From contig NZ_BMPB01000015.1 of the NCBI RefSeq assembly GCF_014647375.1, positions 163,245-227,244 of the forward strand: a stretch of 64,000 bases of DNA, read 5' to 3'. The position numbers were made by a program, and so were the translations under genes. Shown here piece by piece: positions 1-64,000 of the stretch. Position 1 is the first letter of the stretch; each line of letters starts with the position of its first letter. This stretch comes from Parabacteroides faecis. GTDB lineage: Bacteria > Bacteroidota > Bacteroidia > Bacteroidales > Tannerellaceae. The notes beneath the pieces are model-generated. The model saw nothing but the letters and a program-made list of their open reading frames with translations. It was not told where the DNA came from and made no database searches.

Positions 1-143
1 GATTATTGAGTACTGGTTTTCTGGCTGATAATATCGGAATAGGGAATACTTTTATAATTGGCGGTGTACTGGTCGGGATGATCGGGGTAATTTCATTTTT
101 CGTACCGTCGATAAGAAAGTTGCGAGATAGCTTTATTCCATAA
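1..143 (+). CDS. MFS-type transporter, C-terminal fragment
   Basis: An open frame enters from the left edge (codons begin at base 3) and stops with TAA at 141-143. The 46 visible residues contain one hydrophobic helix rich in Gly, Val and Ile, followed by a short basic tail (PSIRKLRDSF). This is what the last transmembrane helix and cytoplasmic end of a major facilitator transporter look like. Substrate and family cannot be told from this fragment. A strong hairpin follows 38 bp after the stop, so the gene probably ends its own transcript there. Confidence 0.55.
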   Translation, partial: LLSTGFLADNIGIGNTFIIGGVLVGMIGVISFFVPSIRKLRDSFIP

Positions 144-180
144 CTTGTCAGAGAAGAATCAAAAATACTTATTGTATAAA

Positions 181-223
181 ATGGCATTTATTGTAGATGG
201 TGAATATCTATAATAAATGCCAT
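181..223 (+). terminator. Long hairpin after the MFS gene, probable terminator
   Basis: ATGGCATTTATT at 181-192 pairs perfectly with AATAAATGCCAT at 212-223. The stem continues inward (G-U wobble, then TAGAT/ATCTA) to an 18-bp stem with a 7-nt loop. The run after it is AT-rich rather than a clean T tract. Confidence 0.6.
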
Positions 224-230
224 TTATGAC

Positions 231-249
231 ATAGTTCTGATAGAACTAG
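231..249. promoter_or_regulatory. Upstream operator-like palindrome, copy 1
   Basis: TAGTTCT (232-238), a 3-bp spacer, AGAACTA (242-248). The same palindrome recurs at 451-469, 220 bp downstream. It is a candidate remote operator for the susC promoter. Confidence 0.5.
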
Positions 250-427
250 TGCAAGCCGTACACCAATAAAGACCAGAAATACAATAAGATAAACAAAAAG
301 GAATTGAAAACTACCGCTACTTAAGATTAACTTATTTTCTTAGATTAATTATTAACATTATCCAGCTTAAATATTGACTATTATTAATTTAATTGTTTCA
401 ATAAGCTATTTATAATAAAAAATATAC

Positions 428-469
428 TATATTTGCAGCATAAATATAAAATAGTTCTATCAGAACTAT
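428..469 (+). promoter_or_regulatory. susC promoter -7 box and operator palindrome, copy 2
   Basis: TATATTTG at 428-435 fits the Bacteroidota -7 consensus TAnnTTTG. No good -33 box is spaced correctly. A perfect palindrome, ATAGTTCT-ATC-AGAACTAT (451-469), lies about 15 bp downstream of the -7 box. It would overlap the start of the transcript, a typical place for a repressor operator. It matches the palindrome at 231-249. Confidence 0.5.
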
Positions 470-609
470 GTTTGGTGGTTTAAATCCTTAGAGACGTGAG
501 AATCTGAATGCCATAGAAAATATGTAATCTATAAGTAGTGGTGAGTTTCAGCTCCTTGGATCTAATTCATATAGTTACTAGTATTATTATTAAACAAAAA
601 GCAATTGTT

Positions 610-3600
610 ATGTTGAAAATCGCAAGACCAGTCAGCCTTATGCTATTGTCTGTTGCATTATGCTCCGGGGGAGCTTATGCATCCGGTCATACAGCAATTC
701 CCAAAGTTGACATTTCTCAGCAACAAAAAAGTTTGAAAGGGACAGTGAGTGATGATTTCGGCCCTGTTGCCGGAGCTTCTGTTGTCGTAAAAGGTACGAC
801 GAACGGAACAGTTACCGATATGGACGGTAATTTTGTTCTGGACGTCAGAAACGGAGATGTGATCCAGATTTCTTTCATCGGTTATCTGACTCAGGAGATT
901 AAGTATACGGGGCAATCTTCTCTGAAAGTCAGTTTGGTCGAGGATACACAAAAACTGGATGAAGTTGTAGTGGTGGGTTACGGAACACAGCAGAAAGCCA
1001 ACCTTTCGGGAGCCGTGGCATCTGTGGCCAGTGACGAGTTGACCAATCGCCCCATCTCTAATGTATCATCCGGATTGCAGGGATTGATGCCGGGTGTAAC
1101 GATCACAGCCGGTGAGGGTCGTCCGGGACAGGATGGTAGTAATATCCGTATCCGTGGTGTCGGAACCCTGAACAACGCTTCCCCTTATATCCTGATCGAT
1201 GGTATCGAAAGCGGTTCGATGGACAGTGTCGACCCTAATGATATCGAAAGTATCTCTGTCCTGAAAGATGCATCCTCCGCAGCCATCTATGGTTCGAAAG
1301 CATCTAACGGTGTAATCCTGATAACCACCAAACGAGGTAAATCGGGTGCTCCCCGCATCTCTTACAACGGCTATGTCGGTGTATCGAGTCCCACTGCCGT
1401 TATCGACCGTGTAAGTTCGGCCGAATATGCTATGCTGTATAACCGGATCGACGATAACAACGGGCAACCGCACCGGTACAGCGATGAAGATATCCGTCTG
1501 TTCCAGGATGGTTCCGACCCATACGGACATCCGAACACCGACTGGAATGATGCCGCTTACCGTACGGGAGTATTGCATAAACACAATGTGAATGTGAGCG
1601 GTGGTAATGAGAACACGAAGTATATGGCCTCTGTCGGCTATCTGGGACAGACCGGTATTCTTCCCAATTCGGAACGTAAGCAGTTTAACGGCCGTACGAA
1701 CCTGGATATGAATATCACCAAGAGACTGACCGTCCGTTTGAATATGGCTTATATCAAGAATGACTATAAAGACCCGAACTCCAACTACGGCGGCGGTTGG
1801 TCCGACCAGATCATTCGCCAGTTGAATATTCTGAGTCCGATGATCCCTATTTATAATGAAGACGGAACTTACGGTTCTACGAATGACGGAAACCCTATTG
1901 CCTGGCTGAACTCGGGGCAGACGGTCGATAAATACAACCAGAACTTCACTGGTTCACTGGCTGTCGACTATCAGATCATAGATGGCTTGAAAGCAACCTT
2001 GTCCGGCTCGTATGTAAATGATGACCAACATTTCAAGACATTTGTTATGAAACTGGCCGAAGATCCGGCGCAGGCAAACCGTCCGAACAGTCTCGAAGAA
2101 CGTTTCACGAACTGGACACGTTATAACTTCGATGCTTTGTTGAACTACGACAAGACATTCGGTAAACACGGACTGAAAGTAATGTTGGGATACCATACCG
2201 AACAATACGATGTACGTTATAATGATATGTATCGCGAAAACTTCCCGAACAATGAACTGGACGATATGAATGCCGGTGCTACCGCAACGCAAACCAACTC
2301 CGGTTTTACCCGCGAACTAGCCATGCTTTCCTATTTCGGTCGTGTGAACTACGACTATGCCGGAAAGTATTTGTTGGAAGCCAATTTCCGTTCGGATGCT
2401 TCTTCCCGCTTCGCTCCCGGACACCGTTGGGGCTATTTCCCTTCTTTCTCTGCCGCATGGCGTATCAGCGAAGAGAGTTTTATGGAAAATACGAGAGACT
2501 GGTTGAACAGCCTGAAGATCCGCGGATCGTGGGGTATGCTCGGTAACCAGGATGCATTGAGTGACGGAACACCTACCGGCGGTGACTTCTATCCCTGGCT
2601 GAATACCTATAACCTGGGGGCAAATTATCCGATGGGCGGTTCGCTGACAACCGGTTATTATCAGGGAAGTTATAAGATCGAAGACCTTTCATGGGAAAAG
2701 TCGACCACCTGGGGGCTGGGACTGGATGCTATAATCAATGATAAGATCAGCTTCACTTTCGATTATTACGATCGTAAGACGACGGATATTATCATGGAAG
2801 TACCTGTGCCGACCGAATTTGCATTGGGAGCTTACAAAGACAATGTCGGTGCTATGCGTAACCGCGGTGTTGAAATCCAGTTGGGTTACAACAATACCTG
2901 GGGCGACTGGAAACTGGGCGTTGTCGGTAACTTTGCCTACAATAAGAACAAGATTGAAAACCTGGGCGGTGTAAACCGTATGGCAGACGGCGACTTCATG
3001 CGCCAGGTCGGTTCGCCGATCAATTCATGGTATGTGTACAGAACCGACGGTTTCTTCCAGTCGGATGACGAAGCACAGGCCTGGATGGATAAATATGCCG
3101 GACAGGACGGCTATCCGTTCGGTCTTAAGTTCAAAGGCGGCGACCTGAAGTATGTGGATACGAACGGCGACGGTAAGATCACGGCTGAAGACCGCGAACT
3201 ATATAAGACAAAAGACCCGGTGATGACTTTCGGTCTGAACCTGAACGCCGGTTATAAGAACTTCGACCTTACCCTGAACTTTACAGGTGCTGCGAATGTC
3301 GGTTTTGCTTATACAAAAGAAGCTTTCGGTGAATTCTCAGGGAGTGCCGGCCACCCGTCGACAGCCTGGTTGGACTCATGGACACCCGAAAATAAGAACG
3401 CAAGTATGCCTCGCGTTGCGGAAGCCCGTATGTCACCGAGTGAAGCATCCGTCGTTTTCTCCGATTTCTGGGTAATGAACACAAGCTATCTGCGTCTGAA
3501 AACGGCCCAGTTGGGATATACTTTCCCGAAAGGACTCCTGGAAAAAGCAGGTATCCAGAACCTGAGAGTGTATTATTCGGCAGAAAACCTGTTAACATTC

Positions 3601-3702
3601 GACTCTATGCCGTTGAATGTAGACCCGGAAACTGTAAGTACGCGTTTGTCGAGCTATCCTTTATCGACAACCCATTCATTCGGTGTTAATGTTACCTTCT
3701 AA
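610..3702 (+). CDS. SusC/RagA-family TonB-dependent outer-membrane transporter
   Basis: This is the outer-membrane barrel of a SusCD nutrient importer, which takes up oligosaccharides or peptides using TonB energy. I chose ATG 610 (1030 aa) over the in-frame GTG at 538, because only the ATG puts a signal peptide (cleavage near residue 24, after AYA) at the N-terminus. A carboxypeptidase-D-like domain (about 41-115) follows, then the plug beginning with the family motif DEVVVVGYGTQ, then the barrel. An EF-hand-like calcium loop (DTNGDGKITAED) lies near residue 850. The gene ends 34 bp before susD. No glycosidase, sulfatase or anti-sigma gene adjoins it, so the substrate is unknown. Two matching palindromes upstream suggest control by a DNA-binding repressor. 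Confidence 0.95.
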   Translation: MLKIARPVSLMLLSVALCSGGAYASGHTAIPKVDISQQQKSLKGTVSDDFGPVAGASVVVKGTTNGTVTDMDGNFVLDVRNGDVIQISFIGYLTQEIKYTGQSSLKVSLVEDTQKLDEVVVVGYGTQQKANLSGAVASVASDELTNRPISNVSSGLQGLMPGVTITAGEGRPGQDGSNIRIRGVGTLNNASPYILIDGIESGSMDSVDPNDIESISVLKDASSAAIYGSKASNGVILITTKRGKSGAPRISYNGYVGVSSPTAVIDRVSSAEYAMLYNRIDDNNGQPHRYSDEDIRLFQDGSDPYGHPNTDWNDAAYRTGVLHKHNVNVSGGNENTKYMASVGYLGQTGILPNSERKQFNGRTNLDMNITKRLTVRLNMAYIKNDYKDPNSNYGGGWSDQIIRQLNILSPMIPIYNEDGTYGSTNDGNPIAWLNSGQTVDKYNQNFTGSLAVDYQIIDGLKATLSGSYVNDDQHFKTFVMKLAEDPAQANRPNSLEERFTNWTRYNFDALLNYDKTFGKHGLKVMLGYHTEQYDVRYNDMYRENFPNNELDDMNAGATATQTNSGFTRELAMLSYFGRVNYDYAGKYLLEANFRSDASSRFAPGHRWGYFPSFSAAWRISEESFMENTRDWLNSLKIRGSWGMLGNQDALSDGTPTGGDFYPWLNTYNLGANYPMGGSLTTGYYQGSYKIEDLSWEKSTTWGLGLDAIINDKISFTFDYYDRKTTDIIMEVPVPTEFALGAYKDNVGAMRNRGVEIQLGYNNTWGDWKLGVVGNFAYNKNKIENLGGVNRMADGDFMRQVGSPINSWYVYRTDGFFQSDDEAQAWMDKYAGQDGYPFGLKFKGGDLKYVDTNGDGKITAEDRELYKTKDPVMTFGLNLNAGYKNFDLTLNFTGAANVGFAYTKEAFGEFSGSAGHPSTAWLDSWTPENKNASMPRVAEARMSPSEASVVFSDFWVMNTSYLRLKTAQLGYTFPKGLLEKAGIQNLRVYYSAENLLTFDSMPLNVDPETVSTRLSSYPLSTTHSFGVNVTF

Positions 3703-3736
3703 ATGATTAATGATTATCTAATATAAGTTGAATTTT

Positions 3737-5344
3737 ATGAAACGATTATCTATATATTTATTGGCCGGAGTAGCTCTTTTGTCTGCCTCCTGCTCTGACT
3801 TTTTAGATACAGCTCCACATGATGCCCTGTCGCCTTCCACTACCTGGAAGACAGAGGCCGATGCCGAAAGCTTTGTGGTAGGATGTTATAACGGTTTGTG
3901 GGATCCGGGCTCGATCCTGTATCTGGATTGCGGTTCCGATCTGGGGTATAACAACTTCTCCTGGGAAGGATGGCGTCCGTGGGGAGACGGCTCTTTGTCA
4001 AGCTCCAATACAGGTGCTTCGTTCTATAGTTTTACCATTATCCGCCGTTGTAATACGGTACTCGATAATATCGATAACGTAGAGTTCAAATCGGAAGAAA
4101 AGAAAAAAGACCTGATCGCACAAGCCAAGGCGATCCGTGCTTACAAATACTTCCTGATGAACTGGTGGTATGGCGGTGTGCCTATCATCGACTCTTACCT
4201 GACGGCCGAGGAGGCCCAGGTGCCCCGTAATACGGAAGAAGAAGTGCGTAAACAGATCGCTCAGGACCTGGATGATGCCCTGGCCGGTATCAATACGGTT
4301 CCTTCCGAACGCGGACGTATTGCCAAAGGTGGCGTTTTAGCTATTAAAATGCGTGAAGCCTTGTATTATGGCGAATGGCAGAAAGCCAAAGAGGCTGCCC
4401 AGGCTATCATCGACCTGAAACAGTATGAGCTCGATCCTGATTTCTCCAACCTGTTCAAACTGACCGGTGTCGACTCGAAAGAAATTATCATTGCCGACCA
4501 ACGTATTCCCAATACCTTCGGTCTGGGTACGATAGGCCAGATGTATAACAACAAGGATGCCGGCTGGTCGTCTATCGTTCCGACTCAGAACCTGGTGGAT
4601 ATGTATGAAATGACGGACGGTAAAACGAAGGAAGAGTCGAGCCTGTACGATGCGGCTCATCCGTTCGCCAACCGCGATCCCCGTATGGAAATGACCATCC
4701 TGTTCCCGGGACAGGACTGGAGAGGTGAGGTATTGAATACACTGGACGAACTGACACCGGAAGGCGGGAAGAACATCAACTATCCGACCTATACGGACAA
4801 TGCTTCCAAGACGGCTCTTACCTGGGCGAAATACCTGGACCCGTTTGAACAATATCCCAATGTATGGAATACCGGAGCTTGTGTGATCGTATTCCGTTAT
4901 GCCGAGGTATTGCTTTCTTATGCTGAAGCCGAAAACGAGTTGAACGGTCCTTCGGCTCAGGTGTACGACTATCTGGATCAGATCCGTACCCGTGCAGGTA
5001 TGCCGGTGGTAGACAGGGCGAAGTATGCATCTAAAGACCAATTGCGTGAACTGATCCGCCGCGAACGGGCTGTCGAGTTTGCCGGTGAGGGTTTGCGTCG
5101 TGCTGATATTCTGCGTTGGAAAGATGCCAATAATAAAATGCTGGCTGAGACAGTATTGAACGGTACATTGAACCGTATTTCCGGTACTATCGACTACAAT
5201 GAAACGGATTCTTACAAACGTGCTGTCGTAAAAGGCTCGGAGTTCATCGAAAACCGCCAGTTCTCCGCAAAGAACCGTTACTTGCCGATCCCCCAGAGTA
5301 GCATAGATAAGAATCCGAAACTGGAACAGAATCCGGGCTATTGA
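3737..5344 (+). CDS. SusD/RagB-family nutrient-binding lipoprotein
   Basis: This is the surface lipoprotein that caps the SusC barrel and binds substrate. I use ATG 3737 (535 aa) rather than the TTG at 3728. The lipobox LLSASC puts the lipidated Cys at residue 19, and the next residues (SDFLDTAP) are the usual SusD start. The C-terminal part has the family's RRERAVEFAGEG and RRADILRWK motifs and the typical ending KNRYLPIPQSSIDKNPKLEQNPGY-like tail. It follows susC by 34 bp and shares its transcript. Nothing in the sequence identifies the ligand. Confidence 0.95.
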   Translation: MKRLSIYLLAGVALLSASCSDFLDTAPHDALSPSTTWKTEADAESFVVGCYNGLWDPGSILYLDCGSDLGYNNFSWEGWRPWGDGSLSSSNTGASFYSFTIIRRCNTVLDNIDNVEFKSEEKKKDLIAQAKAIRAYKYFLMNWWYGGVPIIDSYLTAEEAQVPRNTEEEVRKQIAQDLDDALAGINTVPSERGRIAKGGVLAIKMREALYYGEWQKAKEAAQAIIDLKQYELDPDFSNLFKLTGVDSKEIIIADQRIPNTFGLGTIGQMYNNKDAGWSSIVPTQNLVDMYEMTDGKTKEESSLYDAAHPFANRDPRMEMTILFPGQDWRGEVLNTLDELTPEGGKNINYPTYTDNASKTALTWAKYLDPFEQYPNVWNTGACVIVFRYAEVLLSYAEAENELNGPSAQVYDYLDQIRTRAGMPVVDRAKYASKDQLRELIRRERAVEFAGEGLRRADILRWKDANNKMLAETVLNGTLNRISGTIDYNETDSYKRAVVKGSEFIENRQFSAKNRYLPIPQSSIDKNPKLEQNPGY

Positions 5345-5396
5345 TCTGTGTGATTCTGCGTGCCATTTAATACTTGGAACGCCTTTATATATAGCG

Positions 5397-5460
5397 GAGG
5401 AAGAGTTTTAACCGCTGTCATTTCTTTGACAGTATGGCTGAAAAGCTCTTCCTCACTGTT
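5397..5460 (+). terminator. Compound hairpin after susD
   Basis: GAGGAAGAG (5397-5405) pairs with CTCTTCCTC (5446-5454), enclosing a second hairpin CTGTCA/TGACAG (5415-5432). It lies 53 bp after the susD stop and is the likely end of the susCD transcript. Confidence 0.6.
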
Positions 5461-5542
5461 TATTAGAAAGAATACTACCGAAAACTATTGCTTTTCTCCC
5501 GATATTTTATATCTTTAGTCCTGACTTAGTAAAGCCATCCTC

Positions 5543-5612
5543 TACACCTCGGCAGACCACGGTGTACACTTTATCCGATTATCCTATACACCATAATCGA
5601 CTATCCTGTACA
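5543..5612. repeat. Small repeats upstream of the HU-like gene
   Basis: A 15-bp direct repeat, CGAYTATCCTRTACA, occurs at 5576-5590 and 5598-5612. The start-to-start distance is 22 bp, two helical turns. Just upstream, TACACC (5543-5548) and GGTGTA (5561-5566) form a short inverted repeat. These may be regulatory sites for the HU-like gene at 5706. The rest of 5461-5705 is AT-rich with no gene. Confidence 0.35.
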
Positions 5613-5705
5613 GGCTGATATTACCGGATTGTAACCTTTGATATAGAAGGTGGTAAGCTATGATATAACTAGTAGTAATATTAAATCTAAAAGAAAGGGA
5701 ACCGC

Positions 5706-6092
5706 ATGGCTGTAAAGTACAAACTCACGAAAATCAATGACAATATTACCAATAAAGAGCAGGTGAAGTACTCAGTAACCACCGTAAGCAACGGTAATGT
5801 TAATCTCGACGCCCTGGCAGAACAGATGGCCGATGCCAGCACCTTCAACTATGGAGAAGTGAAAGGAATGATCGAAAACCTGACCCGTATGATTGCATTT
5901 CATCTGAAAGATGGCTATACCGTTACAATAGACGGTTTGGGTACGTTCAGTATCACCGCCCAACCGAACCGGGAAGTGGAAGTTCCTTCTAAAATACGTG
6001 CCGAATCGATCAAATTGAAAAGTATCAGCTTTAAACCCAGTCCGAAACTGAAAGAAAAGCTGAGTGATATTGAATTCACGAAGCTGAAATAA
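5706..6092 (+). CDS. HU/IHF-like histone-type DNA-binding protein
   Basis: A 128-aa basic protein of the HU-related family common in Bacteroidota (longer than classic HU, about 90 aa). The middle segment reads like an HU helical pair followed by the beta arm (IDGLGTFSITAQPN), and the end is Lys-rich. HU-like proteins bend and compact DNA. In this subgroup I know of no defined target. It stands alone, 157 bp before a VapE-like gene on the same strand. HU-like genes often lie near such genes in Bacteroidales, which suggests a link but does not prove it. It could instead be a general nucleoid protein. Confidence 0.85.
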   Translation: MAVKYKLTKINDNITNKEQVKYSVTTVSNGNVNLDALAEQMADASTFNYGEVKGMIENLTRMIAFHLKDGYTVTIDGLGTFSITAQPNREVEVPSKIRAESIKLKSISFKPSPKLKEKLSDIEFTKLK

Positions 6093-6125
6093 TCGTTTAT
6101 ACATAAAGTTTTGGGAATTTATCTG

Positions 6126-6218
6126 TCATCTGCCACTATTGTTGGTAGATGGCTGAAAGATATTTTATTAGGTGTGGCAGATGATGAGGTGCTATCTGCA
6201 ACAGCATCTGTTATCTGT
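6126..6218. repeat. GCAGATG-type repeats and hairpin upstream of the VapE-like gene
   Basis: TCATCTGCCAC (6126-6136), GGCAGATGATGA (6176-6187) and ATCTGCAACA are repeats of one short motif in both orientations. The outer part (AGGTGTGGCAGAT at about 6170, ATCTGTCACACACCT ending near 6218) folds into a hairpin. Related copies follow the gene at 8326-8490. Confidence 0.5.
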
Positions 6219-6248
6219 CACACACCTCAAATAAAATAAAGGGTATTT

Positions 6249-8321
6249 ATGAAAGTAACACAAATGAAAGGTGATGGAAAGTCGCTGAAAAATATAGAGT
6301 TGGATGCTGTAATGGCAACGATGGCCAATGAAGAGTATAGCAGAGAAATAGCATTGTTGAGAGAGTCACTGAAAAGCATAATGCCTGGTCGCAAAAATGT
6401 CCATGCCGATAAGATCCCTGTTTTACTGTTTGCTGCTAAGTTCAGGAAAAAAGAGAATGAACTGTATTTCAGCTCGTACAATGGAGTCGTTTTGGTACAG
6501 GTCAATAATCTGGCAGATCGCCGGGAAGTGGAAAAGATAAAGAAATTAGCTTCTGAAGCTCCGCAGACGCTGGCGGCTTTTACCGGATCAAGTGGGAAAA
6601 GTGTGAAAATACTGGTTCTGTTTACCCTGCCGGATGGTTCTTTGCCGCAAACGAAAGAGTTGGCAGAATTGTTTCATGCAGCAGCCTGCCGGCGTACGGT
6701 GAATTATTACCGTGGTCAGTTACAATGTGATATTCCGTTTGAAAATCCGTCTTTGGAGCAAGGGTGCAGGTTCTCGTATGATCCGGAACTTTATTATAAT
6801 CCTTCGGCTATCCCATTGACATTGGAGCAACCGATGCAGCTGTCTTCTGAAATTACCTACAGGGAGGCGGTTGAGAAAAATGAAGACCCATTACTGCGAT
6901 TAATGCCGGGTTATGAGCGTAGCCATATTATTTCCCGTTTGTATAATGCCTGTGTACAGGATGCGTTGGACAAGACCGGAGGGCTGGATGAAGGGAGAGA
7001 GGTCAGGCCTTTTCTGATCCGGTTGGCTGAAAACTGTTTCCATTCGGGTATCCCGGAAGAAGATGCTGTTCGTTGGACGATGATATACCAGGATCTGACC
7101 TTTTTTGAAGAGGAAATAAGGGAAACGATACATACGGCTTATCAATTATCCAGGAATTTCGGGAAGAAGTTTATTGTATCCCAGGAACAATTGATGGCTG
7201 TTAAAACGGCTGAGTTTATGAAGCGGCGTTATGAATTCCGGCGTAATATGCTGACCGGGGAGGTCGAGTTTCGTGCCCGCGGATCTTATTATATTCAGTT
7301 TGCTCCGATAACAGATACCGTATTGAATAGTATCGGGTTGAATGCTCAGGCGGAGGGGTTGGCATTGTGGGACAGGGATGTGAAACGGTATGTTTATTCG
7401 GATCGCGCACCGGTCTTTCACCCATTGGATGATTTTCTGGATCATTTGCCTGTCTGGGACGGAAAGGATCATATTCGTGCTTTGGCAGATACATTGCCGA
7501 CTGCTAATCCGGATTGGCGCGATTTGTTTTATATTTGGTTTCTGAGTATGGTTATGCATTGGCGCAGGCGCGAACATTTGCATGCGAACAGTTCGTTGCC
7601 ATTGTTGGTAGGTCCGCAGGGATGCGGCAAGTCTACCTGGTGCCGGAATTTGTTACCTCCTTCCCTGCGTCTATATTATACCGATAGCATTGATTTCGGG
7701 AACAAGCGAAATGCGGAGTTGATGTTAAGTCGTTTTGCACTGATCAATATCGACGAGTTCGACTCGGTTAGTTCCGCTTATCAGAGTTTTTTGAAGCATG
7801 TCCTTCAAAAGCCGGTAGTCAATGCCCGTCAGCCTTATAAGCGGAGTGTCGATGCGCTGCATCGTTATGCTTCTTTCATTGCGACCTGCAATAATTACGA
7901 TTTATTATCCGACCCGACCGGAAGCCGGCGTTTTATTTGTATTGAAATAACAGGTACGATCGATCATTCGTCTACGGTAAATTACGAGCAATTGTATGCA
8001 CAGGCATCAGCCGCTTTAGCTTCCGGAGAGCGTTACTGGTTTACTTCCGAAGAAGAGTTTTCGACGACAAAGAATAATGAGGCTTTTCAGCAAATGCCTG
8101 TCGAAGAACAATTGCTTTTGCAATATTTCCGTCCCGCTTTGCCGGATGAAGATTGTGAATGTTTTTCTCCGATTGAAATAATCCTTTATCTGCAAAAGAT
8201 GAGTGGTGTGAAGTTGGGGAATAAACGGTTATCTTATTTCGGTCGCCTGTTACAGAAAAACAAGTATCCTTCCCGGCGTACCCGACGCGGTACTTGCTAT
8301 TCTGTCGTAAAAATAAAGTAA
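6249..8321 (+). CDS. VirE/BT4734-like N-terminal and VapE-like P-loop protein
   Basis: A 690-aa protein. Residues about 40-190 resemble the BT4734/VirE N-terminal domain. The second half resembles the virulence-associated protein E (VapE) ATPase: a Walker A (VGPQGCGKST, near 453), an acidic Walker B (INIDEFD, near 498) and conserved SFIATCNN and SRRFICIEI segments. VapE-like domains occur in phage, plasmid and island replication proteins and resemble superfamily-3 helicases. This copy stands alone, without integrase or phage genes, so it may be a domesticated or relic replication protein. GCAGATG repeats flank it on both sides. An in-frame ATG 24 bp downstream is an alternative start. I infer a DNA-replication-related role but cannot confirm one. 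Confidence 0.8.
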   Translation: MKVTQMKGDGKSLKNIELDAVMATMANEEYSREIALLRESLKSIMPGRKNVHADKIPVLLFAAKFRKKENELYFSSYNGVVLVQVNNLADRREVEKIKKLASEAPQTLAAFTGSSGKSVKILVLFTLPDGSLPQTKELAELFHAAACRRTVNYYRGQLQCDIPFENPSLEQGCRFSYDPELYYNPSAIPLTLEQPMQLSSEITYREAVEKNEDPLLRLMPGYERSHIISRLYNACVQDALDKTGGLDEGREVRPFLIRLAENCFHSGIPEEDAVRWTMIYQDLTFFEEEIRETIHTAYQLSRNFGKKFIVSQEQLMAVKTAEFMKRRYEFRRNMLTGEVEFRARGSYYIQFAPITDTVLNSIGLNAQAEGLALWDRDVKRYVYSDRAPVFHPLDDFLDHLPVWDGKDHIRALADTLPTANPDWRDLFYIWFLSMVMHWRRREHLHANSSLPLLVGPQGCGKSTWCRNLLPPSLRLYYTDSIDFGNKRNAELMLSRFALINIDEFDSVSSAYQSFLKHVLQKPVVNARQPYKRSVDALHRYASFIATCNNYDLLSDPTGSRRFICIEITGTIDHSSTVNYEQLYAQASAALASGERYWFTSEEEFSTTKNNEAFQQMPVEEQLLLQYFRPALPDEDCECFSPIEIILYLQKMSGVKLGNKRLSYFGRLLQKNKYPSRRTRRGTCYSVVKIK

Positions 8322-8325
8322 AGGG

Positions 8326-8490
8326 GTGACAGGTGGCAGATGCGGTTGCAGATAAATAGTTGAGTCTGCAACCGTAAATTCGTTGTTCAATAGTTTGTTA
8401 TGTGTATTTGTTGCAGATGACAGATGAGATAAGTGAAACATTTGTATGAAAGCTGTTCGGCATTGTTGTTGCAGATGATACAAATCTGAT
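8326..8490. repeat. GCAGATG-type repeats downstream of the VapE-like gene
   Basis: GTGGCAGATG, a perfect inverted pair GGTTGCAGA/TCTGCAACC, TTGTTGCAGATGACAGATGA and TTGTTGCAGATGATA lie within 165 bp. The motif is the same as upstream of the VapE-like gene. They resemble iterons in a loose sense: short, repeated, near a replication-like gene. Confidence 0.45.
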
Positions 8491-8508
8491 AAAATGCAAA
8501 CAAATCTG

Positions 8509-8516
8509 TATCTTTG
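8509..8516 (+). promoter_or_regulatory. -7 box of the MATE gene
   Basis: TATCTTTG fits TAnnTTTG and lies 22 bp before ATG 8539. No TTG box is seen at the expected -33 distance. Confidence 0.5.
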
Positions 8517-8538
8517 CATGTCAATATAAGGATGTAAT

Positions 8539-9822
8539 ATGAACAAAAAGATACTTCAACTAGCAATACCCTCTATTGTCTCAAATATAACCGTTCCTCT
8601 ATTGGGACTGATCGATGTCGCCATTGTGGGGCATCTGGGATCGGCTTCCTACATCGGAGCGATCGCAGTGGGAGGGATGCTGTTTAATATAATCTATTGG
8701 TTGTTTGGTTTCCTGCGGATGGGGACGAGTGGGATGACTTCGCAGGCATTTGGTAAACGTGATCTGAACGAGGTGACCCGTGTTTTGTTGAGGGCGGTGG
8801 GAGTAGGACTTTTTATCGCTTTATGCCTGTTACTGCTTCAGTATCCGATTCGGAAAGTCGCTTTTCTTTTGATAGATGCTACTGCCGAGGTTCGCGAGTT
8901 GGCTACGGTTTATTTTAGTATCTGTGTATGGGGAGCACCCGCTGTACTGGGGTTGTATGGTTTTGCCGGGTGGTTTATCGGCATGCAGAATTCCCGTTTC
9001 CCGATGTTTATCGCGATTACACAAAATATAGTGAATATCGTGGCGAGTCTGGCTTTTGTCTATCTGTTGGATATGAAGATCGAGGGTGTGGCATTGGGTA
9101 CGCTGATTGCCCAATATGCCGGACTATTTATGGCTTTACTGCTTTGGCTACGTTATTACGGAAGATTGAAAATTCCTTTTCGCTGGCGGGAGATCCTGGG
9201 CTGGACAGCTATGCATCGTTTCTTCCAGGTAAATAGCGATATCTTTTTCCGTACGTTGTGCCTGGTGGCTGTCACAACCTTTTTCACGTCGACAGGGGCG
9301 CGGCAGGGAGATGTCGTATTGGCTGTCAATACCTTATTAATGCAGTTATTCACCTTGTTTTCTTATATTATGGATGGCTTTGCCTATGCCGGCGAAGCGA
9401 TGACAGGGCGTTATGTCGGTGCACAGAACCGGAATGGATTACAAAGGATGATCCGGCTATTATTCCGTTGGGGATGGGGTTTATCATTATCCTTTACAAT
9501 TCTGTATATGATAGGCGGTCAAGGCTTTCTGGGTTTATTGACCAACGACACGACAGTCATAGAGGCTGCCGGAACTTATTATTACTGGGTGCTGGCTATC
9601 CCATTGGCCGGTTTTGCCGCTTTCCTTTGGGATGGCATCCTGATCGGGGCTACGGCTACCCGCCTGATGCTTTATTCGATGCTGGTCGCTTCAGGAACAT
9701 TCTTCGTTGTCTATTATCTGTTTTACGGAATAATGGGAAACCATGCATTATGGATGGCATTCCTGATTTATTTATCGTTACGAGGATTTATGCAATGGAT
9801 GTTATGGCATTACCATCGATAA
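8539..9822 (+). CDS. MATE-family multidrug/metabolite exporter (DinF-like)
   Basis: A 427-aa inner-membrane protein with about 12 hydrophobic helices in two similar halves, as in the MATE family (multidrug and toxic compound extrusion). MATE pumps export cationic drugs or metabolites in exchange for Na+ or H+. The N-terminus (IPSIVSNITVPLLGLIDVAIVGHLG) is typical of the DinF branch, which often has 430-460 residues. The gene is single, with its own -7 box and a terminator behind it. The substrate cannot be read from sequence. Confidence 0.9.
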   Translation: MNKKILQLAIPSIVSNITVPLLGLIDVAIVGHLGSASYIGAIAVGGMLFNIIYWLFGFLRMGTSGMTSQAFGKRDLNEVTRVLLRAVGVGLFIALCLLLLQYPIRKVAFLLIDATAEVRELATVYFSICVWGAPAVLGLYGFAGWFIGMQNSRFPMFIAITQNIVNIVASLAFVYLLDMKIEGVALGTLIAQYAGLFMALLLWLRYYGRLKIPFRWREILGWTAMHRFFQVNSDIFFRTLCLVAVTTFFTSTGARQGDVVLAVNTLLMQLFTLFSYIMDGFAYAGEAMTGRYVGAQNRNGLQRMIRLLFRWGWGLSLSFTILYMIGGQGFLGLLTNDTTVIEAAGTYYYWVLAIPLAGFAAFLWDGILIGATATRLMLYSMLVASGTFFVVYYLFYGIMGNHALWMAFLIYLSLRGFMQWMLWHYHR

Positions 9823-9841
9823 CACCTGCCTTTTTTGAAAT

Positions 9842-9882
9842 AAAAAATCCGGATATCAAACGATACCCGGATTTTCTTTTTT
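9842..9882. terminator. Bidirectional terminator between MATE and acd genes
   Basis: AAAATCCGG (9844-9852) pairs with CCGGATTTT (9867-9875). T-runs lie on both sides, so it can end both the plus-strand MATE transcript and the minus-strand etf-acd transcript. Confidence 0.85.
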
Positions 9883-9896
9883 ATGAGATGGTTGTA

Positions 9897-11603
9897 TTAT
9901 GCTTGTCTGTAATACGCCAGATCTTCGCGGTTGAAGTTGTTGATGAAAGATTCGATCTTGTCAACTTCTGCCTGGCCGTAGTTGATATATACTTCGGCTG
10001 AACGGCGGTAACTGTCGTCTTTGTTGGCATCCTGCAGTAGCAGGTAACCGAAGACACAATGAGCGGCAGCTTCTACCATACGGCGTGCCTGGAAGTCGAT
10101 GTATTCGTTGTCTTTGGTTTCTGTAACCGCGGCAACTACTTTTTCGTACTTGTCAGTCATTGCTTTCAGCTTGTTCTTCAGACCTTCCAGTTCCGGTTTG
10201 TATTCGATGGCTTCGTATTCACGGATCTGAGCCAGGTAAGTACCTGTGGTGACGTGGCGGATCGCTGCAACCACCTGCAACTGGGTAGTACCTTCGTAGA
10301 TGTTTGTGATACGGGCATCACGGTAGATACGTTCGCAGGCATAGTCTTTCATAAAACCTGAACCACCGTGGATCTGGATCGCGTCATATGCATTCTGGTT
10401 GGCATATTCGGTGGTCATACCTTTACCCATCGGTGTATATGCATCAGCCAGTTTGCTGTATTTCTTCATTTCCTGACGTTCTTCCGGAGTCAGCTTACGT
10501 TCTTTGGATATATCGTCCAACGCCTTGTAAACGTCTACGAAACGAGCAGTTTCGTAAAGCATGGAACGGGAAGCATCCGCTTTGGCACGCATCAGGGCTA
10601 CCATTTCATATACAGCCGGGAATTCGATGATCGCTTTGCCGAACTGTTTACGCTCTGTTGCATAGGTATAACCTTCGCGGTAAGCCGCTTCGCTCAAACC
10701 TACGGCCTGTGCCATGATACCCAGACGGGCACCGTTCATCAATGCCATTACATATTTGATCAAACCTAGTTTGCGGTCACCGCAAAGTTCGGCTTTAGCA
10801 TTCTTGAATACCAATTCGCAAGTAGGGGATCCTTTGATACCCATCTTGTTCTCGATACGGCGAACATTCACACCACCGTTGCGTTTGTCGTAGATGAACA
10901 TGGACAAACCACGACCGTCGCGTGTGCCTTCTTCGGAACGTGCCAGTACCAGGTGAATATCGGCATCACCGTTGGTAATGAAACGTTTTACTCCGTTCAG
11001 ATACCAGCAATCGTCCTTTTCGCAGTAAGTAGCTTTCAGCATAACAGACTGCAGGTCGGAACCTGCATCCGGCTCTGTCAGGTCCATCGACATCGTTTCT
11101 CCGGCACAAACACGCGGGATATAACGCTGACGCTGGTCGTCGTTACCGAATTCGTATAATGTTTCCGCACAGTCCTGCAATCCCCAAAGGTTTTCAAAAC
11201 CTGCATCGGCACGCGATACCATATCGGCTGCCATGATGTAAGGAACGATCGGGAAGTTCAGACCGTCGTAACGGCGGGGCATTGCGATACCCATCAGGCC
11301 GGCTTTGCGTACGGCATCCAGGTTTTCCTGGGTACCTTTGGCATACGTCACACGTCCGTTGGCAACAGACGGGCCTTCATGGTCTACGCCCTCAGCATTG
11401 GGAGCGATGATCTCACCACAGATTTCACCTACAATTTCCAGTACCTTTTCGTAGCTGTCCATTGCATCTTCGAAATCCTGAGGAGCATAGTCAAATTTAT
11501 CCTTGTCGGCATAGCCGCGTTCTTTCAGCTCTACGATCCGCTGCATCAACGGGTGATGCAGGTGATGTTTCATGCTGGGATTATCTAAATAAAAGTTAGC
11601 CAT
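9897..11603 (-). CDS. Acyl-CoA dehydrogenase
   Basis: A 568-aa FAD enzyme that oxidises acyl-CoA to enoyl-CoA (or runs in reverse) and passes electrons to the electron-transfer flavoprotein encoded just upstream. The family's FAD-binding signature (MDLTEPDAGSD) is near residue 165. The catalytic Glu is in the motif NIYEGTTQLQ near residue 437. The length exceeds the classic 380 aa because of a C-terminal extension after about 450, as in other large bacterial members. It is the third gene of etfB-etfA-acd, 3 bp after etfA. The chain length it acts on is not visible. With an ETF partner in an anaerobe, short-chain or branched-chain acyl-CoA turnover is plausible. Confidence 0.93.
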   Translation of the reverse strand: MANFYLDNPSMKHHLHHPLMQRIVELKERGYADKDKFDYAPQDFEDAMDSYEKVLEIVGEICGEIIAPNAEGVDHEGPSVANGRVTYAKGTQENLDAVRKAGLMGIAMPRRYDGLNFPIVPYIMAADMVSRADAGFENLWGLQDCAETLYEFGNDDQRQRYIPRVCAGETMSMDLTEPDAGSDLQSVMLKATYCEKDDCWYLNGVKRFITNGDADIHLVLARSEEGTRDGRGLSMFIYDKRNGGVNVRRIENKMGIKGSPTCELVFKNAKAELCGDRKLGLIKYVMALMNGARLGIMAQAVGLSEAAYREGYTYATERKQFGKAIIEFPAVYEMVALMRAKADASRSMLYETARFVDVYKALDDISKERKLTPEERQEMKKYSKLADAYTPMGKGMTTEYANQNAYDAIQIHGGSGFMKDYACERIYRDARITNIYEGTTQLQVVAAIRHVTTGTYLAQIREYEAIEYKPELEGLKNKLKAMTDKYEKVVAAVTETKDNEYIDFQARRMVEAAAHCVFGYLLLQDANKDDSYRRSAEVYINYGQAEVDKIESFINNFNREDLAYYRQA

Positions 11604-11606
11604 ATC

Positions 11607-12626
11607 TTATTTACTGTTCTGTTTGTAATACTTGATCATCTTCGGGATCACTTCTTCAACCGAACCGTTGATCACATAGTCAGCAATGGTGTTGATCGGA
11701 GCGTTCTCGTCGTTGTTGATAGAGATGATAATACCTGCGTCCTGCATACCGGCAATGTGCTGGATCTGTCCGGAAATACCGCAAGCGATATAGAGTTTCG
11801 GGCGAACGGTCAGACCGGTCTGTCCGATCTGGCGGTCGTGGTCACAGAAACCGGCGTCGACAGCAGCACGGCTGGCACCTACTTCTGCATGGAGTTCTTT
11901 AGCTAATTCGAACAGCAGGTTGAAGTTTTCTTTCGACCCTACGCCATAACCTCCGGCAACTACGATAGGAGCACCTTTCAGGTTGTGTTTCGCTTTTTCA
12001 ACGTGACGGTCGATCACTTTTACTACATAATCAGCATCGGATACATATTTTGCTACGTCGTGTTTTACCACTTCGCCTTTATAATTGGCATCCAGGATCT
12101 CTTTCTTCATCACTCCTTCGCGAACGGTAGCCATCTGAGGACGGTGTTCCGGGTTGATGATGGTTGCCACGATGTTACCACCGAAAGCTGGACGGATCTG
12201 ATACAACAGGTTTTCATATGTGATACCTGCCCGTTTATCTTCGTGAGGACCGATCTCCAATGAAGTACAGTCTGCAGTCAGACCGCTGGTCAGTGCAGAA
12301 GATACACGAGGACCCAGGTCGCGACCGATAACGGTAGCACCCATCAGGCAGATCTGAGGTTTTTCTTCCTTGAACAGGTTGATCAGGACAGAAGAATGGG
12401 GTAATGAAGTGTAAGGGAACAGGCCCGGAGCATCGAACACGTGTACTTTGTCGACGCCGTAAGGCAGTACCTGGCTTTCTATACCTTCGAGGCCGCTACC
12501 GGCAACAACTGCTTCCAGCTGGCAGCCTAACTGATTCGCTAACTTACGACCTTTGGTCAGAAGTTCGAGACTTACATCGGCAATGGTTGTGCCTTCAATC
12601 TCACAATATACAAATACGTTATTCAT
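11607..12626 (-). CDS. etfA: Electron transfer flavoprotein, alpha subunit
   Basis: A 339-aa ETF alpha subunit. It forms a heterodimer with EtfB and carries FAD, moving electrons between acyl-CoA dehydrogenase and another carrier. The C-terminal FAD domain is clear: GGYGVGSKENF, GASRAAVDAGF and QIGQTGLTVRPKLYI, followed by CGISGQIQHIAGM. It sits 4 bp from etfB upstream and 3 bp from the dehydrogenase downstream, so the three are one operon. Whether the pair bifurcates electrons cannot be told here. Confidence 0.95.
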   Translation of the reverse strand: MNNVFVYCEIEGTTIADVSLELLTKGRKLANQLGCQLEAVVAGSGLEGIESQVLPYGVDKVHVFDAPGLFPYTSLPHSSVLINLFKEEKPQICLMGATVIGRDLGPRVSSALTSGLTADCTSLEIGPHEDKRAGITYENLLYQIRPAFGGNIVATIINPEHRPQMATVREGVMKKEILDANYKGEVVKHDVAKYVSDADYVVKVIDRHVEKAKHNLKGAPIVVAGGYGVGSKENFNLLFELAKELHAEVGASRAAVDAGFCDHDRQIGQTGLTVRPKLYIACGISGQIQHIAGMQDAGIIISINNDENAPINTIADYVINGSVEEVIPKMIKYYKQNSK

Positions 12627-12630
12627 AATC

Positions 12631-13539
12631 TTATCCGATGGTATGGTTAGCTAACAGTTCAACAATCATCTCTTCTATATCCTTATCCGCGCTGGTCAGC
12701 GTTTTGCTTTCCTTTGCCTGGAACACGATATTCTGTATAGTCTTTACCTTTGTAGGTGAACCGGACAGACCGCACTGTGTCAGATCTCCGTTTACATCGT
12801 TCACGCTCCATTCCTGGATATTCAGATACGGACGTTTTTCGTAAAGATTTGCATACGGCAGTTCGCTCGGAACGTCCGGATGGCAGGCTGTCGGGTGGGC
12901 TGCTTTTTCCTGTGCACCCATGGCACGTTTGTATTTCTGTACCAGTCGGGCATTGCGCGGACGGCAGGGAGCTGCCGAGCCGTTTACTGTGATGACGATA
13001 GGCAGCGGACCTTCTACGGTTTCTACGCCTCCGTCGATATGACGTTTAACGGTGATACGGCGTGCTGCTTCATCCACATTCTGGATTTCTTCAGCGTAAG
13101 TGATCTGTGTCAATCCCAGCTTTTCTGCTACCTGGGGACCAACCTGTGCTGTATCTCCGTCGATAGCCTGACGGCCACCGATGATGATGTCATAATCATT
13201 AATTTTTTTGATAGCCGTAGCCAAAGCGTATGAAGTAGCCAGTGTATCGGCTCCGGCAAAGGCGCGGTCGGTTAACAAAAAGCCGCCGTCTGCTCCGCGG
13301 TATAAACCTTCACGGATAATTTCGGCGGCACGTCCCGGGCCCATAGTCAGTAATGTAACAGTTGATCCGGGGTAGGCATCTTTCAGGCGCAGAGCCTGTT
13401 CCAATGCGTTCAGGTCTTCCGGGTTAAAGATGGCGGGAAGTGCGGCACGGTTTACCGTGCCGTCTTCTTTCATCGCATCCTTTCCCACGTTGCGTGTGTC
13501 CGGAACCTGCTTCGCTAAAACAATAATTCTTAAACTCAT
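12631..13539 (-). CDS. etfB: Electron transfer flavoprotein, beta subunit
   Basis: A 302-aa ETF beta subunit, first gene of the operon. It starts with the usual MSLRIIVLAKQVPDT and has the GGRQAIDGDTAQVGPQ nucleotide-binding segment near residue 120. Typical EtfB proteins have about 250-265 residues. The extra length lies mainly in the C-terminal 60 residues. EtfB binds AMP in classical ETFs and a second FAD in bifurcating ones. A consensus promoter with a palindrome at the predicted transcript start precedes it. Confidence 0.95.
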   Translation of the reverse strand: MSLRIIVLAKQVPDTRNVGKDAMKEDGTVNRAALPAIFNPEDLNALEQALRLKDAYPGSTVTLLTMGPGRAAEIIREGLYRGADGGFLLTDRAFAGADTLATSYALATAIKKINDYDIIIGGRQAIDGDTAQVGPQVAEKLGLTQITYAEEIQNVDEAARRITVKRHIDGGVETVEGPLPIVITVNGSAAPCRPRNARLVQKYKRAMGAQEKAAHPTACHPDVPSELPYANLYEKRPYLNIQEWSVNDVNGDLTQCGLSGSPTKVKTIQNIVFQAKESKTLTSADKDIEEMIVELLANHTIG

Positions 13540-13580
13540 ATTAAATAGGAATATTAGATTTCTATTGTCTGAAAATTATT

Positions 13581-13638
13581 CGGTAATTAGTAAAAAAATT
13601 ACCGATTGCAAAAGTAGTCAAACATTCTTTATATCAAA
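13581..13638 (-). promoter_or_regulatory. etf-acd operon promoter with overlapping palindrome
   Basis: On the minus strand TTTG (complement of 13635-13638), 18 bp, then TACTTTTG (complement of 13609-13616): a good -33/-7 promoter. A perfect inverted repeat, CGGTAATT (13581-13588) and AATTACCG (13597-13604), overlaps the expected start point. This suggests a repressor operator. Confidence 0.7.
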
Positions 13639-13760
13639 CAACTTTAACCTGAAATGTGCACACTTTAGGGTTTTTTGAGCACTCTGAGACAGGTTTTTTC
13701 ATATATTCTTTGTTGTGTAGATGATTAATTTTACCTTTGAATCGATAAAAATCTTAGCAT

Positions 13761-14003
13761 ATGGGAAAATGGAGTTTTCAACAGGAATTGAAGCGAGAGG
13801 AAAAGGAACTGAATATAGTTCGAAAAGAGAATCTCTGCAAGTTTGTTTATGATTTGGCAAAATTAATTTTTGCGGGTATTGTGATTGGAGGTGTTGTTCC
13901 ATTGTATGGAAATCCTCAGAATCATATTCAATGGTATATTGTTCTGGGAGGTGTGTTTGGAACTATAGTATTGGCTTTATTTGCGAATAAAATTTTAAAA
14001 TAG
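13761..14003 (+). CDS. Small membrane protein, resembles DUF6722
   Basis: An 80-aa protein with a charged N-terminal stretch (KREEKELNIVRKEN) and two hydrophobic segments, about 28-46 and 58-76, separated by a short loop. This fits small two-helix membrane proteins of Bacteroidales such as those annotated DUF6722, though I recall that family only by pattern. No function is known to me. A second, 35-aa membrane ORF starts 5 bp after it, and a strong terminator follows both. Confidence 0.6.
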   Translation: MGKWSFQQELKREEKELNIVRKENLCKFVYDLAKLIFAGIVIGGVVPLYGNPQNHIQWYIVLGGVFGTIVLALFANKILK

Positions 14004-14008
14004 AAGGT

Positions 14009-14116
14009 ATGACAACATTAGGATTTCTTTTTATTGTTGTAGATGTCATTGTGGTAATTTTGCTTCTTTGGACATCCTACACGAAGTCCGGGAAAAGATG
14101 GATAAAGAACTTGTAA
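14009..14116 (+). CDS. 35-aa single-helix membrane peptide
   Basis: ATG at 14009 is 5 bp after the stop of the previous gene, with AAGG just upstream as a possible ribosome site. The peptide begins MTTLGFLFIVVDVIVVILLLW, one membrane helix, and ends with a basic tail (TKSGKRWIKNL). Its operon-like spacing and position before a terminator support translation. No family recognised. Confidence 0.5.
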   Translation: MTTLGFLFIVVDVIVVILLLWTSYTKSGKRWIKNL

Positions 14117-14144
14117 CCGGTTTTTTCGGTGAAGTATGTATACA

Positions 14145-14183
14145 GAGAGACTATGTCAAGAATAACATAGTCTCTCTTCTTTT
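14145..14183. terminator. Perfect 12-bp stem terminator
   Basis: GAGAGACTATGT (14145-14156), 8-nt loop, ACATAGTCTCTC (14165-14176), then TTCTTTTT. It ends the small-protein operon and may also stop the minus-strand POT gene ending at 14210. Confidence 0.85.
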
Positions 14184-14209
14184 TAATAAAATTATTTGTT
14201 TCTTTTTTC

Positions 14210-15592
14210 CTACCCTTTCCCAGCATCCAATCGTTTCACCACTTGCCCGTAAATGATCAGGGCGAATGCCGAAACGAGGGCGATTGCACCGAAATAATAC
14301 CAGATATAATGGGCATTGGCACTGGCTGCCACCCATTCTTCATGCGTAGCGAACAGGGTCGGCTCCGGACAATATTTGCTTAGTAAGAAACCTGATAATC
14401 CGAATCCGAGAATGGACGACAGGAACGAGTGGAGATGACTGAAGCCTAGATATAACCCTTCTTCTCCTTTGGGGGCTTGTAATGAGAAATATTCGAGGAA
14501 ACGGGGAGATATAAATGTCTCAGCCAATCCTTGGAAAACGATACCGACTACCATCATAAAGGCAACCGGATGCATACCCAGAATCGTTGTATTTCCATCG
14601 AGCATATTTCCCGAAGCCATACAAAGTGCGGATATCGGCATAATGAACATGCCGAATGTCATAGAGGTCAGTGCTGTCTTTTTACGCATTAACTGGGTGA
14701 CCAGATTAACGGTCAGCACAACCACCAACGGGTTTACGTTGGCATACCAGGAGGGAGAAGCCCCTTCGCCTGCCAGACGTAAAACATACTTAGGCATGGT
14801 TGCATACAACTGGTGCTGAACCATCCAGAATCCGGAGATGATGATGATTAGCGTGATCAGGCGTCCGTTTGTACATACTTTGATCAATGCTTTCCATATC
14901 TGTCCGAATGTCTTTCCTTCTCCCGAGTGCTGGCTGCTTTTATAGAAGAACCAGATCGCAAGTAAGGCGAGAAAAGTCATCGAAGCGGAGAAATAGTTGA
15001 GGGTGATTAATCCTTCGTTCCCTAATGCTTCGCGCAATGGTTTTACAATCGTTTTGCCGGAGAAAGCTCCGATATTTACCATTGCATAGAATATGGAGAA
15101 ACCTTTGGCACGGGTTTCGGGAGTCGTTTCTTTGGCTACCGTTCCGGAGATCACACTCTTGATGAATGAGCCGCCGATAACGATCAGTATCATGATCGGG
15201 ATAATCCCATAACGAAGATTACTTTCAAGCAATCCGGTAAATGTAGTCGTAGTCCCGTATTCGACCAGTCCGGCAGACTGAAGCCAGGTAGGATAAAGTC
15301 CTAAACCGGCATAACCGATGGTCAGTAAAGAAAAAGCCAGCAGCATGGAATTACGGAATCCGATCTTATCGGCCAATGCACCGGCGAAAGTTGGAAGAAA
15401 ATAAAGAAATGCAGAGAATGTTCCGGCGATAGTTGCCGCCTGTATGTCGTTGAACCCGAGGATGCGGCTGAGATAAAGGGTTATTACGATAAATACGCCG
15501 TAGTAGGCAGCACGCTCAAATAGTTCGACGGTATTGGCTACCCAAAACGCTTTACTGAATTTGATTTTCTCTTTCTTTGTCGTTGTATTCAT
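14210..15592 (-). CDS. POT/PTR2-type proton-coupled oligopeptide transporter (MFS)
   Basis: A 460-aa inner-membrane protein with about 12 helices. Near the N-terminus NTVELFERAAYYG matches the POT-family ExFERxxYYG motif, whose charged residues couple H+ to peptide uptake. POT carriers import di- and tripeptides. The length is typical (450-500 aa). It is the last minus-strand gene of this cluster, and a hairpin at 15636-15682 lies between it and the upstream lipoprotein gene, so it may have its own promoter. It could be a more distant MFS member with another substrate. Confidence 0.8.
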   Translation of the reverse strand: MNTTTKKEKIKFSKAFWVANTVELFERAAYYGVFIVITLYLSRILGFNDIQAATIAGTFSAFLYFLPTFAGALADKIGFRNSMLLAFSLLTIGYAGLGLYPTWLQSAGLVEYGTTTTFTGLLESNLRYGIIPIMILIVIGGSFIKSVISGTVAKETTPETRAKGFSIFYAMVNIGAFSGKTIVKPLREALGNEGLITLNYFSASMTFLALLAIWFFYKSSQHSGEGKTFGQIWKALIKVCTNGRLITLIIIISGFWMVQHQLYATMPKYVLRLAGEGASPSWYANVNPLVVVLTVNLVTQLMRKKTALTSMTFGMFIMPISALCMASGNMLDGNTTILGMHPVAFMMVVGIVFQGLAETFISPRFLEYFSLQAPKGEEGLYLGFSHLHSFLSSILGFGLSGFLLSKYCPEPTLFATHEEWVAASANAHYIWYYFGAIALVSAFALIIYGQVVKRLDAGKG

Positions 15593-15635
15593 ATGATAGT
15601 TATTTGTTTTTAGAATATAGAATATAAAACGTAAA

Positions 15636-15682
15636 ACGCAGGTATAGGCAGATGAGAAAATTAGAGCTGCGTATACCTGCGT
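15636..15682 (-). terminator. Hairpin after the TIM-barrel lipoprotein gene
   Basis: ACGCAGGTATA (15636-15646) pairs with TATACCTGCGT (15672-15682), with extra pairing GGCAG/CTGC inside. Read on the minus strand it is followed by a T-rich tract. Confidence 0.65.
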
Positions 15683-15709
15683 GTATTTACATTTCGTGTA
15701 AGTCTTTTT

Positions 15710-16825
15710 TTATTTCTTTACAGTGTAAGTTTGATGAATAGCCTTGTCGAAAGCCTTCCAGTGTTCGTCAGTCATGCTACCTGGTGTGAACAGGGCTACA
15801 CCGGCTGCACCGGCTTCCATCGATCCGCGAACGGCTTCTTCGATCTCTGATGGGATTAATCCGTGTCCTTCCGGATCTTTGATGTTGGCTTTGTTTTGCC
15901 AGTCACGACAGATGAACAGACCGCTGTAAACAGGTTTTTCCCCCTTGACAGAGTTCACTTCTTCTTTGGTCACTTCGCCTACCCAGGCAGCATCTTCCAG
16001 ATAGAAATCGTTGTAGTTCATCGGGAAGAATGCATCGATATTCCATTTGTTCCATTCCTGGCGAACCATCCATTTGGCATGAGAGTCAGGACCGGGGAAT
16101 ACGGCAGCACTTACCTTCTTACCTTTTGCGTGAACAGTATCGGCAATGCGGTCGACCAGCTTCGTGATCAGGTCGCAGCGGAATTGTGCCCATTCTTTAC
16201 ATTTGGAAGGATCTTCAACCGATTTGATGTCGATGCCGGTAGCAGCTTTGAAGTCGGCTACACATTTATCGCAATAGCAATAGTCGGCAGTCGGATATTC
16301 TTCATCCATCACTAAGCCGTATTTTTCCCAAAGACCTTTTGCCAGGATCACGTCTACATAGCGGATGTAGTCTAGGTGGACATAATCCACTTCCGGGATA
16401 TCAGCCACTTTGCCATACAGGTCAGTCAGGAATTCTGCCGTACCTTCATGGTTCGGGCAAAGACATTTGTAATAAGGAACATATGCCTGTACTTCGTAAG
16501 CAGGTTCACCTTTACGGTTTACGGCATAAAGGGTTGAATCCATATCCCCTTGCAGCATGGCAGGGATCCAGGCATGATACTCCATGCCGTTTGCATGAGC
16601 GACTTTCGCTGCACGCTGAATTTTCTGTAAGTCGTGTCCGGCATTATAGCACATACCGTCCAGGCCATGAGATTTCCATTTACTAAAATCGGCTTGTAAG
16701 GTCTCTTCGGTCGTGTTACCACCTTCGCCTTGCCAGCCGTACACTTTGATTTTTGATTCCGGTGCTTTCGTGCAAGCCGTTGCCAGAAGGGCAACGGCTG
16801 CTAAAGCGATAAATACTTTTTTCAT
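15710..16825 (-). CDS. Putative glycoside-hydrolase-like TIM-barrel lipoprotein
   Basis: A 371-aa lipoprotein: signal peptide with lipobox LLATAC (Cys about 18). The mature part looks like the glycosyl-hydrolase-like TIM barrels of the GHL10/DUF187 type, with motifs such as HLDYIRY and PMNYNDFY that place acidic and aromatic residues at barrel strand ends. A CYCDKC cluster (near residue 185) could bind a metal. Its substrate is unknown. It lies 16 bp downstream of gcvP on the same strand, probably by chance rather than pathway. Confidence 0.7.
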   Translation of the reverse strand: MKKVFIALAAVALLATACTKAPESKIKVYGWQGEGGNTTEETLQADFSKWKSHGLDGMCYNAGHDLQKIQRAAKVAHANGMEYHAWIPAMLQGDMDSTLYAVNRKGEPAYEVQAYVPYYKCLCPNHEGTAEFLTDLYGKVADIPEVDYVHLDYIRYVDVILAKGLWEKYGLVMDEEYPTADYCYCDKCVADFKAATGIDIKSVEDPSKCKEWAQFRCDLITKLVDRIADTVHAKGKKVSAAVFPGPDSHAKWMVRQEWNKWNIDAFFPMNYNDFYLEDAAWVGEVTKEEVNSVKGEKPVYSGLFICRDWQNKANIKDPEGHGLIPSEIEEAVRGSMEAGAAGVALFTPGSMTDEHWKAFDKAIHQTYTVKK

Positions 16826-16841
16826 TCAGATTTGTTTGTTA

Positions 16842-19694
16842 TTAAATTTCACAAGCACAGAGAGTCGGGATCAGGTTACGGTCGCCGTATGCATTGTCTA
16901 CGCGTGCCACATTGATCCAGAATTTACTGTCATGCAACCATTCCAGCGGGAAAGCTGCTTTACTACGAGGGTATTCATGCTTCCATTCATCGGCTGTTAC
17001 TTCGTATTCAGGATGCGGAGCATTTTTGAGCACATTATCTTCTTTGGATGCCTTACCTTCTTCTACTTCTTTGATCTCTTTCCAGATGCAGTCCATTACT
17101 TCGGCGAAGCGGTCGAGTTCGGCTTTGCTTTCGCTTTCGGTCGGTTCGACCATCAAGGTACCGTGTACCGGGAATGAGAGCGTAGGAGCATGGTAACCGA
17201 AGTCCATCAGACGTTTGGCGATATCGCCTTCGTCGATACCGGATGCTTCTTTTACGCCGCGGCATTCGAGGATCAACTCATGGCCGACACGTCCTGTGGC
17301 ACCTGTATAAACGATACCGTAAGTATCTTTGAATTTAGAAGCCAGATAGTTCGCATTCAGGATGGCTGTTTTTGTAACGGTTTCCAATCCTTCTGTACCC
17401 AGCATGCGGATATAAGCGTATGTGATCGGCAGGATACCGGCACTTCCGTAGGGAGCGGCAGAAACCGTATTCAGATCGCTGCCCCAGACCACCGGGTGAG
17501 AAGGCAGGAACGGAACCAGATGTTCGGCTACGCAGATCGGACCGACACCCGGGCCGCCACCACCGTGAGGCGATGCAAATGTCTTGTGCAGGTTCAGGTG
17601 GCAAACGTCTGCGCCGATGGTTCCCGGATTTGTCAATCCTACCTGGGCGTTCATGTTGGCACCGTCCATATATAACTGACCGCCGCAAGCGTGAACGATG
17701 TCGCACATTTCTTTAATGTCGGCTTCAAAAATACCGTGTGTAGACGGATAAGTGATCATGCTGGCAGCCAGATTCTCCTTGTTAGCTTCCGCTTTGGCAC
17801 GGAAATCTTCCAGGTCGATATTGCCGTTCTCGTCACATTTAACGGTAACAGTCGCATAACCGCACTGGATGGCACTCGCCGGGTTTGTACCGTGAGCCGA
17901 AGCAGGTAGCAATACGATATTGCGATGTCCTTGTCCGATGCTTTCCTGGTAAGCGCGGATAACACGGAGACCTGTATATTCGCCGGCAGCACCTGAGTTC
18001 GGTTGTAAGGTAACACCTTTGAATCCGGTGATCTCAGCCAGGTAGCAGCATAGGTTCTCGATCAGCTCTTTGTAACCTTCTACCTGTTCTTCCGGGGCAT
18101 ACGGGTGAATATTCATAAACTCTGCACGGCTTAACGGAAGCATTTCAGAAGCAGCATTCAGCTTCATCGTACATGATCCCAGAGAGATCATTGACTGAGC
18201 CAGCGACACGTCTTTGCGTCCCAGACGGGTGATGTAACGCATCAACTCGGTTTCCGTACGATATTTCTTGAATACATCTTCTTGCAGGAAGTCCGAAGTA
18301 CGGGCGAATTTCGGATCGAAATAAGTCTTTTCCGGGATCGCTTCTTCCAGCATATAATCTTTTCCGGCAGCACCGGCAAAGATATACAACAATACGCCTA
18401 TATCGGTAGGCTGTGTTGTTTCGTCGATACTGATGCCTACCTGACCGCCTTCGAAGTAGCGAAGGTTCACCTTGCATTCCAATGCGATCTCGCGGAGCGC
18501 GTTGATGGATACGTTGGCAGGTAATTCGATCTTCAAGGTATCGAAATAATCTTTATTCAGCTGTTTGTAGCCTAACTTTTCCAATTCGGCAGCCAGGAAT
18601 CCGGCAGAAGCATGGATACGTCCGGCGATGTTGCGCAAACCATCTGCTCCGTGATATACAGCGTAGAATCCGGCCATTGTTGCCAGTAAAGCCTGTGCGG
18701 TACAGATGTTGGAGGTCGCCTTTTCGCGTTTGATATGCTGTTCGCGTGTCTGTAAAGCCAGACGGTAAGCCGGGTGTCCGTAAGCATCTTTCGAGATACC
18801 GATGATACGTCCCGGGATAGCACGTTTGTATTCATCTTTCGTAGCGAAGAATGCAGCAGAAGGACCGCCGTAGAACATCGGTACACCGAAACGCTGGCTG
18901 CTACCGAATACGACATCGGCACCCCATTCTCCCGGAGGAGTCAGCAATACCAGGCTCATCAGGTCGGCAGCCACGGCAACACGGGTTTCGTTCGCATTGG
19001 CTTTCGCGATGAATTCTTTGTAATCTTCAACCGAACCGTCTGCATTCGGGAATTGTACGATCGCACCGAATACTTCAGGAGTGAATGTAAATGTCTTGTA
19101 ATTGCCGACCACAACATTGATTCCCTGCGGAACCATACGTGTACGGATCACGGCCAATGTAGATTCAAAAACATTTTCATCTACAAATAAAGTGTTAGCT
19201 CCTGCCTTTACCTGTGCGCGGCTGCGAGTTCCGTAAAACATCGTGGCAGCCTCTGCAGCTGCGGTAGCTTCGTCCAATAGAGAACAGTTGGTCAGGGGCA
19301 GAGCTGTCAGTTCACTGATGACAGTCTGGAAGTTCAGCAACGCTTCGAGGCGTCCCTGAGAAACTTCCGCCTGATACGGGGTATATGAAGTGTACCATAC
19401 CGGATTTTCAAAAACATTGCGCTGGATAGGAGCAGGACAAACTGTGTCATACCATCCCATTCCGATGTAAGATGTGAAGACTTCGTTTTTGGAGGCAAGT
19501 TCTGCGATATGTTCTGCAAACTCCCTTTCAGTCATTGGCTCCGGAAGGTTCAGAGGTTCTTTCAGACGAATATTGGCCGGGATTGTCTGGTCAATCAGTT
19601 CGTCAACCGATTTAACACCGATAGCTTCAAGCATAGCCGGAATATCTTCCTTTGCAATGCCGACGTGGCGGTTTACAAATTTATTTGTGTCCAT
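16842..19694 (-). CDS. gcvP: Glycine dehydrogenase (decarboxylating), P-protein
   Basis: A 950-aa single-chain P-protein of the glycine cleavage system. It decarboxylates glycine with pyridoxal phosphate and hands the aminomethyl group to the lipoyl H-protein. The PLP site (NLHKTFASPHGGGGPG) is near residue 700. The length equals the fused, full-length type (about 950) as opposed to split gcvPA/gcvPB. The partner genes gcvT and gcvH are not in this window. It lies 15 bp after the MBL-hydrolase gene and probably shares its transcript. Confidence 0.97.
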   Translation of the reverse strand: MDTNKFVNRHVGIAKEDIPAMLEAIGVKSVDELIDQTIPANIRLKEPLNLPEPMTEREFAEHIAELASKNEVFTSYIGMGWYDTVCPAPIQRNVFENPVWYTSYTPYQAEVSQGRLEALLNFQTVISELTALPLTNCSLLDEATAAAEAATMFYGTRSRAQVKAGANTLFVDENVFESTLAVIRTRMVPQGINVVVGNYKTFTFTPEVFGAIVQFPNADGSVEDYKEFIAKANANETRVAVAADLMSLVLLTPPGEWGADVVFGSSQRFGVPMFYGGPSAAFFATKDEYKRAIPGRIIGISKDAYGHPAYRLALQTREQHIKREKATSNICTAQALLATMAGFYAVYHGADGLRNIAGRIHASAGFLAAELEKLGYKQLNKDYFDTLKIELPANVSINALREIALECKVNLRYFEGGQVGISIDETTQPTDIGVLLYIFAGAAGKDYMLEEAIPEKTYFDPKFARTSDFLQEDVFKKYRTETELMRYITRLGRKDVSLAQSMISLGSCTMKLNAASEMLPLSRAEFMNIHPYAPEEQVEGYKELIENLCCYLAEITGFKGVTLQPNSGAAGEYTGLRVIRAYQESIGQGHRNIVLLPASAHGTNPASAIQCGYATVTVKCDENGNIDLEDFRAKAEANKENLAASMITYPSTHGIFEADIKEMCDIVHACGGQLYMDGANMNAQVGLTNPGTIGADVCHLNLHKTFASPHGGGGPGVGPICVAEHLVPFLPSHPVVWGSDLNTVSAAPYGSAGILPITYAYIRMLGTEGLETVTKTAILNANYLASKFKDTYGIVYTGATGRVGHELILECRGVKEASGIDEGDIAKRLMDFGYHAPTLSFPVHGTLMVEPTESESKAELDRFAEVMDCIWKEIKEVEEGKASKEDNVLKNAPHPEYEVTADEWKHEYPRSKAAFPLEWLHDSKFWINVARVDNAYGDRNLIPTLCACEI

Positions 19695-19709
19695 AGTATT
19701 TAATGTGTT

Positions 19710-20348
19710 TTATAAATAAGGATTGTTTAATTTTTCGTCGATAACTCTCGTTTCCGGGCCATGTCCGGGGTAAATGACCGTTTCGTCCGGCAGTGACAAC
19801 AACTTGTCGTTGATGGCAGCGATCAATACTTCCTGATTGCCGCCCCACAAGTCTGTACGCCCGATGCTTCCGGCAAATAAGGCATCTCCCACGATGGCGA
19901 AACCGTTCTTCTTATTATAGAAGGCAACACTTCCGGGAGAATGACCGGGAACAGTCAGTACCAGCAGCTCCGAATGGCCGAACTTGATCACTTCATTGCC
20001 GACCAATAGTTTCTGGACCGGAATATGCTGATAATGTCCCGGCAATCCGAAAGCCTGCGCCTGCTTGTCGGGAGGTGGAAGCTGTTCCACATCGAGCCTG
20101 TGTGCCTGCGGCGACAGCCCATATGTTTTGAATACGAACGGATTACCAAAGATATGGTCCAGATGCAAGTGAGTACATAACAGATGCTTTACCGTCAGTT
20201 TGTTCTCTGCAATGAAATCACTTAATTCTTTTTCTTCCGACGGACGAAGGCATCCGCAATCGATAATAACCGCCTCTTTGGTATCATCATACAACACGAA
20301 TGTGTTTTCCTGGAAGTAATTGAACTCAAACGCTTTTATTGTGATCAT
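19710..20348 (-). CDS. Metallo-beta-lactamase-fold hydrolase, glyoxalase II-like
   Basis: A 212-aa protein with the zinc-binding motif THLHLDH (His60, His62, Asp64, His65), later metal ligands at PGHSPGSV and a terminal YPGHGPET. This is the hydroxyacylglutathione-hydrolase-like branch of the MBL fold, which hydrolyses thioesters. As bacteroidetes mostly lack glutathione, the true substrate may be another thioester. Its first 4 bp overlap the end of rsmG, so the genes are translationally coupled. Confidence 0.88.
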   Translation of the reverse strand: MITIKAFEFNYFQENTFVLYDDTKEAVIIDCGCLRPSEEKELSDFIAENKLTVKHLLCTHLHLDHIFGNPFVFKTYGLSPQAHRLDVEQLPPPDKQAQAFGLPGHYQHIPVQKLLVGNEVIKFGHSELLVLTVPGHSPGSVAFYNKKNGFAIVGDALFAGSIGRTDLWGGNQEVLIAAINDKLLSLPDETVIYPGHGPETRVIDEKLNNPYL

Positions 20349-20965
20349 AATGGTACGTAAACTACTTTTTTAGTACTAAAAAATTCTTCTTTGAAATGGT
20401 CGCCTAACTCGACAACAATCGCTTGTTTCCGAAAAGCCTGTATTTCGTGTTCCAACTCACCTCCTTTCAGACATATTAAACCATTCGGCAGTGCGTTCTG
20501 TTGTTCCTTCCGTATGTTTTTACGGGAAATTTTAACCAGATCGCCCAGCGGCATAACAGCCCGGCTGACAACAAAATCGAACAGTTGCTTTTCTTCTTCG
20601 GCGCGGCAATGGCGGAAAGTGACATTTTTCAAACCGATCGCTTCGGCAACGGCTTGCCCGACCTTGATCTTTTTTCCGATACTGTCTACCAGATGGAATT
20701 GTACTTCAGGAAAGAAGATAGCCAGCGGAATACCCGGAAATCCGCCTCCCGTACCGATATCCATTACGGTAGAACCGTTTTTGAATTTCATCATTTTGGT
20801 TAGCCCCAGCGAATGGAGTACATGATGCGGATAAAGATTCTCGATATCTTTGCGCGATATGACGTTAATCTTTGCATTCCAGTCTGTATATAAGTCGTAC
20901 AGAGCTTCGTATTGTGCAAGTTGCGTTTCGTTTAGCTCCGGAAAATAAGTTTTTATCAGTTCCAT
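20345..20965 (-). CDS. rsmG: 16S rRNA (guanine527-N7)-methyltransferase
   Basis: A 206-aa methyltransferase that adds the m7G527 mark to 16S rRNA using S-adenosylmethionine. The SAM motif VMDIGTGGGFPGIPLAI (Asp69 to about 83) and the RAVMPL segment are typical of RsmG (GidB). The length is normal. It lies 9 bp after a DUF3298 lipoprotein gene and overlaps the MBL gene by 4 bp (ATGA). Loss of this enzyme is known to give low-level streptomycin resistance in other bacteria. Confidence 0.95.
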   Translation of the reverse strand: MELIKTYFPELNETQLAQYEALYDLYTDWNAKINVISRKDIENLYPHHVLHSLGLTKMMKFKNGSTVMDIGTGGGFPGIPLAIFFPEVQFHLVDSIGKKIKVGQAVAEAIGLKNVTFRHCRAEEEKQLFDFVVSRAVMPLGDLVKISRKNIRKEQQNALPNGLICLKGGELEHEIQAFRKQAIVVELGDHFKEEFFSTKKVVYVPL

Positions 20966-20974
20966 AAATTGTAT

Positions 20975-21823
20975 TTAAAATGCCAGATGTGCGATCGGAC
21001 TCTCTTTCTTGAGCAGGTACTGTATCTCTTCATAAGGGAGATGTACACTCGTTGCGCCGACCACATAGGCTGCTATCTCATATTCATTAAATGTATAGGT
21101 AATCCCATTCTCGTCGATCAGGAAGTTGTTGTTCGGGAAAATCTCGTCGATGCTGAAGAAACCGATGTTTTCCAGATCCTTGGCATTCTCCACGCTGTTC
21201 TGTTTGGCGATCCGGTCTACAAGGATCTGCGCCAGGTCGTCCTGGAAATCTTCGATGAAAATATCGGATTCCGTAACCGGAGTACCGGTTTTCATGTTGA
21301 TGACATGGTTGGCGGTCGCATGCGAGCCATGCGCCCCTCCGGTATAGTTTTCTACGTAGATTGAGTAACTGAGGATATCGTTCTGGTTATAGGCGATATC
21401 GTTGGTAGACATTTCGTAATAAGAGAACCAGGCTCCGACCGGCGTTTCGTCGGCTTTTGCCACTTCTTCTTTGTATTCGCCCTCCAGGTCCTTATAATTA
21501 TTCAGATAATCCTCCGTGTACTTGGCTACCGCTTCTTCAGGAGATAGCTTTTCGTAACTGTCCCCGAAGTATGCAGACACAAATTGCTGCTGTATCTTTT
21601 TCAGGATCTCTTTGTCGTCGTATTTGGCCGGATAGGTAAAGTTTATCTGAAGGTTACAATTCGGATTCTCCGGGTTTTCCAGAAGATGATAGGTCTTGTC
21701 CACACTGATCGAATCAAATGTAATATCATTATCCGCCGTTTTTTTTGTCCCGGTGTTACAACCGCTGACAATTATACTTATGAGAAAAAGAGCTACAAGC
21801 TTTTGGCATAATTGCGTCTTCAT
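20975..21823 (-). CDS. DUF3298-type (RsiV-like) lipoprotein
   Basis: A 282-aa lipoprotein with signal peptide and lipobox (IIVSGC, Cys22). The middle and C-terminal parts resemble DUF4163 and DUF3298: YTGGAHGSHATANHVIN with a His-rich turn, and a conserved end, AAYVVGATSVHLPYEEI. The same fold occurs in the extracellular part of RsiV. Here there is no transmembrane anti-sigma part and no sigma gene next to it. The function is unknown. It is first in the rsmG-MBL-gcvP group, 9 bp before rsmG. A -7 box (TACATTTG on the minus strand) lies at 21857-21864. Confidence 0.8.
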   Translation of the reverse strand: MKTQLCQKLVALFLISIIVSGCNTGTKKTADNDITFDSISVDKTYHLLENPENPNCNLQINFTYPAKYDDKEILKKIQQQFVSAYFGDSYEKLSPEEAVAKYTEDYLNNYKDLEGEYKEEVAKADETPVGAWFSYYEMSTNDIAYNQNDILSYSIYVENYTGGAHGSHATANHVINMKTGTPVTESDIFIEDFQDDLAQILVDRIAKQNSVENAKDLENIGFFSIDEIFPNNNFLIDENGITYTFNEYEIAAYVVGATSVHLPYEEIQYLLKKESPIAHLAF

Positions 21824-21856
21824 TGTGATACAGATTTAATTGAATACTTTAAAATG

Positions 21857-21864
21857 CAAATGTA
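21857..21864 (-). promoter_or_regulatory. -7 box of the DUF3298-rsmG-gcvP group
   Basis: CAAATGTA on the plus strand reads TACATTTG on the minus strand, 34 bp upstream of the DUF3298 start. No matching -33 box seen. Confidence 0.45.
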
Positions 21865-22067
21865 CATGTTTATCTCCGAATTACCGAATAGATAAACGAA
21901 ATTAGTTCGCGCTAAATCAGTTTTCAGCATCCTGAAAAACAGAAACGAGGGAGGCATAAAAAATTTCAACGTACCGTCAGACAAATCCCCTTTGAGATAA
22001 CTAAATGAGGAGTAGGCAGGAAGCCATGTGCAGGGTGGAAGATATGTATATATTTTTTAGCGAAAAA

Positions 22068-22097
22068 TTGATTATTTGAATCTTCTGTGTATCTTTG
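22068..22097 (+). promoter_or_regulatory. Consensus promoter in a long intergenic region
   Basis: TTG (22068-22070), 19 bp, TATCTTTG (22090-22097). A transcript would start near 22104. No ORF of note follows until proV at 22737, so it drives either a non-coding RNA or a roughly 630-nt leader. Confidence 0.65.
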
Positions 22098-22103
22098 TTC
22101 CGC

Positions 22104-22510
22104 ACATGAAATGCAAGGTGTTGCAACATGGGCGATTTGTTAGTTAGACATAAGCGTTTTTAAATATTATTTGACATTGAAATCTCGACAATTTCATCCC
22201 AACAAATAATAGTACTGTAAATGCAAATGTTCTTTTCTATTTATACACACCGAGAGAATTGTAGAAATTGATTCGTGTATATGGATAAGAGCGTGGTACT
22301 GTTATATATATTGTTGGGGGGCCTGTCGAGAGCCTCAATGTCTATATATCAACAGTTTCCACGCTTCTTTTGTTTAGCAGGCAACCGATAGGTTTCCTGA
22401 ATATGATTGGTTATCACCTTTCGTCAGGTACGAATTTATTCACGTAATTTCATTCAAAAATAAGATAATTCTTTATTTCCTGAAACTAAGCCTATCGGAT
22501 GCTTCCATCA
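22104..22510 (+). ncRNA. Possible structured non-coding RNA or long proV leader
   Basis: The stretch contains a rod-like hairpin at about 22287-22372: AGAGCGTGG with CCACGCT, ACTGTT with AACAGT, ATATATA with TATATAT, and a GGGGC/GCCTC tip, followed by CTTTTGTTT. A second long-range pairing is CCGATAGG near 22388 with CCTATCGG near 22491. The class is unknown to me. I checked for tmRNA, SRP, RNase P landmarks and did not see them. A 6S-type RNA is possible but unproven. Confidence 0.35.
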
Positions 22511-22633
22511 GCATTAACTTCCTGATATAAATGAACAAATTCAAGGCTTACTTGTTATATAAACGAAAGAGTAAAATTTTCGTCTACCATTAAGGTATAA
22601 AAATTAGCAGATAAATTTACGATTAAAAAGTCA

Positions 22634-22660
22634 TTCCGGATTCACTGCGTGCGTCCGGAA
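22634..22660 (+). promoter_or_regulatory. Hairpin just upstream of proV
   Basis: TTCCGGA (22634-22640) pairs with TCCGGAA (22654-22660), 76 bp before the proV start. It could be a leader hairpin or an operator. Confidence 0.4.
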
Positions 22661-22736
22661 GAGGAACTTTGCTTATCCGGCCAGTATGAACCGGAGCACG
22701 ACCCCTTGTATCATCAACCTAAATAATAATCGAGAT

Positions 22737-23963
22737 ATGGCAAAAATAGAAATAAAAAACTTATCCATCCTTTTCGGTCCCGAGAAGAGCCGGGCGAAAA
22801 AGATGATCCTGAAAGGAAAAAGCAAACAGGAAATACTAAAAGAAACAGGCTGTACCGTTGCCGTGCGTAACGCGAACCTGGAAATAGAAGAAGGCGAGAT
22901 GTTCGTCATTATGGGCCTCTCCGGCAGCGGTAAATCGACATTATTACGCTGTATCAACCGGCTGAACGAGCCGACAATGGGAGAGATCCGGGTGAACGGG
23001 ATAGATATAACCCGTTCGTCGGACAAGGAACTGTTGCAGATCCGGCGAAAAGAGCTGGCGATGGTTTTCCAACACTTCGGGCTGCTACCTCACCGCACCG
23101 TTCTGAATAACGTATCCTTCGGCCTCGAACTGCAAGGCGTCCCTAAACAGGAGCGCGAAAAGAAAGCCTTGGAGAGTATCCTTCAGGTCGGCCTGAAAGG
23201 GTACGAAAACCAGCGGGTCGATGAATTATCAGGCGGAATGCAGCAGCGTGTCGGACTGGCACGTGCCCTGGCAAACAATCCCGAGGTCCTTTTGATGGAT
23301 GAAGCCTTCTCTGCACTCGACCCGCTGATCCGTGAACAGATGCAGGACGAGTTGCTGCTCCTTCAGGAGAAGATGAAAAGGACGATCGTCTTTATCACCC
23401 ACGACCTGGACGAGGCGATCAAGCTGGGTGACCGTATCGCCATTATGAAAGACGGCGTCATCGTGCAGGTGGGAACACCGGAAGAGATACTGACCGACCC
23501 CGCCAACGATTACGTCACCCGTTTTACGGAAAGCGTGGACCGCGGCCGAATCGTAACAGCCTCGTCGATCATGCTCAGACAACCCATCGTTGTCAGAGTC
23601 AAAAGAGACGGTCCGGAAACCATTCTCCGGAAGATGCGTGAAAGACGCCTCTACGCACTGCCCGTCATCGGCAATGACGACCAATTCATCGGAGAGATAC
23701 ACTATAAAGATGTACTGAACCTGCGGAAAGAAGGCGGGAAGGATATCAGCCCCATTATCAAAAAGGAAGTCCCGTCCGTCCTCGAAAACACCATTGTGGA
23801 AGATATGCTCCCTCTGCTGTCCAAAGTACGGCAGGCATTGCCGGTAGTCGATGAGAACAACCGCTTACTGGGCGTTATCCCCCCATCCGCCATTATCATT
23901 GAAATGACAGGAAAGGATGAAAAAGAAATAGAAGAAATAATTCAAAACGCAATAGATTTATGA
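22737..23963 (+). CDS. proV: Glycine betaine/proline ABC transporter, ATPase (ProV/OpuAA)
   Basis: A 408-aa ATPase that drives uptake of betaine-type osmoprotectants. I chose ATG 22737 (MAKIEIKNLSILFG) over ATG 22686, because it gives the usual N-terminus and ProV length. It has Walker A SGSGKST (62-68), signature LSGGMQQRVGL (near 165), Walker B LLMDEAFSALD, and tandem CBS domains from about 285, which sense ionic strength in related OpuA systems. It overlaps proW by 4 bp. A long, structured non-coding region precedes it. Confidence 0.93.
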   Translation: MAKIEIKNLSILFGPEKSRAKKMILKGKSKQEILKETGCTVAVRNANLEIEEGEMFVIMGLSGSGKSTLLRCINRLNEPTMGEIRVNGIDITRSSDKELLQIRRKELAMVFQHFGLLPHRTVLNNVSFGLELQGVPKQEREKKALESILQVGLKGYENQRVDELSGGMQQRVGLARALANNPEVLLMDEAFSALDPLIREQMQDELLLLQEKMKRTIVFITHDLDEAIKLGDRIAIMKDGVIVQVGTPEEILTDPANDYVTRFTESVDRGRIVTASSIMLRQPIVVRVKRDGPETILRKMRERRLYALPVIGNDDQFIGEIHYKDVLNLRKEGGKDISPIIKKEVPSVLENTIVEDMLPLLSKVRQALPVVDENNRLLGVIPPSAIIIEMTGKDEKEIEEIIQNAIDL

Positions 23964-24775
23964 TCAATATCGGAAAATATATAGAAATCGCCATCAACTG
24001 GATGACGGAACACTGGGCGCATTTTTTTGATGTCGTCAACAATATAATCGGAGGCTTTATCGACGCCTTCCAGAACGGCCTGCTATGGATACCCTTTTAT
24101 ATAATGATCGCGGCCCTGACCGTATTGGCTTGGTATAAAGCCGGAAAAGGAACAGCCGCCCTGACACTGCTGGGTTTGTTCCTTATCTATGGAATGGGCT
24201 TCTGGGAACAGACTATGCAGACCGTCGCATTGGTCCTGTCCTCTACCGTGATTGCCCTGATCCTCGGCGTACCGCTGGGAATATGGACGGCGCGTAACCG
24301 GGTTGCTGCCAAGATAATCCGCCCTGTCATGGACCTGATGCAGACCATGCCCGCCTTCGTTTACCTGATCCCCGCAGTCTTGTTCTTCGGACTGGGTCCC
24401 GTCCCGGGTGCATTCGCGACCGTTATTTTCGCCATGCCGCCCGTCGTTCGTCTGACGGACCTCGGTATCCGGCAGGTACCGGAAGATATCGTCGAGGCGA
24501 CCCGTTCTTTTGGCGCCACCTCCGGACAGCTGCTATTCAAAGTACAGCTTCCTCTGGCATTGCCGACGATCATGACCGGCGTGAACCAGACAATCATGAT
24601 GGCGCTCTCGATGGTAGTCATCGCCGCAATGATCTCGGCAGGCGGTTTGGGCGAGATAGTCCTCAAAGGAATCACACAGATGAAGATCGGCCTCGGTTTT
24701 GAAGGCGGTATTGCCGTTGTGATCCTTGCAATCATCCTCGACCGTATCACCCAGGGATTTGTCCGCAAGAAATAA
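23960..24775 (+). CDS. proW: Glycine betaine/proline ABC transporter, permease (ProW/OpuAB)
   Basis: A 271-aa inner-membrane permease with about 6-7 helices. The conserved cytoplasmic EAA loop (EATRSFGATSGQLLFKVQLP region, near residue 180) docks the ProV ATPase. Its start overlaps the proV stop (ATGA), so the two are translationally coupled. The binding protein gene follows 36 bp later. The length is shorter than E. coli ProW because the long N-terminal tail is missing. Confidence 0.93.
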   Translation: MINIGKYIEIAINWMTEHWAHFFDVVNNIIGGFIDAFQNGLLWIPFYIMIAALTVLAWYKAGKGTAALTLLGLFLIYGMGFWEQTMQTVALVLSSTVIALILGVPLGIWTARNRVAAKIIRPVMDLMQTMPAFVYLIPAVLFFGLGPVPGAFATVIFAMPPVVRLTDLGIRQVPEDIVEATRSFGATSGQLLFKVQLPLALPTIMTGVNQTIMMALSMVVIAAMISAGGLGEIVLKGITQMKIGLGFEGGIAVVILAIILDRITQGFVRKK

Positions 24776-24811
24776 GCGGAACTCAGTTATTCACTCCATA
24801 AAAGAATTTAC

Positions 24812-25750
24812 ATGAAAAGATTATTTATACTTATCAACCTGATCCTGCTGCTGGCTGTCCTGATGTTTCTGGTCAGCTGCAACCGTGCCAAAGACCCGAA
24901 AGAGATTTCGATCGGCTATGTGAACTGGTCGGAAGGCATCGCCATGAGTTATTTGGCCAAGGCGATGCTGGAGGAGCAGGGCTACAAGGTAACATTGAAG
25001 AATGCCGACATCGCCCCGATCTTCACCTCGGTAGCTTCCGGGAAAGTCGACCTCTTTCTGGATGCCTGGCTTCCGGATACCCATGTCGACTACATGAAAA
25101 AATACGGCGACCGCCTGGAAACGATCGGCATCCCTTTTGAGAACGCCCGTTTAGGTCTGGCCGTCCCATCCTACGTGACGATCAATACGATCGAAGAACT
25201 GAATGTCAATAAGGAACGCTTCAAAGGCGAAATTATCGGTATCGATATCGGTGCCAGCCTGATGAACCTGACGGAAGACGCCGTAAACGATTACGGCCTG
25301 CAACTCAAATTAATGCCTTCCAGCGGCCCGACCATGACAGCCTTCCTCCAGAAGTCCGTGGAGCATAACGACTGGATCGTCGTCACAGGCTGGACCCCCC
25401 ACTGGATGTTCGCCCGTTATGACCTCAAGTTCCTTGACGACGACAAAGGTGTTTATGGCGATACCGAGCATATTGCAGCCGTTGCCACCAAAGGCTTCTC
25501 CGAGACGCACCCATTCGTGGCAGCCTTCTTCAAAAACTTCAGATTCACCAACGAGCAGTTGAGCGAACTGATGAACATCATGGAAGACTATCCTTTACGC
25601 GAATTGGAAGGCGCAAAAGTTTGGTTGAAAAAGCACCCCGAAATAGTGGATTTATTTTTACCTTCGCAGGCAAATAATCTAACTCAACTGAACGGATATG
25701 AAACAGATCGCGAAAATAGCCTGCCTGCTGCTGGGACTGGCAATCAGTAA
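24812..25750 (+). CDS. proX: Glycine betaine/proline-binding lipoprotein (ProX/OpuAC)
   Basis: A 312-aa substrate-binding lipoprotein: lipobox FLVSC (Cys23), then an OpuAC-type bilobal domain beginning ISIGYVNWSEG and continuing DLFLDAWLPDTH. Trp and Tyr residues (YVNW, VTGWTPHWMF) are the kind that form the aromatic box for quaternary amines. It is the third gene of the importer. Its last 53 bp overlap the start of the next gene in another frame. Confidence 0.92.
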   Translation: MKRLFILINLILLLAVLMFLVSCNRAKDPKEISIGYVNWSEGIAMSYLAKAMLEEQGYKVTLKNADIAPIFTSVASGKVDLFLDAWLPDTHVDYMKKYGDRLETIGIPFENARLGLAVPSYVTINTIEELNVNKERFKGEIIGIDIGASLMNLTEDAVNDYGLQLKLMPSSGPTMTAFLQKSVEHNDWIVVTGWTPHWMFARYDLKFLDDDKGVYGDTEHIAAVATKGFSETHPFVAAFFKNFRFTNEQLSELMNIMEDYPLRELEGAKVWLKKHPEIVDLFLPSQANNLTQLNGYETDRENSLPAAGTGNQ

Positions 25751-26474
25751 CCCTTTTATGAAGGCGGAAAATAAAAAGAGTATGAACATCGTATTTATAG
25801 GAAACAGCATTACTGCCGGTGCATTGATCGCAGACCCTGCGCACGATGCCCCTCCGGTGAAAGCTGCCTTGTACCTGACCAAACAACCCTCCGTCACCTC
25901 GGTCAAATACTCCAACCAGGGAGTAAGCGGCTGCACGACCACGGATTATCTTCCGGCTACGGAAACCCTGTTCCCGAAAGCGAGAGCCGCCGCCGACAAG
26001 TTTGCCGATGAAACCTGGGCGACCCTGATCTTCTCCATTATGCTGGGGACGAACGACAGCGCCATCACCGGTCCGAACGGTGCACCCGCTTCGCCGGAGA
26101 AATACGAGGAAAACATGAAAGCCATCATCAACCAGTTGCTCGCCTTGTACCCGAATTGCAAGATCGTCCTGAATCGTCCGGTATGGTACAGTCCGAACAC
26201 ATACAACGGGGCGATGTATCTGAAGGAGGGGCTGAACCGTTTGCAGAGTTACTACCCGGTACTGCAATCGCTCGTGGAAGAATATGCCAAACGTTTCCCC
26301 GGACAAGTGTTCATGGGCGACACGGAGGCATTCGATTATTTCAAGGCAAACTACCTGACCGACCTTTTCCCTGAAGACGGGAATGCCGGAACCTTCTATC
26401 TCCATCCCAACGAGAAAGGCGCAGCAGTGTTGGGCGAGTTCTGGGGAAAAGCCATCCTGAAGACTGTCGAATAA
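25698..26474 (+). CDS. SGNH-hydrolase-family (GDSL-like) exported esterase
   Basis: A 258-aa protein starting with a signal peptide (MKQIAKIACLLLGLAISNPF). SGNH blocks are visible: GNSIT (block I, usually GDS), YSNQGVSG (block II), LGTNDS (block III) and LHPNEKG (block V, catalytic His). The Asp normally three residues before that His is replaced (FYLH), so the catalytic dyad may be Ser-His only or the Asp is elsewhere. Such enzymes deacylate sugars or lipids. The start lies 53 bp inside proX in another frame. The later ATG 25758 would lose the signal peptide, so I keep the overlap. Confidence 0.82.
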   Translation: MKQIAKIACLLLGLAISNPFMKAENKKSMNIVFIGNSITAGALIADPAHDAPPVKAALYLTKQPSVTSVKYSNQGVSGCTTTDYLPATETLFPKARAAADKFADETWATLIFSIMLGTNDSAITGPNGAPASPEKYEENMKAIINQLLALYPNCKIVLNRPVWYSPNTYNGAMYLKEGLNRLQSYYPVLQSLVEEYAKRFPGQVFMGDTEAFDYFKANYLTDLFPEDGNAGTFYLHPNEKGAAVLGEFWGKAILKTVE

Positions 26475-26501
26475 ACCGGATACTTATTGATAACAAAATA
26501 A

Positions 26502-26552
26502 AAACCCTCCCGGCTGAAATCATCTTTCACGTCCGGAAGGGTTTCTTATTTT
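26502..26552. terminator. Bidirectional terminator between esterase and ferritin
   Basis: AAACCCTCCCGG (26502-26513) pairs with CCGGAAGGGTTT (26533-26544) with one mismatch; T-rich tract follows on the plus strand and A-rich tract precedes. Confidence 0.8.
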
Positions 26553-26632
26553 TCCCGAATGCAGCTTAATGGCAGAAAAGCCGCATCCGGTCATTCAATG
26601 TAAAAGTCTGTTGTAAGTAATAGGACATTCTT

Positions 26633-27115
26633 TTATCTTTTGGCGAGATGGTGGTCCATGATGGCCACATGATGTTCGCCGTATAATTTCAGTTTTTCGA
26701 CAATATTCTTGGCAGTCGCTTCTTCTTCCACCTGTTCGCGGACGAATCCCCAAAGGAAATCCTGCGTAGCCTTGTCGTTTTCGGCATGGGCGATGTCGAC
26801 CAATTTGTCGATCAGTTCCGACACATGCACTTCATGCTGGTAGACATGCTCGAACACCTCCAGCGGCGTACCGAAAGCCGTCGGCACCACATTGATCTGC
26901 TCCAACTTCACCTGTCCGCCACGCTGAACGGAATAGTCGATCATTTTATATGCATGTTCCAGTTCTTCCTGCGATTGCTTCTTCATCCAGTGCGCACAGC
27001 CGTCGAGGCCGATCTGTGTAAAGTGGATATACATTGATAAATAGAGATTGGAAGACCACATCTCTGCCAATATCTGCTCGTTGAGAGCATCGGATAATTT
27101 TCTACTTAGTGTCAT
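26633..27115 (-). CDS. ftnA: Ferritin
   Basis: A 160-aa non-heme ferritin that oxidises and stores iron in a 24-mer shell. Ferroxidase-site residues are visible: Glu near 17 (LAEMWSSNLYLSMY), ExxH in QSQEELEHAYK (near 50), Glu in HVYQHEVHVSEL and WGFVREQVEEE. The length is typical, matching the FtnA of Bacteroides and Porphyromonas. It is single, divergent to the DUF4153 gene. A CAAAAATA at 27170-27177 (minus TATTTTTG) may be its -7 box. Confidence 0.93.
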   Translation of the reverse strand: MTLSRKLSDALNEQILAEMWSSNLYLSMYIHFTQIGLDGCAHWMKKQSQEELEHAYKMIDYSVQRGGQVKLEQINVVPTAFGTPLEVFEHVYQHEVHVSELIDKLVDIAHAENDKATQDFLWGFVREQVEEEATAKNIVEKLKLYGEHHVAIMDHHLAKR

Positions 27116-27220
27116 AGCTGTATTTTATGTTATGTTTATTAATAAAACAAACAGCTATCTGATTTGTTCCAAAAATAAGAAGTTCTTATCTTCGTTTCAC
27201 GCGAATAAATAGAAGCTCAT

Positions 27221-28726
27221 ATGAAAAAGAAAATAAAAGCCCTCGTGAACCGCCTGCTTTCGGCAGTCAGGCAACATCCGGTAGAGGTCGTGATGTCCGT
27301 CGTTTTCAGTCTGGTAGGATGCATCCACTACGAGAGCGGGTATGAATATAGTTTCCTTGTTGGCCCGCTGGTCTATTTTCCGGTGCTGTTCCTGGTGACC
27401 TATACGCTGAACGGGTTGATGCGGCAGAAGGGTACGAAGGGAGCCGTCGGGTTACGGGTACTGTATTATCTTTCCGCATTCTTCTTCATACCGTTCCTCT
27501 GGATGGACGACAAAGCTATCTGGACACCTACCTATCTCGTTTCGCTGGTCGTGGTGCAGCTCGTCTACCTGATAAGCGGATGGAAACGCGACAATGACGA
27601 TTTTGTCCGTGTTGCCCTGCGCTATCTCAAAGCAGTGTTGTCGGCGGGGCTGCTTGCCGGGATCGCCTATCTGCTGGCGATATCCGTCAACGCATCCGTA
27701 CGGTATATCTTTGAGATATGGGAAGACAGCTACAGATGGTTCTACACAGAGGCTGCCTATCTGATATTTATATGCGGGATGTCTTTGCTGTTCCTAATGT
27801 TCAACCAGGAGAAAGAGGAGGGGGACGAAGGAAGCAACCGGCTGTTTGAGGTCTTACTGAACTACGTGCTTTCGCCGGTGCTGCTGATCTATGCGGTGAT
27901 ATTGTACCTTTATTTTATAAAAGTAGCCGTACTATGGTCGCTGCCGAAAGGGGCGGTGGCTTATATCGTGGTCAGCTTTATATCCGCCACGTTCGTGTTG
28001 AAAGGGTGCCAGGTGTTCCTTTCCAAAAGGTATTACGACTGGTTTTATAAACAGGCGAGCTGGGTAGTATTGCCTGCGCTGGCGATGTATTGGATCGGGA
28101 CTTATTACCGCATCAACCAGTACGGGTTCACGGAACCGCGTGTTTATCTGGTAGCCGTGGGAGGAATATTGACGGGACTGGTCGTGCTGTTTCTGACGAA
28201 GCGGTGGGGAAGGTATTTGTATGCGGCTTGCCTGGCGGTCGTCCTGCTGTCGGCGGTTACTTATATTCCGGGTATCACTGCGAAAGATATCGAAAGGATC
28301 TCTCAGGAAGGAAGGGAGAATGAGCCGGGGAACGCAAAAGGATACGACCGGAATTCGTATATGCAGATAGATAACAAATATCCGCTCGATCTGTCCGGCT
28401 ACCGGACGTTGCTACCTGTGACGGGATATAAGAATGACGATTGTATGTATGCGGTCAATAGCAATGACACGTTGCGGCTGTTCGGTAAAAACGACGAAGT
28501 TTTATATACCAAAGATATTCCATCCTTCTGGGAGGGGCAATTGAAGAATGCAGGAGTGAATCCGTCGGATACGATCCCCGAATCCGCCTATCCCGACCTG
28601 CTCGTGCTGGATATGGATTCGGCAAAGCTGGTCTTCCAGAGTATCCATCTGTATCGCCCTTCTGCCGATTCGGCCTATACCGTTTCTTATATGATACCGT
28701 CGTTCTATCTGGAGAAGAAGAAATAA
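27221..28726 (+). CDS. DUF4153-type polytopic membrane protein
   Basis: A 501-aa protein with about ten hydrophobic helices in the first 360 residues and a soluble C-terminal part (about 370-501). The overall look and length fit the DUF4153 membrane proteins common in Bacteroidales. I know of no function for the family. It is single, divergent from ferritin, and followed by a repeat element, not an operon partner. TATCTTCG (27187-27194) is a near-match to a -7 box. Confidence 0.7.
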   Translation: MKKKIKALVNRLLSAVRQHPVEVVMSVVFSLVGCIHYESGYEYSFLVGPLVYFPVLFLVTYTLNGLMRQKGTKGAVGLRVLYYLSAFFFIPFLWMDDKAIWTPTYLVSLVVVQLVYLISGWKRDNDDFVRVALRYLKAVLSAGLLAGIAYLLAISVNASVRYIFEIWEDSYRWFYTEAAYLIFICGMSLLFLMFNQEKEEGDEGSNRLFEVLLNYVLSPVLLIYAVILYLYFIKVAVLWSLPKGAVAYIVVSFISATFVLKGCQVFLSKRYYDWFYKQASWVVLPALAMYWIGTYYRINQYGFTEPRVYLVAVGGILTGLVVLFLTKRWGRYLYAACLAVVLLSAVTYIPGITAKDIERISQEGRENEPGNAKGYDRNSYMQIDNKYPLDLSGYRTLLPVTGYKNDDCMYAVNSNDTLRLFGKNDEVLYTKDIPSFWEGQLKNAGVNPSDTIPESAYPDLLVLDMDSAKLVFQSIHLYRPSADSAYTVSYMIPSFYLEKKK

Positions 28727-28834
28727 ATATAATTCGTGCAAATATATGTGGCAAATGTTTGATAATAATAAGAATGAGTCTGTAAGGCGATCTGCCAATG
28801 CATCAATTTAAAAAGATTTAAGCCTATTCGAACA

Positions 28835-29075
28835 TAGGCCATCAGTCATAAATAAGACATGCTTAGTTGCAGGTTTATTTGCCGTCTGCTTCAGCTGACG
28901 GATTACAAGTTGTTTCTCTTTTTGGCTTTAGCCACATTTCTCTTAGCATAGAGAGTGCGTTTAAAATGGGACTAAAGTTCAAAGAAGTAGATCATTTACC
29001 AAACCGTCAGCTGAAGCAGACGGCAAATGAACCTGTAATGGCGAAGTCTCTTTGATAAGGGAATAGCTCAAACTG
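28835..29075. repeat. Palindromic repeat element, copy 1 (core orientation A)
   Basis: A non-coding element of about 230 bp. Long inverted arms, CAGGTTTATTTGCCGT... and ...ACGGCAAATGAACCTG, each contain a palindrome (CCGTCTGCTTCAGCTGACGG on the left, CCGTCAGCTGAAGCAGACGG on the right). They enclose a core with GGCTTTAGCC and GGGACTAAAG hairpins. Copy 2 is at 31720-31950. The outer flanks match in the same orientation, but the core is reversed. It looks like a MITE or REP-type element; it has no ORF. Confidence 0.75.
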
Positions 29076-29197
29076 ACAATCTTTGAAACATTCAAATCTG
29101 ATAATTTCCGCACCTGTTAATTTTAATTCGATAGCACTGCAACCGGATATTACAATCATCCTTCTTCCCAATCCCTTCATTTGTTAAATGAAAAACT

Positions 29198-29205
29198 TAC
29201 CTTTG
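29198..29205 (+). promoter_or_regulatory. -7 box of the fucP-like gene
   Basis: TACCTTTG fits TAnnTTTG and lies 47 bp before the start. No properly spaced -33 box. Confidence 0.5.
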
Positions 29206-29252
29206 CAACCATTAAAATAAAAAGGTGAAAAAAACAATATCAAAATAATCCA

Positions 29253-30473
29253 ATGGAAAAGAAAACTAAACAAAGCCTGTTCGCCGCTCCGAACGGCAAG
29301 TCGTATCTTGTCCCCTTCATCCTTATTACGAGCCTCTTCCTTTTATGGGGATTCGCTCACGGACTGCTGGACGTCCTCAACAAACATTTCCAGGGTGCTT
29401 TCACCATGACGAAAGCCGAGAGCGGCCTGGTGCAATTCTCCACCTATATCGCCTATTTCCTCATGGCACTGCCTGCAGGCATGTTCATGAAGCGCTACGG
29501 CTACAAAAAAGGAATCATCCTCGGCCTGCTACTTTTTGCAGCGGGCGCATTTGCTTTTATACCTGCCGCTTTCCTGCATTCGGCAACCCCTTTTCTGGTG
29601 GCATTGTTTGTCATCGCCTGCGGGTTATGCATTCTCGAGACGGCGGCAAATCCTTATTCGACTATCCTCGGCCCTGCGGAGTCGGGTGCACAGCGGTTGA
29701 ACCTCTCGCAGTCGTTCAACGGGTTGGGATGGATATTAGGCCCGCTGGTAGGTGGCGCCCTGATATTCGGTGCTGCACAGGATGACCCGTTCACGTTGAC
29801 CAAGCCTTATATCCTGGTTGGCGGAGTCGTGTTGCTGGTGGCTGTCCTGTTCTTTTTCACCCGTCTGCCGGAGGTAAGGGTAGAGGATCAGGAAGAAACA
29901 ACCGCGTCTGCTGCCCTTCCTGCCACTTCCATGTGGCGGCACGGTCAGTTTGTGCGGGCAGTGCTGGCGCAGTTCTGTTATTGCGCGGCGCAGACGGGAA
30001 TTTTCAGCTTCTTCATAAATTACGTGACCGAGGCTGATCCGCAAATGACAAACATCGAGGCTTCGCGGATACTGGCGTTCGGTGGGATGGCCTTGTTTAT
30101 GATCGGCCGTCTTTCCGGCAGTTTCACAATGAAATGGATGTCACCCGGCAAGCTGTTGACATGGTTTGCACTGGCGGATGCGGTTTGTATGGCGTTAGTG
30201 ATCGTTTCGGCCGGAGCGGTATCGTTGTATGCGTTGTATATTTCTTTCTTCTTCATGTCGATCATGTTCCCGACAATCTTTGCACTGGGACTGGAAGGGA
30301 TGGGAGGTTATACCAAAAAGGCCTCTTCCTATATTGTGATGGGTGTTGCCGGAGGTGCTTTCAGTCCGATGCTGATGGGATATATCGGCGAGAACAATAT
30401 GGCAATAGGGTTTGTCGTGCCGCTGGTAGCATTCCTATACATATTATATTTTGCGATTAAATGCAGGAAATAA
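29253..30473 (+). CDS. fucP: FucP-family sugar/H+ symporter (MFS)
   Basis: A 406-aa, 12-helix transporter. The N-terminal part (FLLWGFAHGLLDVLNKHFQ, with ITKAESGLVQFS-like loop) and the segment CILETAANPY match the FucP/GluP branch of the MFS, which takes up L-fucose, glucose or galactose with H+. FucP is the best fit, but the sugar is an inference. It stands alone between two copies of a palindromic repeat. A fucO-like gene is also in this window (61595-62755) but 31 kb away. Confidence 0.82.
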   Translation: MEKKTKQSLFAAPNGKSYLVPFILITSLFLLWGFAHGLLDVLNKHFQGAFTMTKAESGLVQFSTYIAYFLMALPAGMFMKRYGYKKGIILGLLLFAAGAFAFIPAAFLHSATPFLVALFVIACGLCILETAANPYSTILGPAESGAQRLNLSQSFNGLGWILGPLVGGALIFGAAQDDPFTLTKPYILVGGVVLLVAVLFFFTRLPEVRVEDQEETTASAALPATSMWRHGQFVRAVLAQFCYCAAQTGIFSFFINYVTEADPQMTNIEASRILAFGGMALFMIGRLSGSFTMKWMSPGKLLTWFALADAVCMALVIVSAGAVSLYALYISFFFMSIMFPTIFALGLEGMGGYTKKASSYIVMGVAGGAFSPMLMGYIGENNMAIGFVVPLVAFLYILYFAIKCRK

Positions 30474-30483
30474 AAATAAACAG

Positions 30484-30530
30484 ACGGTTTCGTCCGTAGG
30501 GGCAGGTTCTAAACCTGCCCTTTTTTGTTT
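30484..30530 (+). terminator. Terminator after fucP
   Basis: GGGCAGGTT (30500-30508), 3-nt loop, AACCTGCCC (30512-30520), followed by TTTTTTGTTTTAT. A small GACGG hairpin precedes it. Confidence 0.9.
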
Positions 30531-30691
30531 TATATATTGCTGCAAGGGTAGGGCTGAACCTGTTCCTACCGGTTGCAATGACTCAACTCCAGAGAGGATC
30601 TGCCAATTATAGAAGGAATATAAGACAAAATCAGCCAGGTTGTAAGAACATAACAACCTGGCTGATAAATTATTTATAGTCAATAGCGAAA

Positions 30692-31543
30692 CTACAATTC
30701 GTCAATCTCTTTTACCGACAAACCGGTACAGCGGGCAATCGTTTCGATATCTACTCCCTGTTTCTTAAAATTCGCAGCAATAAGACGCTGTTCTTCCGCT
30801 TTACCTTCCTTCACGCCTTTTTTCAACCCTTTCTCTTCAGCTTCTTCCACTGCATACTCCAACGTATTGCGCCAATCGCGATAAATTTTCAGGTTTTCAT
30901 CGTAGACGGCACGTTCGTGCGCTGTCATCGCTTCCAGGTTCGCCACATCGAGCAGGCGTTTGAAGGCATCGTTTTTCTCCTTGAACGGAGACATATCAAA
31001 TAAATTCATATTCTTCAATATATAAACCATATTCTCAAGAGGTGTCTTACATTCCTCTTCACTCAAATTGAACAGGTCGAACGACAGATAAATCTGCTTC
31101 AGTTTGACCTCGCCGAAAGTTTTTCCTGTTGCCTCGTTGGCCAATACCACGTCGGTGCGCCAGCTCTGAAACTCCGGCAAGCAGAAATTTAACAGATAGA
31201 TGCCATATACCGGAAGCAAGCTGTACTTCCAGTTATCGCCGGTTTCTCCCTGACGGGAAACCATCCTACAAATGTAATAAAATCCGCGGTTAAAGAAATA
31301 ACGTTGCGGGCAATTCTGCATTTCGAGGATAAATTTGCTTCCATCCACGTCTTCACACAGGAGATCGAAGATCACCGTTCGTTGTTCTATTACCTCAGGT
31401 TGGATTTCTTTATCGAGATAGATCAGATCCTTGACCCGGCGCTCGCCTTCGAGGGCGGCATTGATAAAGTCGATTGCTACTTGCTTTTCACCGAAAACGG
31501 TTTTAAAAGCCCGGTCTAACATAATGTTAACGTACTTTTCCAT
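30692..31543 (-). CDS. Rpn/PDDEXK_2-type recombination-promoting nuclease
   Basis: A 283-aa member of the PD-(D/E)XK nuclease family annotated as putative transposase or Rpn. The nuclease core is visible: Asp60 (VIFDLLCED) and, 14 residues on, Glu74-x-Gln76 (FILEMQ), a variant of the usual ExK. The C-terminal 60 residues are Glu/Lys-rich followed by a helix-turn-helix-like end (IARCTGLSVKEIDEL). Related Rpn proteins promote RecA-independent recombination. Homologues occur in many copies in gut Bacteroidales. It lies between two palindromic repeat copies, with its own promoter. Confidence 0.88.
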   Translation of the reverse strand: MEKYVNIMLDRAFKTVFGEKQVAIDFINAALEGERRVKDLIYLDKEIQPEVIEQRTVIFDLLCEDVDGSKFILEMQNCPQRYFFNRGFYYICRMVSRQGETGDNWKYSLLPVYGIYLLNFCLPEFQSWRTDVVLANEATGKTFGEVKLKQIYLSFDLFNLSEEECKTPLENMVYILKNMNLFDMSPFKEKNDAFKRLLDVANLEAMTAHERAVYDENLKIYRDWRNTLEYAVEEAEEKGLKKGVKEGKAEEQRLIAANFKKQGVDIETIARCTGLSVKEIDEL

Positions 31544-31589
31544 ATGTCAATGGTTTTAATGGTCTGCTGCCTACTAGCAGGCAACGAGA

Positions 31590-31618
31590 CAAAGATAGTT
31601 GTTTTTCATTTACTTCAA
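31590..31618 (-). promoter_or_regulatory. Promoter of the Rpn nuclease gene
   Basis: On the minus strand TTG (31616-31618), 18 bp, TATCTTTG (31590-31597). The -7 box is 47 bp before the start. Confidence 0.65.
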
Positions 31619-31719
31619 GGGTAGAAGACGTTTTTTTTCATAGCTTCTGTGAGAAAAAGAACTTCAAACATAAGCGTTACTAAACGGATATAGAAATAAT
31701 TGAACTATCCGAGTAAGCG

Positions 31720-31950
31720 ATCAGTCATACATAAAACATGCTTAGTTACAGGTTTATTTGCCGTTGGTTTTAACCAACGGATTAGTAAATTCTCTCTCTC
31801 TTTGGACTTTAGTCCCATTTAAGCAGTCTCTCTATTGAAGAGAAATGTGGCTGAAGCCAAAAAAGAGAGAAAACATGTAAACCGTCAGTTAAAACTGACG
31901 GCAAATAGACCTGTAATAGCTAAGTCACTTTGATAAGGGGAATAGCTCGA
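31720..31950. repeat. Palindromic repeat element, copy 2 (core orientation B)
   Basis: Same outer flanks as copy 1 (ATCAGTCATA, CATGCTTAGTT, and at the right CTTTGATAAGGGGAATAGCTC). The arms contain palindromes CCGTTGGTTTTAACCAACGG and CCGTCAGTTAAAACTGACGG. The core, with GGACTTTAGTCC first and GGCTGAAGCC second, is the reverse complement of copy 1's core. Confidence 0.75.
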
Positions 31951-32483
31951 AATTGATAATAATTGAAATAAATGAATTCTACCAATAGGTTAATACATTA
32001 TTATATCTTTTGCAGCTGATCTGCTCTATATCATTCAAAAGACTTTTTCTAATTACTCTTTTTGTACTTTTCTTGTTAACTTTATGTATCTGAATTGTTT
32101 ATGATGGGATTTTGATATTAACAATAGTCTGTATAGAGATAAAAAACTATTTCTACAAAGAAGGGGAAAGATATGTTAACAAAGGGTGTATTAATGGTAT
32201 CTTGAAGTATGAAAAACAAGAGAATGAAACGTTAATTCATATGACGAAAATAATCGGTCGTTTTTTCTAGTCACTACAAAGCTAGTCAATATCTTTAATA
32301 AACAAAGGCTTTTTTGAAAAAAATATCATTGAAATTCAGATTTTTACTTGTTGATTTTTCGTGTTAGTTAAAAAAATGGATTTGATGAAAACCATGACTA
32401 GAAAAAACGACCGTTTTAGCTAGTCATTCTTTTAACAGAATAATATTGATATATTAACAATCTGCTCTTTAGGAGTAACCTAC
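31951..32483. other. AT-rich intergenic region with paired 32-bp palindromes
   Basis: No convincing gene. It holds two 32-bp palindromic motifs (32242-32273 and 32395-32426, listed separately). The rest is AT-rich. Confidence 0.5.
32242..32426. repeat. Pair of 32-bp palindromes, locus A
   Basis: Two 32-bp motifs of the form TGACTAG-n18-CTAGTCA, with an inner AAACGnnCGTTTT. The first (32242-32273) has a diverged left half; the second (32395-32426) is perfect at the ends. Starts are 153 bp apart. The inner parts also form a 19-bp inverted repeat with each other. The same pair recurs at 46823-47016. Confidence 0.7.
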
Positions 32484-32872
32484 ATGGTCGATTTAAGAAA
32501 AACACAACAACCAATATTCCTTGCACTTGACGATTTAATCGCAATACAAAGAAACTTTCCGCCGCGGCACTACGACGAAAAACAATCGATTGGGGAAATT
32601 TCACCGACCAGATACGAAACGACAAAAACGAAAAGAAAACAATCTCCGACCGTGTACGGAGAAATAAAAATCACACTTTTATTCGTTCTTACGCACATTA
32701 ATACTATCGCTAAGAATGTATTGTACTTCAAATGGCATATGAAACATGTTGAGAAACACTTTTTGCTGTTCCGTACATGGTCGGTAGATGTTTTCCTATT
32801 GTTTTCGTCATTCTGTAGTACTACGGAAAAACAAAACGATCCATTTTTATTAAACTTAAAAAGAATACCATT

Positions 32873-33664
32873 ATGGCAAAGATTCAAACTTTCCCAAAAT
32901 CGCGGTTAAGAAACGGTGAATTATTAGATGCTACAAAAGCAATCATCCAAAAAATGAATAGTCTTGACGGTGTCATTACTCCTGTCAAGTCTTGTTACGA
33001 TGTTTTCTCAGATAACGTCGACAAATATGAATATAGTATTGTAAAACGTTCTAAAAACGAATTTGTCCTTGAGGTGAATCAGGTAAAAAATGAAAACCTT
33101 AATAACCGGAGTACGATTTTCAAAATTGTCGATGGATATAAAAAATCGCGGATCAAAGAAAAAAGATTGGCGGCGATTTCTTTGGTAGCCGCTATCAGCG
33201 GATTTAGGAAAGTCCGTAACCTGTCACTGGAAAACTTAATACAGGATACGGTCCAATTTATCAAATTGTTGGAATCCGATCTTTACAAAGACAAAATAAC
33301 AACTCTCGGACTCACCGAACAGGTAGCTTCCATTAAAACGATCAATAACGAATGTATAGAATTGATCAATAAAAAACTGTCTGTCTATGTCAGCCGTAAA
33401 CGCCCGGTGAATACAGAAAATGCACGTATATGGGTAAACAAGTCGTACGACGAACTGGTGGACGAACTGAACGCCTACACTCGCTACAACGGTAACGACA
33501 AGTACTTTGAATTATTCACCTGGTGGAACGCCATGATCGACGAATATCGCTCCAAGATTTCCGACCGTTATGGTAGCAAGGCTGGCGGTAAGTTGGATAA
33601 CGGTGTCAGCAACACGCCCTTCCCGGATAGTGGCAGCGGCGGCGACCGTCCTGAAATTGAATAA
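32873..33664 (+). CDS. DUF6261-like protein of unknown function
   Basis: A 263-aa soluble protein with no signal peptide or membrane helix. It is mostly charged and probably alpha-helical, ending in a low-complexity Gly/Ser/Asp tail (GGKLDNGVSNTPFPDSG). The length and the WWNAMIDEYR segment suit the DUF6261 family of Bacteroidales, as far as I recall it. I know no function. The 400 bp upstream are odd: a poor ORF (32484-32909) and paired palindromes. The hybrid kinase start is 45 bp downstream on the same strand, but no link is shown. Confidence 0.6.
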   Translation: MAKIQTFPKSRLRNGELLDATKAIIQKMNSLDGVITPVKSCYDVFSDNVDKYEYSIVKRSKNEFVLEVNQVKNENLNNRSTIFKIVDGYKKSRIKEKRLAAISLVAAISGFRKVRNLSLENLIQDTVQFIKLLESDLYKDKITTLGLTEQVASIKTINNECIELINKKLSVYVSRKRPVNTENARIWVNKSYDELVDELNAYTRYNGNDKYFELFTWWNAMIDEYRSKISDRYGSKAGGKLDNGVSNTPFPDSGSGGDRPEIE

Positions 33665-33709
33665 TAACCCGCAAAAACAGTGGGTATAATAACAAATAAC
33701 AACTACTCT

Positions 33710-36091
33710 ATGGATGACGAATTTTTACAACCCAGGATAGACCTTGAGTATAACATGCTTACAAAGCTTATGGGGGTCAGTATCAGCAAGCATTTGCTGG
33801 ACGAACATTTAACGCTTCTTTGGGCAAACGATGCTTATTATGAACTGATCGAATATGAAAAAGAAGAATACGAGGCTCTTTTTCATAATCGACCGGATTT
33901 ATATATGGCCTCCTGTCCTGAATCTGCACAAATAATAAATAATAAAATATATGAAGCTCTCGAAAATCAGCAGAACGGTTATGAGATTGTAGTCCAGATG
34001 CCTGTGAAAAGCGGTTTGAAATGGGTTAAGTTGGCGACTACATTTACCGACCAGCTGGTAGATGGGAGAAGTATCGCTTATACTGTTATGACCAATGTCG
34101 ATGAAAGCATGCAGGAACAACTCGTTAAAAAGATTACCTATAAGCATTTTCCCGGCTTTGTCACGAAACAAAAGATCTGCCGGGACGGAAATTTCATCCT
34201 GTTGGAAGCCAATAAGAAATTTATAGAATTTACAGGTATCGATGAGAAGTCGTTTGTCAGCGGCTTGCAGTTTTTTTATCTGGATGAGGAAAACGAGGTC
34301 TTGTTCGATAAATACCTTCCTGCCATGCAGAAAGGCGATCCGATCCATTTAACTTTCCACACGAACGACAAGGATGGTAACGATACCTATATGCAGTTGA
34401 ACGGTACGTGTATCAAATGGGAAAATGATGAACCGATCTATCTCTTTGTCTATATTGACATTACTGAACAATATGAATTACAGAAGCAACTGAAAAAGCA
34501 ATCTGTCGAATTGCAGAAGGCTTTGCAATTAGCTGAAAAGGCAAATAATGCGAAATCTGATTTTCTTGCCAGTATGAGCCACGATATCCGTACGCCTATG
34601 AATGCGATCATAGGTATGAGTTTTCTCGCCAAAGCGAATATAGGTAATGACGAGAAGGTGCTTGATTGCATAAATAAAATCGAAAGCTCGTCAAATATGC
34701 TTCTGGGGTTGATCAACGAAGTTCTGGACATGTCGAAGATCGAAAGCGGCAAGCTGCTTTTATCAAAAGACGAGATCAACATAGGTGTCTTGCTGGAAGA
34801 ACTGGTCTTGATGATGCAACCCGAAATAAAAAAGAAAAAGCATACTTTACATATTCATATCACGAAAATGCAACATGAGAATGTTGTAGGAGACGCACAA
34901 CGTATCAAACAGGTTTTTATGAATCTGTTGTCCAATGCTATTAAATATACACCCGAAAAGGGTCAGATCAATGTCACGATAGAAGAAAAAGACATTCAGA
35001 ACAATACAGGGATGTACAAGTTTGTATTTGAAGATAACGGACGGGGTATGAAACCTGAATTTCTTGAAAAAATATTTCTCCCTTTTGAACGTGCCAAAGA
35101 TACAGCAGTTTCAACGATTCAGGGAACCGGACTCGGCATGTCGATCAGTTATAAAATAATCGAAATGATGGGCGGTACGATCCGTGTGGAAAGCGAATAC
35201 GGCAAGGGGTCGTGCTTCACGGTCATACTCCCGATGATATACAGGGAACAGGCTCCCGTTGAAGATATAGACACCAATGAACGTCCGATCCTGGTGGTAG
35301 ATAACGATGAGCTTTCCTGCCTGAGCGTCTGCCATCATCTAACGGAACTAGGTATCGCCAATAAACATGTCCCTTCGGGGTATGAAGCCTTGAGGGAGGT
35401 ACAAAAATACAAGAAGGAAGATAAATATTATTTTGCCATCATACTTGATTTGAAAATGCCGGGTATAGATGGATTAAGAACTGCCGACGGAATAAGGATG
35501 ATCGTGGGTGAGGATATACCGATCATTATCTTATCGGCTTACGACATCGAAGAATATGAGGAAGAAGCCCGAAAAGCGAAAGTCGATGCTTGCATGACCA
35601 AGCCGGTGTACCGATCGAAACTGGTCAATACCCTGAAATCTTTTGTGAAAACGGAAGAAAAAGAGGTGAAGAAAGAGGTTCGGCCTAGTTTTTTTAACAA
35701 CGATTATTCCGGCAAGCGCATCCTGGTGGTCGAAGACAACGAACTGAACCGTGAGATAGCCATCAGTATCCTAAGCATGAGCGGAGTTAGCGTAGAGGCT
35801 GCCGTTGATGGGCAGGACGCAATAAATATTGTGTCATGTTCGGAGGAAGGCTATTATGATTTGATCCTGATGGATGTTCAGATGCCTGTGTTGAACGGGT
35901 ATGATGCGACGCGAAGGATCAGGTTGCTCCCGCGTTTGGATGTGTTGCGAATGCCGATTATTGCGATGACGGCAAATGCTTTTACAGAAGATATAAAGCT
36001 TGCGCTTCAGTCGGGGATGAACGCGCATCTGGCTAAACCGATCGATATTAAGGCATTGTCCGGTGTTTTAAATAAATATTTACGTCAATAG
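33710..36091 (+). CDS. Hybrid sensor histidine kinase with two receiver domains
   Basis: A 793-aa cytoplasmic hybrid kinase (ATG 33710 preferred to the GTG at 33680). Order: two PAS-like domains (about 20-125 and 140-255), a coiled-coil linker, HisKA with the phosphorylated His in MSHDIRTP (near 291), HATPase with N box [17 protein letters not shown] and GTGLGMS, then two receivers with Asp in LDLKMPG (near 580) and MDVQMPV (near 722). No membrane helix, so it senses an internal signal through its PAS domains. No DNA-binding output is fused, and no response regulator is adjacent, so its target is elsewhere. Confidence 0.9.
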
Positions 36092-36102
36092 ATCGGTATC
36101 GG

Positions 36103-36151
36103 GGGTGTACCGTCAGTCCGTTTTGTCATGTCGGACGCGGTGCACCCTTTT
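36103..36151 (+). terminator. Hairpin after the hybrid kinase gene
   Basis: GGGTGTACCG (36103-36112) pairs with CGGTGCACCC (36138-36147), with TCCG/CGGA inside and TTTTGCGTTTT after. The remaining 36152-36388 is AT-rich; TATATTTG at 36320-36327 is a candidate -7 box for the sigma gene. Confidence 0.75.
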
Positions 36152-36388
36152 GCGTTTTCTGCAAGCCTTGTTCCGTGGTGGGTTGGGGCGTTATTGAAGA
36201 AACTGATCCGTTAGTTGTAAATATTGCTCATTATCAGCACTTTTAAGTATAAATATATTAAGATGGCGCCTTATTTATTAATGTATGCCAACGAATGAAA
36301 ATCGTATTGTTAAGTTTCTTATATTTGTATCATATTTAACGCTGATTAATAGCGGATAATCGTTTTAATTACACAAAAAAATAATGAT

Positions 36389-36898
36389 ATGAATACACTC
36401 CAATTCCAACAAAAATTAGTAGGCTTGCAAGAGAACATGCTGAACTTTGCACTTATGCTTACTGCCGACCGGGACGATGCCCAGGATTTGTTGCAGGATA
36501 CAACACTGAAAGTGTTGAATAATCAGGAAAAGTTCGTTGATAACGTCAACTTCAAGGGGTGGGTTTTAACTGTAATGCGCAATATTTTCATCAATAACTA
36601 CCACAAAGTTGTACGTACGCAGACAATCGTCGATTCGAGTGCCGACCTGTATAATTTGAATGTAACAAGCGATTCAGGTTTCGACTCTCCCGATTCTTCC
36701 TACCAGATACAGGAAATATCCAAGGCGATCGAGCAACTGAACGATGATTTAAGAGTTCCGTTCTCTATGTTCGTAAGCGGTTACAAGTACCACGAAATAG
36801 CTGAAAAACTGAATCTCCCGTTAGGCACTATCAAGAGCCGTATCTTTTTTGCCCGCCAGGAGTTACAGAAGGTTCTGAAAGATTTCAGATTTATGTAA
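36389..36898 (+). CDS. ECF-type RNA polymerase sigma factor
   Basis: A 169-aa extracytoplasmic-function sigma factor. Region 2 (about 15-85) has DAQDLLQDTTLKVL and the -10-recognising FKGWVLTVMRNIFINNYHK. Region 4 (about 115-165) has the helix-turn-helix YHEIAEKLNLPLGTIKSRIFFAR. No anti-sigma gene or SusC/FecR partner is adjacent, so it may be controlled by its own promoter. A GCCGTC/GACGGC hairpin (36925-36961) follows the stop. Confidence 0.93.
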   Translation: MNTLQFQQKLVGLQENMLNFALMLTADRDDAQDLLQDTTLKVLNNQEKFVDNVNFKGWVLTVMRNIFINNYHKVVRTQTIVDSSADLYNLNVTSDSGFDSPDSSYQIQEISKAIEQLNDDLRVPFSMFVSGYKYHEIAEKLNLPLGTIKSRIFFARQELQKVLKDFRFM

Positions 36899-36924
36899 AC
36901 GACTGTCTCTTCCATGACAATAAA

Positions 36925-36961
36925 GCCGTCGCAGGCTTCCGTAACAGGAAACGCAGACGGC
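36925..36961 (+). terminator. Stem-loop after the sigma gene
   Basis: GCCGTC (36925-36930) pairs with GACGGC (36956-36961), with inner GC and TTCC/GGAA pairs. No T-run follows, so it is a weak terminator or RNA-stability element. It starts 26 bp after the sigma stop. Confidence 0.45.
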
Positions 36962-37095
36962 GCAAAGTACGCAGGGTCTTACAGATTTATTCTTTTAATG
37001 AGTAATATGGTCTGGATTTCCCTGCGTATTTTGTGTTGTCTGCGTTCTTTTTTGCAGACTTTCGCGGCTGCCTTATTTTTTTATATTTATATATA

Positions 37096-37929
37096 TTATT
37101 GTAACATCTGGTACAGCTTGTCCAGCTTCGGAGCCATGATGATTTCCGTACGGCGGTTCTTGCTGCGTCCCTCGGCCGATTCGTTGTCGGCTACCGGCAT
37201 ATATTCGCCGCGTCCGCTGGGCTGGATCTGCAACGGGTTCACGCCATAATCTTTGGTCAGGATGCGGACTACCGATGTAGCACGTATCACGCTCAAATCC
37301 CAGTTGTCCTTGAACTGTGCCGTATTGATCGGCTTGCTGTCGGTGTGCCCTTCGATATATACGTCTATATCCGACTGTTTGTTGAGGACTTCCGCCAGCT
37401 TTGCCAACGCTTCTTTTCCTCGTTTGTCCACGCGCGCGCTGCCCGATTCGAATAACAGCTTGTCGGACATGGCGACATACACCTTGCCATCTTTTTCAGT
37501 CACCGTCAGTTCGTCGCTGCTGAAGCCCAGCAGGGCATCCTTCACGCTGTTCAGCAGGTTGCGGACTTTCTCGTTCTGGGCGTTGATCATATCCTGCAGT
37601 TCGTTGATCGTCCGTTCACGTTCGTTCAGCTCTTCCATCTTCTGGCTGAGGAGGCTGTTCAGTTTCTCCTGTTGCGTCATGTTCGAACTGAGCATCGTCT
37701 GGTAATTGCGGATATTGCTGCCCATGCGTGTCGTGTCGCGCTGGAGGGCGGCGAGGCGCTCGTTCAGCTTGTCGCCGGTATCCCGGCAATCTACCAGTTG
37801 TTCCTGTAGCGCGTTGCCACGGCCGATGGCTTCGAGACGCCCGTTTTCAGCTTCCAGGTATTTCTTTTTCGTTACACATGAAGTGCACATCAGCAGTGCG
37901 GAGACTGCTATGAATAAAACTTTTCTCAT
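37096..37929 (-). CDS. OmpA-family peptidoglycan-binding lipoprotein
   Basis: A 277-aa lipoprotein: lipobox MCTSC (Cys18), a long heptad-rich coiled-coil (about 25-130), then an OmpA C-terminal domain (about 150-270) with the family motif (EGHTDSKPIN, later SGRGEYMPVADN and RSKNRRTEIIM), which binds peptidoglycan. It probably anchors the outer membrane to the cell wall. The gene is divergent from nrfH; a shared 95-bp intergenic region contains the nrf regulatory palindrome. Confidence 0.93.
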   Translation of the reverse strand: MRKVLFIAVSALLMCTSCVTKKKYLEAENGRLEAIGRGNALQEQLVDCRDTGDKLNERLAALQRDTTRMGSNIRNYQTMLSSNMTQQEKLNSLLSQKMEELNERERTINELQDMINAQNEKVRNLLNSVKDALLGFSSDELTVTEKDGKVYVAMSDKLLFESGSARVDKRGKEALAKLAEVLNKQSDIDVYIEGHTDSKPINTAQFKDNWDLSVIRATSVVRILTKDYGVNPLQIQPSGRGEYMPVADNESAEGRSKNRRTEIIMAPKLDKLYQMLQ

Positions 37930-37949
37930 TTCTTCTATAATTTTCGTGC

Positions 37950-37996
37950 AATGTAATATTTATTACATTTTACTTGTATCCGAATTAAGATATTTG
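37950..37996 (+). promoter_or_regulatory. nrfH promoter with Fnr/HcpR-like palindrome
   Basis: A perfect palindrome AATGTAATATTTATTACATT (37950-37969), core TGTA-N8-TACA. A -7-like box, GATATTTG (37989-37996), lies 29.5 bp from its centre. The same core at the same distance is found at hcp. Expected activator position is about -41. Confidence 0.7.
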
Positions 37997-38024
37997 TAAT
38001 CAATTAAACTTTAATTAAGGCTGT

Positions 38025-38612
38025 ATGAAGATAAAAGAGATCATAAACACGATTCTGCCTACCCGGCGCAGCAAGTTATTTGCGCTTGTGGCGAGTGGGG
38101 CGATCTGTGGTCTGGGCTTTTATACATTTTATGTATCGAGGGCCTGGAGTTACTTGTCGGATGAGCCGTCGACCTGTGTGAACTGCCATATCATGGGGCC
38201 TTATTATGCCACCTGGAAACATAGTTCGCACAGCAGGAACGCCACCTGCAACGACTGCCATGTGCCACACGAAAACGCCGCGAAGAAATGGTTCTTCAAA
38301 GGAATGGACGGCATGCGTCATGCCGCTGTATTTATGATGCGCGGGGAGCCGCAGGTGATCCAGGCTATCGACGAGAGTGCCGAAGTCATTATGAACAACT
38401 GTATCCGCTGCCATACGCAACTGAATACGGAATTTGTCAATACGGGCCGGATCGACCACGAAATGGCTATGGCAGGAGAGGGGAAGGCCTGCTGGGACTG
38501 CCATCGCGAAGTGCCTCACGGAGGATCGAACAGCCTTTCGTCGACACCGTCGGCCATCGTTCCTTACCCGAAAACCAATACGCCTGATTGGCTGAAAGAG
38601 ATGCTTAAGTAA
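38025..38612 (+). CDS. nrfH: Cytochrome c nitrite reductase, small subunit NrfH
   Basis: A 195-aa tetraheme quinol-oxidising subunit of the periplasmic nitrite reductase. One N-terminal membrane helix (about 15-38), then four CxxCH heme sites (CVNCH, CNDCH, CIRCH, CWDCH). NrfH takes electrons from menaquinol and feeds NrfA. It is first in nrfH-nrfA-ccsB-ccsA-porin, with a regulated promoter upstream. Slightly longer than the usual 150-180 residues. Confidence 0.95.
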   Translation: MKIKEIINTILPTRRSKLFALVASGAICGLGFYTFYVSRAWSYLSDEPSTCVNCHIMGPYYATWKHSSHSRNATCNDCHVPHENAAKKWFFKGMDGMRHAAVFMMRGEPQVIQAIDESAEVIMNNCIRCHTQLNTEFVNTGRIDHEMAMAGEGKACWDCHREVPHGGSNSLSSTPSAIVPYPKTNTPDWLKEMLK

Positions 38613-38638
38613 AACGAATAAAATAAAAATCAACGAAT

Positions 38639-40123
38639 ATGGAAAAGAAACTTAAATCATGGCAGGGCTGGTTGTTGTTTATCGGAACAATGGCCGTCGT
38701 TTTTGTACTGGGTGTACTGGCCGCTTCTATCAACGAGAGACGGGCTGAAATTGCCAGCGTTATGAATAACAAGAAGGTCGAAATCAAAGGGATTGAAGCG
38801 GTGAACGAAAAATTTGCCCCGAACTATCCGCGCGAATATGAAACATGGACGCAGACTGCCGATACCAGCTTCCGGAGTCAGTTCAACGGCAACCAGATGG
38901 TCGATGTACTCGAAGCGCGTCCTGAAATGGTGATCCTATGGGCGGGATATGCTTTCTCGAAAGATTATTCAACTCCGCGCGGTCATATGCATGCGATCGA
39001 GGATATGCGCCATACTTTGCGTGTCGGTTCCCCGATGACACCGGACGAAGGTCCGCAACCGGCAACTTGCTGGACTTGCAAGAGTCCGGACGTTCCGCGT
39101 ATGATGCAGGCTATCGGTGTCGATAATTTCTATAAAGGAAAATGGGCTTCTATGGGCACGGAGATCGTGAACCCCATCGGTTGTGCCGATTGCCATGAGC
39201 CGGAGAATATGAATCTTCATATCAGCCGCCCGGCTTTGATAGAAGCCTTCCAGCGCCAGGGACGCGATATCAATAAAGCGACCCAACAGGAGATGCGTTC
39301 GCTGGTCTGCGCACAGTGCCATGTGGAATACTATTTCAAGGGGGACGGCAAATATCTGACTTTCCCCTGGGATAAAGGTTTTACGGTTGAGGATATGGAG
39401 GCTTACTACGATGAGGAAGGTTTTGCAGATTATACGCATAAATTAAGCCGCACACCGATACTGAAAGCGCAGCATCCGGACTATGAACTCTCCATGATGG
39501 GTATCCACGCACAGCGTGGTGTTTCGTGTGCCGACTGCCACATGCCTTACAAGAGCGAAGGCGGTGTGAAATATAGCGACCATCATATTATGAGTCCGCT
39601 GGCTATGATCGACCGTACCTGCCAGGTTTGCCACCGCGAAAGCGAAGAGACGCTCCGCAACAACGTTTATGAACGCCAGAACAAGGCAAACGAAATGCGT
39701 AACCGCCTCGAAACGGAACTGGCAAAGGCTCATATAGAAGCTAAATTTGCCTGGGATAAGGGCGCTACGGAAGATCAGATGGCTCCGGTATTGAAACTGC
39801 TTCGTCAGGCACAATGGCGCTGGGACTTCGGTGTTGCTTCCCACGGCGGTGCTTTTCATGCTCCCCAGGAGATACAGCGTATTTTGGGCAATGGCCTGGA
39901 TAAGACTATGCAGGCTCGCCTGGCGGTATCGAAGGTGTTGTCGAAATTAGGTTACACGGACGATGTGCCGATGCCGGATATCTCTACAAAAGACAAAGCA
40001 CAACAATATATCGGCCTGGATATGGCTGCCGAACGTCAGGCTAAGGAAAAGTTCATGAACACGATCGTTCCGGAATGGATCAAAGAGGCGAAGGCAAACA
40101 AACGTCTGGCTGATAAGATTTAA
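38639..40123 (+). CDS. nrfA: Ammonia-forming cytochrome c nitrite reductase NrfA
   Basis: A 494-aa pentaheme enzyme that reduces nitrite to ammonium with six electrons in the periplasm. The active-site heme is the Lys-ligated CWTCK (near 145), and four CxxCH sites follow (CADCH, CAQCH, CADCH, CQVCH). An N-terminal hydrophobic segment (about 10-30) serves as a signal anchor or signal peptide. It starts 26 bp after nrfH. NrfA also reduces nitric oxide and hydroxylamine, tying it to the hcp locus further downstream. Confidence 0.97.
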   Translation: MEKKLKSWQGWLLFIGTMAVVFVLGVLAASINERRAEIASVMNNKKVEIKGIEAVNEKFAPNYPREYETWTQTADTSFRSQFNGNQMVDVLEARPEMVILWAGYAFSKDYSTPRGHMHAIEDMRHTLRVGSPMTPDEGPQPATCWTCKSPDVPRMMQAIGVDNFYKGKWASMGTEIVNPIGCADCHEPENMNLHISRPALIEAFQRQGRDINKATQQEMRSLVCAQCHVEYYFKGDGKYLTFPWDKGFTVEDMEAYYDEEGFADYTHKLSRTPILKAQHPDYELSMMGIHAQRGVSCADCHMPYKSEGGVKYSDHHIMSPLAMIDRTCQVCHRESEETLRNNVYERQNKANEMRNRLETELAKAHIEAKFAWDKGATEDQMAPVLKLLRQAQWRWDFGVASHGGAFHAPQEIQRILGNGLDKTMQARLAVSKVLSKLGYTDDVPMPDISTKDKAQQYIGLDMAAERQAKEKFMNTIVPEWIKEAKANKRLADKI

Positions 40124-40127
40124 AGAT

Positions 40128-41399
40128 ATGTGGAGACAACCCTGGGGATATAAGGAAGGATGGGCAATCTGTATCGGCCTGTTCATTACCGGAGCGGTTC
40201 TGCAACTGACGGCCGGAAAGGTTGATCCGACGCTTTTCCGGTATCCCCTGAATGCTATAACGGGAGGTTTGTTCCTGTTTTTCTTGATAATGGTATATAT
40301 CGCGAGCCGTAAAGCTGCTGCTTTGCAGTGGTTTTACAGCCTCACGGCGAGTATTACGTCTTTAACTGCATGGATGGTTTTGGTTATCATCATGGGACTG
40401 ACCCGACAGGTGGCTCCCTCCGTAACGGTTACTCACGGAGGACTACTGCCTGGGTTGGGTTTCATGCAGATGACGCTCTCGTGGCCTTTTATGTTGTTGT
40501 TCCTTTACTTTCTTTCGGTATTAGGATTAGTGACTATTCGTAAAGTAGCTCATTTCAGAAAAAAAGATATCCCTTTTATCCTGAATCATGCAGGATTGTT
40601 CATCACTCTGCTGGCGGCTATCCTGGGAAACGGCGATTTGCAGCGCATGCGTATGACGGTTCCTTTAGAGCAACCCGAATGGCGGGCGACAGATGAGACT
40701 GGGGAAATGAAAGAACTGCCTTTGGCGATTGAATTGAAATCTTTTACGATTGATGAATATCCTCCGAAACTGCTGGCTATCGATAACACGACCGGAAATG
40801 CGTTACCGGAAAATAATCCTGAAAACATGTTGGTGGAAGAGACGCCTTTATCAGGTTCTTTATTGGATTGGGAGGTGGAAGTGATCCGCTCGCTTCCGAT
40901 GGCTGCCTGTGTTCATGGGAAAGATACGGTAAACTTTGTCGAGTTTCATTCCGAAGGTGCCACTTCCGCTGTCTTTGTCAGGGTACGCAATAAGAAAGAT
41001 GGTGTGGAGAAGAGCGGTTGGGTGAGTTGCGGCAGTTTCATGTTCCCGTACGTCTCCTTGCAACTGAACGACGAGATCAGCCTGGTGATGCCGGGTCGGG
41101 AGCCGAAACGCTTTGCTTCTGAAGTTTCCGTCTATACGCAGGACAAGAAGCAGGCCGATGCGCTTATCGAAGTCAACAAGCCTTTCAGCATAGCCGGATG
41201 GAAAATTTATCAGCTGAGCTATGACGAGACGAAGGGGAAGTGGAGCACTGTCAGCGTCTTTGAATTGGTTCGCGATCCGTGGCTTCCGGTGGTATACGCC
41301 GGCATCCTGATGCTGTTGCTCGGCTCTGTATGCCTGTTCATTCAGGCTCCGGGAAATAAGGAGGAGGAAGCGGCCGCTAACGACACAAAAACAGAATAA
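40128..41399 (+). CDS. ccsB: Cytochrome c biogenesis protein, ResB/CcsB-like
   Basis: A 423-aa membrane protein with about 5 helices in total (four near the N-terminus, one at about 385-405) and a large periplasmic domain (about 195-380). This is the ResB/CcsB pattern, part of system II heme attachment to c-type cytochromes. It lies 4 bp after nrfA and 1 bp before ccsA, so it is dedicated to maturation of NrfH/NrfA. The sequence is diverged, so the call rests on layout as much as on motifs. Confidence 0.8.
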   Translation: MWRQPWGYKEGWAICIGLFITGAVLQLTAGKVDPTLFRYPLNAITGGLFLFFLIMVYIASRKAAALQWFYSLTASITSLTAWMVLVIIMGLTRQVAPSVTVTHGGLLPGLGFMQMTLSWPFMLLFLYFLSVLGLVTIRKVAHFRKKDIPFILNHAGLFITLLAAILGNGDLQRMRMTVPLEQPEWRATDETGEMKELPLAIELKSFTIDEYPPKLLAIDNTTGNALPENNPENMLVEETPLSGSLLDWEVEVIRSLPMAACVHGKDTVNFVEFHSEGATSAVFVRVRNKKDGVEKSGWVSCGSFMFPYVSLQLNDEISLVMPGREPKRFASEVSVYTQDKKQADALIEVNKPFSIAGWKIYQLSYDETKGKWSTVSVFELVRDPWLPVVYAGILMLLLGSVCLFIQAPGNKEEEAAANDTKTE

Positions 41400-41400
41400 T

Positions 41401-42195
41401 ATGGATTGGAGTCATTTTATATATTTCGCTTTGCCGTCCGTTATCTGCTGGACGATAGGTGCGGCGATGGCCTACCGGACGAATAAGCCGGGGCAGGTCA
41501 TCGGGTGGACGGTTGCCGGACTGGCGATATTCATGGCTTTCATTGTGGGCATGTGGATGTCGTTGGAACGTCCGCCGCTCCGGACGATGGGCGAGACGCG
41601 CTTGTGGTACTCGTTCTTCCTGCCGGTTGCGGGGATCATTACTTATATCCGCTGGCGGTATAAATGGATATTGTCGTTCAGTACGGTGCTGTCTTTTGTC
41701 TTTATCTGCATTAATCTGTTCAAGCCGGAGATACATAATAAAACGCTGATGCCTGCCTTGCAGAGTCCGTGGTTTGCACCGCATGTGATAGTATATATGT
41801 TTGCTTACGCGATGCTGGGAGCGGCGGCGATCGTGGCTGTCTATCTGTTGATCCGCTCGTGGAAGAGGCCGATAGACCGGAAGGTGATGAGCCTTTGCGA
41901 CAACCTGGTCTATGTAGGGACTGCCTTTCTGACGATCGGCATGCTGTTCGGTGCACTTTGGGCGAAAGAGGCCTGGGGGCATTATTGGAGTTGGGACCCG
42001 AAAGAGACCTGGGCGGCTGCGACCTGGCTGGGCAACCTGCTGTACATTCATTTCAGGCTTCACAGGTACAAACTATATAAGGTTGCTCTCGGATTATTGG
42101 TGTTCGCTTTTGTCCTGCTACAGGTTTGCTGGTTCGGCGTGAATTACCTGCCTTCAGCACAGGAAAACAGCGTGCACGTATATAACATGGAATAA
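41401..42195 (+). CDS. ccsA: Cytochrome c biogenesis protein CcsA
   Basis: A 264-aa membrane protein with about 8 helices and the tryptophan-rich heme-handling motif WGHYWSWDPKETWA (near residue 190), the mark of the CcsA/CcmC family. With CcsB it exports heme and attaches it to apocytochromes (system II). It starts right after ccsB and is the fourth gene of the nrf operon. Confidence 0.93.
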   Translation: MDWSHFIYFALPSVICWTIGAAMAYRTNKPGQVIGWTVAGLAIFMAFIVGMWMSLERPPLRTMGETRLWYSFFLPVAGIITYIRWRYKWILSFSTVLSFVFICINLFKPEIHNKTLMPALQSPWFAPHVIVYMFAYAMLGAAAIVAVYLLIRSWKRPIDRKVMSLCDNLVYVGTAFLTIGMLFGALWAKEAWGHYWSWDPKETWAAATWLGNLLYIHFRLHRYKLYKVALGLLVFAFVLLQVCWFGVNYLPSAQENSVHVYNME

Positions 42196-42232
42196 AAAGC
42201 AAATAGAAATATTAACTTTAAATAGAAACGAT

Positions 42233-43543
42233 ATGAAAAAACGGGTGATTGTTTTTTCCGGGCTTCTGTTACTAGGCTCGGTGTGGATGAAAGCAGATGA
42301 AAATGAAACATCCAAAGATAAGGAGAATACCTTCTCTATGAGTGCGCAGATACGCCCCAGGGCGGAATACCGCAACGGTGTATTAAATCCTCGTAGTGAA
42401 GGGCAGGGACCGGCAGGCTTTATCAACAACCGTGCCCGTCTTTCTATGAATTACGAGCGACAGAATCTCTCGCTGGGCCTTTCCGCACAGCATGTCGGTG
42501 TCTGGGGACAGGACCCGCAGATAGATAAGAACGGTCGCTTCATCCTGAACGAGGCATGGGCACAACTGGACTTCGGTTACGGCCTGTTTGCCAAACTCGG
42601 ACGCCAGTCCCTGATCTACGATGACGAACGCGTCCTTGGCGGGCTTGACTGGAACATTGCCGGTCGTTACCACGACGCTCTCAAACTCGGTTACGAAAAC
42701 AAAAAGAATAAACTCCACCTGATCCTCGCCTTCAACCAGAACGACGAAACTAAAATCGATGGCACCTTCTACGCCGACGGTGCGCAGCCCTACAAAAACA
42801 CGCAGACACTATGGTACCAGCACGTCGCCAGCAAAGAGTTTAAAGCTTCGTTCTTATTTATGAATCTCGGACTGGAAGCCGGTGAGCAGAAAGAACAAAA
42901 GTCCGACACGAAGTTCATGCAGACGATGGGTGCGAATCTGTACTATCAGCCGGGCGACTGGACTTTCGGCGGTACTTTCTATTACCAGTCAGGAAAGAAT
43001 AAGAACAAGCGTGACGTTTCCGCTTTTCTATGGGCGTTGAATGCCGCCTATAAATTCAATTCGCAGTGGAGCATGGGGATCGGTAGCGATTACCTGAGCG
43101 GTGCAGGCACAGCGGACGGTCCTGATGCCAAATACAAGGCTTTCGATCCGTTATACGGAACGCATCATAAGTTCTACGGTGCTATGGATTATTACTATGC
43201 CACACCGTTCAAGGACAACTTAAATCCGGGCTTGTGGGACAACCAGATAAAGGTCGCTTACAACGCTTCTTCAAAGGTAAACCTCGCCCTGACTTATCAT
43301 TACTTCTCGATCACCAGCGATCTCACTGTAAACGGCAAGGATCTCGATCGCGGCCTGGGTTCCGAACTCGATCTTCAGGTCGACTGGCAGATCATGAAAG
43401 ACGTGAAGCTCTCCGCAGGCTACTCTACCATGTTCGGAACATCGACGATGGAAGCTGTCAAAGGTGGCAGCAAAGATAGCTGGCAGGATTGGGGATGGTT
43501 GTCAATCAATATTAATCCAAGAATATTTACTGCCAAGTGGTAG
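42233..43543 (+). CDS. Alginate-export-like outer-membrane porin
   Basis: A 436-aa outer-membrane protein with a signal peptide (MKKRVIVFSGLLLLGSVWMKA). The mature part alternates polar and aromatic residues like a beta-barrel, and the N-terminal segment (SMSAQIRPRAEYRNGV, LGRQSLIYDDERVLGG) matches the alginate_exp family. Similar porins often go with nrfHA in Bacteroidales and may let nitrite or other ions pass the outer membrane. It starts 37 bp after ccsA and is probably the last gene of the nrf operon. Confidence 0.85.
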   Translation: MKKRVIVFSGLLLLGSVWMKADENETSKDKENTFSMSAQIRPRAEYRNGVLNPRSEGQGPAGFINNRARLSMNYERQNLSLGLSAQHVGVWGQDPQIDKNGRFILNEAWAQLDFGYGLFAKLGRQSLIYDDERVLGGLDWNIAGRYHDALKLGYENKKNKLHLILAFNQNDETKIDGTFYADGAQPYKNTQTLWYQHVASKEFKASFLFMNLGLEAGEQKEQKSDTKFMQTMGANLYYQPGDWTFGGTFYYQSGKNKNKRDVSAFLWALNAAYKFNSQWSMGIGSDYLSGAGTADGPDAKYKAFDPLYGTHHKFYGAMDYYYATPFKDNLNPGLWDNQIKVAYNASSKVNLALTYHYFSITSDLTVNGKDLDRGLGSELDLQVDWQIMKDVKLSAGYSTMFGTSTMEAVKGGSKDSWQDWGWLSININPRIFTAKW

Positions 43544-43547
43544 TTTG

Positions 43548-43594
43548 TAGTATCGGAAATGTTCTTATCTTTGTATGGAACATTTCCGATACTA
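43548..43594. promoter_or_regulatory. 17-bp inverted repeat enclosing the crp promoter -7 box
   Basis: TAGTATCGGAAATGTTC (43548-43564) and GAACATTTCCGATACTA (43578-43594) are perfect reverse complements, 13 bp apart. The spacer contains most of TATCTTTG (43566-43573), a -7 box. It starts 4 bp after the porin stop. It may be an autoregulatory operator, an RNA hairpin that ends the nrf operon, or both. Confidence 0.75.
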
Positions 43595-43606
43595 AATCAA
43601 TGCCGA

Positions 43607-44272
43607 ATGAATATAACCGATATCTTTAAAATACCACTGTTCCGGAATTTTACGCAGAAGATGCAGGACGAGTTTCTGGAGAATATAGAATATACTATTG
43701 AAGAGCATTCGAAAGGAAAAACCATTATCCACCAGGGTTCCCCCTGTCATGCCATACATGTATTGCTGGAAGGTAAGCTGAACGTAGATGTAGTCGACGT
43801 CTCAGGAGGCGAAGTACGGGTAGAGGTCATCAAGGCGCCCCGCACGTTTGCCACTCCGCATGTGTTTGCTGAAAAGAATCAGTTCCCTGCCACTTTCTCC
43901 GTCGAAGAAGATGTCGTTCTGATGAAGATACCCAAAGAATCATTCTTTAAGGTCATGCATACGACTCCCCTTTTACTCCATAATTTCCTTTGCGTCAGTA
44001 CGAGTTGCAACAAATGCACGATGACCCGCCTGCGTGTTTTGTCTTTTCGTGGCATCCGTAGCCGTTACATCTATTATTTGCTCGACCATCTGAAGGAAGG
44101 TGAAGATATCGTAGAGATGGAACATAATCAGGTGCAGCTCGCCGAATACTTCGGAGTCACGCGCCCCGCCCTTTCCAAGGAAATCGGCAAGCTCGTAGAC
44201 AGCAGCTTCATCAGCCTGGGCAGAGGAAAGGTGAAGATCCTGAACAAGCAAGCCCTGATAAACCTGTTATAG
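43607..44272 (+). CDS. Crp/Fnr-family transcriptional regulator (near nrf)
   Basis: A 221-aa regulator. I chose ATG 43607 (MNITDIFKIP), because the -7 box at 43566-43573 lies downstream of the earlier ATG 43559. N-terminal cyclic-nucleotide-type effector domain (about 10-125), long helix, then a C-terminal winged helix-turn-helix (QVQLAEYFGVTRPALSKEIGKL, near 182). It has no FNR-type N-terminal Cys cluster. A Cys pair (STSCNKC, near 137) lies at the dimer helix. By position it may control nrf genes in response to nitrite or NO. Autoregulation through the surrounding 17-bp repeat is possible. Confidence 0.88.
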   Translation: MNITDIFKIPLFRNFTQKMQDEFLENIEYTIEEHSKGKTIIHQGSPCHAIHVLLEGKLNVDVVDVSGGEVRVEVIKAPRTFATPHVFAEKNQFPATFSVEEDVVLMKIPKESFFKVMHTTPLLLHNFLCVSTSCNKCTMTRLRVLSFRGIRSRYIYYLLDHLKEGEDIVEMEHNQVQLAEYFGVTRPALSKEIGKLVDSSFISLGRGKVKILNKQALINLL

Positions 44273-44298
44273 CTTTGAATATATTCTTTTGCATCCCC

Positions 44299-44328
44299 TT
44301 GTGGAAAAAAATAATCATTGTACATTTG
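44299..44328 (+). promoter_or_regulatory. Consensus promoter of the NtrC-type regulator gene
   Basis: TTG (44299-44301), 19 bp, TACATTTG (44321-44328). This supports the start at 44354 rather than the earlier in-frame codon at 44318. Confidence 0.75.
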
Positions 44329-44353
44329 CGACGGTTATCAGAAACCGGACAAC

Positions 44354-45694
44354 ATGGGAAAAGTACTGATTATTGACGACGAAAAACAAATTTTAGGTTT
44401 ATTATCACGGATCATCGGACTGGAAGGATATGATGTTCTCCAGGCTGCCACCTGCAAAGCTGGCCTGAAGCAACTGGAGCAGCATACACCCGAAGTTATC
44501 CTGTGCGATGTCTGCCTGCCTGACGGCAGCGGCGTGGAACTTGTCAGCGAACTAAAGAAACTGCGCCCCTTCTCCGAAGTTATTTTACTGACGGCGCACG
44601 GTAATATCCCTGACGGTGTACAAGCGATCAAGAATGGTGCTTTCGACTACATTACCAAAGGCGATGATAACAATAAAATACTCCCCTTGATCGCAAAGGC
44701 GATGGAAAAAGCCTCTGCCGCCTATAAGCAGAGCAAGCTATCCACTTCGCTGGTCGGCAGACAATACTCATTCGATACCATCGTAGGCAAATCGCCTGCC
44801 ATTCAGGAAGCGATTGCCCTGGCCCGTAAGGTTGCCCAGACCGATGTGCCTGTCCTCCTGACCGGCGAAACCGGGACGGGCAAGGAAGTCTTCGCCCAAT
44901 CCATCCACCAACACAGTACCCGGAGCGGAAAAGCCTTTGTTGCGATCAATTGTTCTTCTTTCAGCCGCGATCTGTTGGAGAGCGAGATGTTCGGACACAA
45001 AGCCGGAGCCTTTACAGGCGCATTGAAAGAGACGAAAGGTCTTTTTGAAGAAGCCGACAACGGTACGATCTTCCTCGATGAGATCGGAGAAATGGCCTTC
45101 GACCTGCAAGCCAAGCTGCTCCGTATCCTTGAAACCGGCGAGTTCATCAAGATCGGCGATACCCGCCCCGTCAAGGTGAATGTCCGCGTCATAGCGGCTA
45201 CAAACCGTGACCTGTCGAAAGAGATTGCCGAGGGACATTTCCGGGAGGATTTATTCTACCGCCTGTCTGTCTTCCAGATCCATTTGCCGGCATTACGGGA
45301 GAGGGTGGAGGATATTCCGCTGCATGTAAAGGCTTTTGTCTCTACCTTGTCTGCCAAGATGGGAAAAGATATCAAGGCGATCTCTCCGGATTATATTGAT
45401 TTATTGAAAAAAAATCCCTGGAAAGGGAATGTGCGTGAGCTTCGCAATGTGGTAGAACGCAGCCTGATCATAGCCGATGGCGATACGCTGACCCCGGATT
45501 CATTGCCGTTAAATATACAGCGTACAGATGCAGTAGAAACAGATGCTTATGCCGGATTCGACCTAAGCGGCGTTGAGAAAATGCATATTCAGAAGGTACT
45601 TAAATATACGAAAGGAAATAAAACAGAGACTTCGCGCCTACTGGGGATCGGCTTGACAACGCTTTACAGGAAGATTGAAGAATATGGGTTGTGA
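44354..45694 (+). CDS. NtrC-type sigma-54-dependent response regulator
   Basis: A 446-aa response regulator. Receiver domain (1-120) with Asp52 (ILCDVCLPDGSG), a sigma-54 AAA+ domain with Walker A GETGTGKE, the sigma-54-contacting GAFTGA loop, Walker B DEIGEM, and R-finger region, then a Fis-type helix-turn-helix at the end (TSRLLGIGLTTLYRKIEEYGL). It activates RpoN-bound polymerase when phosphorylated. No histidine kinase adjoins it. A near-consensus -24/-12 promoter lies before kdp, 2.2 kb downstream, and the kdp locus ends with a kinase but no KdpE. I infer that it is the kdp regulator. Confidence 0.92.
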   Translation: MGKVLIIDDEKQILGLLSRIIGLEGYDVLQAATCKAGLKQLEQHTPEVILCDVCLPDGSGVELVSELKKLRPFSEVILLTAHGNIPDGVQAIKNGAFDYITKGDDNNKILPLIAKAMEKASAAYKQSKLSTSLVGRQYSFDTIVGKSPAIQEAIALARKVAQTDVPVLLTGETGTGKEVFAQSIHQHSTRSGKAFVAINCSSFSRDLLESEMFGHKAGAFTGALKETKGLFEEADNGTIFLDEIGEMAFDLQAKLLRILETGEFIKIGDTRPVKVNVRVIAATNRDLSKEIAEGHFREDLFYRLSVFQIHLPALRERVEDIPLHVKAFVSTLSAKMGKDIKAISPDYIDLLKKNPWKGNVRELRNVVERSLIIADGDTLTPDSLPLNIQRTDAVETDAYAGFDLSGVEKMHIQKVLKYTKGNKTETSRLLGIGLTTLYRKIEEYGL

Positions 45695-45708
45695 TTGGCT
45701 CTGACACA

Positions 45709-45739
45709 CTCCTTTGCCCCTTCCCAAGAGCAAAGGGAG
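45709..45739 (+). terminator. Hairpin after the NtrC-type gene
   Basis: CTCCTTTGC (45709-45717) pairs with GCAAAGGGAG (45730-45739) with one bulge; a TATTTT tract follows. It may also serve the minus-strand acetyltransferase ending at 45784. Confidence 0.55.
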
Positions 45740-45783
45740 GTATTTTCGTCACTATAAGAAAAGGGAATATGAAGGACATTCGC

Positions 45784-46452
45784 TTATCGTAAATAGGCTT
45801 CTACTTTCTGATAGAATGTTGCCAGATGCGCACCATCTACAAAACCATGATGCACATTGATCGCAACAGGCATCACCAGTTTTCCTTCCCTCACGACGGC
45901 CTTTCCGACGTTCAGCAACGGGTAACTGCTTCCGCTCGGTCGCTCCTGCGTGTGCGTCATCGATGTAAAATACAGGTCTGGCGTTGCGCTCACCAGGATA
46001 ACACTATACCGCTGGTCTTCGGTGGAGTCATTTTCGGTTCCGTACGGGTTTCCGTCTTCCGGAATAGAATCGATTATATGACGCGCTTCCCGATAGAAGG
46101 CCACAAAGTCCTCTTTCCACGGAATCCTCACCGTATAGAACTTCCCATTTGCTTGCATCCGGATAGGACACAACACATCGACAGTCTCAAAACATAGGAT
46201 CTGCCCCTCATTATCCACTCTGAACCGCAACTCTTCTATCTCATTTGCCGCCCGCAGGATCGCGTATAAATAATGCAGGAAAAAGGACTCCCCATTCTGT
46301 TTCGCTTTCTCTTTTGCCCCCGAGCATTCAACCTCTGACGTAATAGTTATACACGGATTCAGGAAATTTCTGAAGAAGTTAAAGTTATCTTTACGTTCCC
46401 ACGATTCAAAATCTACCATTCGCTTTTTAGGAAAAGTCGTTTGCTTGTCCAT
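45784..46452 (-). CDS. Chloramphenicol acetyltransferase-like (CatA-type) protein
   Basis: A 222-aa acyltransferase with the CAT active-site motif HHGFVDG at residues 201-207 (HHxxxDG) and the typical size (about 215). CAT enzymes move acetyl from acetyl-CoA to chloramphenicol, but many chromosomal relatives acetylate other acceptors. The gene is single, and no mobile element adjoins it. I therefore call it CAT-like and do not predict resistance. A -7 box, TATCTTTG on the minus strand (46480-46487), lies 27 bp upstream. Confidence 0.85.
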   Translation of the reverse strand: MDKQTTFPKKRMVDFESWERKDNFNFFRNFLNPCITITSEVECSGAKEKAKQNGESFFLHYLYAILRAANEIEELRFRVDNEGQILCFETVDVLCPIRMQANGKFYTVRIPWKEDFVAFYREARHIIDSIPEDGNPYGTENDSTEDQRYSVILVSATPDLYFTSMTHTQERPSGSSYPLLNVGKAVVREGKLVMPVAINVHHGFVDGAHLATFYQKVEAYLR

Positions 46453-46589
46453 TCGATACTAAGTTTAATTGATTGCCTGCAAAGATAGCGATTTCATATG
46501 AACGGAATGAGTTTCTAAATTGGATAGGTTTATATTTTGAATAAATTCAGAGATATTACAGTCTCTTTTGTATCATCGAAAATATTCAT

Positions 46590-46664
46590 TCACTTTTGCT
46601 GCAACTGATTGACGATATTATCGATCTGGGTTCTATACTCATTGTTCGTCCGGTCGGAGATAAA
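46590..46664 (-). pseudogene. Possible relic of a protein C-terminus
   Basis: About 24 codons open to a TGA stop, reading SDRTNNEYRTQIDNIVNQLQ near the end. It has protein-like composition in an otherwise AT-rich non-coding stretch and is closed upstream by an in-frame stop. It may be the remains of a deleted gene. Too short to name. Confidence 0.2.
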
Positions 46665-46822
46665 TTAAAACATGCTTGATAGGATTTTGACAATGGAGAT
46701 ACTTATTGTAAAATAATATTTATTAAATAAATGCTTTTCGTGGAGAATAATACTGTTAAATGTGTGTTGCTTATAGTGTTTGTAGAACTTGAAAAATAGT
46801 CAATAAAAGTGTTAAATATGAA

Positions 46823-47016
46823 TGACTAAAATAAACGAACGTTTTTTTCATTCATTTGCAAATGTATGATTTTATCTTAATTAAAAAAACAATTTCAAAG
46901 AAAAAAAATACAGAAGCATTGAATTTCCACAACTTCAAAAAAGCTAGGCAACAAAAATACAATATGTGAAGAGGTCTTAAAAAATGACTAGATAAAACGT
47001 TCGTTTTTTCTAGTCA
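46823..47016. repeat. Pair of 32-bp palindromes, locus B
   Basis: Two 32-bp motifs at 46823-46854 (diverged right half) and 46985-47016 (perfect ends TGACTAG and CTAGTCA, inner AAACGTTCGTTTT). Start-to-start distance is 162 bp. Same family, length and arrangement as 32242-32426. Confidence 0.7.
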
Positions 47017-47613
47017 TTTAATCATTAACTATTAAATACAATAAACAAACAAACTCCCTTATCGGGTCATAACTAATATTAGAATAGTATGGAACAACAG
47101 CAATACGATCATCCTCCGGTTATTCATTTATCATTTGATAATCAATAAATATAAAGAATTTCTGTTTTTTATATCATATCAGTTGGTTTGAATTAGTATT
47201 GAATAAAGATCCGGTTTGTCGAAAGAGAAATCCTGCTGAAAAGTTTTTCTGAAAATTGTTCGGCTTTGGCAATTTAATACAAAGAGTCACTCAAAGACGA
47301 TTTTTGAGGACTTTGAAGGAAAATACGGCTTTTTTAGTAATTGTATTAATTTGCTTGTAATCGACAGGATTATTCGACCGGCCTGAGATAGAATAAAAAT
47401 AAAACGAAGATAAACCGTATTATCCGATTGTATAGATAATTGAATATATGAATGATAGCACTAAAGTTCAGTCGGAGATAGGGATATATATTAGTTTTAG
47501 GGTTTAGAGCTTTTTTGCCTGCTTTGCGGGTAAATTAGTTATAAGTAGGACGAAACCGTGAGGTTTTATGGAAATTCCCTGTCGTGATGACACGGAACAT
47601 TAATACTAGACTA

Positions 47614-47709
47614 GGTGTATCAGATGGTTTGCGAGTCAGAAAATATGCTATACGCACTTAACATATTATTTTCTACTCATCATCCTTAAGCAAACTTATC
47701 TGGTACACC
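47614..47709. repeat. Unclassified 96-bp imperfect inverted repeat
   Basis: Left arm GGTGTATCAGATGGTTTGC with GAGTCAGAAAATATG; right arm (reverse strand) GGTGTACCAGATAAGTTTGC with GAGTAGAAAATAATATG. The arms would fold into a long hairpin. There is no ORF or T-run typical of a terminator. Confidence 0.5.
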
Positions 47710-47755
47710 ATTTTTTTGTAAAGAGTTTTTTTACTTCCCCGACGCTGTTTTCATC

Positions 47756-47783
47756 TTTCCGTTTTAATATGTTTTTCCGTTTT
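47756..47783. repeat. Direct repeat upstream of the kdp promoter
   Basis: TTTCCGTTTT at 47756-47765 and again at 47774-47783, 18 bp apart. It lies about 110-140 bp upstream of the -24/-12 promoter, where sigma-54 activators often bind. Confidence 0.3.
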
Positions 47784-47890
47784 GGTAGGCTGACCCTTTC
47801 AAAATGGTAGGGTTGTATTCTCGTCTCCTAATCTTTGTTTTTAGGATAAGTGTTTATGTATCAAATCCTCATGTGTGTGTCTTCCTTTTC

Positions 47891-47906
47891 TGGCACGCCT
47901 TTGGCA
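47891..47906 (+). promoter_or_regulatory. Sigma-54 (RpoN) promoter of the kdp operon
   Basis: TGGCACGCCTTTGGCA matches the -24/-12 consensus TGGCACGNNNNTTGCA except for one base in the -12 element (TGGC for TTGC). The GG and GC doublets have the correct spacing. The expected start is near 47918, 35 bp before the first small ORF of kdp. The sigma-54-dependent regulator at 44354 is the natural activator. Confidence 0.75.
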
Positions 47907-47952
47907 TATAGTAGGGCGAAACGATTAGTATTAACGATTAAATAACAAAGGT

Positions 47953-48054
47953 ATGTTAGAAAATGAGATTGTATCATTGATTTTTGTATGCGGAGTAGGG
48001 AGTCTCTGCTATTGGTTCTTTTTCAAGTGTGTAGATTGGTTCGAAAAGATTTAA
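47953..48054 (+). CDS. 33-aa single-helix membrane peptide, first in kdp operon
   Basis: ATG 47953 to TAA 48052-48054. The peptide has one membrane helix (about 7-25, with two Cys and aromatic residues) and an acidic-basic tail (DWFEKI). It lies 16 bp before kdpF and directly behind the sigma-54 promoter, so it is probably translated. It is not KdpF; I recognise no family. Confidence 0.55.
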   Translation: MLENEIVSLIFVCGVGSLCYWFFFKCVDWFEKI

Positions 48055-48070
48055 AGAAAGGAGAGAAGAT

Positions 48071-48151
48071 ATGTTTATCGCATTGTTTATACTCTGTCTC
48101 GTGATCTTCGGGTATCTGATGTATGTATTGGTGAAGCCCGAAAAGTTTTAA
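48071..48151 (+). CDS. kdpF: K+-transporting ATPase subunit KdpF
   Basis: A 26-aa hydrophobic peptide ending GYLMYVLVKPEKF, the characteristic end of KdpF (compare GYLVYALINAEAF in E. coli). KdpF stabilises the KdpFABC complex in the membrane. It has a GAGAGAAG ribosome-site-like run just upstream and precedes kdpA by 21 bp. Confidence 0.85.
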   Translation: MFIALFILCLVIFGYLMYVLVKPEKF

Positions 48152-48172
48152 ACAAATAATGAGGATGAAAAG

Positions 48173-49885
48173 ATGAATACGGAATTAGTAGGTAGCATCA
48201 CGCAAATAGTATTGATGATCGTCCTGGCGTATCCGCTGGGAATGTACATCGCAAAAGTATATAAAGGAGAGAAGACCTGGCTGGACTTCATGGCTCCGGT
48301 GGAACGTTTTATTTTCAGGCTGTGCGGCATCGACCCGAATGTGGAGATGAGTTGGAAAAGTTTCCTGAAAGCACTTCTGACAATCAATCTCTTCTGGTTT
48401 TTCTGGGGAGTCCTGCTCTTGTATTTCCAGCAGTATCTACCGCTGAACCCCGATGGCAACGCAGGACAGTCGTCGCATCTGTCGTTCAACACCTGCATCA
48501 GCTTCATGGTGAACTGTAACTTGCAGCATTACAGCGGTGAGAGCGGATTGACCTATTTTACACAGTTGTTCGTGATTATGCTGTTCCAGTTTATTACGGC
48601 GGCAACCGGTATGGCTGCGCTGGCGGGTGTCTTCAAGGCGATGGCATCGAAAACGACACAGACGATCGGTAACTTCTGGAATCTGTTGATGAAAAGCTGT
48701 ACCCGTATCCTATTACCACTTGCCCTGATCGTTGGCTGTATCCTGATCGTGGAAGGTACGCCGATGGGATTTGACGGAAAGATGAAGTTGACGACACTGG
48801 AAGGTACCGAACAAATGGTTTCGCAGGGTCCGGCTGCCGCTATCATCCCGATCAAACAGTTGGGGACGAACGGAGGCGGTTACTTCGGAGTCAATTCATC
48901 GCATCCGCTGGAAAATCCGACATATCTGACCAATATGGTCGAATGCTGGGCAATCCTTGTCTTGCCGATGGCGATGGTCTTTGCATTGGGATTCTACCTG
49001 AAACGGAAGAAACTGGCTTATTCGATCTTCGGAGTGATGTTGTTTGCCTATCTGGCGAGCGTTGCGATCAATACGCACTATGAGACGAAGGGAAACCCGA
49101 TGATCTCGGCGATGGGAATCGACCAGCGCGCGGGAGCGATGGAAGGAAAAGAGACGCGGCTCGGAGCGGCAGCCACTGCACTGTGGAGTTGTACGACGAC
49201 GGTGACCTCCAACGGGTCGGTGAACGGTATGCACGACAGCACGATGCCTCTGTCGGGAATGATGGAGATGCTGAACATGCAGATCAATACCTGGTTCGGC
49301 GGCGTGGGCGTAGGATTCATGAATTATTACGCATTCCTGATCATTGCCGTCTTTATCAGCGGTTTAATGGTAGGGCGTACGCCGGAATTCCTGGGTAAAA
49401 AAGTAGAGGCGCGTGAAATGAAGATAGCAACGATCGTGGCGCTGGCACATCCGTTCGTGATATTAATCGGTACGGCGGTGGCTTGCTACTATTGGGTATA
49501 TAACCCGGCTTTTGTGGAGGCGGAAGGTGGTTGGCTGAACAATCCGGGGTTCCACGGTTTCAGTGAGATGCTTTACGAATATACGTCGTCTTCAGCGAAT
49601 AACGGTTCCGGTTTTGAAGGACTGGGCGATAATACTTACTTCTGGAACTTTACGACCGGTCTGGCTCTGATCATCAGCCGTTATCTTCCGATCGTGGGGC
49701 AGGTTGCCATTGCAGGACTGCTGGCTCAGAAGAAATATATACCGGAAAGTGCAGGGACATTAAAGACGGATACGGCGACATTTGCCGTGATGACATTCAG
49801 TGTGATCTTTATCGTAGCCGCTTTGTCTTTCTTCCCTGCACTGACGCTGGGACCGATTGCGGAGTATTTCTCGATTTACAGATAA
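48173..49885 (+). CDS. kdpA: K+-transporting ATPase subunit KdpA
   Basis: A 570-aa channel-like subunit that carries the K+ selectivity filter of the high-affinity Kdp pump. About 10 helices; filter-type Gly motifs such as TNGGGYFGVNSSHP (near 230) and SANNGSGFEG (near 475) are present. The length is typical (about 560). Its neighbours kdpF and kdpB are in the usual order. Kdp is made when cells are short of K+. Confidence 0.97.
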   Translation: MNTELVGSITQIVLMIVLAYPLGMYIAKVYKGEKTWLDFMAPVERFIFRLCGIDPNVEMSWKSFLKALLTINLFWFFWGVLLLYFQQYLPLNPDGNAGQSSHLSFNTCISFMVNCNLQHYSGESGLTYFTQLFVIMLFQFITAATGMAALAGVFKAMASKTTQTIGNFWNLLMKSCTRILLPLALIVGCILIVEGTPMGFDGKMKLTTLEGTEQMVSQGPAAAIIPIKQLGTNGGGYFGVNSSHPLENPTYLTNMVECWAILVLPMAMVFALGFYLKRKKLAYSIFGVMLFAYLASVAINTHYETKGNPMISAMGIDQRAGAMEGKETRLGAAATALWSCTTTVTSNGSVNGMHDSTMPLSGMMEMLNMQINTWFGGVGVGFMNYYAFLIIAVFISGLMVGRTPEFLGKKVEAREMKIATIVALAHPFVILIGTAVACYYWVYNPAFVEAEGGWLNNPGFHGFSEMLYEYTSSSANNGSGFEGLGDNTYFWNFTTGLALIISRYLPIVGQVAIAGLLAQKKYIPESAGTLKTDTATFAVMTFSVIFIVAALSFFPALTLGPIAEYFSIYR

Positions 49886-49934
49886 CAATTGATAGGTGTA
49901 ATATTCATATCGATATACGAAAAGAATAAATAAT

Positions 49935-51977
49935 ATGAAAGATAAAAAAGCTGCTTCCTTATTTCCTAAGGAGCTTGTTATAGAAAGTTTTAAACAATCG
50001 TTCGTGAAGCTTGACCCGCGTACGATGTTCCGGAATCCGATCATGTTCATCGTAGAGATCGTGACGTTCGTAATGCTTCTTGTTACCCTTTGGGCCGCTG
50101 TGACAGGCGATCATACACAAGGTTCGTTCGGATATAACATATTGGTATTCATTGTGCTGTTTGTCACCTTGCTCTTTGCCAACTTCGCCGAAGCCATCGC
50201 CGAAGCCCGTGGCAAAGCGCAGGCAGACAGTTTACGGAAAACCCGTGAGGAAACACCAGCTAAGCTGGTTGGTGCGAATGAAAGCATTACGACAGTAAGC
50301 AGTTCGCAACTGAAGAAAGGCGATATCTTTATCTGTGAGGCAGGCGATACGATCCCGTCCGACGGCGAGATCATCGAAGGGCTGGCATCTATCGACGAGA
50401 GTGCCATTACAGGTGAGTCCGCTCCGGTGATCCGGGAAGCGGGCGGCGATAAAAGTTCGGTGACGGGCGGTACGAAAGTTTTGTCCGACCAGATACGGGT
50501 GAGAGTGACGACGCAGCCGGGAGAGAGCTTCTTGGATAAGATGATTGCCCTTGTCGAGGGTGCGTCCCGCAAGAAAACACCGAATGAGATTGCGTTGACG
50601 ATCTTATTGGCAGGTTTTACACTGGTGTTTGTGGTAGTTTGCGGTACCTTGAAACCGATGGCGGATTATTCGAATACGCAGATCACGATCGCAGCCTTCA
50701 TCTCTTTGTTCGTTTGTCTGATACCGACTACGATCGGGGGACTGCTTTCAGCGATTGGTATCGCTGGTATGGACCGGGCGTTGCGTGCAAATGTAATCAC
50801 CAAGTCGGGTAAGGCTGTGGAGACGGCAGGCGATATCGATACCCTGCTGCTCGACAAAACGGGAACGATCACGATAGGTAACCGGAAGGCTACGCAGTTT
50901 TATCCGGTGACATGGATCGACGAACATTCATTTGTGCAGGCTTGCCTGCTGGCGTCCTTGTCCGACGAAACTCCGGAAGGTAAATCGATTGTAGAGTTGG
51001 GACGCGAAAAGGGTGTCCGCATCCGCGACCTGAGTACTTCGGGTTCACGCATGATCAAATTTACGGCGGAGACAAAATGTTCGGGTGTCGACCTGAAAGA
51101 TGGTACGCGTATCCGTAAAGGTGCTTTCGATGCTATCCGTAAGATGAGTGAGGCGGCAGGAAACAAGTATCCGCAGGAAGTAGCCGAGCTGGTGGAGAAG
51201 ATATCGGGTAACGGAGGTACGCCGCTGGTCGTTTCGCAGGATGATTTCATTATCGGTGTGATCGAATTGCAGGATATCATCAAGCCGGGTATCCAGGAAC
51301 GTTTTGAACGCCTGCGCAAGATGGGGGTAAAAACGGTTATGGTAACGGGTGATAACCCTTTGACAGCTAAATATATTGCGGAAAAGGCAGGTGTGGACGA
51401 TTATATCGCCGAAGCAAAGCCGGAAGATAAGATGAACTACATCAAGAAGGAGCAGGAAGCCGGAAAACTGGTCGCCATGATGGGTGACGGTACGAATGAC
51501 GCTCCCGCACTGGCACAGGCGAATGTCGGCGTTGCGATGAACAGTGGTACGCAGGCAGCGAAGGAGGCTGGCAACATGGTGGATCTTGATAATGACCCAA
51601 CAAAGCTGATCGAGATCGTGGAAATCGGTAAGCAGTTGCTGATGACACGCGGTACGTTGACTACATTCAGTATCGCAAACGATGTCGCCAAGTATTTTGC
51701 GATCGTACCGGCTTTGTTCATGGTAGCGATCCCGCAGTTGGCTGCACTGAACATTATGCATCTGCATAGTCCGGAGAGTGCCATCCTGAGCGCGGTTATT
51801 TTCAACGCGATCATCATCCCTATCCTGATACCGCTGGCTTTGCGCGGGGTCGCTTACAAGCCGATCGGTGCTTCTGCTTTGCTTCGTCGCAACCTGTTGA
51901 TATATGGGGTGGGAGGTATAGTCGCTCCCTTCGTAGGCATCAAGCTGATCGATATGGTAGTCAGTCTTTTTATGTAA
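49935..51977 (+). CDS. kdpB: K+-transporting ATPase subunit KdpB (P-type ATPase)
   Basis: A 680-aa P-type ATPase that powers KdpA. The phosphorylated Asp is in [10 protein letters not shown] (near 313). The TGES motif (AITGESAPV) and the hinge [19 protein letters not shown] (near 520) are present. Seven membrane helices and length about 680, as normal. It follows kdpA by 49 bp. Confidence 0.97.
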
Positions 51978-52007
51978 TGCAGTAATAATTTTAAAATAAC
52001 GAATAAT

Positions 52008-52589
52008 ATGATATCGACTCTTTTTAAATCATTTAAACTGACCGTAGCATTCTGTATTTTATTCAGTGTGTGCTACATCTTCATCCTGTGGATTTTTGCA
52101 CAGGTCGCTGGTCCAAACAAAGGAAATGCAGATGTTGTCGAATTGAACGGAAAGATCGTAGGTGCCGCAAACGTCGGCCAGACCTTCACGCAGGACATTT
52201 ATTTCTGGGGGCGTCCCTCCTGTGCGGGCGACGGCTATGATGCTTCCTCTTCCGGCGGCAGTAACAAAGGCCCTTCCAACGAAGAATACCTTGCCGAAGT
52301 AGAATCCCGCATCGACACTTTCCTGGTGCACCATCCTTATCTGAAACGTGGGGAAGTCCCTGCCGAGATGGTCACCGCCAGCGGTTCCGGACTCGATCCC
52401 GATATCTCTCCGAAAGCCGCATACGTGCAGGTACAACGGGTGGCGGCAGCACGCGGCCTCTCTCCTGAAAAAGTGATGGCCCTGGTGAGTGCTAATACGG
52501 AAGGATCCCTGTTAGGTTTGTTCGGTCCCGAAAAGGTCAATGTCCTGAAACTGAATGTCGCTTTGGAGAAAGCGGCAATGAATAAATAA
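52008..52589 (+). CDS. kdpC: K+-transporting ATPase subunit KdpC
   Basis: A 193-aa subunit with one N-terminal helix (about 10-32) and a periplasmic domain with the family's FWGRPSCAGDGYDASSSGGSN and GLDPDISPKAAYVQVQRVA motifs. KdpC is required for K+ affinity and complex assembly. It lies 30 bp after kdpB. Length is as usual. Confidence 0.96.
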   Translation: MISTLFKSFKLTVAFCILFSVCYIFILWIFAQVAGPNKGNADVVELNGKIVGAANVGQTFTQDIYFWGRPSCAGDGYDASSSGGSNKGPSNEEYLAEVESRIDTFLVHHPYLKRGEVPAEMVTASGSGLDPDISPKAAYVQVQRVAAARGLSPEKVMALVSANTEGSLLGLFGPEKVNVLKLNVALEKAAMNK

Positions 52590-52633
52590 CCGGAATAAAA
52601 CAGATGACAATAACAACTTGAATATATAAGAAT

Positions 52634-53407
52634 ATGAAATCTATCGTTAAAAATATCACATTAGCCTCTCTGATCTTCTCTTTATCTTCCTTTACTGCCT
52701 TGAAAGCGGAGGAAAACGAAAGCCCCGTAAACTTCACTGTCCAGGGTGACCTCGTGAGTTCCTATATCTGGAGAGGCTTCTACCAAACGGGAGCAAGTTT
52801 CCAACCGACACTGGCATTCAGTGCCGGAGGCTTCTCCCTGACAGCATGGGGATCGACCGATTTCGACGGTTACAAATCCTCGGAAGGTGCCGCCAACAAA
52901 GAGATCGACCTCACTGCCGCCTATACCTTTGGAAACTCCGGTCTGACCCTCTCCATCGCCGACCTCTGGTGGGCAGGTCAAGGTGCGAACAAGTACTTCA
53001 ACTTCAAAAGCCATGAAACGGCACATCATTTTGAAGCGGGCGTAGCCTATACACTCCCGGTTGAGAAACTTCCCCTCTCGATCGCCTGGTACACTATGTT
53101 CGCCGGACAGGATAAGGATGCCGACGACAATCAAAATTATTCATCTTATGTCGAATTGAACTATCCTTTCTCAGTAAAAATGGTAGATTTGAATCTGACC
53201 TGCGGTTTTCTTCCTTATACTTCTTACGGCGTATATACCGGTACGAAGACCAACGACGGATTTGCTGTTACCAACGTCGCGCTCAAAGGAAGTACGGCAA
53301 TAAAGTTCAGCGATTCATTCTCTTTGCCTATATTTGCGCAGGCTATTTGGAATCCTCGTATGGAAGACGCTCATTTAGTGTTTGGAATATCGTTAAGACC
53401 GTGGTAA
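52634..53407 (+). CDS. Outer-membrane beta-barrel-like protein in the kdp operon
   Basis: A 257-aa secreted protein (signal peptide to about residue 25). The N-terminal part of the mature protein (VQGDLVSSYIWRGFYQTGAS) and the alternating polar/aromatic pattern, ending in F-x-x-RPW, look like a small outer-membrane barrel of the Gcw_chp/TorF kind. It lies between kdpC and kdpD, 45 bp after kdpC. I infer a pore or a sensor linked to K+ uptake, but no function is known to me. Confidence 0.6.
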   Translation: MKSIVKNITLASLIFSLSSFTALKAEENESPVNFTVQGDLVSSYIWRGFYQTGASFQPTLAFSAGGFSLTAWGSTDFDGYKSSEGAANKEIDLTAAYTFGNSGLTLSIADLWWAGQGANKYFNFKSHETAHHFEAGVAYTLPVEKLPLSIAWYTMFAGQDKDADDNQNYSSYVELNYPFSVKMVDLNLTCGFLPYTSYGVYTGTKTNDGFAVTNVALKGSTAIKFSDSFSLPIFAQAIWNPRMEDAHLVFGISLRPW

Positions 53408-53424
53408 TCTGAAACAGGCAACTC

Positions 53425-54546
53425 ATGGACAGAGAACAAAGCGTACAACACTTTTTAGATTTGCTGAAAAAGTCCCGTCGCGGCAATTTCAAGATCTACA
53501 TCGGTATGATCGCCGGTGTAGGCAAGACATACCGCATGCTGCAGGAGGCGCACGAATTGCTTCGCAGCGGAATAGACGTGCAGGTCGGCTATGTGGAAAC
53601 CCACGGCAGGACTGAAACGGAGGCGTTGGTAGAAGGTTTACCTTTGATACCGCGCCGCCGGTCGTTTTACAAGGGGAAGGAAGTGGAGGAGATGGATTTG
53701 CAGGCAATCCTGAATATCCATCCGGAGGTCGTGATCGTGGACGAACTGGCACATACCAATATCGATGGAAGCAAGAACGAAAAGCGTTGGCAGGATGTGA
53801 CGGATATTTTAGAAGCAGGTATCAGCGTGATTACGGCAGTAAATATCCAGCATCTGGAAGGTCTGAACGAAGATGTGCAGGATATCACCGGCATCGAGAT
53901 CAAAGAACGCATCCCCGACAGTGTCCTGGAGCAGGCGGATGAGGTCGTGAATATCGACCTGACAGCCGATGAACTGGTGAAACGCTTGAAAGCGGGCAAG
54001 ATATACAAGCCGGAAAAGATTCCGACGGCACTGAATAACTTCTTTAAATCCGAAAACATTCTCCAGCTACGCGAACTGGCCTTGAAGGAGGTTGCCCTCC
54101 GTGTCGAGAAGAAGGTGGAGAGCGCTGTCCCGGTCAATACCGGTGTCCGCCACGAGAAGTTCCTGGCCTGCATCAGCAGTAATGAAAAGACGCCGAGGAA
54201 AGTGATCCGCAAGGCGGCGCGGCTGGCTACCCGCTACAACACGAAGTTCTTTGTTCTTTACGTGCAAACGCCGCGCGAAAGTATCGAGCGCATTCCGCTG
54301 GCAAACCAGCGTTATCTGTCCAACCATTTCAAACTGGCGGCAGAGTTGGGAGGCGAGGTGATGCAGGTCCAGTCGAAAAGTATCCCCGACAGCATTATCG
54401 AGGTATGCCACGAAAAGCAGATCACGACCGTCTGTATCGGAAAGCCTGTTTTTACGCTCACTTCCGTCCTTCGCGCTTGTTTCCAGTACCGGAAATTGCT
54501 GAATAGCTTGTCACAAATGAATATTGACCTGATAATATTGGCATAA
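53425..54546 (+). CDS. kdpD: KdpD-type sensor protein lacking the kinase domain
   Basis: A 373-aa protein equal to the cytoplasmic N-terminal part of KdpD only. It has a Walker A-like motif (GMIAGVGKTYRML, 27-39), VDELAHTN near 111 and the KdpD signature, then a universal-stress-type domain (about 245-373). E. coli KdpD has about 890 residues and continues with four helices, HisKA and HATPase; all of that is missing here. A full histidine kinase gene starts 1 bp later, so the sensor and kinase halves have been separated. It presumably reports K+ or ATP state to that kinase. Confidence 0.92.
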   Translation: MDREQSVQHFLDLLKKSRRGNFKIYIGMIAGVGKTYRMLQEAHELLRSGIDVQVGYVETHGRTETEALVEGLPLIPRRRSFYKGKEVEEMDLQAILNIHPEVVIVDELAHTNIDGSKNEKRWQDVTDILEAGISVITAVNIQHLEGLNEDVQDITGIEIKERIPDSVLEQADEVVNIDLTADELVKRLKAGKIYKPEKIPTALNNFFKSENILQLRELALKEVALRVEKKVESAVPVNTGVRHEKFLACISSNEKTPRKVIRKAARLATRYNTKFFVLYVQTPRESIERIPLANQRYLSNHFKLAAELGGEVMQVQSKSIPDSIIEVCHEKQITTVCIGKPVFTLTSVLRACFQYRKLLNSLSQMNIDLIILA

Positions 54547-54547
54547 C

Positions 54548-56278
54548 ATGTTACAGTCTATTAGTTTAAAGATTAAAACGAAGCTCACCTACGGAATAGG
54601 TCTGCTGTTTGCAATGATCGTCCTGTTGGGCGGTCTGTCGGTAAAGAATATCTACCGTATGTCGGCAGATACGCAGAATATCCTTGCGGATAATTACAAC
54701 ACATTGCTGTATTCCCGCCGTATGTTGGATGCGCTCGAACGCATCAAGACCGACCCGGTGGCACGGAACGAATTTGAAAAGAACCTGGGCCTGCAAAAGG
54801 AGAATATAACAGAGGTGGACGAGAATGCAGCGACCACTCATCTGGTCACACAATATGAATCGATGAAGAAAGACATGAACGATGCTTCCATCCAACGTGT
54901 CCGCATCGCTTTGAACGAGGTGATGAGCCTGAACATGGCTTCTATCTACCGAAAAAGCCAGGTAGCGGAACATACTGCGCATGAAGCGTTGCTATGGATC
55001 TGCATCATCGGTATCACCTGTATTCTGATTGCCTTTGCTTTCCTGATACGTCTCCCGCGATCCATCAATACTCCGATTCGTAAGCTGACAGACGGTATCA
55101 TGGAAATTGCCAACCATAATTATGAGAAGCGTCTCGACCTGGGAAAATACGAGGAATTTACCGAAGTTGCCCAATCGTTCAACCGGATGGCGGAGCGTCT
55201 GACCGAATACCGTAAAAGTACGCTTTCCGATATTATTCAGGGTAAGAAATACATCGAAGCCATCGTAAACAGCATTACCGAACCGATCATCGGCCTGGAT
55301 GGTAACCGTATCATTCTTTTTGCCAACGACGTGGCGTTAACTATCCTCAATCTGAAACGTGAAAATGTGATTGGCAAATCCGCCGCCGAACTCGCTTTAA
55401 AGAACGATCTGTTGCGCCGCCTCGTCCGTGAATTGGTTCAGCCGAACGAAAAGGAAGAACCGCTCAAGATCTATGCCGATAATAAAGAAAGTTATTTCAA
55501 AGTCCAGTATATCCCTATTCATGTAACGGACGACCAGAAAAACGGCAGCCAGTATGTCGGCGACGTAATTCTTCTGAAGAATATCACAGAGTTCAAGGAG
55601 CTCGATTCAGCAAAGACAACCTTCATCTCGACCATCTCCCATGAGCTGAAAACACCTATCTCTGCCATTATGATGAGCCTCAAGCTCCTGGAAGATAACC
55701 GTGTCGGCAATATGAACGACGAGCAAAAGGCGTTGGCTGAAAGTATCAAGGAAAGCAGCGACCGCCTTCTGGAAATAACCGGCGAACTGCTTAAAATGAC
55801 GCAGGTGGAAACCGGTAAACTACAGTTGAACCCGAAGATCACCAAGCCGATCGAACTGATCGACTACGCGATTAAGGCAAACCGTGTGCAAGCGGAGCGG
55901 TTCGGCTGCCACATTGAAGTCGAGTATCCGGAGAAGATCTCCAAGCTGTTTGTCGATAGCGAAAAGATTGCCTGGGTATTGACCAACCTGTTATCGAACG
56001 CCATCCATTACACGCCGGAAAACGGTCGTATCATCATTGGAGCCCGTCAGGAGGGCAAATCCCTGGAGATATTCGTCCGCGATTTCGGTAAAGGCATCGA
56101 TTCCCGTTACCATCAAAGCATCTTCGACCGTTACTTCCGTGTCCCCGGAACCAAAGTGCAGGGTAGCGGCCTCGGACTGGCGATCAGCAAAGACTTTGTC
56201 GAAGCGCATGGCGGTACGATCCGTGTGGAAAGCGAAGTCGGTAAAGGGAGTACGTTCATTATAAAATTTGAAGTCTGA
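54548..56278 (+). CDS. HAMP-PAS sensor histidine kinase, kdp locus
   Basis: A 576-aa membrane kinase: two helices (about 13-32 and 148-170) bracket a periplasmic loop, then HAMP (170-225), PAS (about 235-345), HisKA with His in TISHELKTP (near 362) and HATPase with NLLSNAIHYTPENG, DFGKGID and GSGLGLAIS. It starts 1 bp after the truncated kdpD, so the two are co-expressed. I infer it is the kinase that takes the place of KdpD's missing half. Its likely target is the NtrC-type regulator at 44354, as there is no KdpE. Confidence 0.9.
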   Translation: MLQSISLKIKTKLTYGIGLLFAMIVLLGGLSVKNIYRMSADTQNILADNYNTLLYSRRMLDALERIKTDPVARNEFEKNLGLQKENITEVDENAATTHLVTQYESMKKDMNDASIQRVRIALNEVMSLNMASIYRKSQVAEHTAHEALLWICIIGITCILIAFAFLIRLPRSINTPIRKLTDGIMEIANHNYEKRLDLGKYEEFTEVAQSFNRMAERLTEYRKSTLSDIIQGKKYIEAIVNSITEPIIGLDGNRIILFANDVALTILNLKRENVIGKSAAELALKNDLLRRLVRELVQPNEKEEPLKIYADNKESYFKVQYIPIHVTDDQKNGSQYVGDVILLKNITEFKELDSAKTTFISTISHELKTPISAIMMSLKLLEDNRVGNMNDEQKALAESIKESSDRLLEITGELLKMTQVETGKLQLNPKITKPIELIDYAIKANRVQAERFGCHIEVEYPEKISKLFVDSEKIAWVLTNLLSNAIHYTPENGRIIIGARQEGKSLEIFVRDFGKGIDSRYHQSIFDRYFRVPGTKVQGSGLGLAISKDFVEAHGGTIRVESEVGKGSTFIIKFEV

Positions 56279-56307
56279 TAGTAATTTAGATAACACAGTA
56301 AACAATC

Positions 56308-57651
56308 ATGAAAGTATTGAAATTTGGCGGTACATCTGTTGGCTCAGCCCAACGGATGAAGAACGTCGTATCTATAATCCGTAATGGAGAACCTAAAATT
56401 GTCGTCTTATCAGCTATGTCCGGAACGACCAATTCGCTGGTCGACATCACCCGCTGTTTCTACCGTAAGGAGGCTGATGAAGCAAATAAGATCATCACCC
56501 GTCTGGAGCAGACCTATGCCGGACATATCGAGGATTTATATTCTTCTGTCGCCTATAAGGAAAAGGCTCTGGAACTGGTCATGGAGCGCTTCAACGTAAT
56601 CTGGGCGTTCGCCGATACACCTTTTACCATATTTGATGAGAAAGTGGTCCTGGCACAGGGTGAATTGATCTCGACCGGAATGATGCACTTATACTTGCAG
56701 GAGCAGGGAATAAAATCCGCTTTGCTTCCGGCTCTCGATTTTATGCGGATCAATGCTGATGGAGAACCGGATATGGCATATATCTCAGAGCATCTCAATA
56801 ACCAGCTTTCCCGCTTCCCCGGTACCGGAATCTTCATCACACAGGGTTTCATTTGCCGGAATGCATACGGAGAGACGGACAATCTGCAACGTGGCGGAAG
56901 TGACTATTCCGCTTCCCTGATCGGAGCTGCCATCCATGCTGAAGAAATACAGATATGGACGGATATTGACGGTATGCATAACAACGATCCCCGCGTAGTG
57001 GATCACACGGCACCTGTCCGCCAATTGAATTTTGAAGAGGCAGCGAAGCTCGCATATTTCGGCGCGAAAATACTCCATCCTTTCTGTATCCGCCCGGCAA
57101 AGGATAACAATATCCCTGTCCGCCTGCTAAGCTCTTTGCAGCCGGAGGTTCCCGGAACACTGATCTCCAATACGGCAGAGAAGGGAAGGATCAAGGCGGT
57201 AGCGGCGAAAGATAATATCGTGTTCATTAAGATGAAGTCGTTGAATATTTTACCACCTCATAAGTTCCTGAATGTGGTTTTTGAAACGTTCGCTCTTTAT
57301 AAAACGGCTGTCGACATGGTGACGACATCGGATATCGGTGTCTCTGTGACCATAGATAATCCTGAACATTTACAGGAAATAGTTACAAACCTGGAAAAGT
57401 ATGCAACGATCTATGTGGAAAGGGATATGGTGATCGTATGTGTTGTCGGAGATCTTGAATGGCAGAATGTCGGCTTTGAAGCCCGTATCATAGATGCGTT
57501 AAAAGATATCCCTGTGCGGATGATCTCTTACGGAGGAAGTAGCAGTAACGTCTCGCTGGTTATGAAGTCTGCCGATAAAGCTCGGGCGCTGCAAGCATTA
57601 AGCTCTCGCCTGTTCCCGAAACCGGATGTACCGGAACCTGTCGGTGCATAG
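56308..57651 (+). CDS. lysC: Aspartate kinase
   Basis: A 447-aa aspartokinase, first step of Lys, Thr and Met synthesis. It begins MKVLKFGGTSVGS, with the kinase motif FITQGFICRNAYGETDNLQRGGSDYSAS near 180, and ends with two ACT-type regulatory domains (about 300-440), where amino-acid feedback binds. No homoserine dehydrogenase is fused. It lies 29 bp after the kdp kinase, so read-through from kdp is possible, but its role is unrelated. Confidence 0.95.
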   Translation: MKVLKFGGTSVGSAQRMKNVVSIIRNGEPKIVVLSAMSGTTNSLVDITRCFYRKEADEANKIITRLEQTYAGHIEDLYSSVAYKEKALELVMERFNVIWAFADTPFTIFDEKVVLAQGELISTGMMHLYLQEQGIKSALLPALDFMRINADGEPDMAYISEHLNNQLSRFPGTGIFITQGFICRNAYGETDNLQRGGSDYSASLIGAAIHAEEIQIWTDIDGMHNNDPRVVDHTAPVRQLNFEEAAKLAYFGAKILHPFCIRPAKDNNIPVRLLSSLQPEVPGTLISNTAEKGRIKAVAAKDNIVFIKMKSLNILPPHKFLNVVFETFALYKTAVDMVTTSDIGVSVTIDNPEHLQEIVTNLEKYATIYVERDMVIVCVVGDLEWQNVGFEARIIDALKDIPVRMISYGGSSSNVSLVMKSADKARALQALSSRLFPKPDVPEPVGA

Positions 57652-57658
57652 AAAATAA

Positions 57659-57698
57659 AAGCGTGTCAAAAGAGGCAGACCTCTGTTTTGACACGCTT
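57659..57698. terminator. Strong bidirectional terminator between lysC and mscL
   Basis: AAGCGTGTCAAAA (57659-57671) pairs with TTTTGACACGCTT (57686-57698), with an inner GAGG/CCTC stem. A and T tracts flank it, best for the minus strand. Confidence 0.85.
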
Positions 57699-57736
57699 CC
57701 CTATCTTTGTGGAAACCTTATTCGTAAGGCTTTTGC

Positions 57737-58162
57737 TTATTTCTTTTCTTTCAGTAAGTCACGTATTTCAGTCAGCAACTGAACATCAGCCGGTGGAGCG
57801 GGAGGGGCGGCGGGAGTTTCCTCTGCCTTCTTCTTGTTGAGGGCATTCATCCCTTTTATCATCAGAAAGATTGCAAACGCAATGATGATAAAGTCCAATG
57901 TCACTTGTAAAAAGTTCCCGTAGTTGATGGATACGGCAGGAGTGATTACTTTGTCACCTTCCATTACCGCGTGCTTCAATACGATTTTCAAATCCGTAAA
58001 GTTCACACCACCCACCAGTAACCCTACTGCTGGCATAATAATATCTCCAACGACAGAAGATACGATCTTTCCGAAAGCACCACCGATGATGATACCGACA
58101 GCCATGTCAACGACGTTGCCGCGCATGGCGAACTGCTTAAATTCTTGTAAAAACTTCCCCAT
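57737..58162 (-). CDS. mscL: Large-conductance mechanosensitive channel MscL
   Basis: A 141-aa channel that opens when turgor is too high and releases solutes. Helix 1 starts [27 protein letters not shown], followed by [13 protein letters not shown]; helix 2 is at about 75-100; the C-terminal helix is charged and Pro/Ala-rich before it. The length is typical (about 136). It is single, on the minus strand, between the lysC terminator and hcp. With kdp and proVWX it makes this region rich in osmotic functions. Confidence 0.96.
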
Positions 58163-58236
58163 ATATATTCGCCTTTTTATGATATAACCATTCTTATCCG
58201 GATTTGGTTGCGAATATACAAAGTTTCGTTAAAATA

Positions 58237-59892
58237 TCAGGCAAGAATCAGTTTTTCAATATCCTCGTCTACAGTGCTGATCGTCCCGATACCGAAGTTC
58301 TCAACCAGTACCTTTGCCACGTTGGGAGAAAGGAAAGCCGGAAGCGTCGGACCCAGGTGAATATTTTTGACTCCAAGACTCAGCAGGGCGAGCAGGACGA
58401 TCACCGCCTTTTGTTCGTACCAGGCGATATTATAGACGATCGGCAGTTGGTTGATATCTTCCAGTCCGAAAGCCTCCTGCAGCTTCATGGCTATAACGGC
58501 AAGTGAATAACTGTCGTTACATTGTCCGGCATCCAATACGCGGGGAATACCGCCTATATCTCCCAATGGCAATTTGTTGTAACGGTATTTGGCACAACCG
58601 GCAGTCAGGATCACGCAGTCGGAGGGTAATTCGCTGGCGAATTCCGTATAATAGTTACGGCTCTTCATACGTCCGTCGCATCCGGCCATCACCACGAACT
58701 TACGGATTGCACCGCTTTTAACGGCATCGATCACTTTATCAGCCAAAGCCATTACCTGGTTATGGGCAAAACCTCCGGTGATCTGTCCATGTTCGATCTC
58801 TTTCGGTGCTGCACAACGTTTGGCATGTGCTATGATCTCTGAAAAGTCTTTTGTTTTACCATCTTCTCTGGAAGGTATATGTTTCCATCCCGGGAAACCG
58901 GTCGAGTTGGTTGTATAGACACGGTCTTTGTAGGAAGCTCCTTCCAGCGGCGGTACGATACAGTTTGTTGTGAACAGGATCGGTCCGTTAAAGCTCTCGA
59001 ACTCTTCCCGTTGCTGCCACCAGGCATTTCCGTAGTTGCCGACAAAATGTTTGTACTTCTTGAAAGCCGGATAATAATTGGCCGGTAACATTTCACTATG
59101 TGTATAAACATCGACTCCGGTTCCTTCTGTCTGTGCAAGCAGTTCTTCCATATCCTTCAGATCATGACCGCTGATAAGGATTGCCGGATTATTGCGGACA
59201 CCGATGTTCACCTGTGTGATTTCCGGGTTACCGTAACTGCTGGTGTTTGCCTTGTCTAATAAAGCCATGGCCTTCACACCATAACTTCCGGTTTCCAGAA
59301 CCAATGCTGTTAATTGCTCTGCGGAAAGGTCTTTTCTTAAAGTTTCCGCCAGGGCATATTGGATAAATCGGTGCAGGTCTTTATCCTCGAATCCCAGGTT
59401 TCCGGCATGTTCCACATAAGCTGCCATGCCTTTCAATCCGTAGATGGTTAGTTCTTTCAACGAACGGATGTCCGGGTTAGCTTCGCGTAAAACACCGACG
59501 GTCAGTGCTTTCCCTTCAAAACTGCTTTCATCGCCTATCCATACCAGTTCGTCGATGACCGGAAGTTCGATTGCCTGTTTGCGGGCTTCTTCCTTTAACC
59601 GGTCTCTTAAAGTGATACCTTCGACAATTCGTTTAGTAATACTTTCTATGTCAAAGTTCGCATTCGTGATTGTAGAGAAAAGGGCATCGACAACGAAGTG
59701 GTCGATATGTGAGGGAATTTCAACTCCGGCGTTCCGTAATAGAGTAGCTACAACGGAAACACCTTTAGTAACAAATAAAAGCAGGTCCATCCGGTTGGCT
59801 GTTTCATCATCTTTTCCACAGACACCTTTGATTGTACAACCTGTACCTTTTGCGGCTTCCTGACACTGAAAACAAAACATTTTTGCATCCAT
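58237..59892 (-). CDS. hcp: Hydroxylamine reductase / hybrid cluster protein Hcp
   Basis: A 551-aa hybrid cluster protein that reduces NO or hydroxylamine and protects against nitrosative stress. The N-terminal Cys motif is C7-x2-C10-x8-C19-x5-C25, the class I type ([4Fe-4S]); facultative E. coli Hcp has longer spacing. Conserved cluster ligands occur later ([11 protein letters not shown]). The reductase partner hcr is not in this window. Its promoter contains a Crp/Fnr palindrome, and a Crp/Fnr gene lies divergent to it. Confidence 0.96.
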
Positions 59893-59930
59893 ACTATTCT
59901 ATAATTTATTGGTTTATATTATTCTGGAAA

Positions 59931-59976
59931 CAAAAGTAAGGTGGTAAGGTTTCTTATATTGTACCAAATGTTACAA
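59931..59976 (-). promoter_or_regulatory. hcp promoter with Fnr/HcpR-like palindrome
   Basis: Minus-strand -7 box TACTTTTG (plus 59931-59938), 38 bp before hcp. TTGTACCAAATGTTACAA (59959-59976, core TGTA-N8-TACA) is centred 29.5 bp upstream of the box, in place of a -33 box. This is a class II activator position, identical to that at nrfH. Confidence 0.75.
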
Positions 59977-60071
59977 ACGTGGATATTTTTTAGATAGACA
60001 CGGTAAAACTTTTAGCAGGATAGGAATGAAAGCAGTATGGGACCTTATATAACTTTGTTTAGTTGCCGATG

Positions 60072-60167
60072 AAAGTTGTTGCCGACAGTGTCAACAATAT
60101 TGTCGACACTGTCGAAAGCTTTGCCGACGCTGTCGATTATTTTGCCGACACTGTCGGCAACAACTTT
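60072..60167. repeat. Cluster of CCGACA-CTGTCGG palindromes between hcp and crp
   Basis: A 21-bp inverted repeat (AAAGTTGTTGCCGACAGTGTC at 60072-60092; complement at 60147-60167) encloses two more copies of a roughly 21-bp unit with the core (C)CGACACTGTCG. Together there are four near-tandem sites. They look like a multi-site operator or a large RNA hairpin. Confidence 0.7.
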
Positions 60168-60232
60168 CCCTTGCAGAAAAAGAAGCTTTCCTCCATATCT
60201 TTTGTTATATTTGCCTGTATATATAATTGAAT

Positions 60233-60901
60233 ATGATAGCTATTCTTTCTAAATCCATCCTATTCCGGGATATTCCGGAATCTGAGATTTCCGCTTTGTT
60301 GGAAACGGCGGCTTACCGGGTTGTTACTTACCGGACAAAAGATGTCGTTGCTTTACAGGGAACGCCCTGTAATCATCTGATGATCGTTTTGAACGGACTT
60401 TTACAAGGGCAAATGGTGAATGATGCAGGTAAACTCGTTGTTATTGAAGAGTTGGAAGCCGCTCAATTATTAGCCCCTGCATTTTTATATGCTCCGAAAA
60501 ATAATCTGCCGGTAAACATTATTGCTATGGAATCGTCGGAGATCTTATTTATTCATCGGGATGATTTTACCGTTTGGATGCAACAGAACAGGCAACTTCT
60601 TCAGAACTTCCTGATGTTGATATCCGGAAGAAGCCATTTCCTGAGCGATAAGATCATGTTCCTGTCCCTGAAGAACATAAAGAATAAGATTGCGGATTAT
60701 TTGTTGCGTAAGTTACCGGATGCATTGTCGACTGTGATTCATTTAACAGAAACACAGCAGGAGATAGCCGATTCGTTCGGTGTTACCCGGCCGTCATTGG
60801 CACGGGCGCTGGCAGAGATGGAGCAGGAGGGAATCATCTCTATAGACAGGAAAGTGGTAAAAGTATGTAATATGCCTGCATTGAAGCAGATGGCACAATA
60901 A
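60233..60901 (+). CDS. Crp/Fnr-family regulator, HcpR-like
   Basis: A 222-aa regulator, starting at ATG 60233 (an in-frame TTG lies 6 bp upstream). N-terminal beta-barrel effector domain (about 15-120) and C-terminal winged helix (ETQQEIADSFGVTRPSLARALAEMEQEG, near 185). No FNR Cys cluster is visible, so a heme (NO-sensing) mode as described for HcpR of Porphyromonas is possible. It is divergent from hcp, the usual HcpR target. It may act on the hcp and nrfH palindromes. The -7 box TATATTTG is near 60207-60214. Confidence 0.85.
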   Translation: MIAILSKSILFRDIPESEISALLETAAYRVVTYRTKDVVALQGTPCNHLMIVLNGLLQGQMVNDAGKLVVIEELEAAQLLAPAFLYAPKNNLPVNIIAMESSEILFIHRDDFTVWMQQNRQLLQNFLMLISGRSHFLSDKIMFLSLKNIKNKIADYLLRKLPDALSTVIHLTETQQEIADSFGVTRPSLARALAEMEQEGIISIDRKVVKVCNMPALKQMAQ

Positions 60902-60946
60902 AAAATAAACCCACAGCTTTCTATTGAAAGGAGCGGGTTTATTTTT
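60901..60946. terminator. Bidirectional terminator after the crp gene
   Basis: AAAAATAAACCC (60901-60912) pairs with GGGTTTATTTTT (60935-60946). It starts at the stop codon of the regulator gene and also serves the converging ferritin-like gene. Confidence 0.8.
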
Positions 60947-60970
60947 CAGTAATTTATACCGGACCAGGTA

Positions 60971-61480
60971 TTACTTTAAGAAAGAACTTTTCATTCTGGC
61001 AATATCTGTCAAGTAGTCTTGCAAATCCTGTTCATGATCTTCTTCCATACCCAGGATATGTTTGGCGATTTCGCAGGTAGTAAAGTCCTTACCGTCTGTG
61101 AATTCGGCGATTTGCTGATATCTGACGATAGCGCAACGTTCAGAAGCGATGTTTTGGTTCAGCAGGCTGACAACGTCAAAATCATTTGGTACGTCATATT
61201 TACATCTTGCCAGTTCAAACCATTGTTTCGGATCGAGAACAGGAACGCCTTCCAGTTCGATGATACGGTCAGCCAACAGTTTTGCGTGACCAAATTCTGA
61301 GATGGCGTGTTTTTCAAATTCAGCCTGTACGTTTGCACGCATAGCACCTTCTGCAACCAAAGCGCCTACCCAATATTGATAGTATGCTAACCATTCTTCT
61401 GATAATGCAGCGTTAAGCTGTGATAATAAACTTTCTACGTCTAGTTTCTGCTGTAGAATCTTAACACTTTCTTTTGCCAT
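60971..61480 (-). CDS. Dps-like ferritin (thioferritin type)
   Basis: A 169-aa protein (start 61480, MAKESVKILQQK; the longer frame from 61525 begins within the promoter repeat). The four-helix ferritin motif is clear: LSEEWLAYYQYW, HAISEFGHAKLLADRI (ExxH), IASERCAIVRYQQI and MEEDHEQDL. Two Cys, in ERC and TTCE, match the Cys pair of DPSL (thioferritin) proteins such as that of Bacteroides fragilis. It mineralises iron with peroxide and protects DNA under oxidative stress. A 15-bp inverted repeat lies over its promoter region. Confidence 0.85.
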   Translation of the reverse strand: MAKESVKILQQKLDVESLLSQLNAALSEEWLAYYQYWVGALVAEGAMRANVQAEFEKHAISEFGHAKLLADRIIELEGVPVLDPKQWFELARCKYDVPNDFDVVSLLNQNIASERCAIVRYQQIAEFTDGKDFTTCEIAKHILGMEEDHEQDLQDYLTDIARMKSSFLK

Positions 61481-61488
61481 AACTGTAA

Positions 61489-61563
61489 AATTTAGTTTAG
61501 TATAATGCTCGTTTGTCTTGTTCAAACAATGCTGCCGGGCGTTTGTTCATACTAAACTAAATT
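61489..61563. promoter_or_regulatory. 15-bp inverted repeat upstream of the Dps-like gene
   Basis: AATTTAGTTTAGTAT (61489-61503) and ATACTAAACTAAATT (61549-61563) are perfect reverse complements, 45 bp apart, starting 8 bp upstream of the start codon. Candidate binding site of a redox regulator or part of the 5' leader. Confidence 0.5.
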
Positions 61564-61594
61564 GAAACAGTAATTTATTATTTTTTCTATTCTG

Positions 61595-62755
61595 TTAGAT
61601 ATACGCTTTCCGATATAGGGTTAAAAGGTCTTCAACGGTGATATCTCTGGGGTTACCAGGTGTACAAACGTCTGCATAAGCAGATTGTGCCAATTGCTCC
61701 AGGTCTTCTTCTTTGACGCCTATTTCGCTTAGTTTTTGAGGAATACCGATTTTGAGGGATAATTTTTTGACTGCTTTTACGGCTGCAACAGCTGCCTCGT
61801 CGTCATTCATCCCTTGTACGTTGCATCCCATTGCCTCAGCTATTTTTTTGTATTTCTCTATGGAAGACGGCATATTATATTCCATAACGTAAGGCAACAA
61901 AAGTGCGTTGGCAACCCCGTGAGGTATATTATAGAATGCTCCCAGCGGATGAGCCATTCCATGTACGGCGCCTAATCCGACATTGCTGAATCCCATACCT
62001 GCTATATACTGGGCAACGGCCATACCGTTCCGTGCTTCCAGATCATGACCGTTTTCTACGGCGGCTGGCAGGTAACGGGCTATCATTTCAATGGCTTTTA
62101 ATTCAAACATGTCCGACATTTCCCAGGCTCCTTTTGTAATATATCCCTCGATCGCATGGGTAAGGGCATCCATTCCGGTTGCTGCGGTTAATGATTTAGG
62201 CATGGAACTCATTAGTTCTGCATCGACAATAGCCAGAACAGGAATATCGTTAGGATCTACACAGACCATCTTTTTGACATTCTCTTCGTCTGTAATGACA
62301 TAGTTGATAGTGACTTCTGCTGCTGTTCCGGCTGTTGTTGGCAATGCAATAACGGGTACGGATTTGTTTTTTGTGTTGGCTACACCTTCCAAGGAAACGA
62401 CGTCAGCGAATTCCGGATTATTGGTGATAATACCTATTGCCTTTGCTGTATCTGTGGGAGAACCTCCGCCTATGGCAATGATGAAATCGGCACCGGAAGC
62501 GGCATAAGCTTTAACTCCGCTCTTTACATTAGTTACTGTCGGGTTTTGTTTAACTTCCGGGAAAATGGAGTAGGGAATAGCTGCCTGCTCCAATACGTCG
62601 GTAATTAATTTTACAACCCCAAATTTTACAAGATCATTGTCTGTAACGATAAATGCTTTCTTCAGATTCCTTCTTTTAACTTCTTCGGGAATAATAGCTC
62701 TTGCCCCCGGGCCAAAGTAAGAAGTTTCATTTAATATGATTCTGTTCATGCTCAT
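61595..62755 (-). CDS. fucO: Iron-dependent alcohol dehydrogenase, lactaldehyde reductase FucO-like
   Basis: A 386-aa group III (iron-containing) alcohol dehydrogenase very similar to E. coli FucO: MNRIILNETSYFG, IGGGSPTDTAKAIGI, IPTTAGTAAEVTINYVITDEE and the metal-binding HAIEGYI, HGMAHPLGAFYN and NIPHGVAN His residues. It reduces lactaldehyde to propanediol with NADH. Start 62755 chosen because a -7 box (minus TACTTTTG at 62792-62799) overlaps the longer frame's start at 62794. A fucP-like symporter is elsewhere in this window. Confidence 0.93.
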   Translation of the reverse strand: MSMNRIILNETSYFGPGARAIIPEEVKRRNLKKAFIVTDNDLVKFGVVKLITDVLEQAAIPYSIFPEVKQNPTVTNVKSGVKAYAASGADFIIAIGGGSPTDTAKAIGIITNNPEFADVVSLEGVANTKNKSVPVIALPTTAGTAAEVTINYVITDEENVKKMVCVDPNDIPVLAIVDAELMSSMPKSLTAATGMDALTHAIEGYITKGAWEMSDMFELKAIEMIARYLPAAVENGHDLEARNGMAVAQYIAGMGFSNVGLGAVHGMAHPLGAFYNIPHGVANALLLPYVMEYNMPSSIEKYKKIAEAMGCNVQGMNDDEAAVAAVKAVKKLSLKIGIPQKLSEIGVKEEDLEQLAQSAYADVCTPGNPRDITVEDLLTLYRKAYI

Positions 62756-62791
62756 ATAGTTTTTCTTTAGGTTATAACTGTAACAGGGGGG

Positions 62792-62799
62792 CAAAAGTA
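62792..62799 (-). promoter_or_regulatory. -7 box of fucO
   Basis: Plus CAAAAGTA reads TACTTTTG on the minus strand, 37 bp upstream of the fucO start at 62755. It decides against the start at 62794. Confidence 0.6.
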
Positions 62800-62882
62800 A
62801 AGCATTGTCTGTTCCTGAAACTTATAAATATGATATTTATGGTTTCAAAACTGACAATGCTTTTATGTTGGGTTATAATGGC

Positions 62883-63761
62883 TTAATCTTCCAGTTTACC
62901 GAACTTACCGGCTGCCAGGTCGATATAGGCTTGTTTCAATTCTGCCACATTATTCATGACAAACGGACCGTAAGCGGCAATAGCTTCTTTGATAGGTTCT
63001 CCGCTCAGGACTAGGATGGTCGCTTTGTTTACAGCCTGGAGGTTGAAACTTTCTCCTTTATTTTCAAATAAGGCAAAATAGTCGGTTGGAACCAGTTCGT
63101 TATTATTGATTTTGACAGAGCCTTCAATAACCAGTATTGCTGTATTGTAATTTGCCGGAAACGAAAAATCGGCATTTCCACCCTTATTCAGTTTTACATT
63201 AAGTAAATGCATGGGAGTAAAAGTGGATGCTATTCCATTTGTTTCCTGATAGCTTCCGGCAATGACTTCGACCAGCCCGGCATTGTCGGGTAATTCAACT
63301 TTCGGTATCTGGCTGTTGACGATAGACTGGTATTTGGGATCAGCCTTTTTATCTTTAGCCGGGAGATTGATCCATAGTTGTACGACATGGAATTCTCCTC
63401 CTTTCTGGCTGAATTGTTCTTCATGGTATTCTTTGTGAAGAACACCGGATGCTGCTGTCATCCACTGGATATCGCCCGGACCGATCACACCGCTGTTTCC
63501 TCTGCTGTCATGGTGGGCAACCTTACCTTTATATACGATCGTGACGGTTTCAAACCCACGATGTGGATGAACTCCGACTCCTCTTGGCTCTTTTCGTGGT
63601 GAAAATTCCATTTTTGCATTATAGTCGAGTAGGATAAAAGGATTCATACGTTCTCTACTTAATTCTTCCAGATGAGGTATGAAGTTATGTACTCTGAATC
63701 CGTCTCCGACCATGTGCGGTGCCGGAGGTGCTATGATACTTTCTACTTTTTTTATTGTCAT
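62883..63761 (-). CDS. Pirin-family cupin protein
   Basis: A 292-aa bicupin of the pirin family. The N-terminal cupin has the metal-binding His residues in GVGVHPHRGFETVTIV and HHDSRG, and a Glu in HKEYHEEQ. Bacterial pirins act as quercetinases or regulators of metabolism. The gene is single, 89 bp downstream of the fucO promoter region, so not in its operon. Of the final 239 bp of the window (63762-64000) I can say only that they hold no clear gene. Confidence 0.9.
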   Translation of the reverse strand: MTIKKVESIIAPPAPHMVGDGFRVHNFIPHLEELSRERMNPFILLDYNAKMEFSPRKEPRGVGVHPHRGFETVTIVYKGKVAHHDSRGNSGVIGPGDIQWMTAASGVLHKEYHEEQFSQKGGEFHVVQLWINLPAKDKKADPKYQSIVNSQIPKVELPDNAGLVEVIAGSYQETNGIASTFTPMHLLNVKLNKGGNADFSFPANYNTAILVIEGSVKINNNELVPTDYFALFENKGESFNLQAVNKATILVLSGEPIKEAIAAYGPFVMNNVAELKQAYIDLAAGKFGKLED

Positions 63762-64000
63762 AAATAATCTCCTTATTTTTTAGTAAAACAAAAAAGAAGA
63801 AGGCTTTGTTGTATCTGCCGGCTTCTCACATATTATAATGTATAGTAATGCCGGACTTTTGGGTAAAGAATGGTCATAGGCACTGAATTTTGAGGGAACG
63901 TTGTTGGTGTGTCCAATGTTGAATTTATTTTCGTTTGTAATAGTCAGTTCTTCAGAATTATAGTGTGATGATAACGTTATTATCTAAAAAATAGTTTCTA

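Follow-up and report, generated by a model that had tools for sequence, protein, structure and literature searches.

The kdp locus in a 64,000-nucleotide stretch of Parabacteroides faecis DNA (the window, in which all positions are given) is very probably a potassium-limitation system that lacks KdpE and is controlled by sigma-54, which is the explanation that best accounts for the whole. As judged from sequence comparison, a dedicated sigma-54 activator, and not KdpE, appears to turn on kdp in this bacterium and in many of its Bacteroidota relatives. All parts of the locus that an initial annotation had named were found in their places, and the features are as follows.

44354..45694, plus strand: NtrC-type response regulator, proposed kdp activator (Pfam Response_reg, Sigma54_activat, HTH_8)
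47771..47791, no strand: possible further palindrome copy, weaker, 22 nt 5' of the main copy, recognised by eye
47793..47813, no strand: proposed activator site (UAS) ACCCTTTCA-AAA-TGGTAGGGT, a 21-bp palindrome 98 nt before the -24 element
47891..47906, plus strand: -24/-12 (sigma-54) promoter TGGCACG-CCTT-TGGCA, one mismatch to consensus
47953..48054, plus strand: 33-aa membrane-like ORF, first gene 3' of the promoter, with matches in many relatives
48071..48151, plus strand: kdpF, 26 aa (PF09604)
48173..49885, plus strand: kdpA (TIGR00680)
49935..51977, plus strand: kdpB, with Glu161 and Ser162 (TIGR01497)
52008..52589, plus strand: kdpC (TIGR00681)
52634..53407, plus strand: porin-like protein (weak Gcw_chp/TorF match)
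53425..54546, plus strand: short KdpD, KdpD and Usp-like domain (PF02702)
54548..56278, plus strand: HAMP-PAS histidine kinase, proposed partner of the regulator (HAMP, PAS, HisKA, HATPase_c)

New with respect to the initial annotation are the palindrome and the finding that no Pfam or NCBIfam family is matched by the first ORF. The porin-like gene occupies the same place in many Bacteroidales relatives. Judging from the layout, a single transcript would span the small ORF, kdpFABC, the porin-like gene, short KdpD and the kinase.

Against TGGCACGN4TTGCW, the sigma-54 promoter consensus, the sequence TGGCACGCCTTTGGCA at 47891-47906 shows a single mismatch. It contains the TGG-N10-GC arrangement of a -24/-12 element and lies 180 nt 5' of kdpF and, as had been annotated, 62 nt 5' of the 33-aa ORF at 47953, with a predicted kdp transcript start near 47917. 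Since the genome holds 57 sites with at most one mismatch to this consensus versus 34 for the reversed pattern, the site taken alone is weak evidence; it is strong once compared with relatives. The comparison of kdp upstream regions proposed in the initial annotation has been made with 95 non-redundant Bacteroidota loci of this pump type (class A) and 24 control kdp loci (class B), and both the -24/-12 element and the palindrome are conserved in Bacteroidota relatives. The -12 element differs from the textbook TTGC, reading TTGGCA in most Bacteroidales, where it comes a base early, and TTGG elsewhere. A promoter matrix trained on Bacteroidales and then applied to the other loci gave a match at p<0.05 in 15/70 other class-A loci and 1/24 of class B; with one extra spacer base allowed, the -12 part is found one base later in 39 of the 66 non-Bacteroidales class-A loci, with 4.4 expected. 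Among thinned relatives, the -12 G stands at the textbook register in 25/26 loci with the textbook-spaced form, in which GG and G are counted in its own score, and in 28/28 loci with the later -12 form, in which the G is not scored, while the -12 C is kept only partly. The gene for RpoN is present in this genome and in all 64 genomes searched (64/64, the match in G333 having internal stop codons), a presence that is a weak test of sigma-54 control.

Scored at a minimum of 10 of 12 points, a UAS was found in 62/95 class-A loci, where shuffles expect 0.9, and in none of the 24 class-B loci (0.5 expected), and a UAS and promoter 80-130 nt apart occur together in 64/95 class-A loci (0.95 expected from shuffles) and in 1/24 of class B (0.3 expected); the UAS consensus was counted on the very loci that had yielded it, with shuffles, class B and scans of whole genomes as controls. 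Of the 31/95 class-A loci below the threshold for the pair, 15 were inspected by eye and several of these carry degenerate copies. The distance between UAS and promoter in the 64 loci clusters at 94-98 nt (41 loci), 104-106 nt (11) and 115-118 nt (7), 59 in all, and the longer distances are phased, with an R of 0.60 at an assumed period of 10.5 nt, a value that 0.0009 of random draws across 100-125 nt attain; R is higher still when the period is set to 11 or 11.5, and the helical period is thus not pinned down. The UAS is nearly single-copy per genome in the whole-genome scans, the copy at 47793-47813 being the sole site without mismatch in this genome, and in one genome a second copy lies 5' of a gene for a Kup potassium transporter. 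An additional site in the 64 relatives is most often a second core, with offsets between -19 and -23. With its predicted palindrome at a fixed or phased distance upstream of the promoter, the locus resembles those of NtrC-type enhancer-binding proteins in general, which combine a receiver, an AAA+ and a Fis-type HTH domain with a palindrome about 100 nt before the -24/-12 element; unlike these, the regulator of the window would have potassium uptake as its target.

The regulator at 44354..45694 indeed consists of a receiver, an AAA+ domain with GAFTGA at residue 218 and a Fis-type HTH, and retains Walker A and Asp52; the 25 NCBIfam matches listed for it all fall below their cut-offs. An ortholog was found within 82/95 class-A loci, 80 of which have it upstream of kdp, and in 0/24 of class B. 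Within the family, it is present in 17/17 genomes with a class-A kdpA and in 0/82 others, and this phyletic match also holds where the gene is not beside kdp. Furthermore, HTH residue 435 agrees with the type of UAS half-site in 53/55 loci, each having changed six times on the tree, although residue and type label were picked after looking at the data. The test with independent pairs was underpowered, as supported branches gave 2 or 3 pairs, and simulations were therefore used instead, in which 2 of 411,036 independent traits matched the observed agreement. Columns 162 and 277, outside of the HTH, come close behind in covariation with UAS type, and the HTH as a whole is barely above the rest of the protein (mean of 0.17 versus 0.15 bits). 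The palindrome at 47793-47813 is, on these grounds, likely the binding site of the NtrC-type activator. The proposal of the initial annotation that the NtrC-type protein acts on kdp through sigma-54 thus gains from the conserved promoter and palindrome, the phyletic match, the covariation with the HTH and the near single-copy UAS.

Could kdp be controlled in another way? No OmpR-type KdpE is encoded in the window, as previously annotated, where an E. coli KdpE query matched just the NtrC-type receiver; the best match in the genome (37% identity) is located on a different contig, next to its own kinase, and was rejected as a KdpE acting from elsewhere, and a KdpE-like gene is found in 14/24 class-B and 3/95 class-A loci. 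That TGGCA-TTGGCA is the site of another factor, with kdp transcribed from an ordinary vegetative promoter under a KdpE encoded elsewhere, is improbable. The sequence does read as a direct repeat as well, its -12 half deviates from TTGC, TGGCA is repeated exactly after a 6-nt gap in 14/95 class-A loci and the genome-wide enrichment of near-consensus sites is modest (57 vs 34); the GG and G are, however, in the textbook register even where unscored, the spacing to the activator palindrome is constant, an activator of the GAFTGA type is tied to kdp and the best KdpE-like protein is adjoined by its own kinase. More improbable still is that kdp is mainly under a cyclic di-AMP riboswitch, or constitutive, as has been discussed in the literature for species that lack a full KdpD. 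Species with short KdpD mostly have a diadenylate cyclase according to passages of PMC11018627, and this genome encodes one as well; yet an Rfam search of 43500-57000 with E values up to 1 listed no riboswitch and a single match, to an sRNA family far under its gathering score, and riboswitch control was rejected on this account. The conservation of activator site and promoter equally speaks against it.

Which kinase addresses the regulator is a separate question. The HAMP-PAS kinase at 54548-56278 starts 1 bp past the stop of short KdpD, as first annotated, and the regulator is likewise without an adjacent kinase, the sole H-box found in the window by regular expression being that of this linked kinase. 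It is plausible that the linked kinase phosphorylates the NtrC-type regulator. The doubtful alternative keeps kdp under the NtrC-type regulator and sigma-54 but assigns phosphorylation to one or several unlinked kinases, with the linked kinase serving another regulator. In its favour, 8.9 kb separate the genes for regulator and linked kinase, and the H-box of the latter is SHELKTP, presumably a type whose usual partners are OmpR-type regulators, versus HEIRNPL near another NtrC-type gene of the same genome (L001), a thin comparison in that a recognisable H-box was found in L001 alone of the 12 short loci of other NtrC-type genes. On the other hand, the linked kinase is kept in 81/95 class-A loci as the one conserved histidine kinase, regulator, kinase and short KdpD occur together in 65 of the 78 loci with room on both sides, and no other regulator common to class-A loci was seen.

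KdpD is reduced to its nucleotide-binding and Usp parts, as had been described: Pfam KdpD covers residues 18-227, the Usp match is under its cut-off (21.4 vs 24 bits), as is the match to NCBIfam NF038185 (358 vs 550 bits), and a histidine kinase domain is absent by Pfam and NCBIfam. The role of a soluble sensor that the initial annotation had given it is not supported in that form, as it retains the catalytic residues of the serine kinase that inactivates KdpB in E. coli. In E. coli, the serine kinase of KdpD phosphorylates KdpB at Ser162 and thereby inactivates it, as reported in passages of PMC11018627. The G-X5-GK[TS] motif and the Walker B DE are kept in 87/87 loci, as is the adenine-binding aromatic residue (Tyr or Phe for Trp39), the Arg is kept in 86/87, and KdpB retains Glu161/Ser162 in 94/94. 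Because these residues are kept, a role as a direct pump brake is more likely than one as a soluble sensor, and short KdpD is probably a serine kinase that acts on KdpB. Of the cyclic di-AMP motif SXS-X20-FTAXY, the equivalents of Ser244 and Tyr271 are kept in 79/87 and 85/87 loci, and the second Ser and FTA are not kept. That short KdpD is a potassium sensor feeding the transcription pathway through the separate kinase, next to whose gene its own lies here, is possible though rather unlikely, as the kept serine-kinase and KdpB residues fit direct pump action; such action may nevertheless leave room for a second role.

Linking kdp to sigma-54 has a precedent. The initial annotation named none, but such a link has already been mapped in Desulfovibrio vulgaris, where DVU3334-3339 comprise kdpFABC with a sigma-54-dependent regulator and DAP-chip placed DVU3334 at its own kdp operon (Rajeev et al., 2011, PMC3333781; PMC4641369, 2015; both as passages). 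By this published description, a GAFTGA NtrC-type regulator, kdpFABC and a split KdpD, with one ORF for K+ sensor and UspA domains and one for the histidine kinase part, resemble the window; D. vulgaris belongs, however, to another phylum, its regulator and kinase genes form part of the kdp operon, and kdp is a target of two more regulators as well. Among the genomes screened in that paper, passages of it name orthologs of DVU3334 for D. vulgaris Miyazaki and S. fumaroxidans only. The E. coli KdpD/KdpE system (L130) controls the same pump, and the N-terminal domain of its KdpD is homologous to short KdpD, but it has one full-length KdpD with histidine kinase and an OmpR-type KdpE, neither of which is found here; the E. 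coli form is present in 12/15 Bacteroidales class-B loci, the other 3 being on short or cut contigs. According to passages of PMC11018627 (2024), Deinococcus geothermalis has a similar short KdpD with KdpD and Usp domain and kept serine-kinase residues, Bacteroidota are among the phyla with mainly short KdpD, and kdp in some species without full KdpD or riboswitch is under a separate two-component system (D. radiodurans, Anabaena, Alicyclobacillus) or, where no separate kinase is identified, perhaps constitutive or otherwise controlled; for Bacteroidota, no separate kdp two-component system was found in these passages. Equally, no report of sigma-54 control of kdp in Bacteroidota was found among the literature matches listed, and the passages of PMC2875401, PMC7366714, PMC10745434, PMC5438104 and PMC3162934 have no bearing on it.

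In the proposed mechanism, the HAMP-PAS kinase would sense a shortage of potassium or an osmotic shortage and phosphorylate the NtrC-type regulator, which would bind the palindrome at 47793-47813, as conservation and covariation with the HTH suggest. The bound regulator would loop the DNA and activate RpoN RNA polymerase at 47891-47906, a step to which conserved sequence and spacing point and in which RpoN dependence is presumed. With potassium plentiful again, short KdpD, given the residues present, would stop the pump by phosphorylating Ser162 of KdpB, perhaps gated by cyclic di-AMP, an activity extrapolated from E. coli and Deinococcus.

For the phylum, it seems reasonably probable that Bacteroidota possess a dedicated sigma-54 regulon for potassium limitation, consisting of a kinase, an NtrC-type activator of kdp and, in some species, of kup, and a palindrome whose type coevolves with a recognition-helix residue, with the transcription and serine-kinase arms placed on separate proteins. 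A concrete answer to how kdp is controlled in Bacteroidota is proposed herewith, in the form of an activator, its binding site, a promoter and a sigma factor. These loci would be a natural case in which the transcription arm of Kdp control is separate from the inactivation arm, and offer a natural series of activator-site changes.

The kdp locus lies on contig C15 of the 6.66 Mb genome of the window (G000), where the following features are arranged:

44354-45694, NtrC-type response regulator
47793-47813, palindrome, proposed activator site
47891-47906, -24/-12 promoter
47953-48054, 33-aa membrane-like ORF, directly after the promoter, followed by kdpF, kdpA, kdpB and kdpC
52634-53407, porin-like gene
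53425-54546, short KdpD (KdpD and Usp-like domain, without the histidine kinase part)
54548-56278, HAMP-PAS histidine kinase (linked kinase)

The 33-aa ORF, which matched no Pfam or NCBIfam family and has matches in many Bacteroidales and some other Bacteroidota loci, is a possible extra small Kdp subunit. The porin-like gene, found between kdpC and short kdpD in many Bacteroidales loci, perhaps provides an outer-membrane path for potassium. A gene for a chloramphenicol-acetyltransferase-family protein (PF00302; 45784-46452, minus strand) lies between regulator and kdp, and for about 1.4 kb beyond it no ORF reaches 80 aa; in many relatives the gap from regulator to kdpF is only 200-600 bp. Directly upstream of the regulator (38639-44272) are nrfA-like, cytochrome-assembly-like and porin-like genes and a Crp/Fnr-type regulator, named partly from inspection, a neighbourhood common to genome G277 and partly to G259, where kdp is further off.

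Of 198 genomes examined in the order, 25 have KdpA, as do 18 of the 99 family genomes. Regions were taken for 39 KdpA loci, leaving aside two genomes of the order, G022 with a fragment and G058 with a short contig, and for a further 80 named loci, the best 80 matches of one scan of genome contigs, giving 119 loci with the window included and one duplicate removed. Class A comprises the 95 loci with KdpA at least 53% identical to that of the window; the 24 more distant loci (15 Bacteroidales and, by their titles, 9 Bacillota) form class B, the control set. A regulator ortholog (at least 50% identity) occurs within 82/95 class-A loci, 80 of which have it upstream of kdp, whereas class B has none (0/24); the short KdpD occurs in 87/95 and the kinase in 81/95 class-A loci, with all three present in 65 of the 78 that have enough sequence on both sides. 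Class B has a KdpE-like gene in 14/24 loci, as do 3 of the 95 class-A loci, and the kinase part of KdpD in 15/24, including 12 of the 15 Bacteroidales. Because the two classes carry these different sets, regulator, short KdpD and kinase on the one hand and KdpE-like gene and KdpD kinase part on the other hand, the order contains two kinds of Kdp control side by side. The system of the window is not a KdpD/KdpE system, since it lacks both a KdpD with histidine kinase domain and an OmpR-type KdpE near kdp. The linked kinase would phosphorylate the regulator on a presumed signal of potassium or osmotic shortage. It has a long form of about 576 aa and a short form of about 480 aa (window, 54548-56278; loci L092, L093, L094, L110, L112 and L114), and as the short form lacks much of the pre-HAMP region, this may not be where potassium is sensed.

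The near-consensus -24/-12 site noticed in the initial annotation at 47891-47906 is present, with one mismatch to the textbook sigma-54 consensus, which was also used for scoring the loci. The genome encodes one RpoN and gives 16 Sigma54_activat matches, 12 of them strong; as 57 sites with at most one mismatch occur genome-wide versus 34 for the reversed pattern, a single site is indecisive. With this consensus, scores of at least 14/16 are reached in 11 of the order's 25 class-A loci, the window being counted among the 25, and in 0/15 class-B loci, scores of 12 and 13 being seen in both classes. The comparison of kdp upstream regions proposed at the outset finds a conserved site: by half-site score at textbook spacing, 21/29 Bacteroidales class-A loci pass (1.65 expected), and with the -12 part one base later 39/66 other Bacteroidota class-A loci pass (4.4 expected), against 1/24 and 3/24 in class B (2.1 and 2.65 expected). 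Base profiles, made after thinning of the rows, show the G of the -12 part at its textbook register in 28/28 rows of the later form, where it is unscored, and in 25/26 of the textbook-spaced form, where it is part of the score.

When the kdp upstream regions were searched blindly for inverted words with a spacer, TATCA-N3-TGATA was recovered in 23/95 and ACCCT-N11-AGGGT in 17/95 loci, with maxima of 5-9 in ten shuffled control sets. The two words represent a single 21-bp palindrome in its two main types, AGCCTATCA-N3-TGATAGGCT and ACCCTTYCA-N3-TGRAAGGGT. It scores at least 10/12 points in 62/95 class-A loci (0.9 expected) and 0/24 class-B loci (0.5 expected), and as the consensus was derived from the very loci counted, shuffles, class B and genome scans are relied on as controls. 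Palindrome and promoter lie 80-130 nt apart in 64/95 class-A (0.95 expected) and 1/24 class-B loci (0.3 expected); 41 of the 64 distances fall at 94-98 (98 nt in the window), 11 at 104-106, 7 at 115-118, 3 at 120-121 and one each at 84 and 92. An activator that acts by looping would require such steps, each roughly a helical turn; with the period assumed to be 10.5 nt the phase test reaches significance, with R still higher at 11 and 11.5. Often a second, weaker copy stands 19-23 nt upstream of the main one, and among the 31 class-A loci below the pair threshold, 15 were inspected and several have degenerate copies by eye.

The regulator matches class-A kdpA in its distribution over the family. 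Orthologs (at least 57%) occur in exactly the 17 of 17 family genomes with class-A kdpA and in 0/82 others (Fisher p 2e-19, kinship ignored), one of which, G261, carries class-B kdpA; the best match in any other family genome is 42%. It is retained even away from kdp: in G200 its contig is not that of kdp. In G281 and G262 (loci L106 and L107) the kdp-adjacent copy is degraded, although the promoter is still there, as are weak palindromes, and a further copy elsewhere is 86% identical to the window regulator. The comparison of sequences establishes promoter and palindrome, the spacing of the two and the link between this regulator and kdp, in support of sigma-54 control of kdp by the NtrC-type regulator as initially proposed; expression would depend on RpoN.

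In G000 the palindrome occurs without mismatch at kdp only, other matches, with 2 mismatches, being at control level. It is found in 18/19 genomes with the AGCCTATCA form (at most 2 mismatches) and in 23/24 with the ACCCTT form (at most 1), G000 among them, and reversed-pattern controls are zero in these genomes except G000. At no more than one mismatch, exactly one site is present in 17/19 and 20/24 genomes, respectively; G245 has a tandem pair, and G319 and G334 a second site elsewhere. Five of the 13 extra sites in genome scans were inspected. In G319, the genome of a Mucilaginibacter MAG (L199), the site stands before the gene of a Kup potassium transporter of 657 aa (PF02705, E 3e-149), both within L292:1292-3406, and 84 nt on from the site is TGGCATACCCCTTGTT, read by eye and absent from the scripted site listing; at the other four (two in G338, one each in G340 and G334) no potassium gene was evident by eye. 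Pedobacter has extra palindromes at L188:6681 and L201:5115, the latter just before a gene resembling an M20-type deacetylase (family by inspection); in L188 a related gene is located between regulator and kdp.

Information on palindrome type, calculated for 446 regulator columns in 50 loci with a clear second-base label, is highest at columns 435, 431 and 434, which by the pattern of Fis-type HTHs would belong to the recognition helix and its lead-in. Close behind are two columns outside the HTH, 162 and 277, and taken as a whole the HTH barely exceeds the remaining columns. Ala435 accompanies TATCA half-sites and Thr435 the others in 53/55 loci. Residue and palindrome type change six times each on a tree from which the HTH was left out. 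Agreement as good as the observed one is reached by 2/411,036 simulated independent traits with 5-7 changes, or about 0.002 after multiplication by 446 columns, the label having been picked once the data had been seen; the treekit pair test yielded 2 or 3 pairs on supported branches.

The role of the short KdpD can be viewed in the light of Silberberg et al. (2024; PMC11018627), who tie serine phosphorylation of KdpB to residues that, in alignment to E. coli, are largely kept here: G-X5-GK[TS] and the Walker B Asp-Glu in 87/87 loci, Arg190 in 86/87, Tyr or Phe in place of Trp39 in 87/87, and KdpB Glu161 and Ser162 in 94/94. The short KdpD is accordingly a probable serine kinase acting on KdpB. 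Equivalents of two residues described as important for cyclic di-AMP binding in S. aureus (PMC4686210) are mostly kept, the rest of the motif is not, and a diadenylate cyclase is present in G000.

Silberberg et al. describe Bacteroidota as mainly having short KdpD and, for cases in which no separate kinase was identified, consider constitutive kdp expression or control by some other, unknown mechanism (PMC11018627). No earlier report of sigma-54 control of kdp in Bacteroidota was found among the matches listed in the literature searched, and a word search of the main text of a 2025 survey of sigma-54 regulons discussing Bacteroidota finds neither kdp nor potassium (PMC12316311). In D. vulgaris, as two reports describe, the sigma-54-dependent regulator DVU3334 targets kdpFABC, KdpD is split into DVU3336 (K+ sensor and UspA domains) and DVU3335 (kinase part), and DVU3334 orthologs were seen, among the genomes screened there, only in D. 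vulgaris Miyazaki and S. fumaroxidans (PMC3333781; PMC4641369). Because of DVU3334, sigma-54 control of kdp with a split KdpD is already known as a kind. The Bacteroidota system would work like that of D. vulgaris, here across the phylum, and is best called a new phylum-wide case of the D. vulgaris kind.
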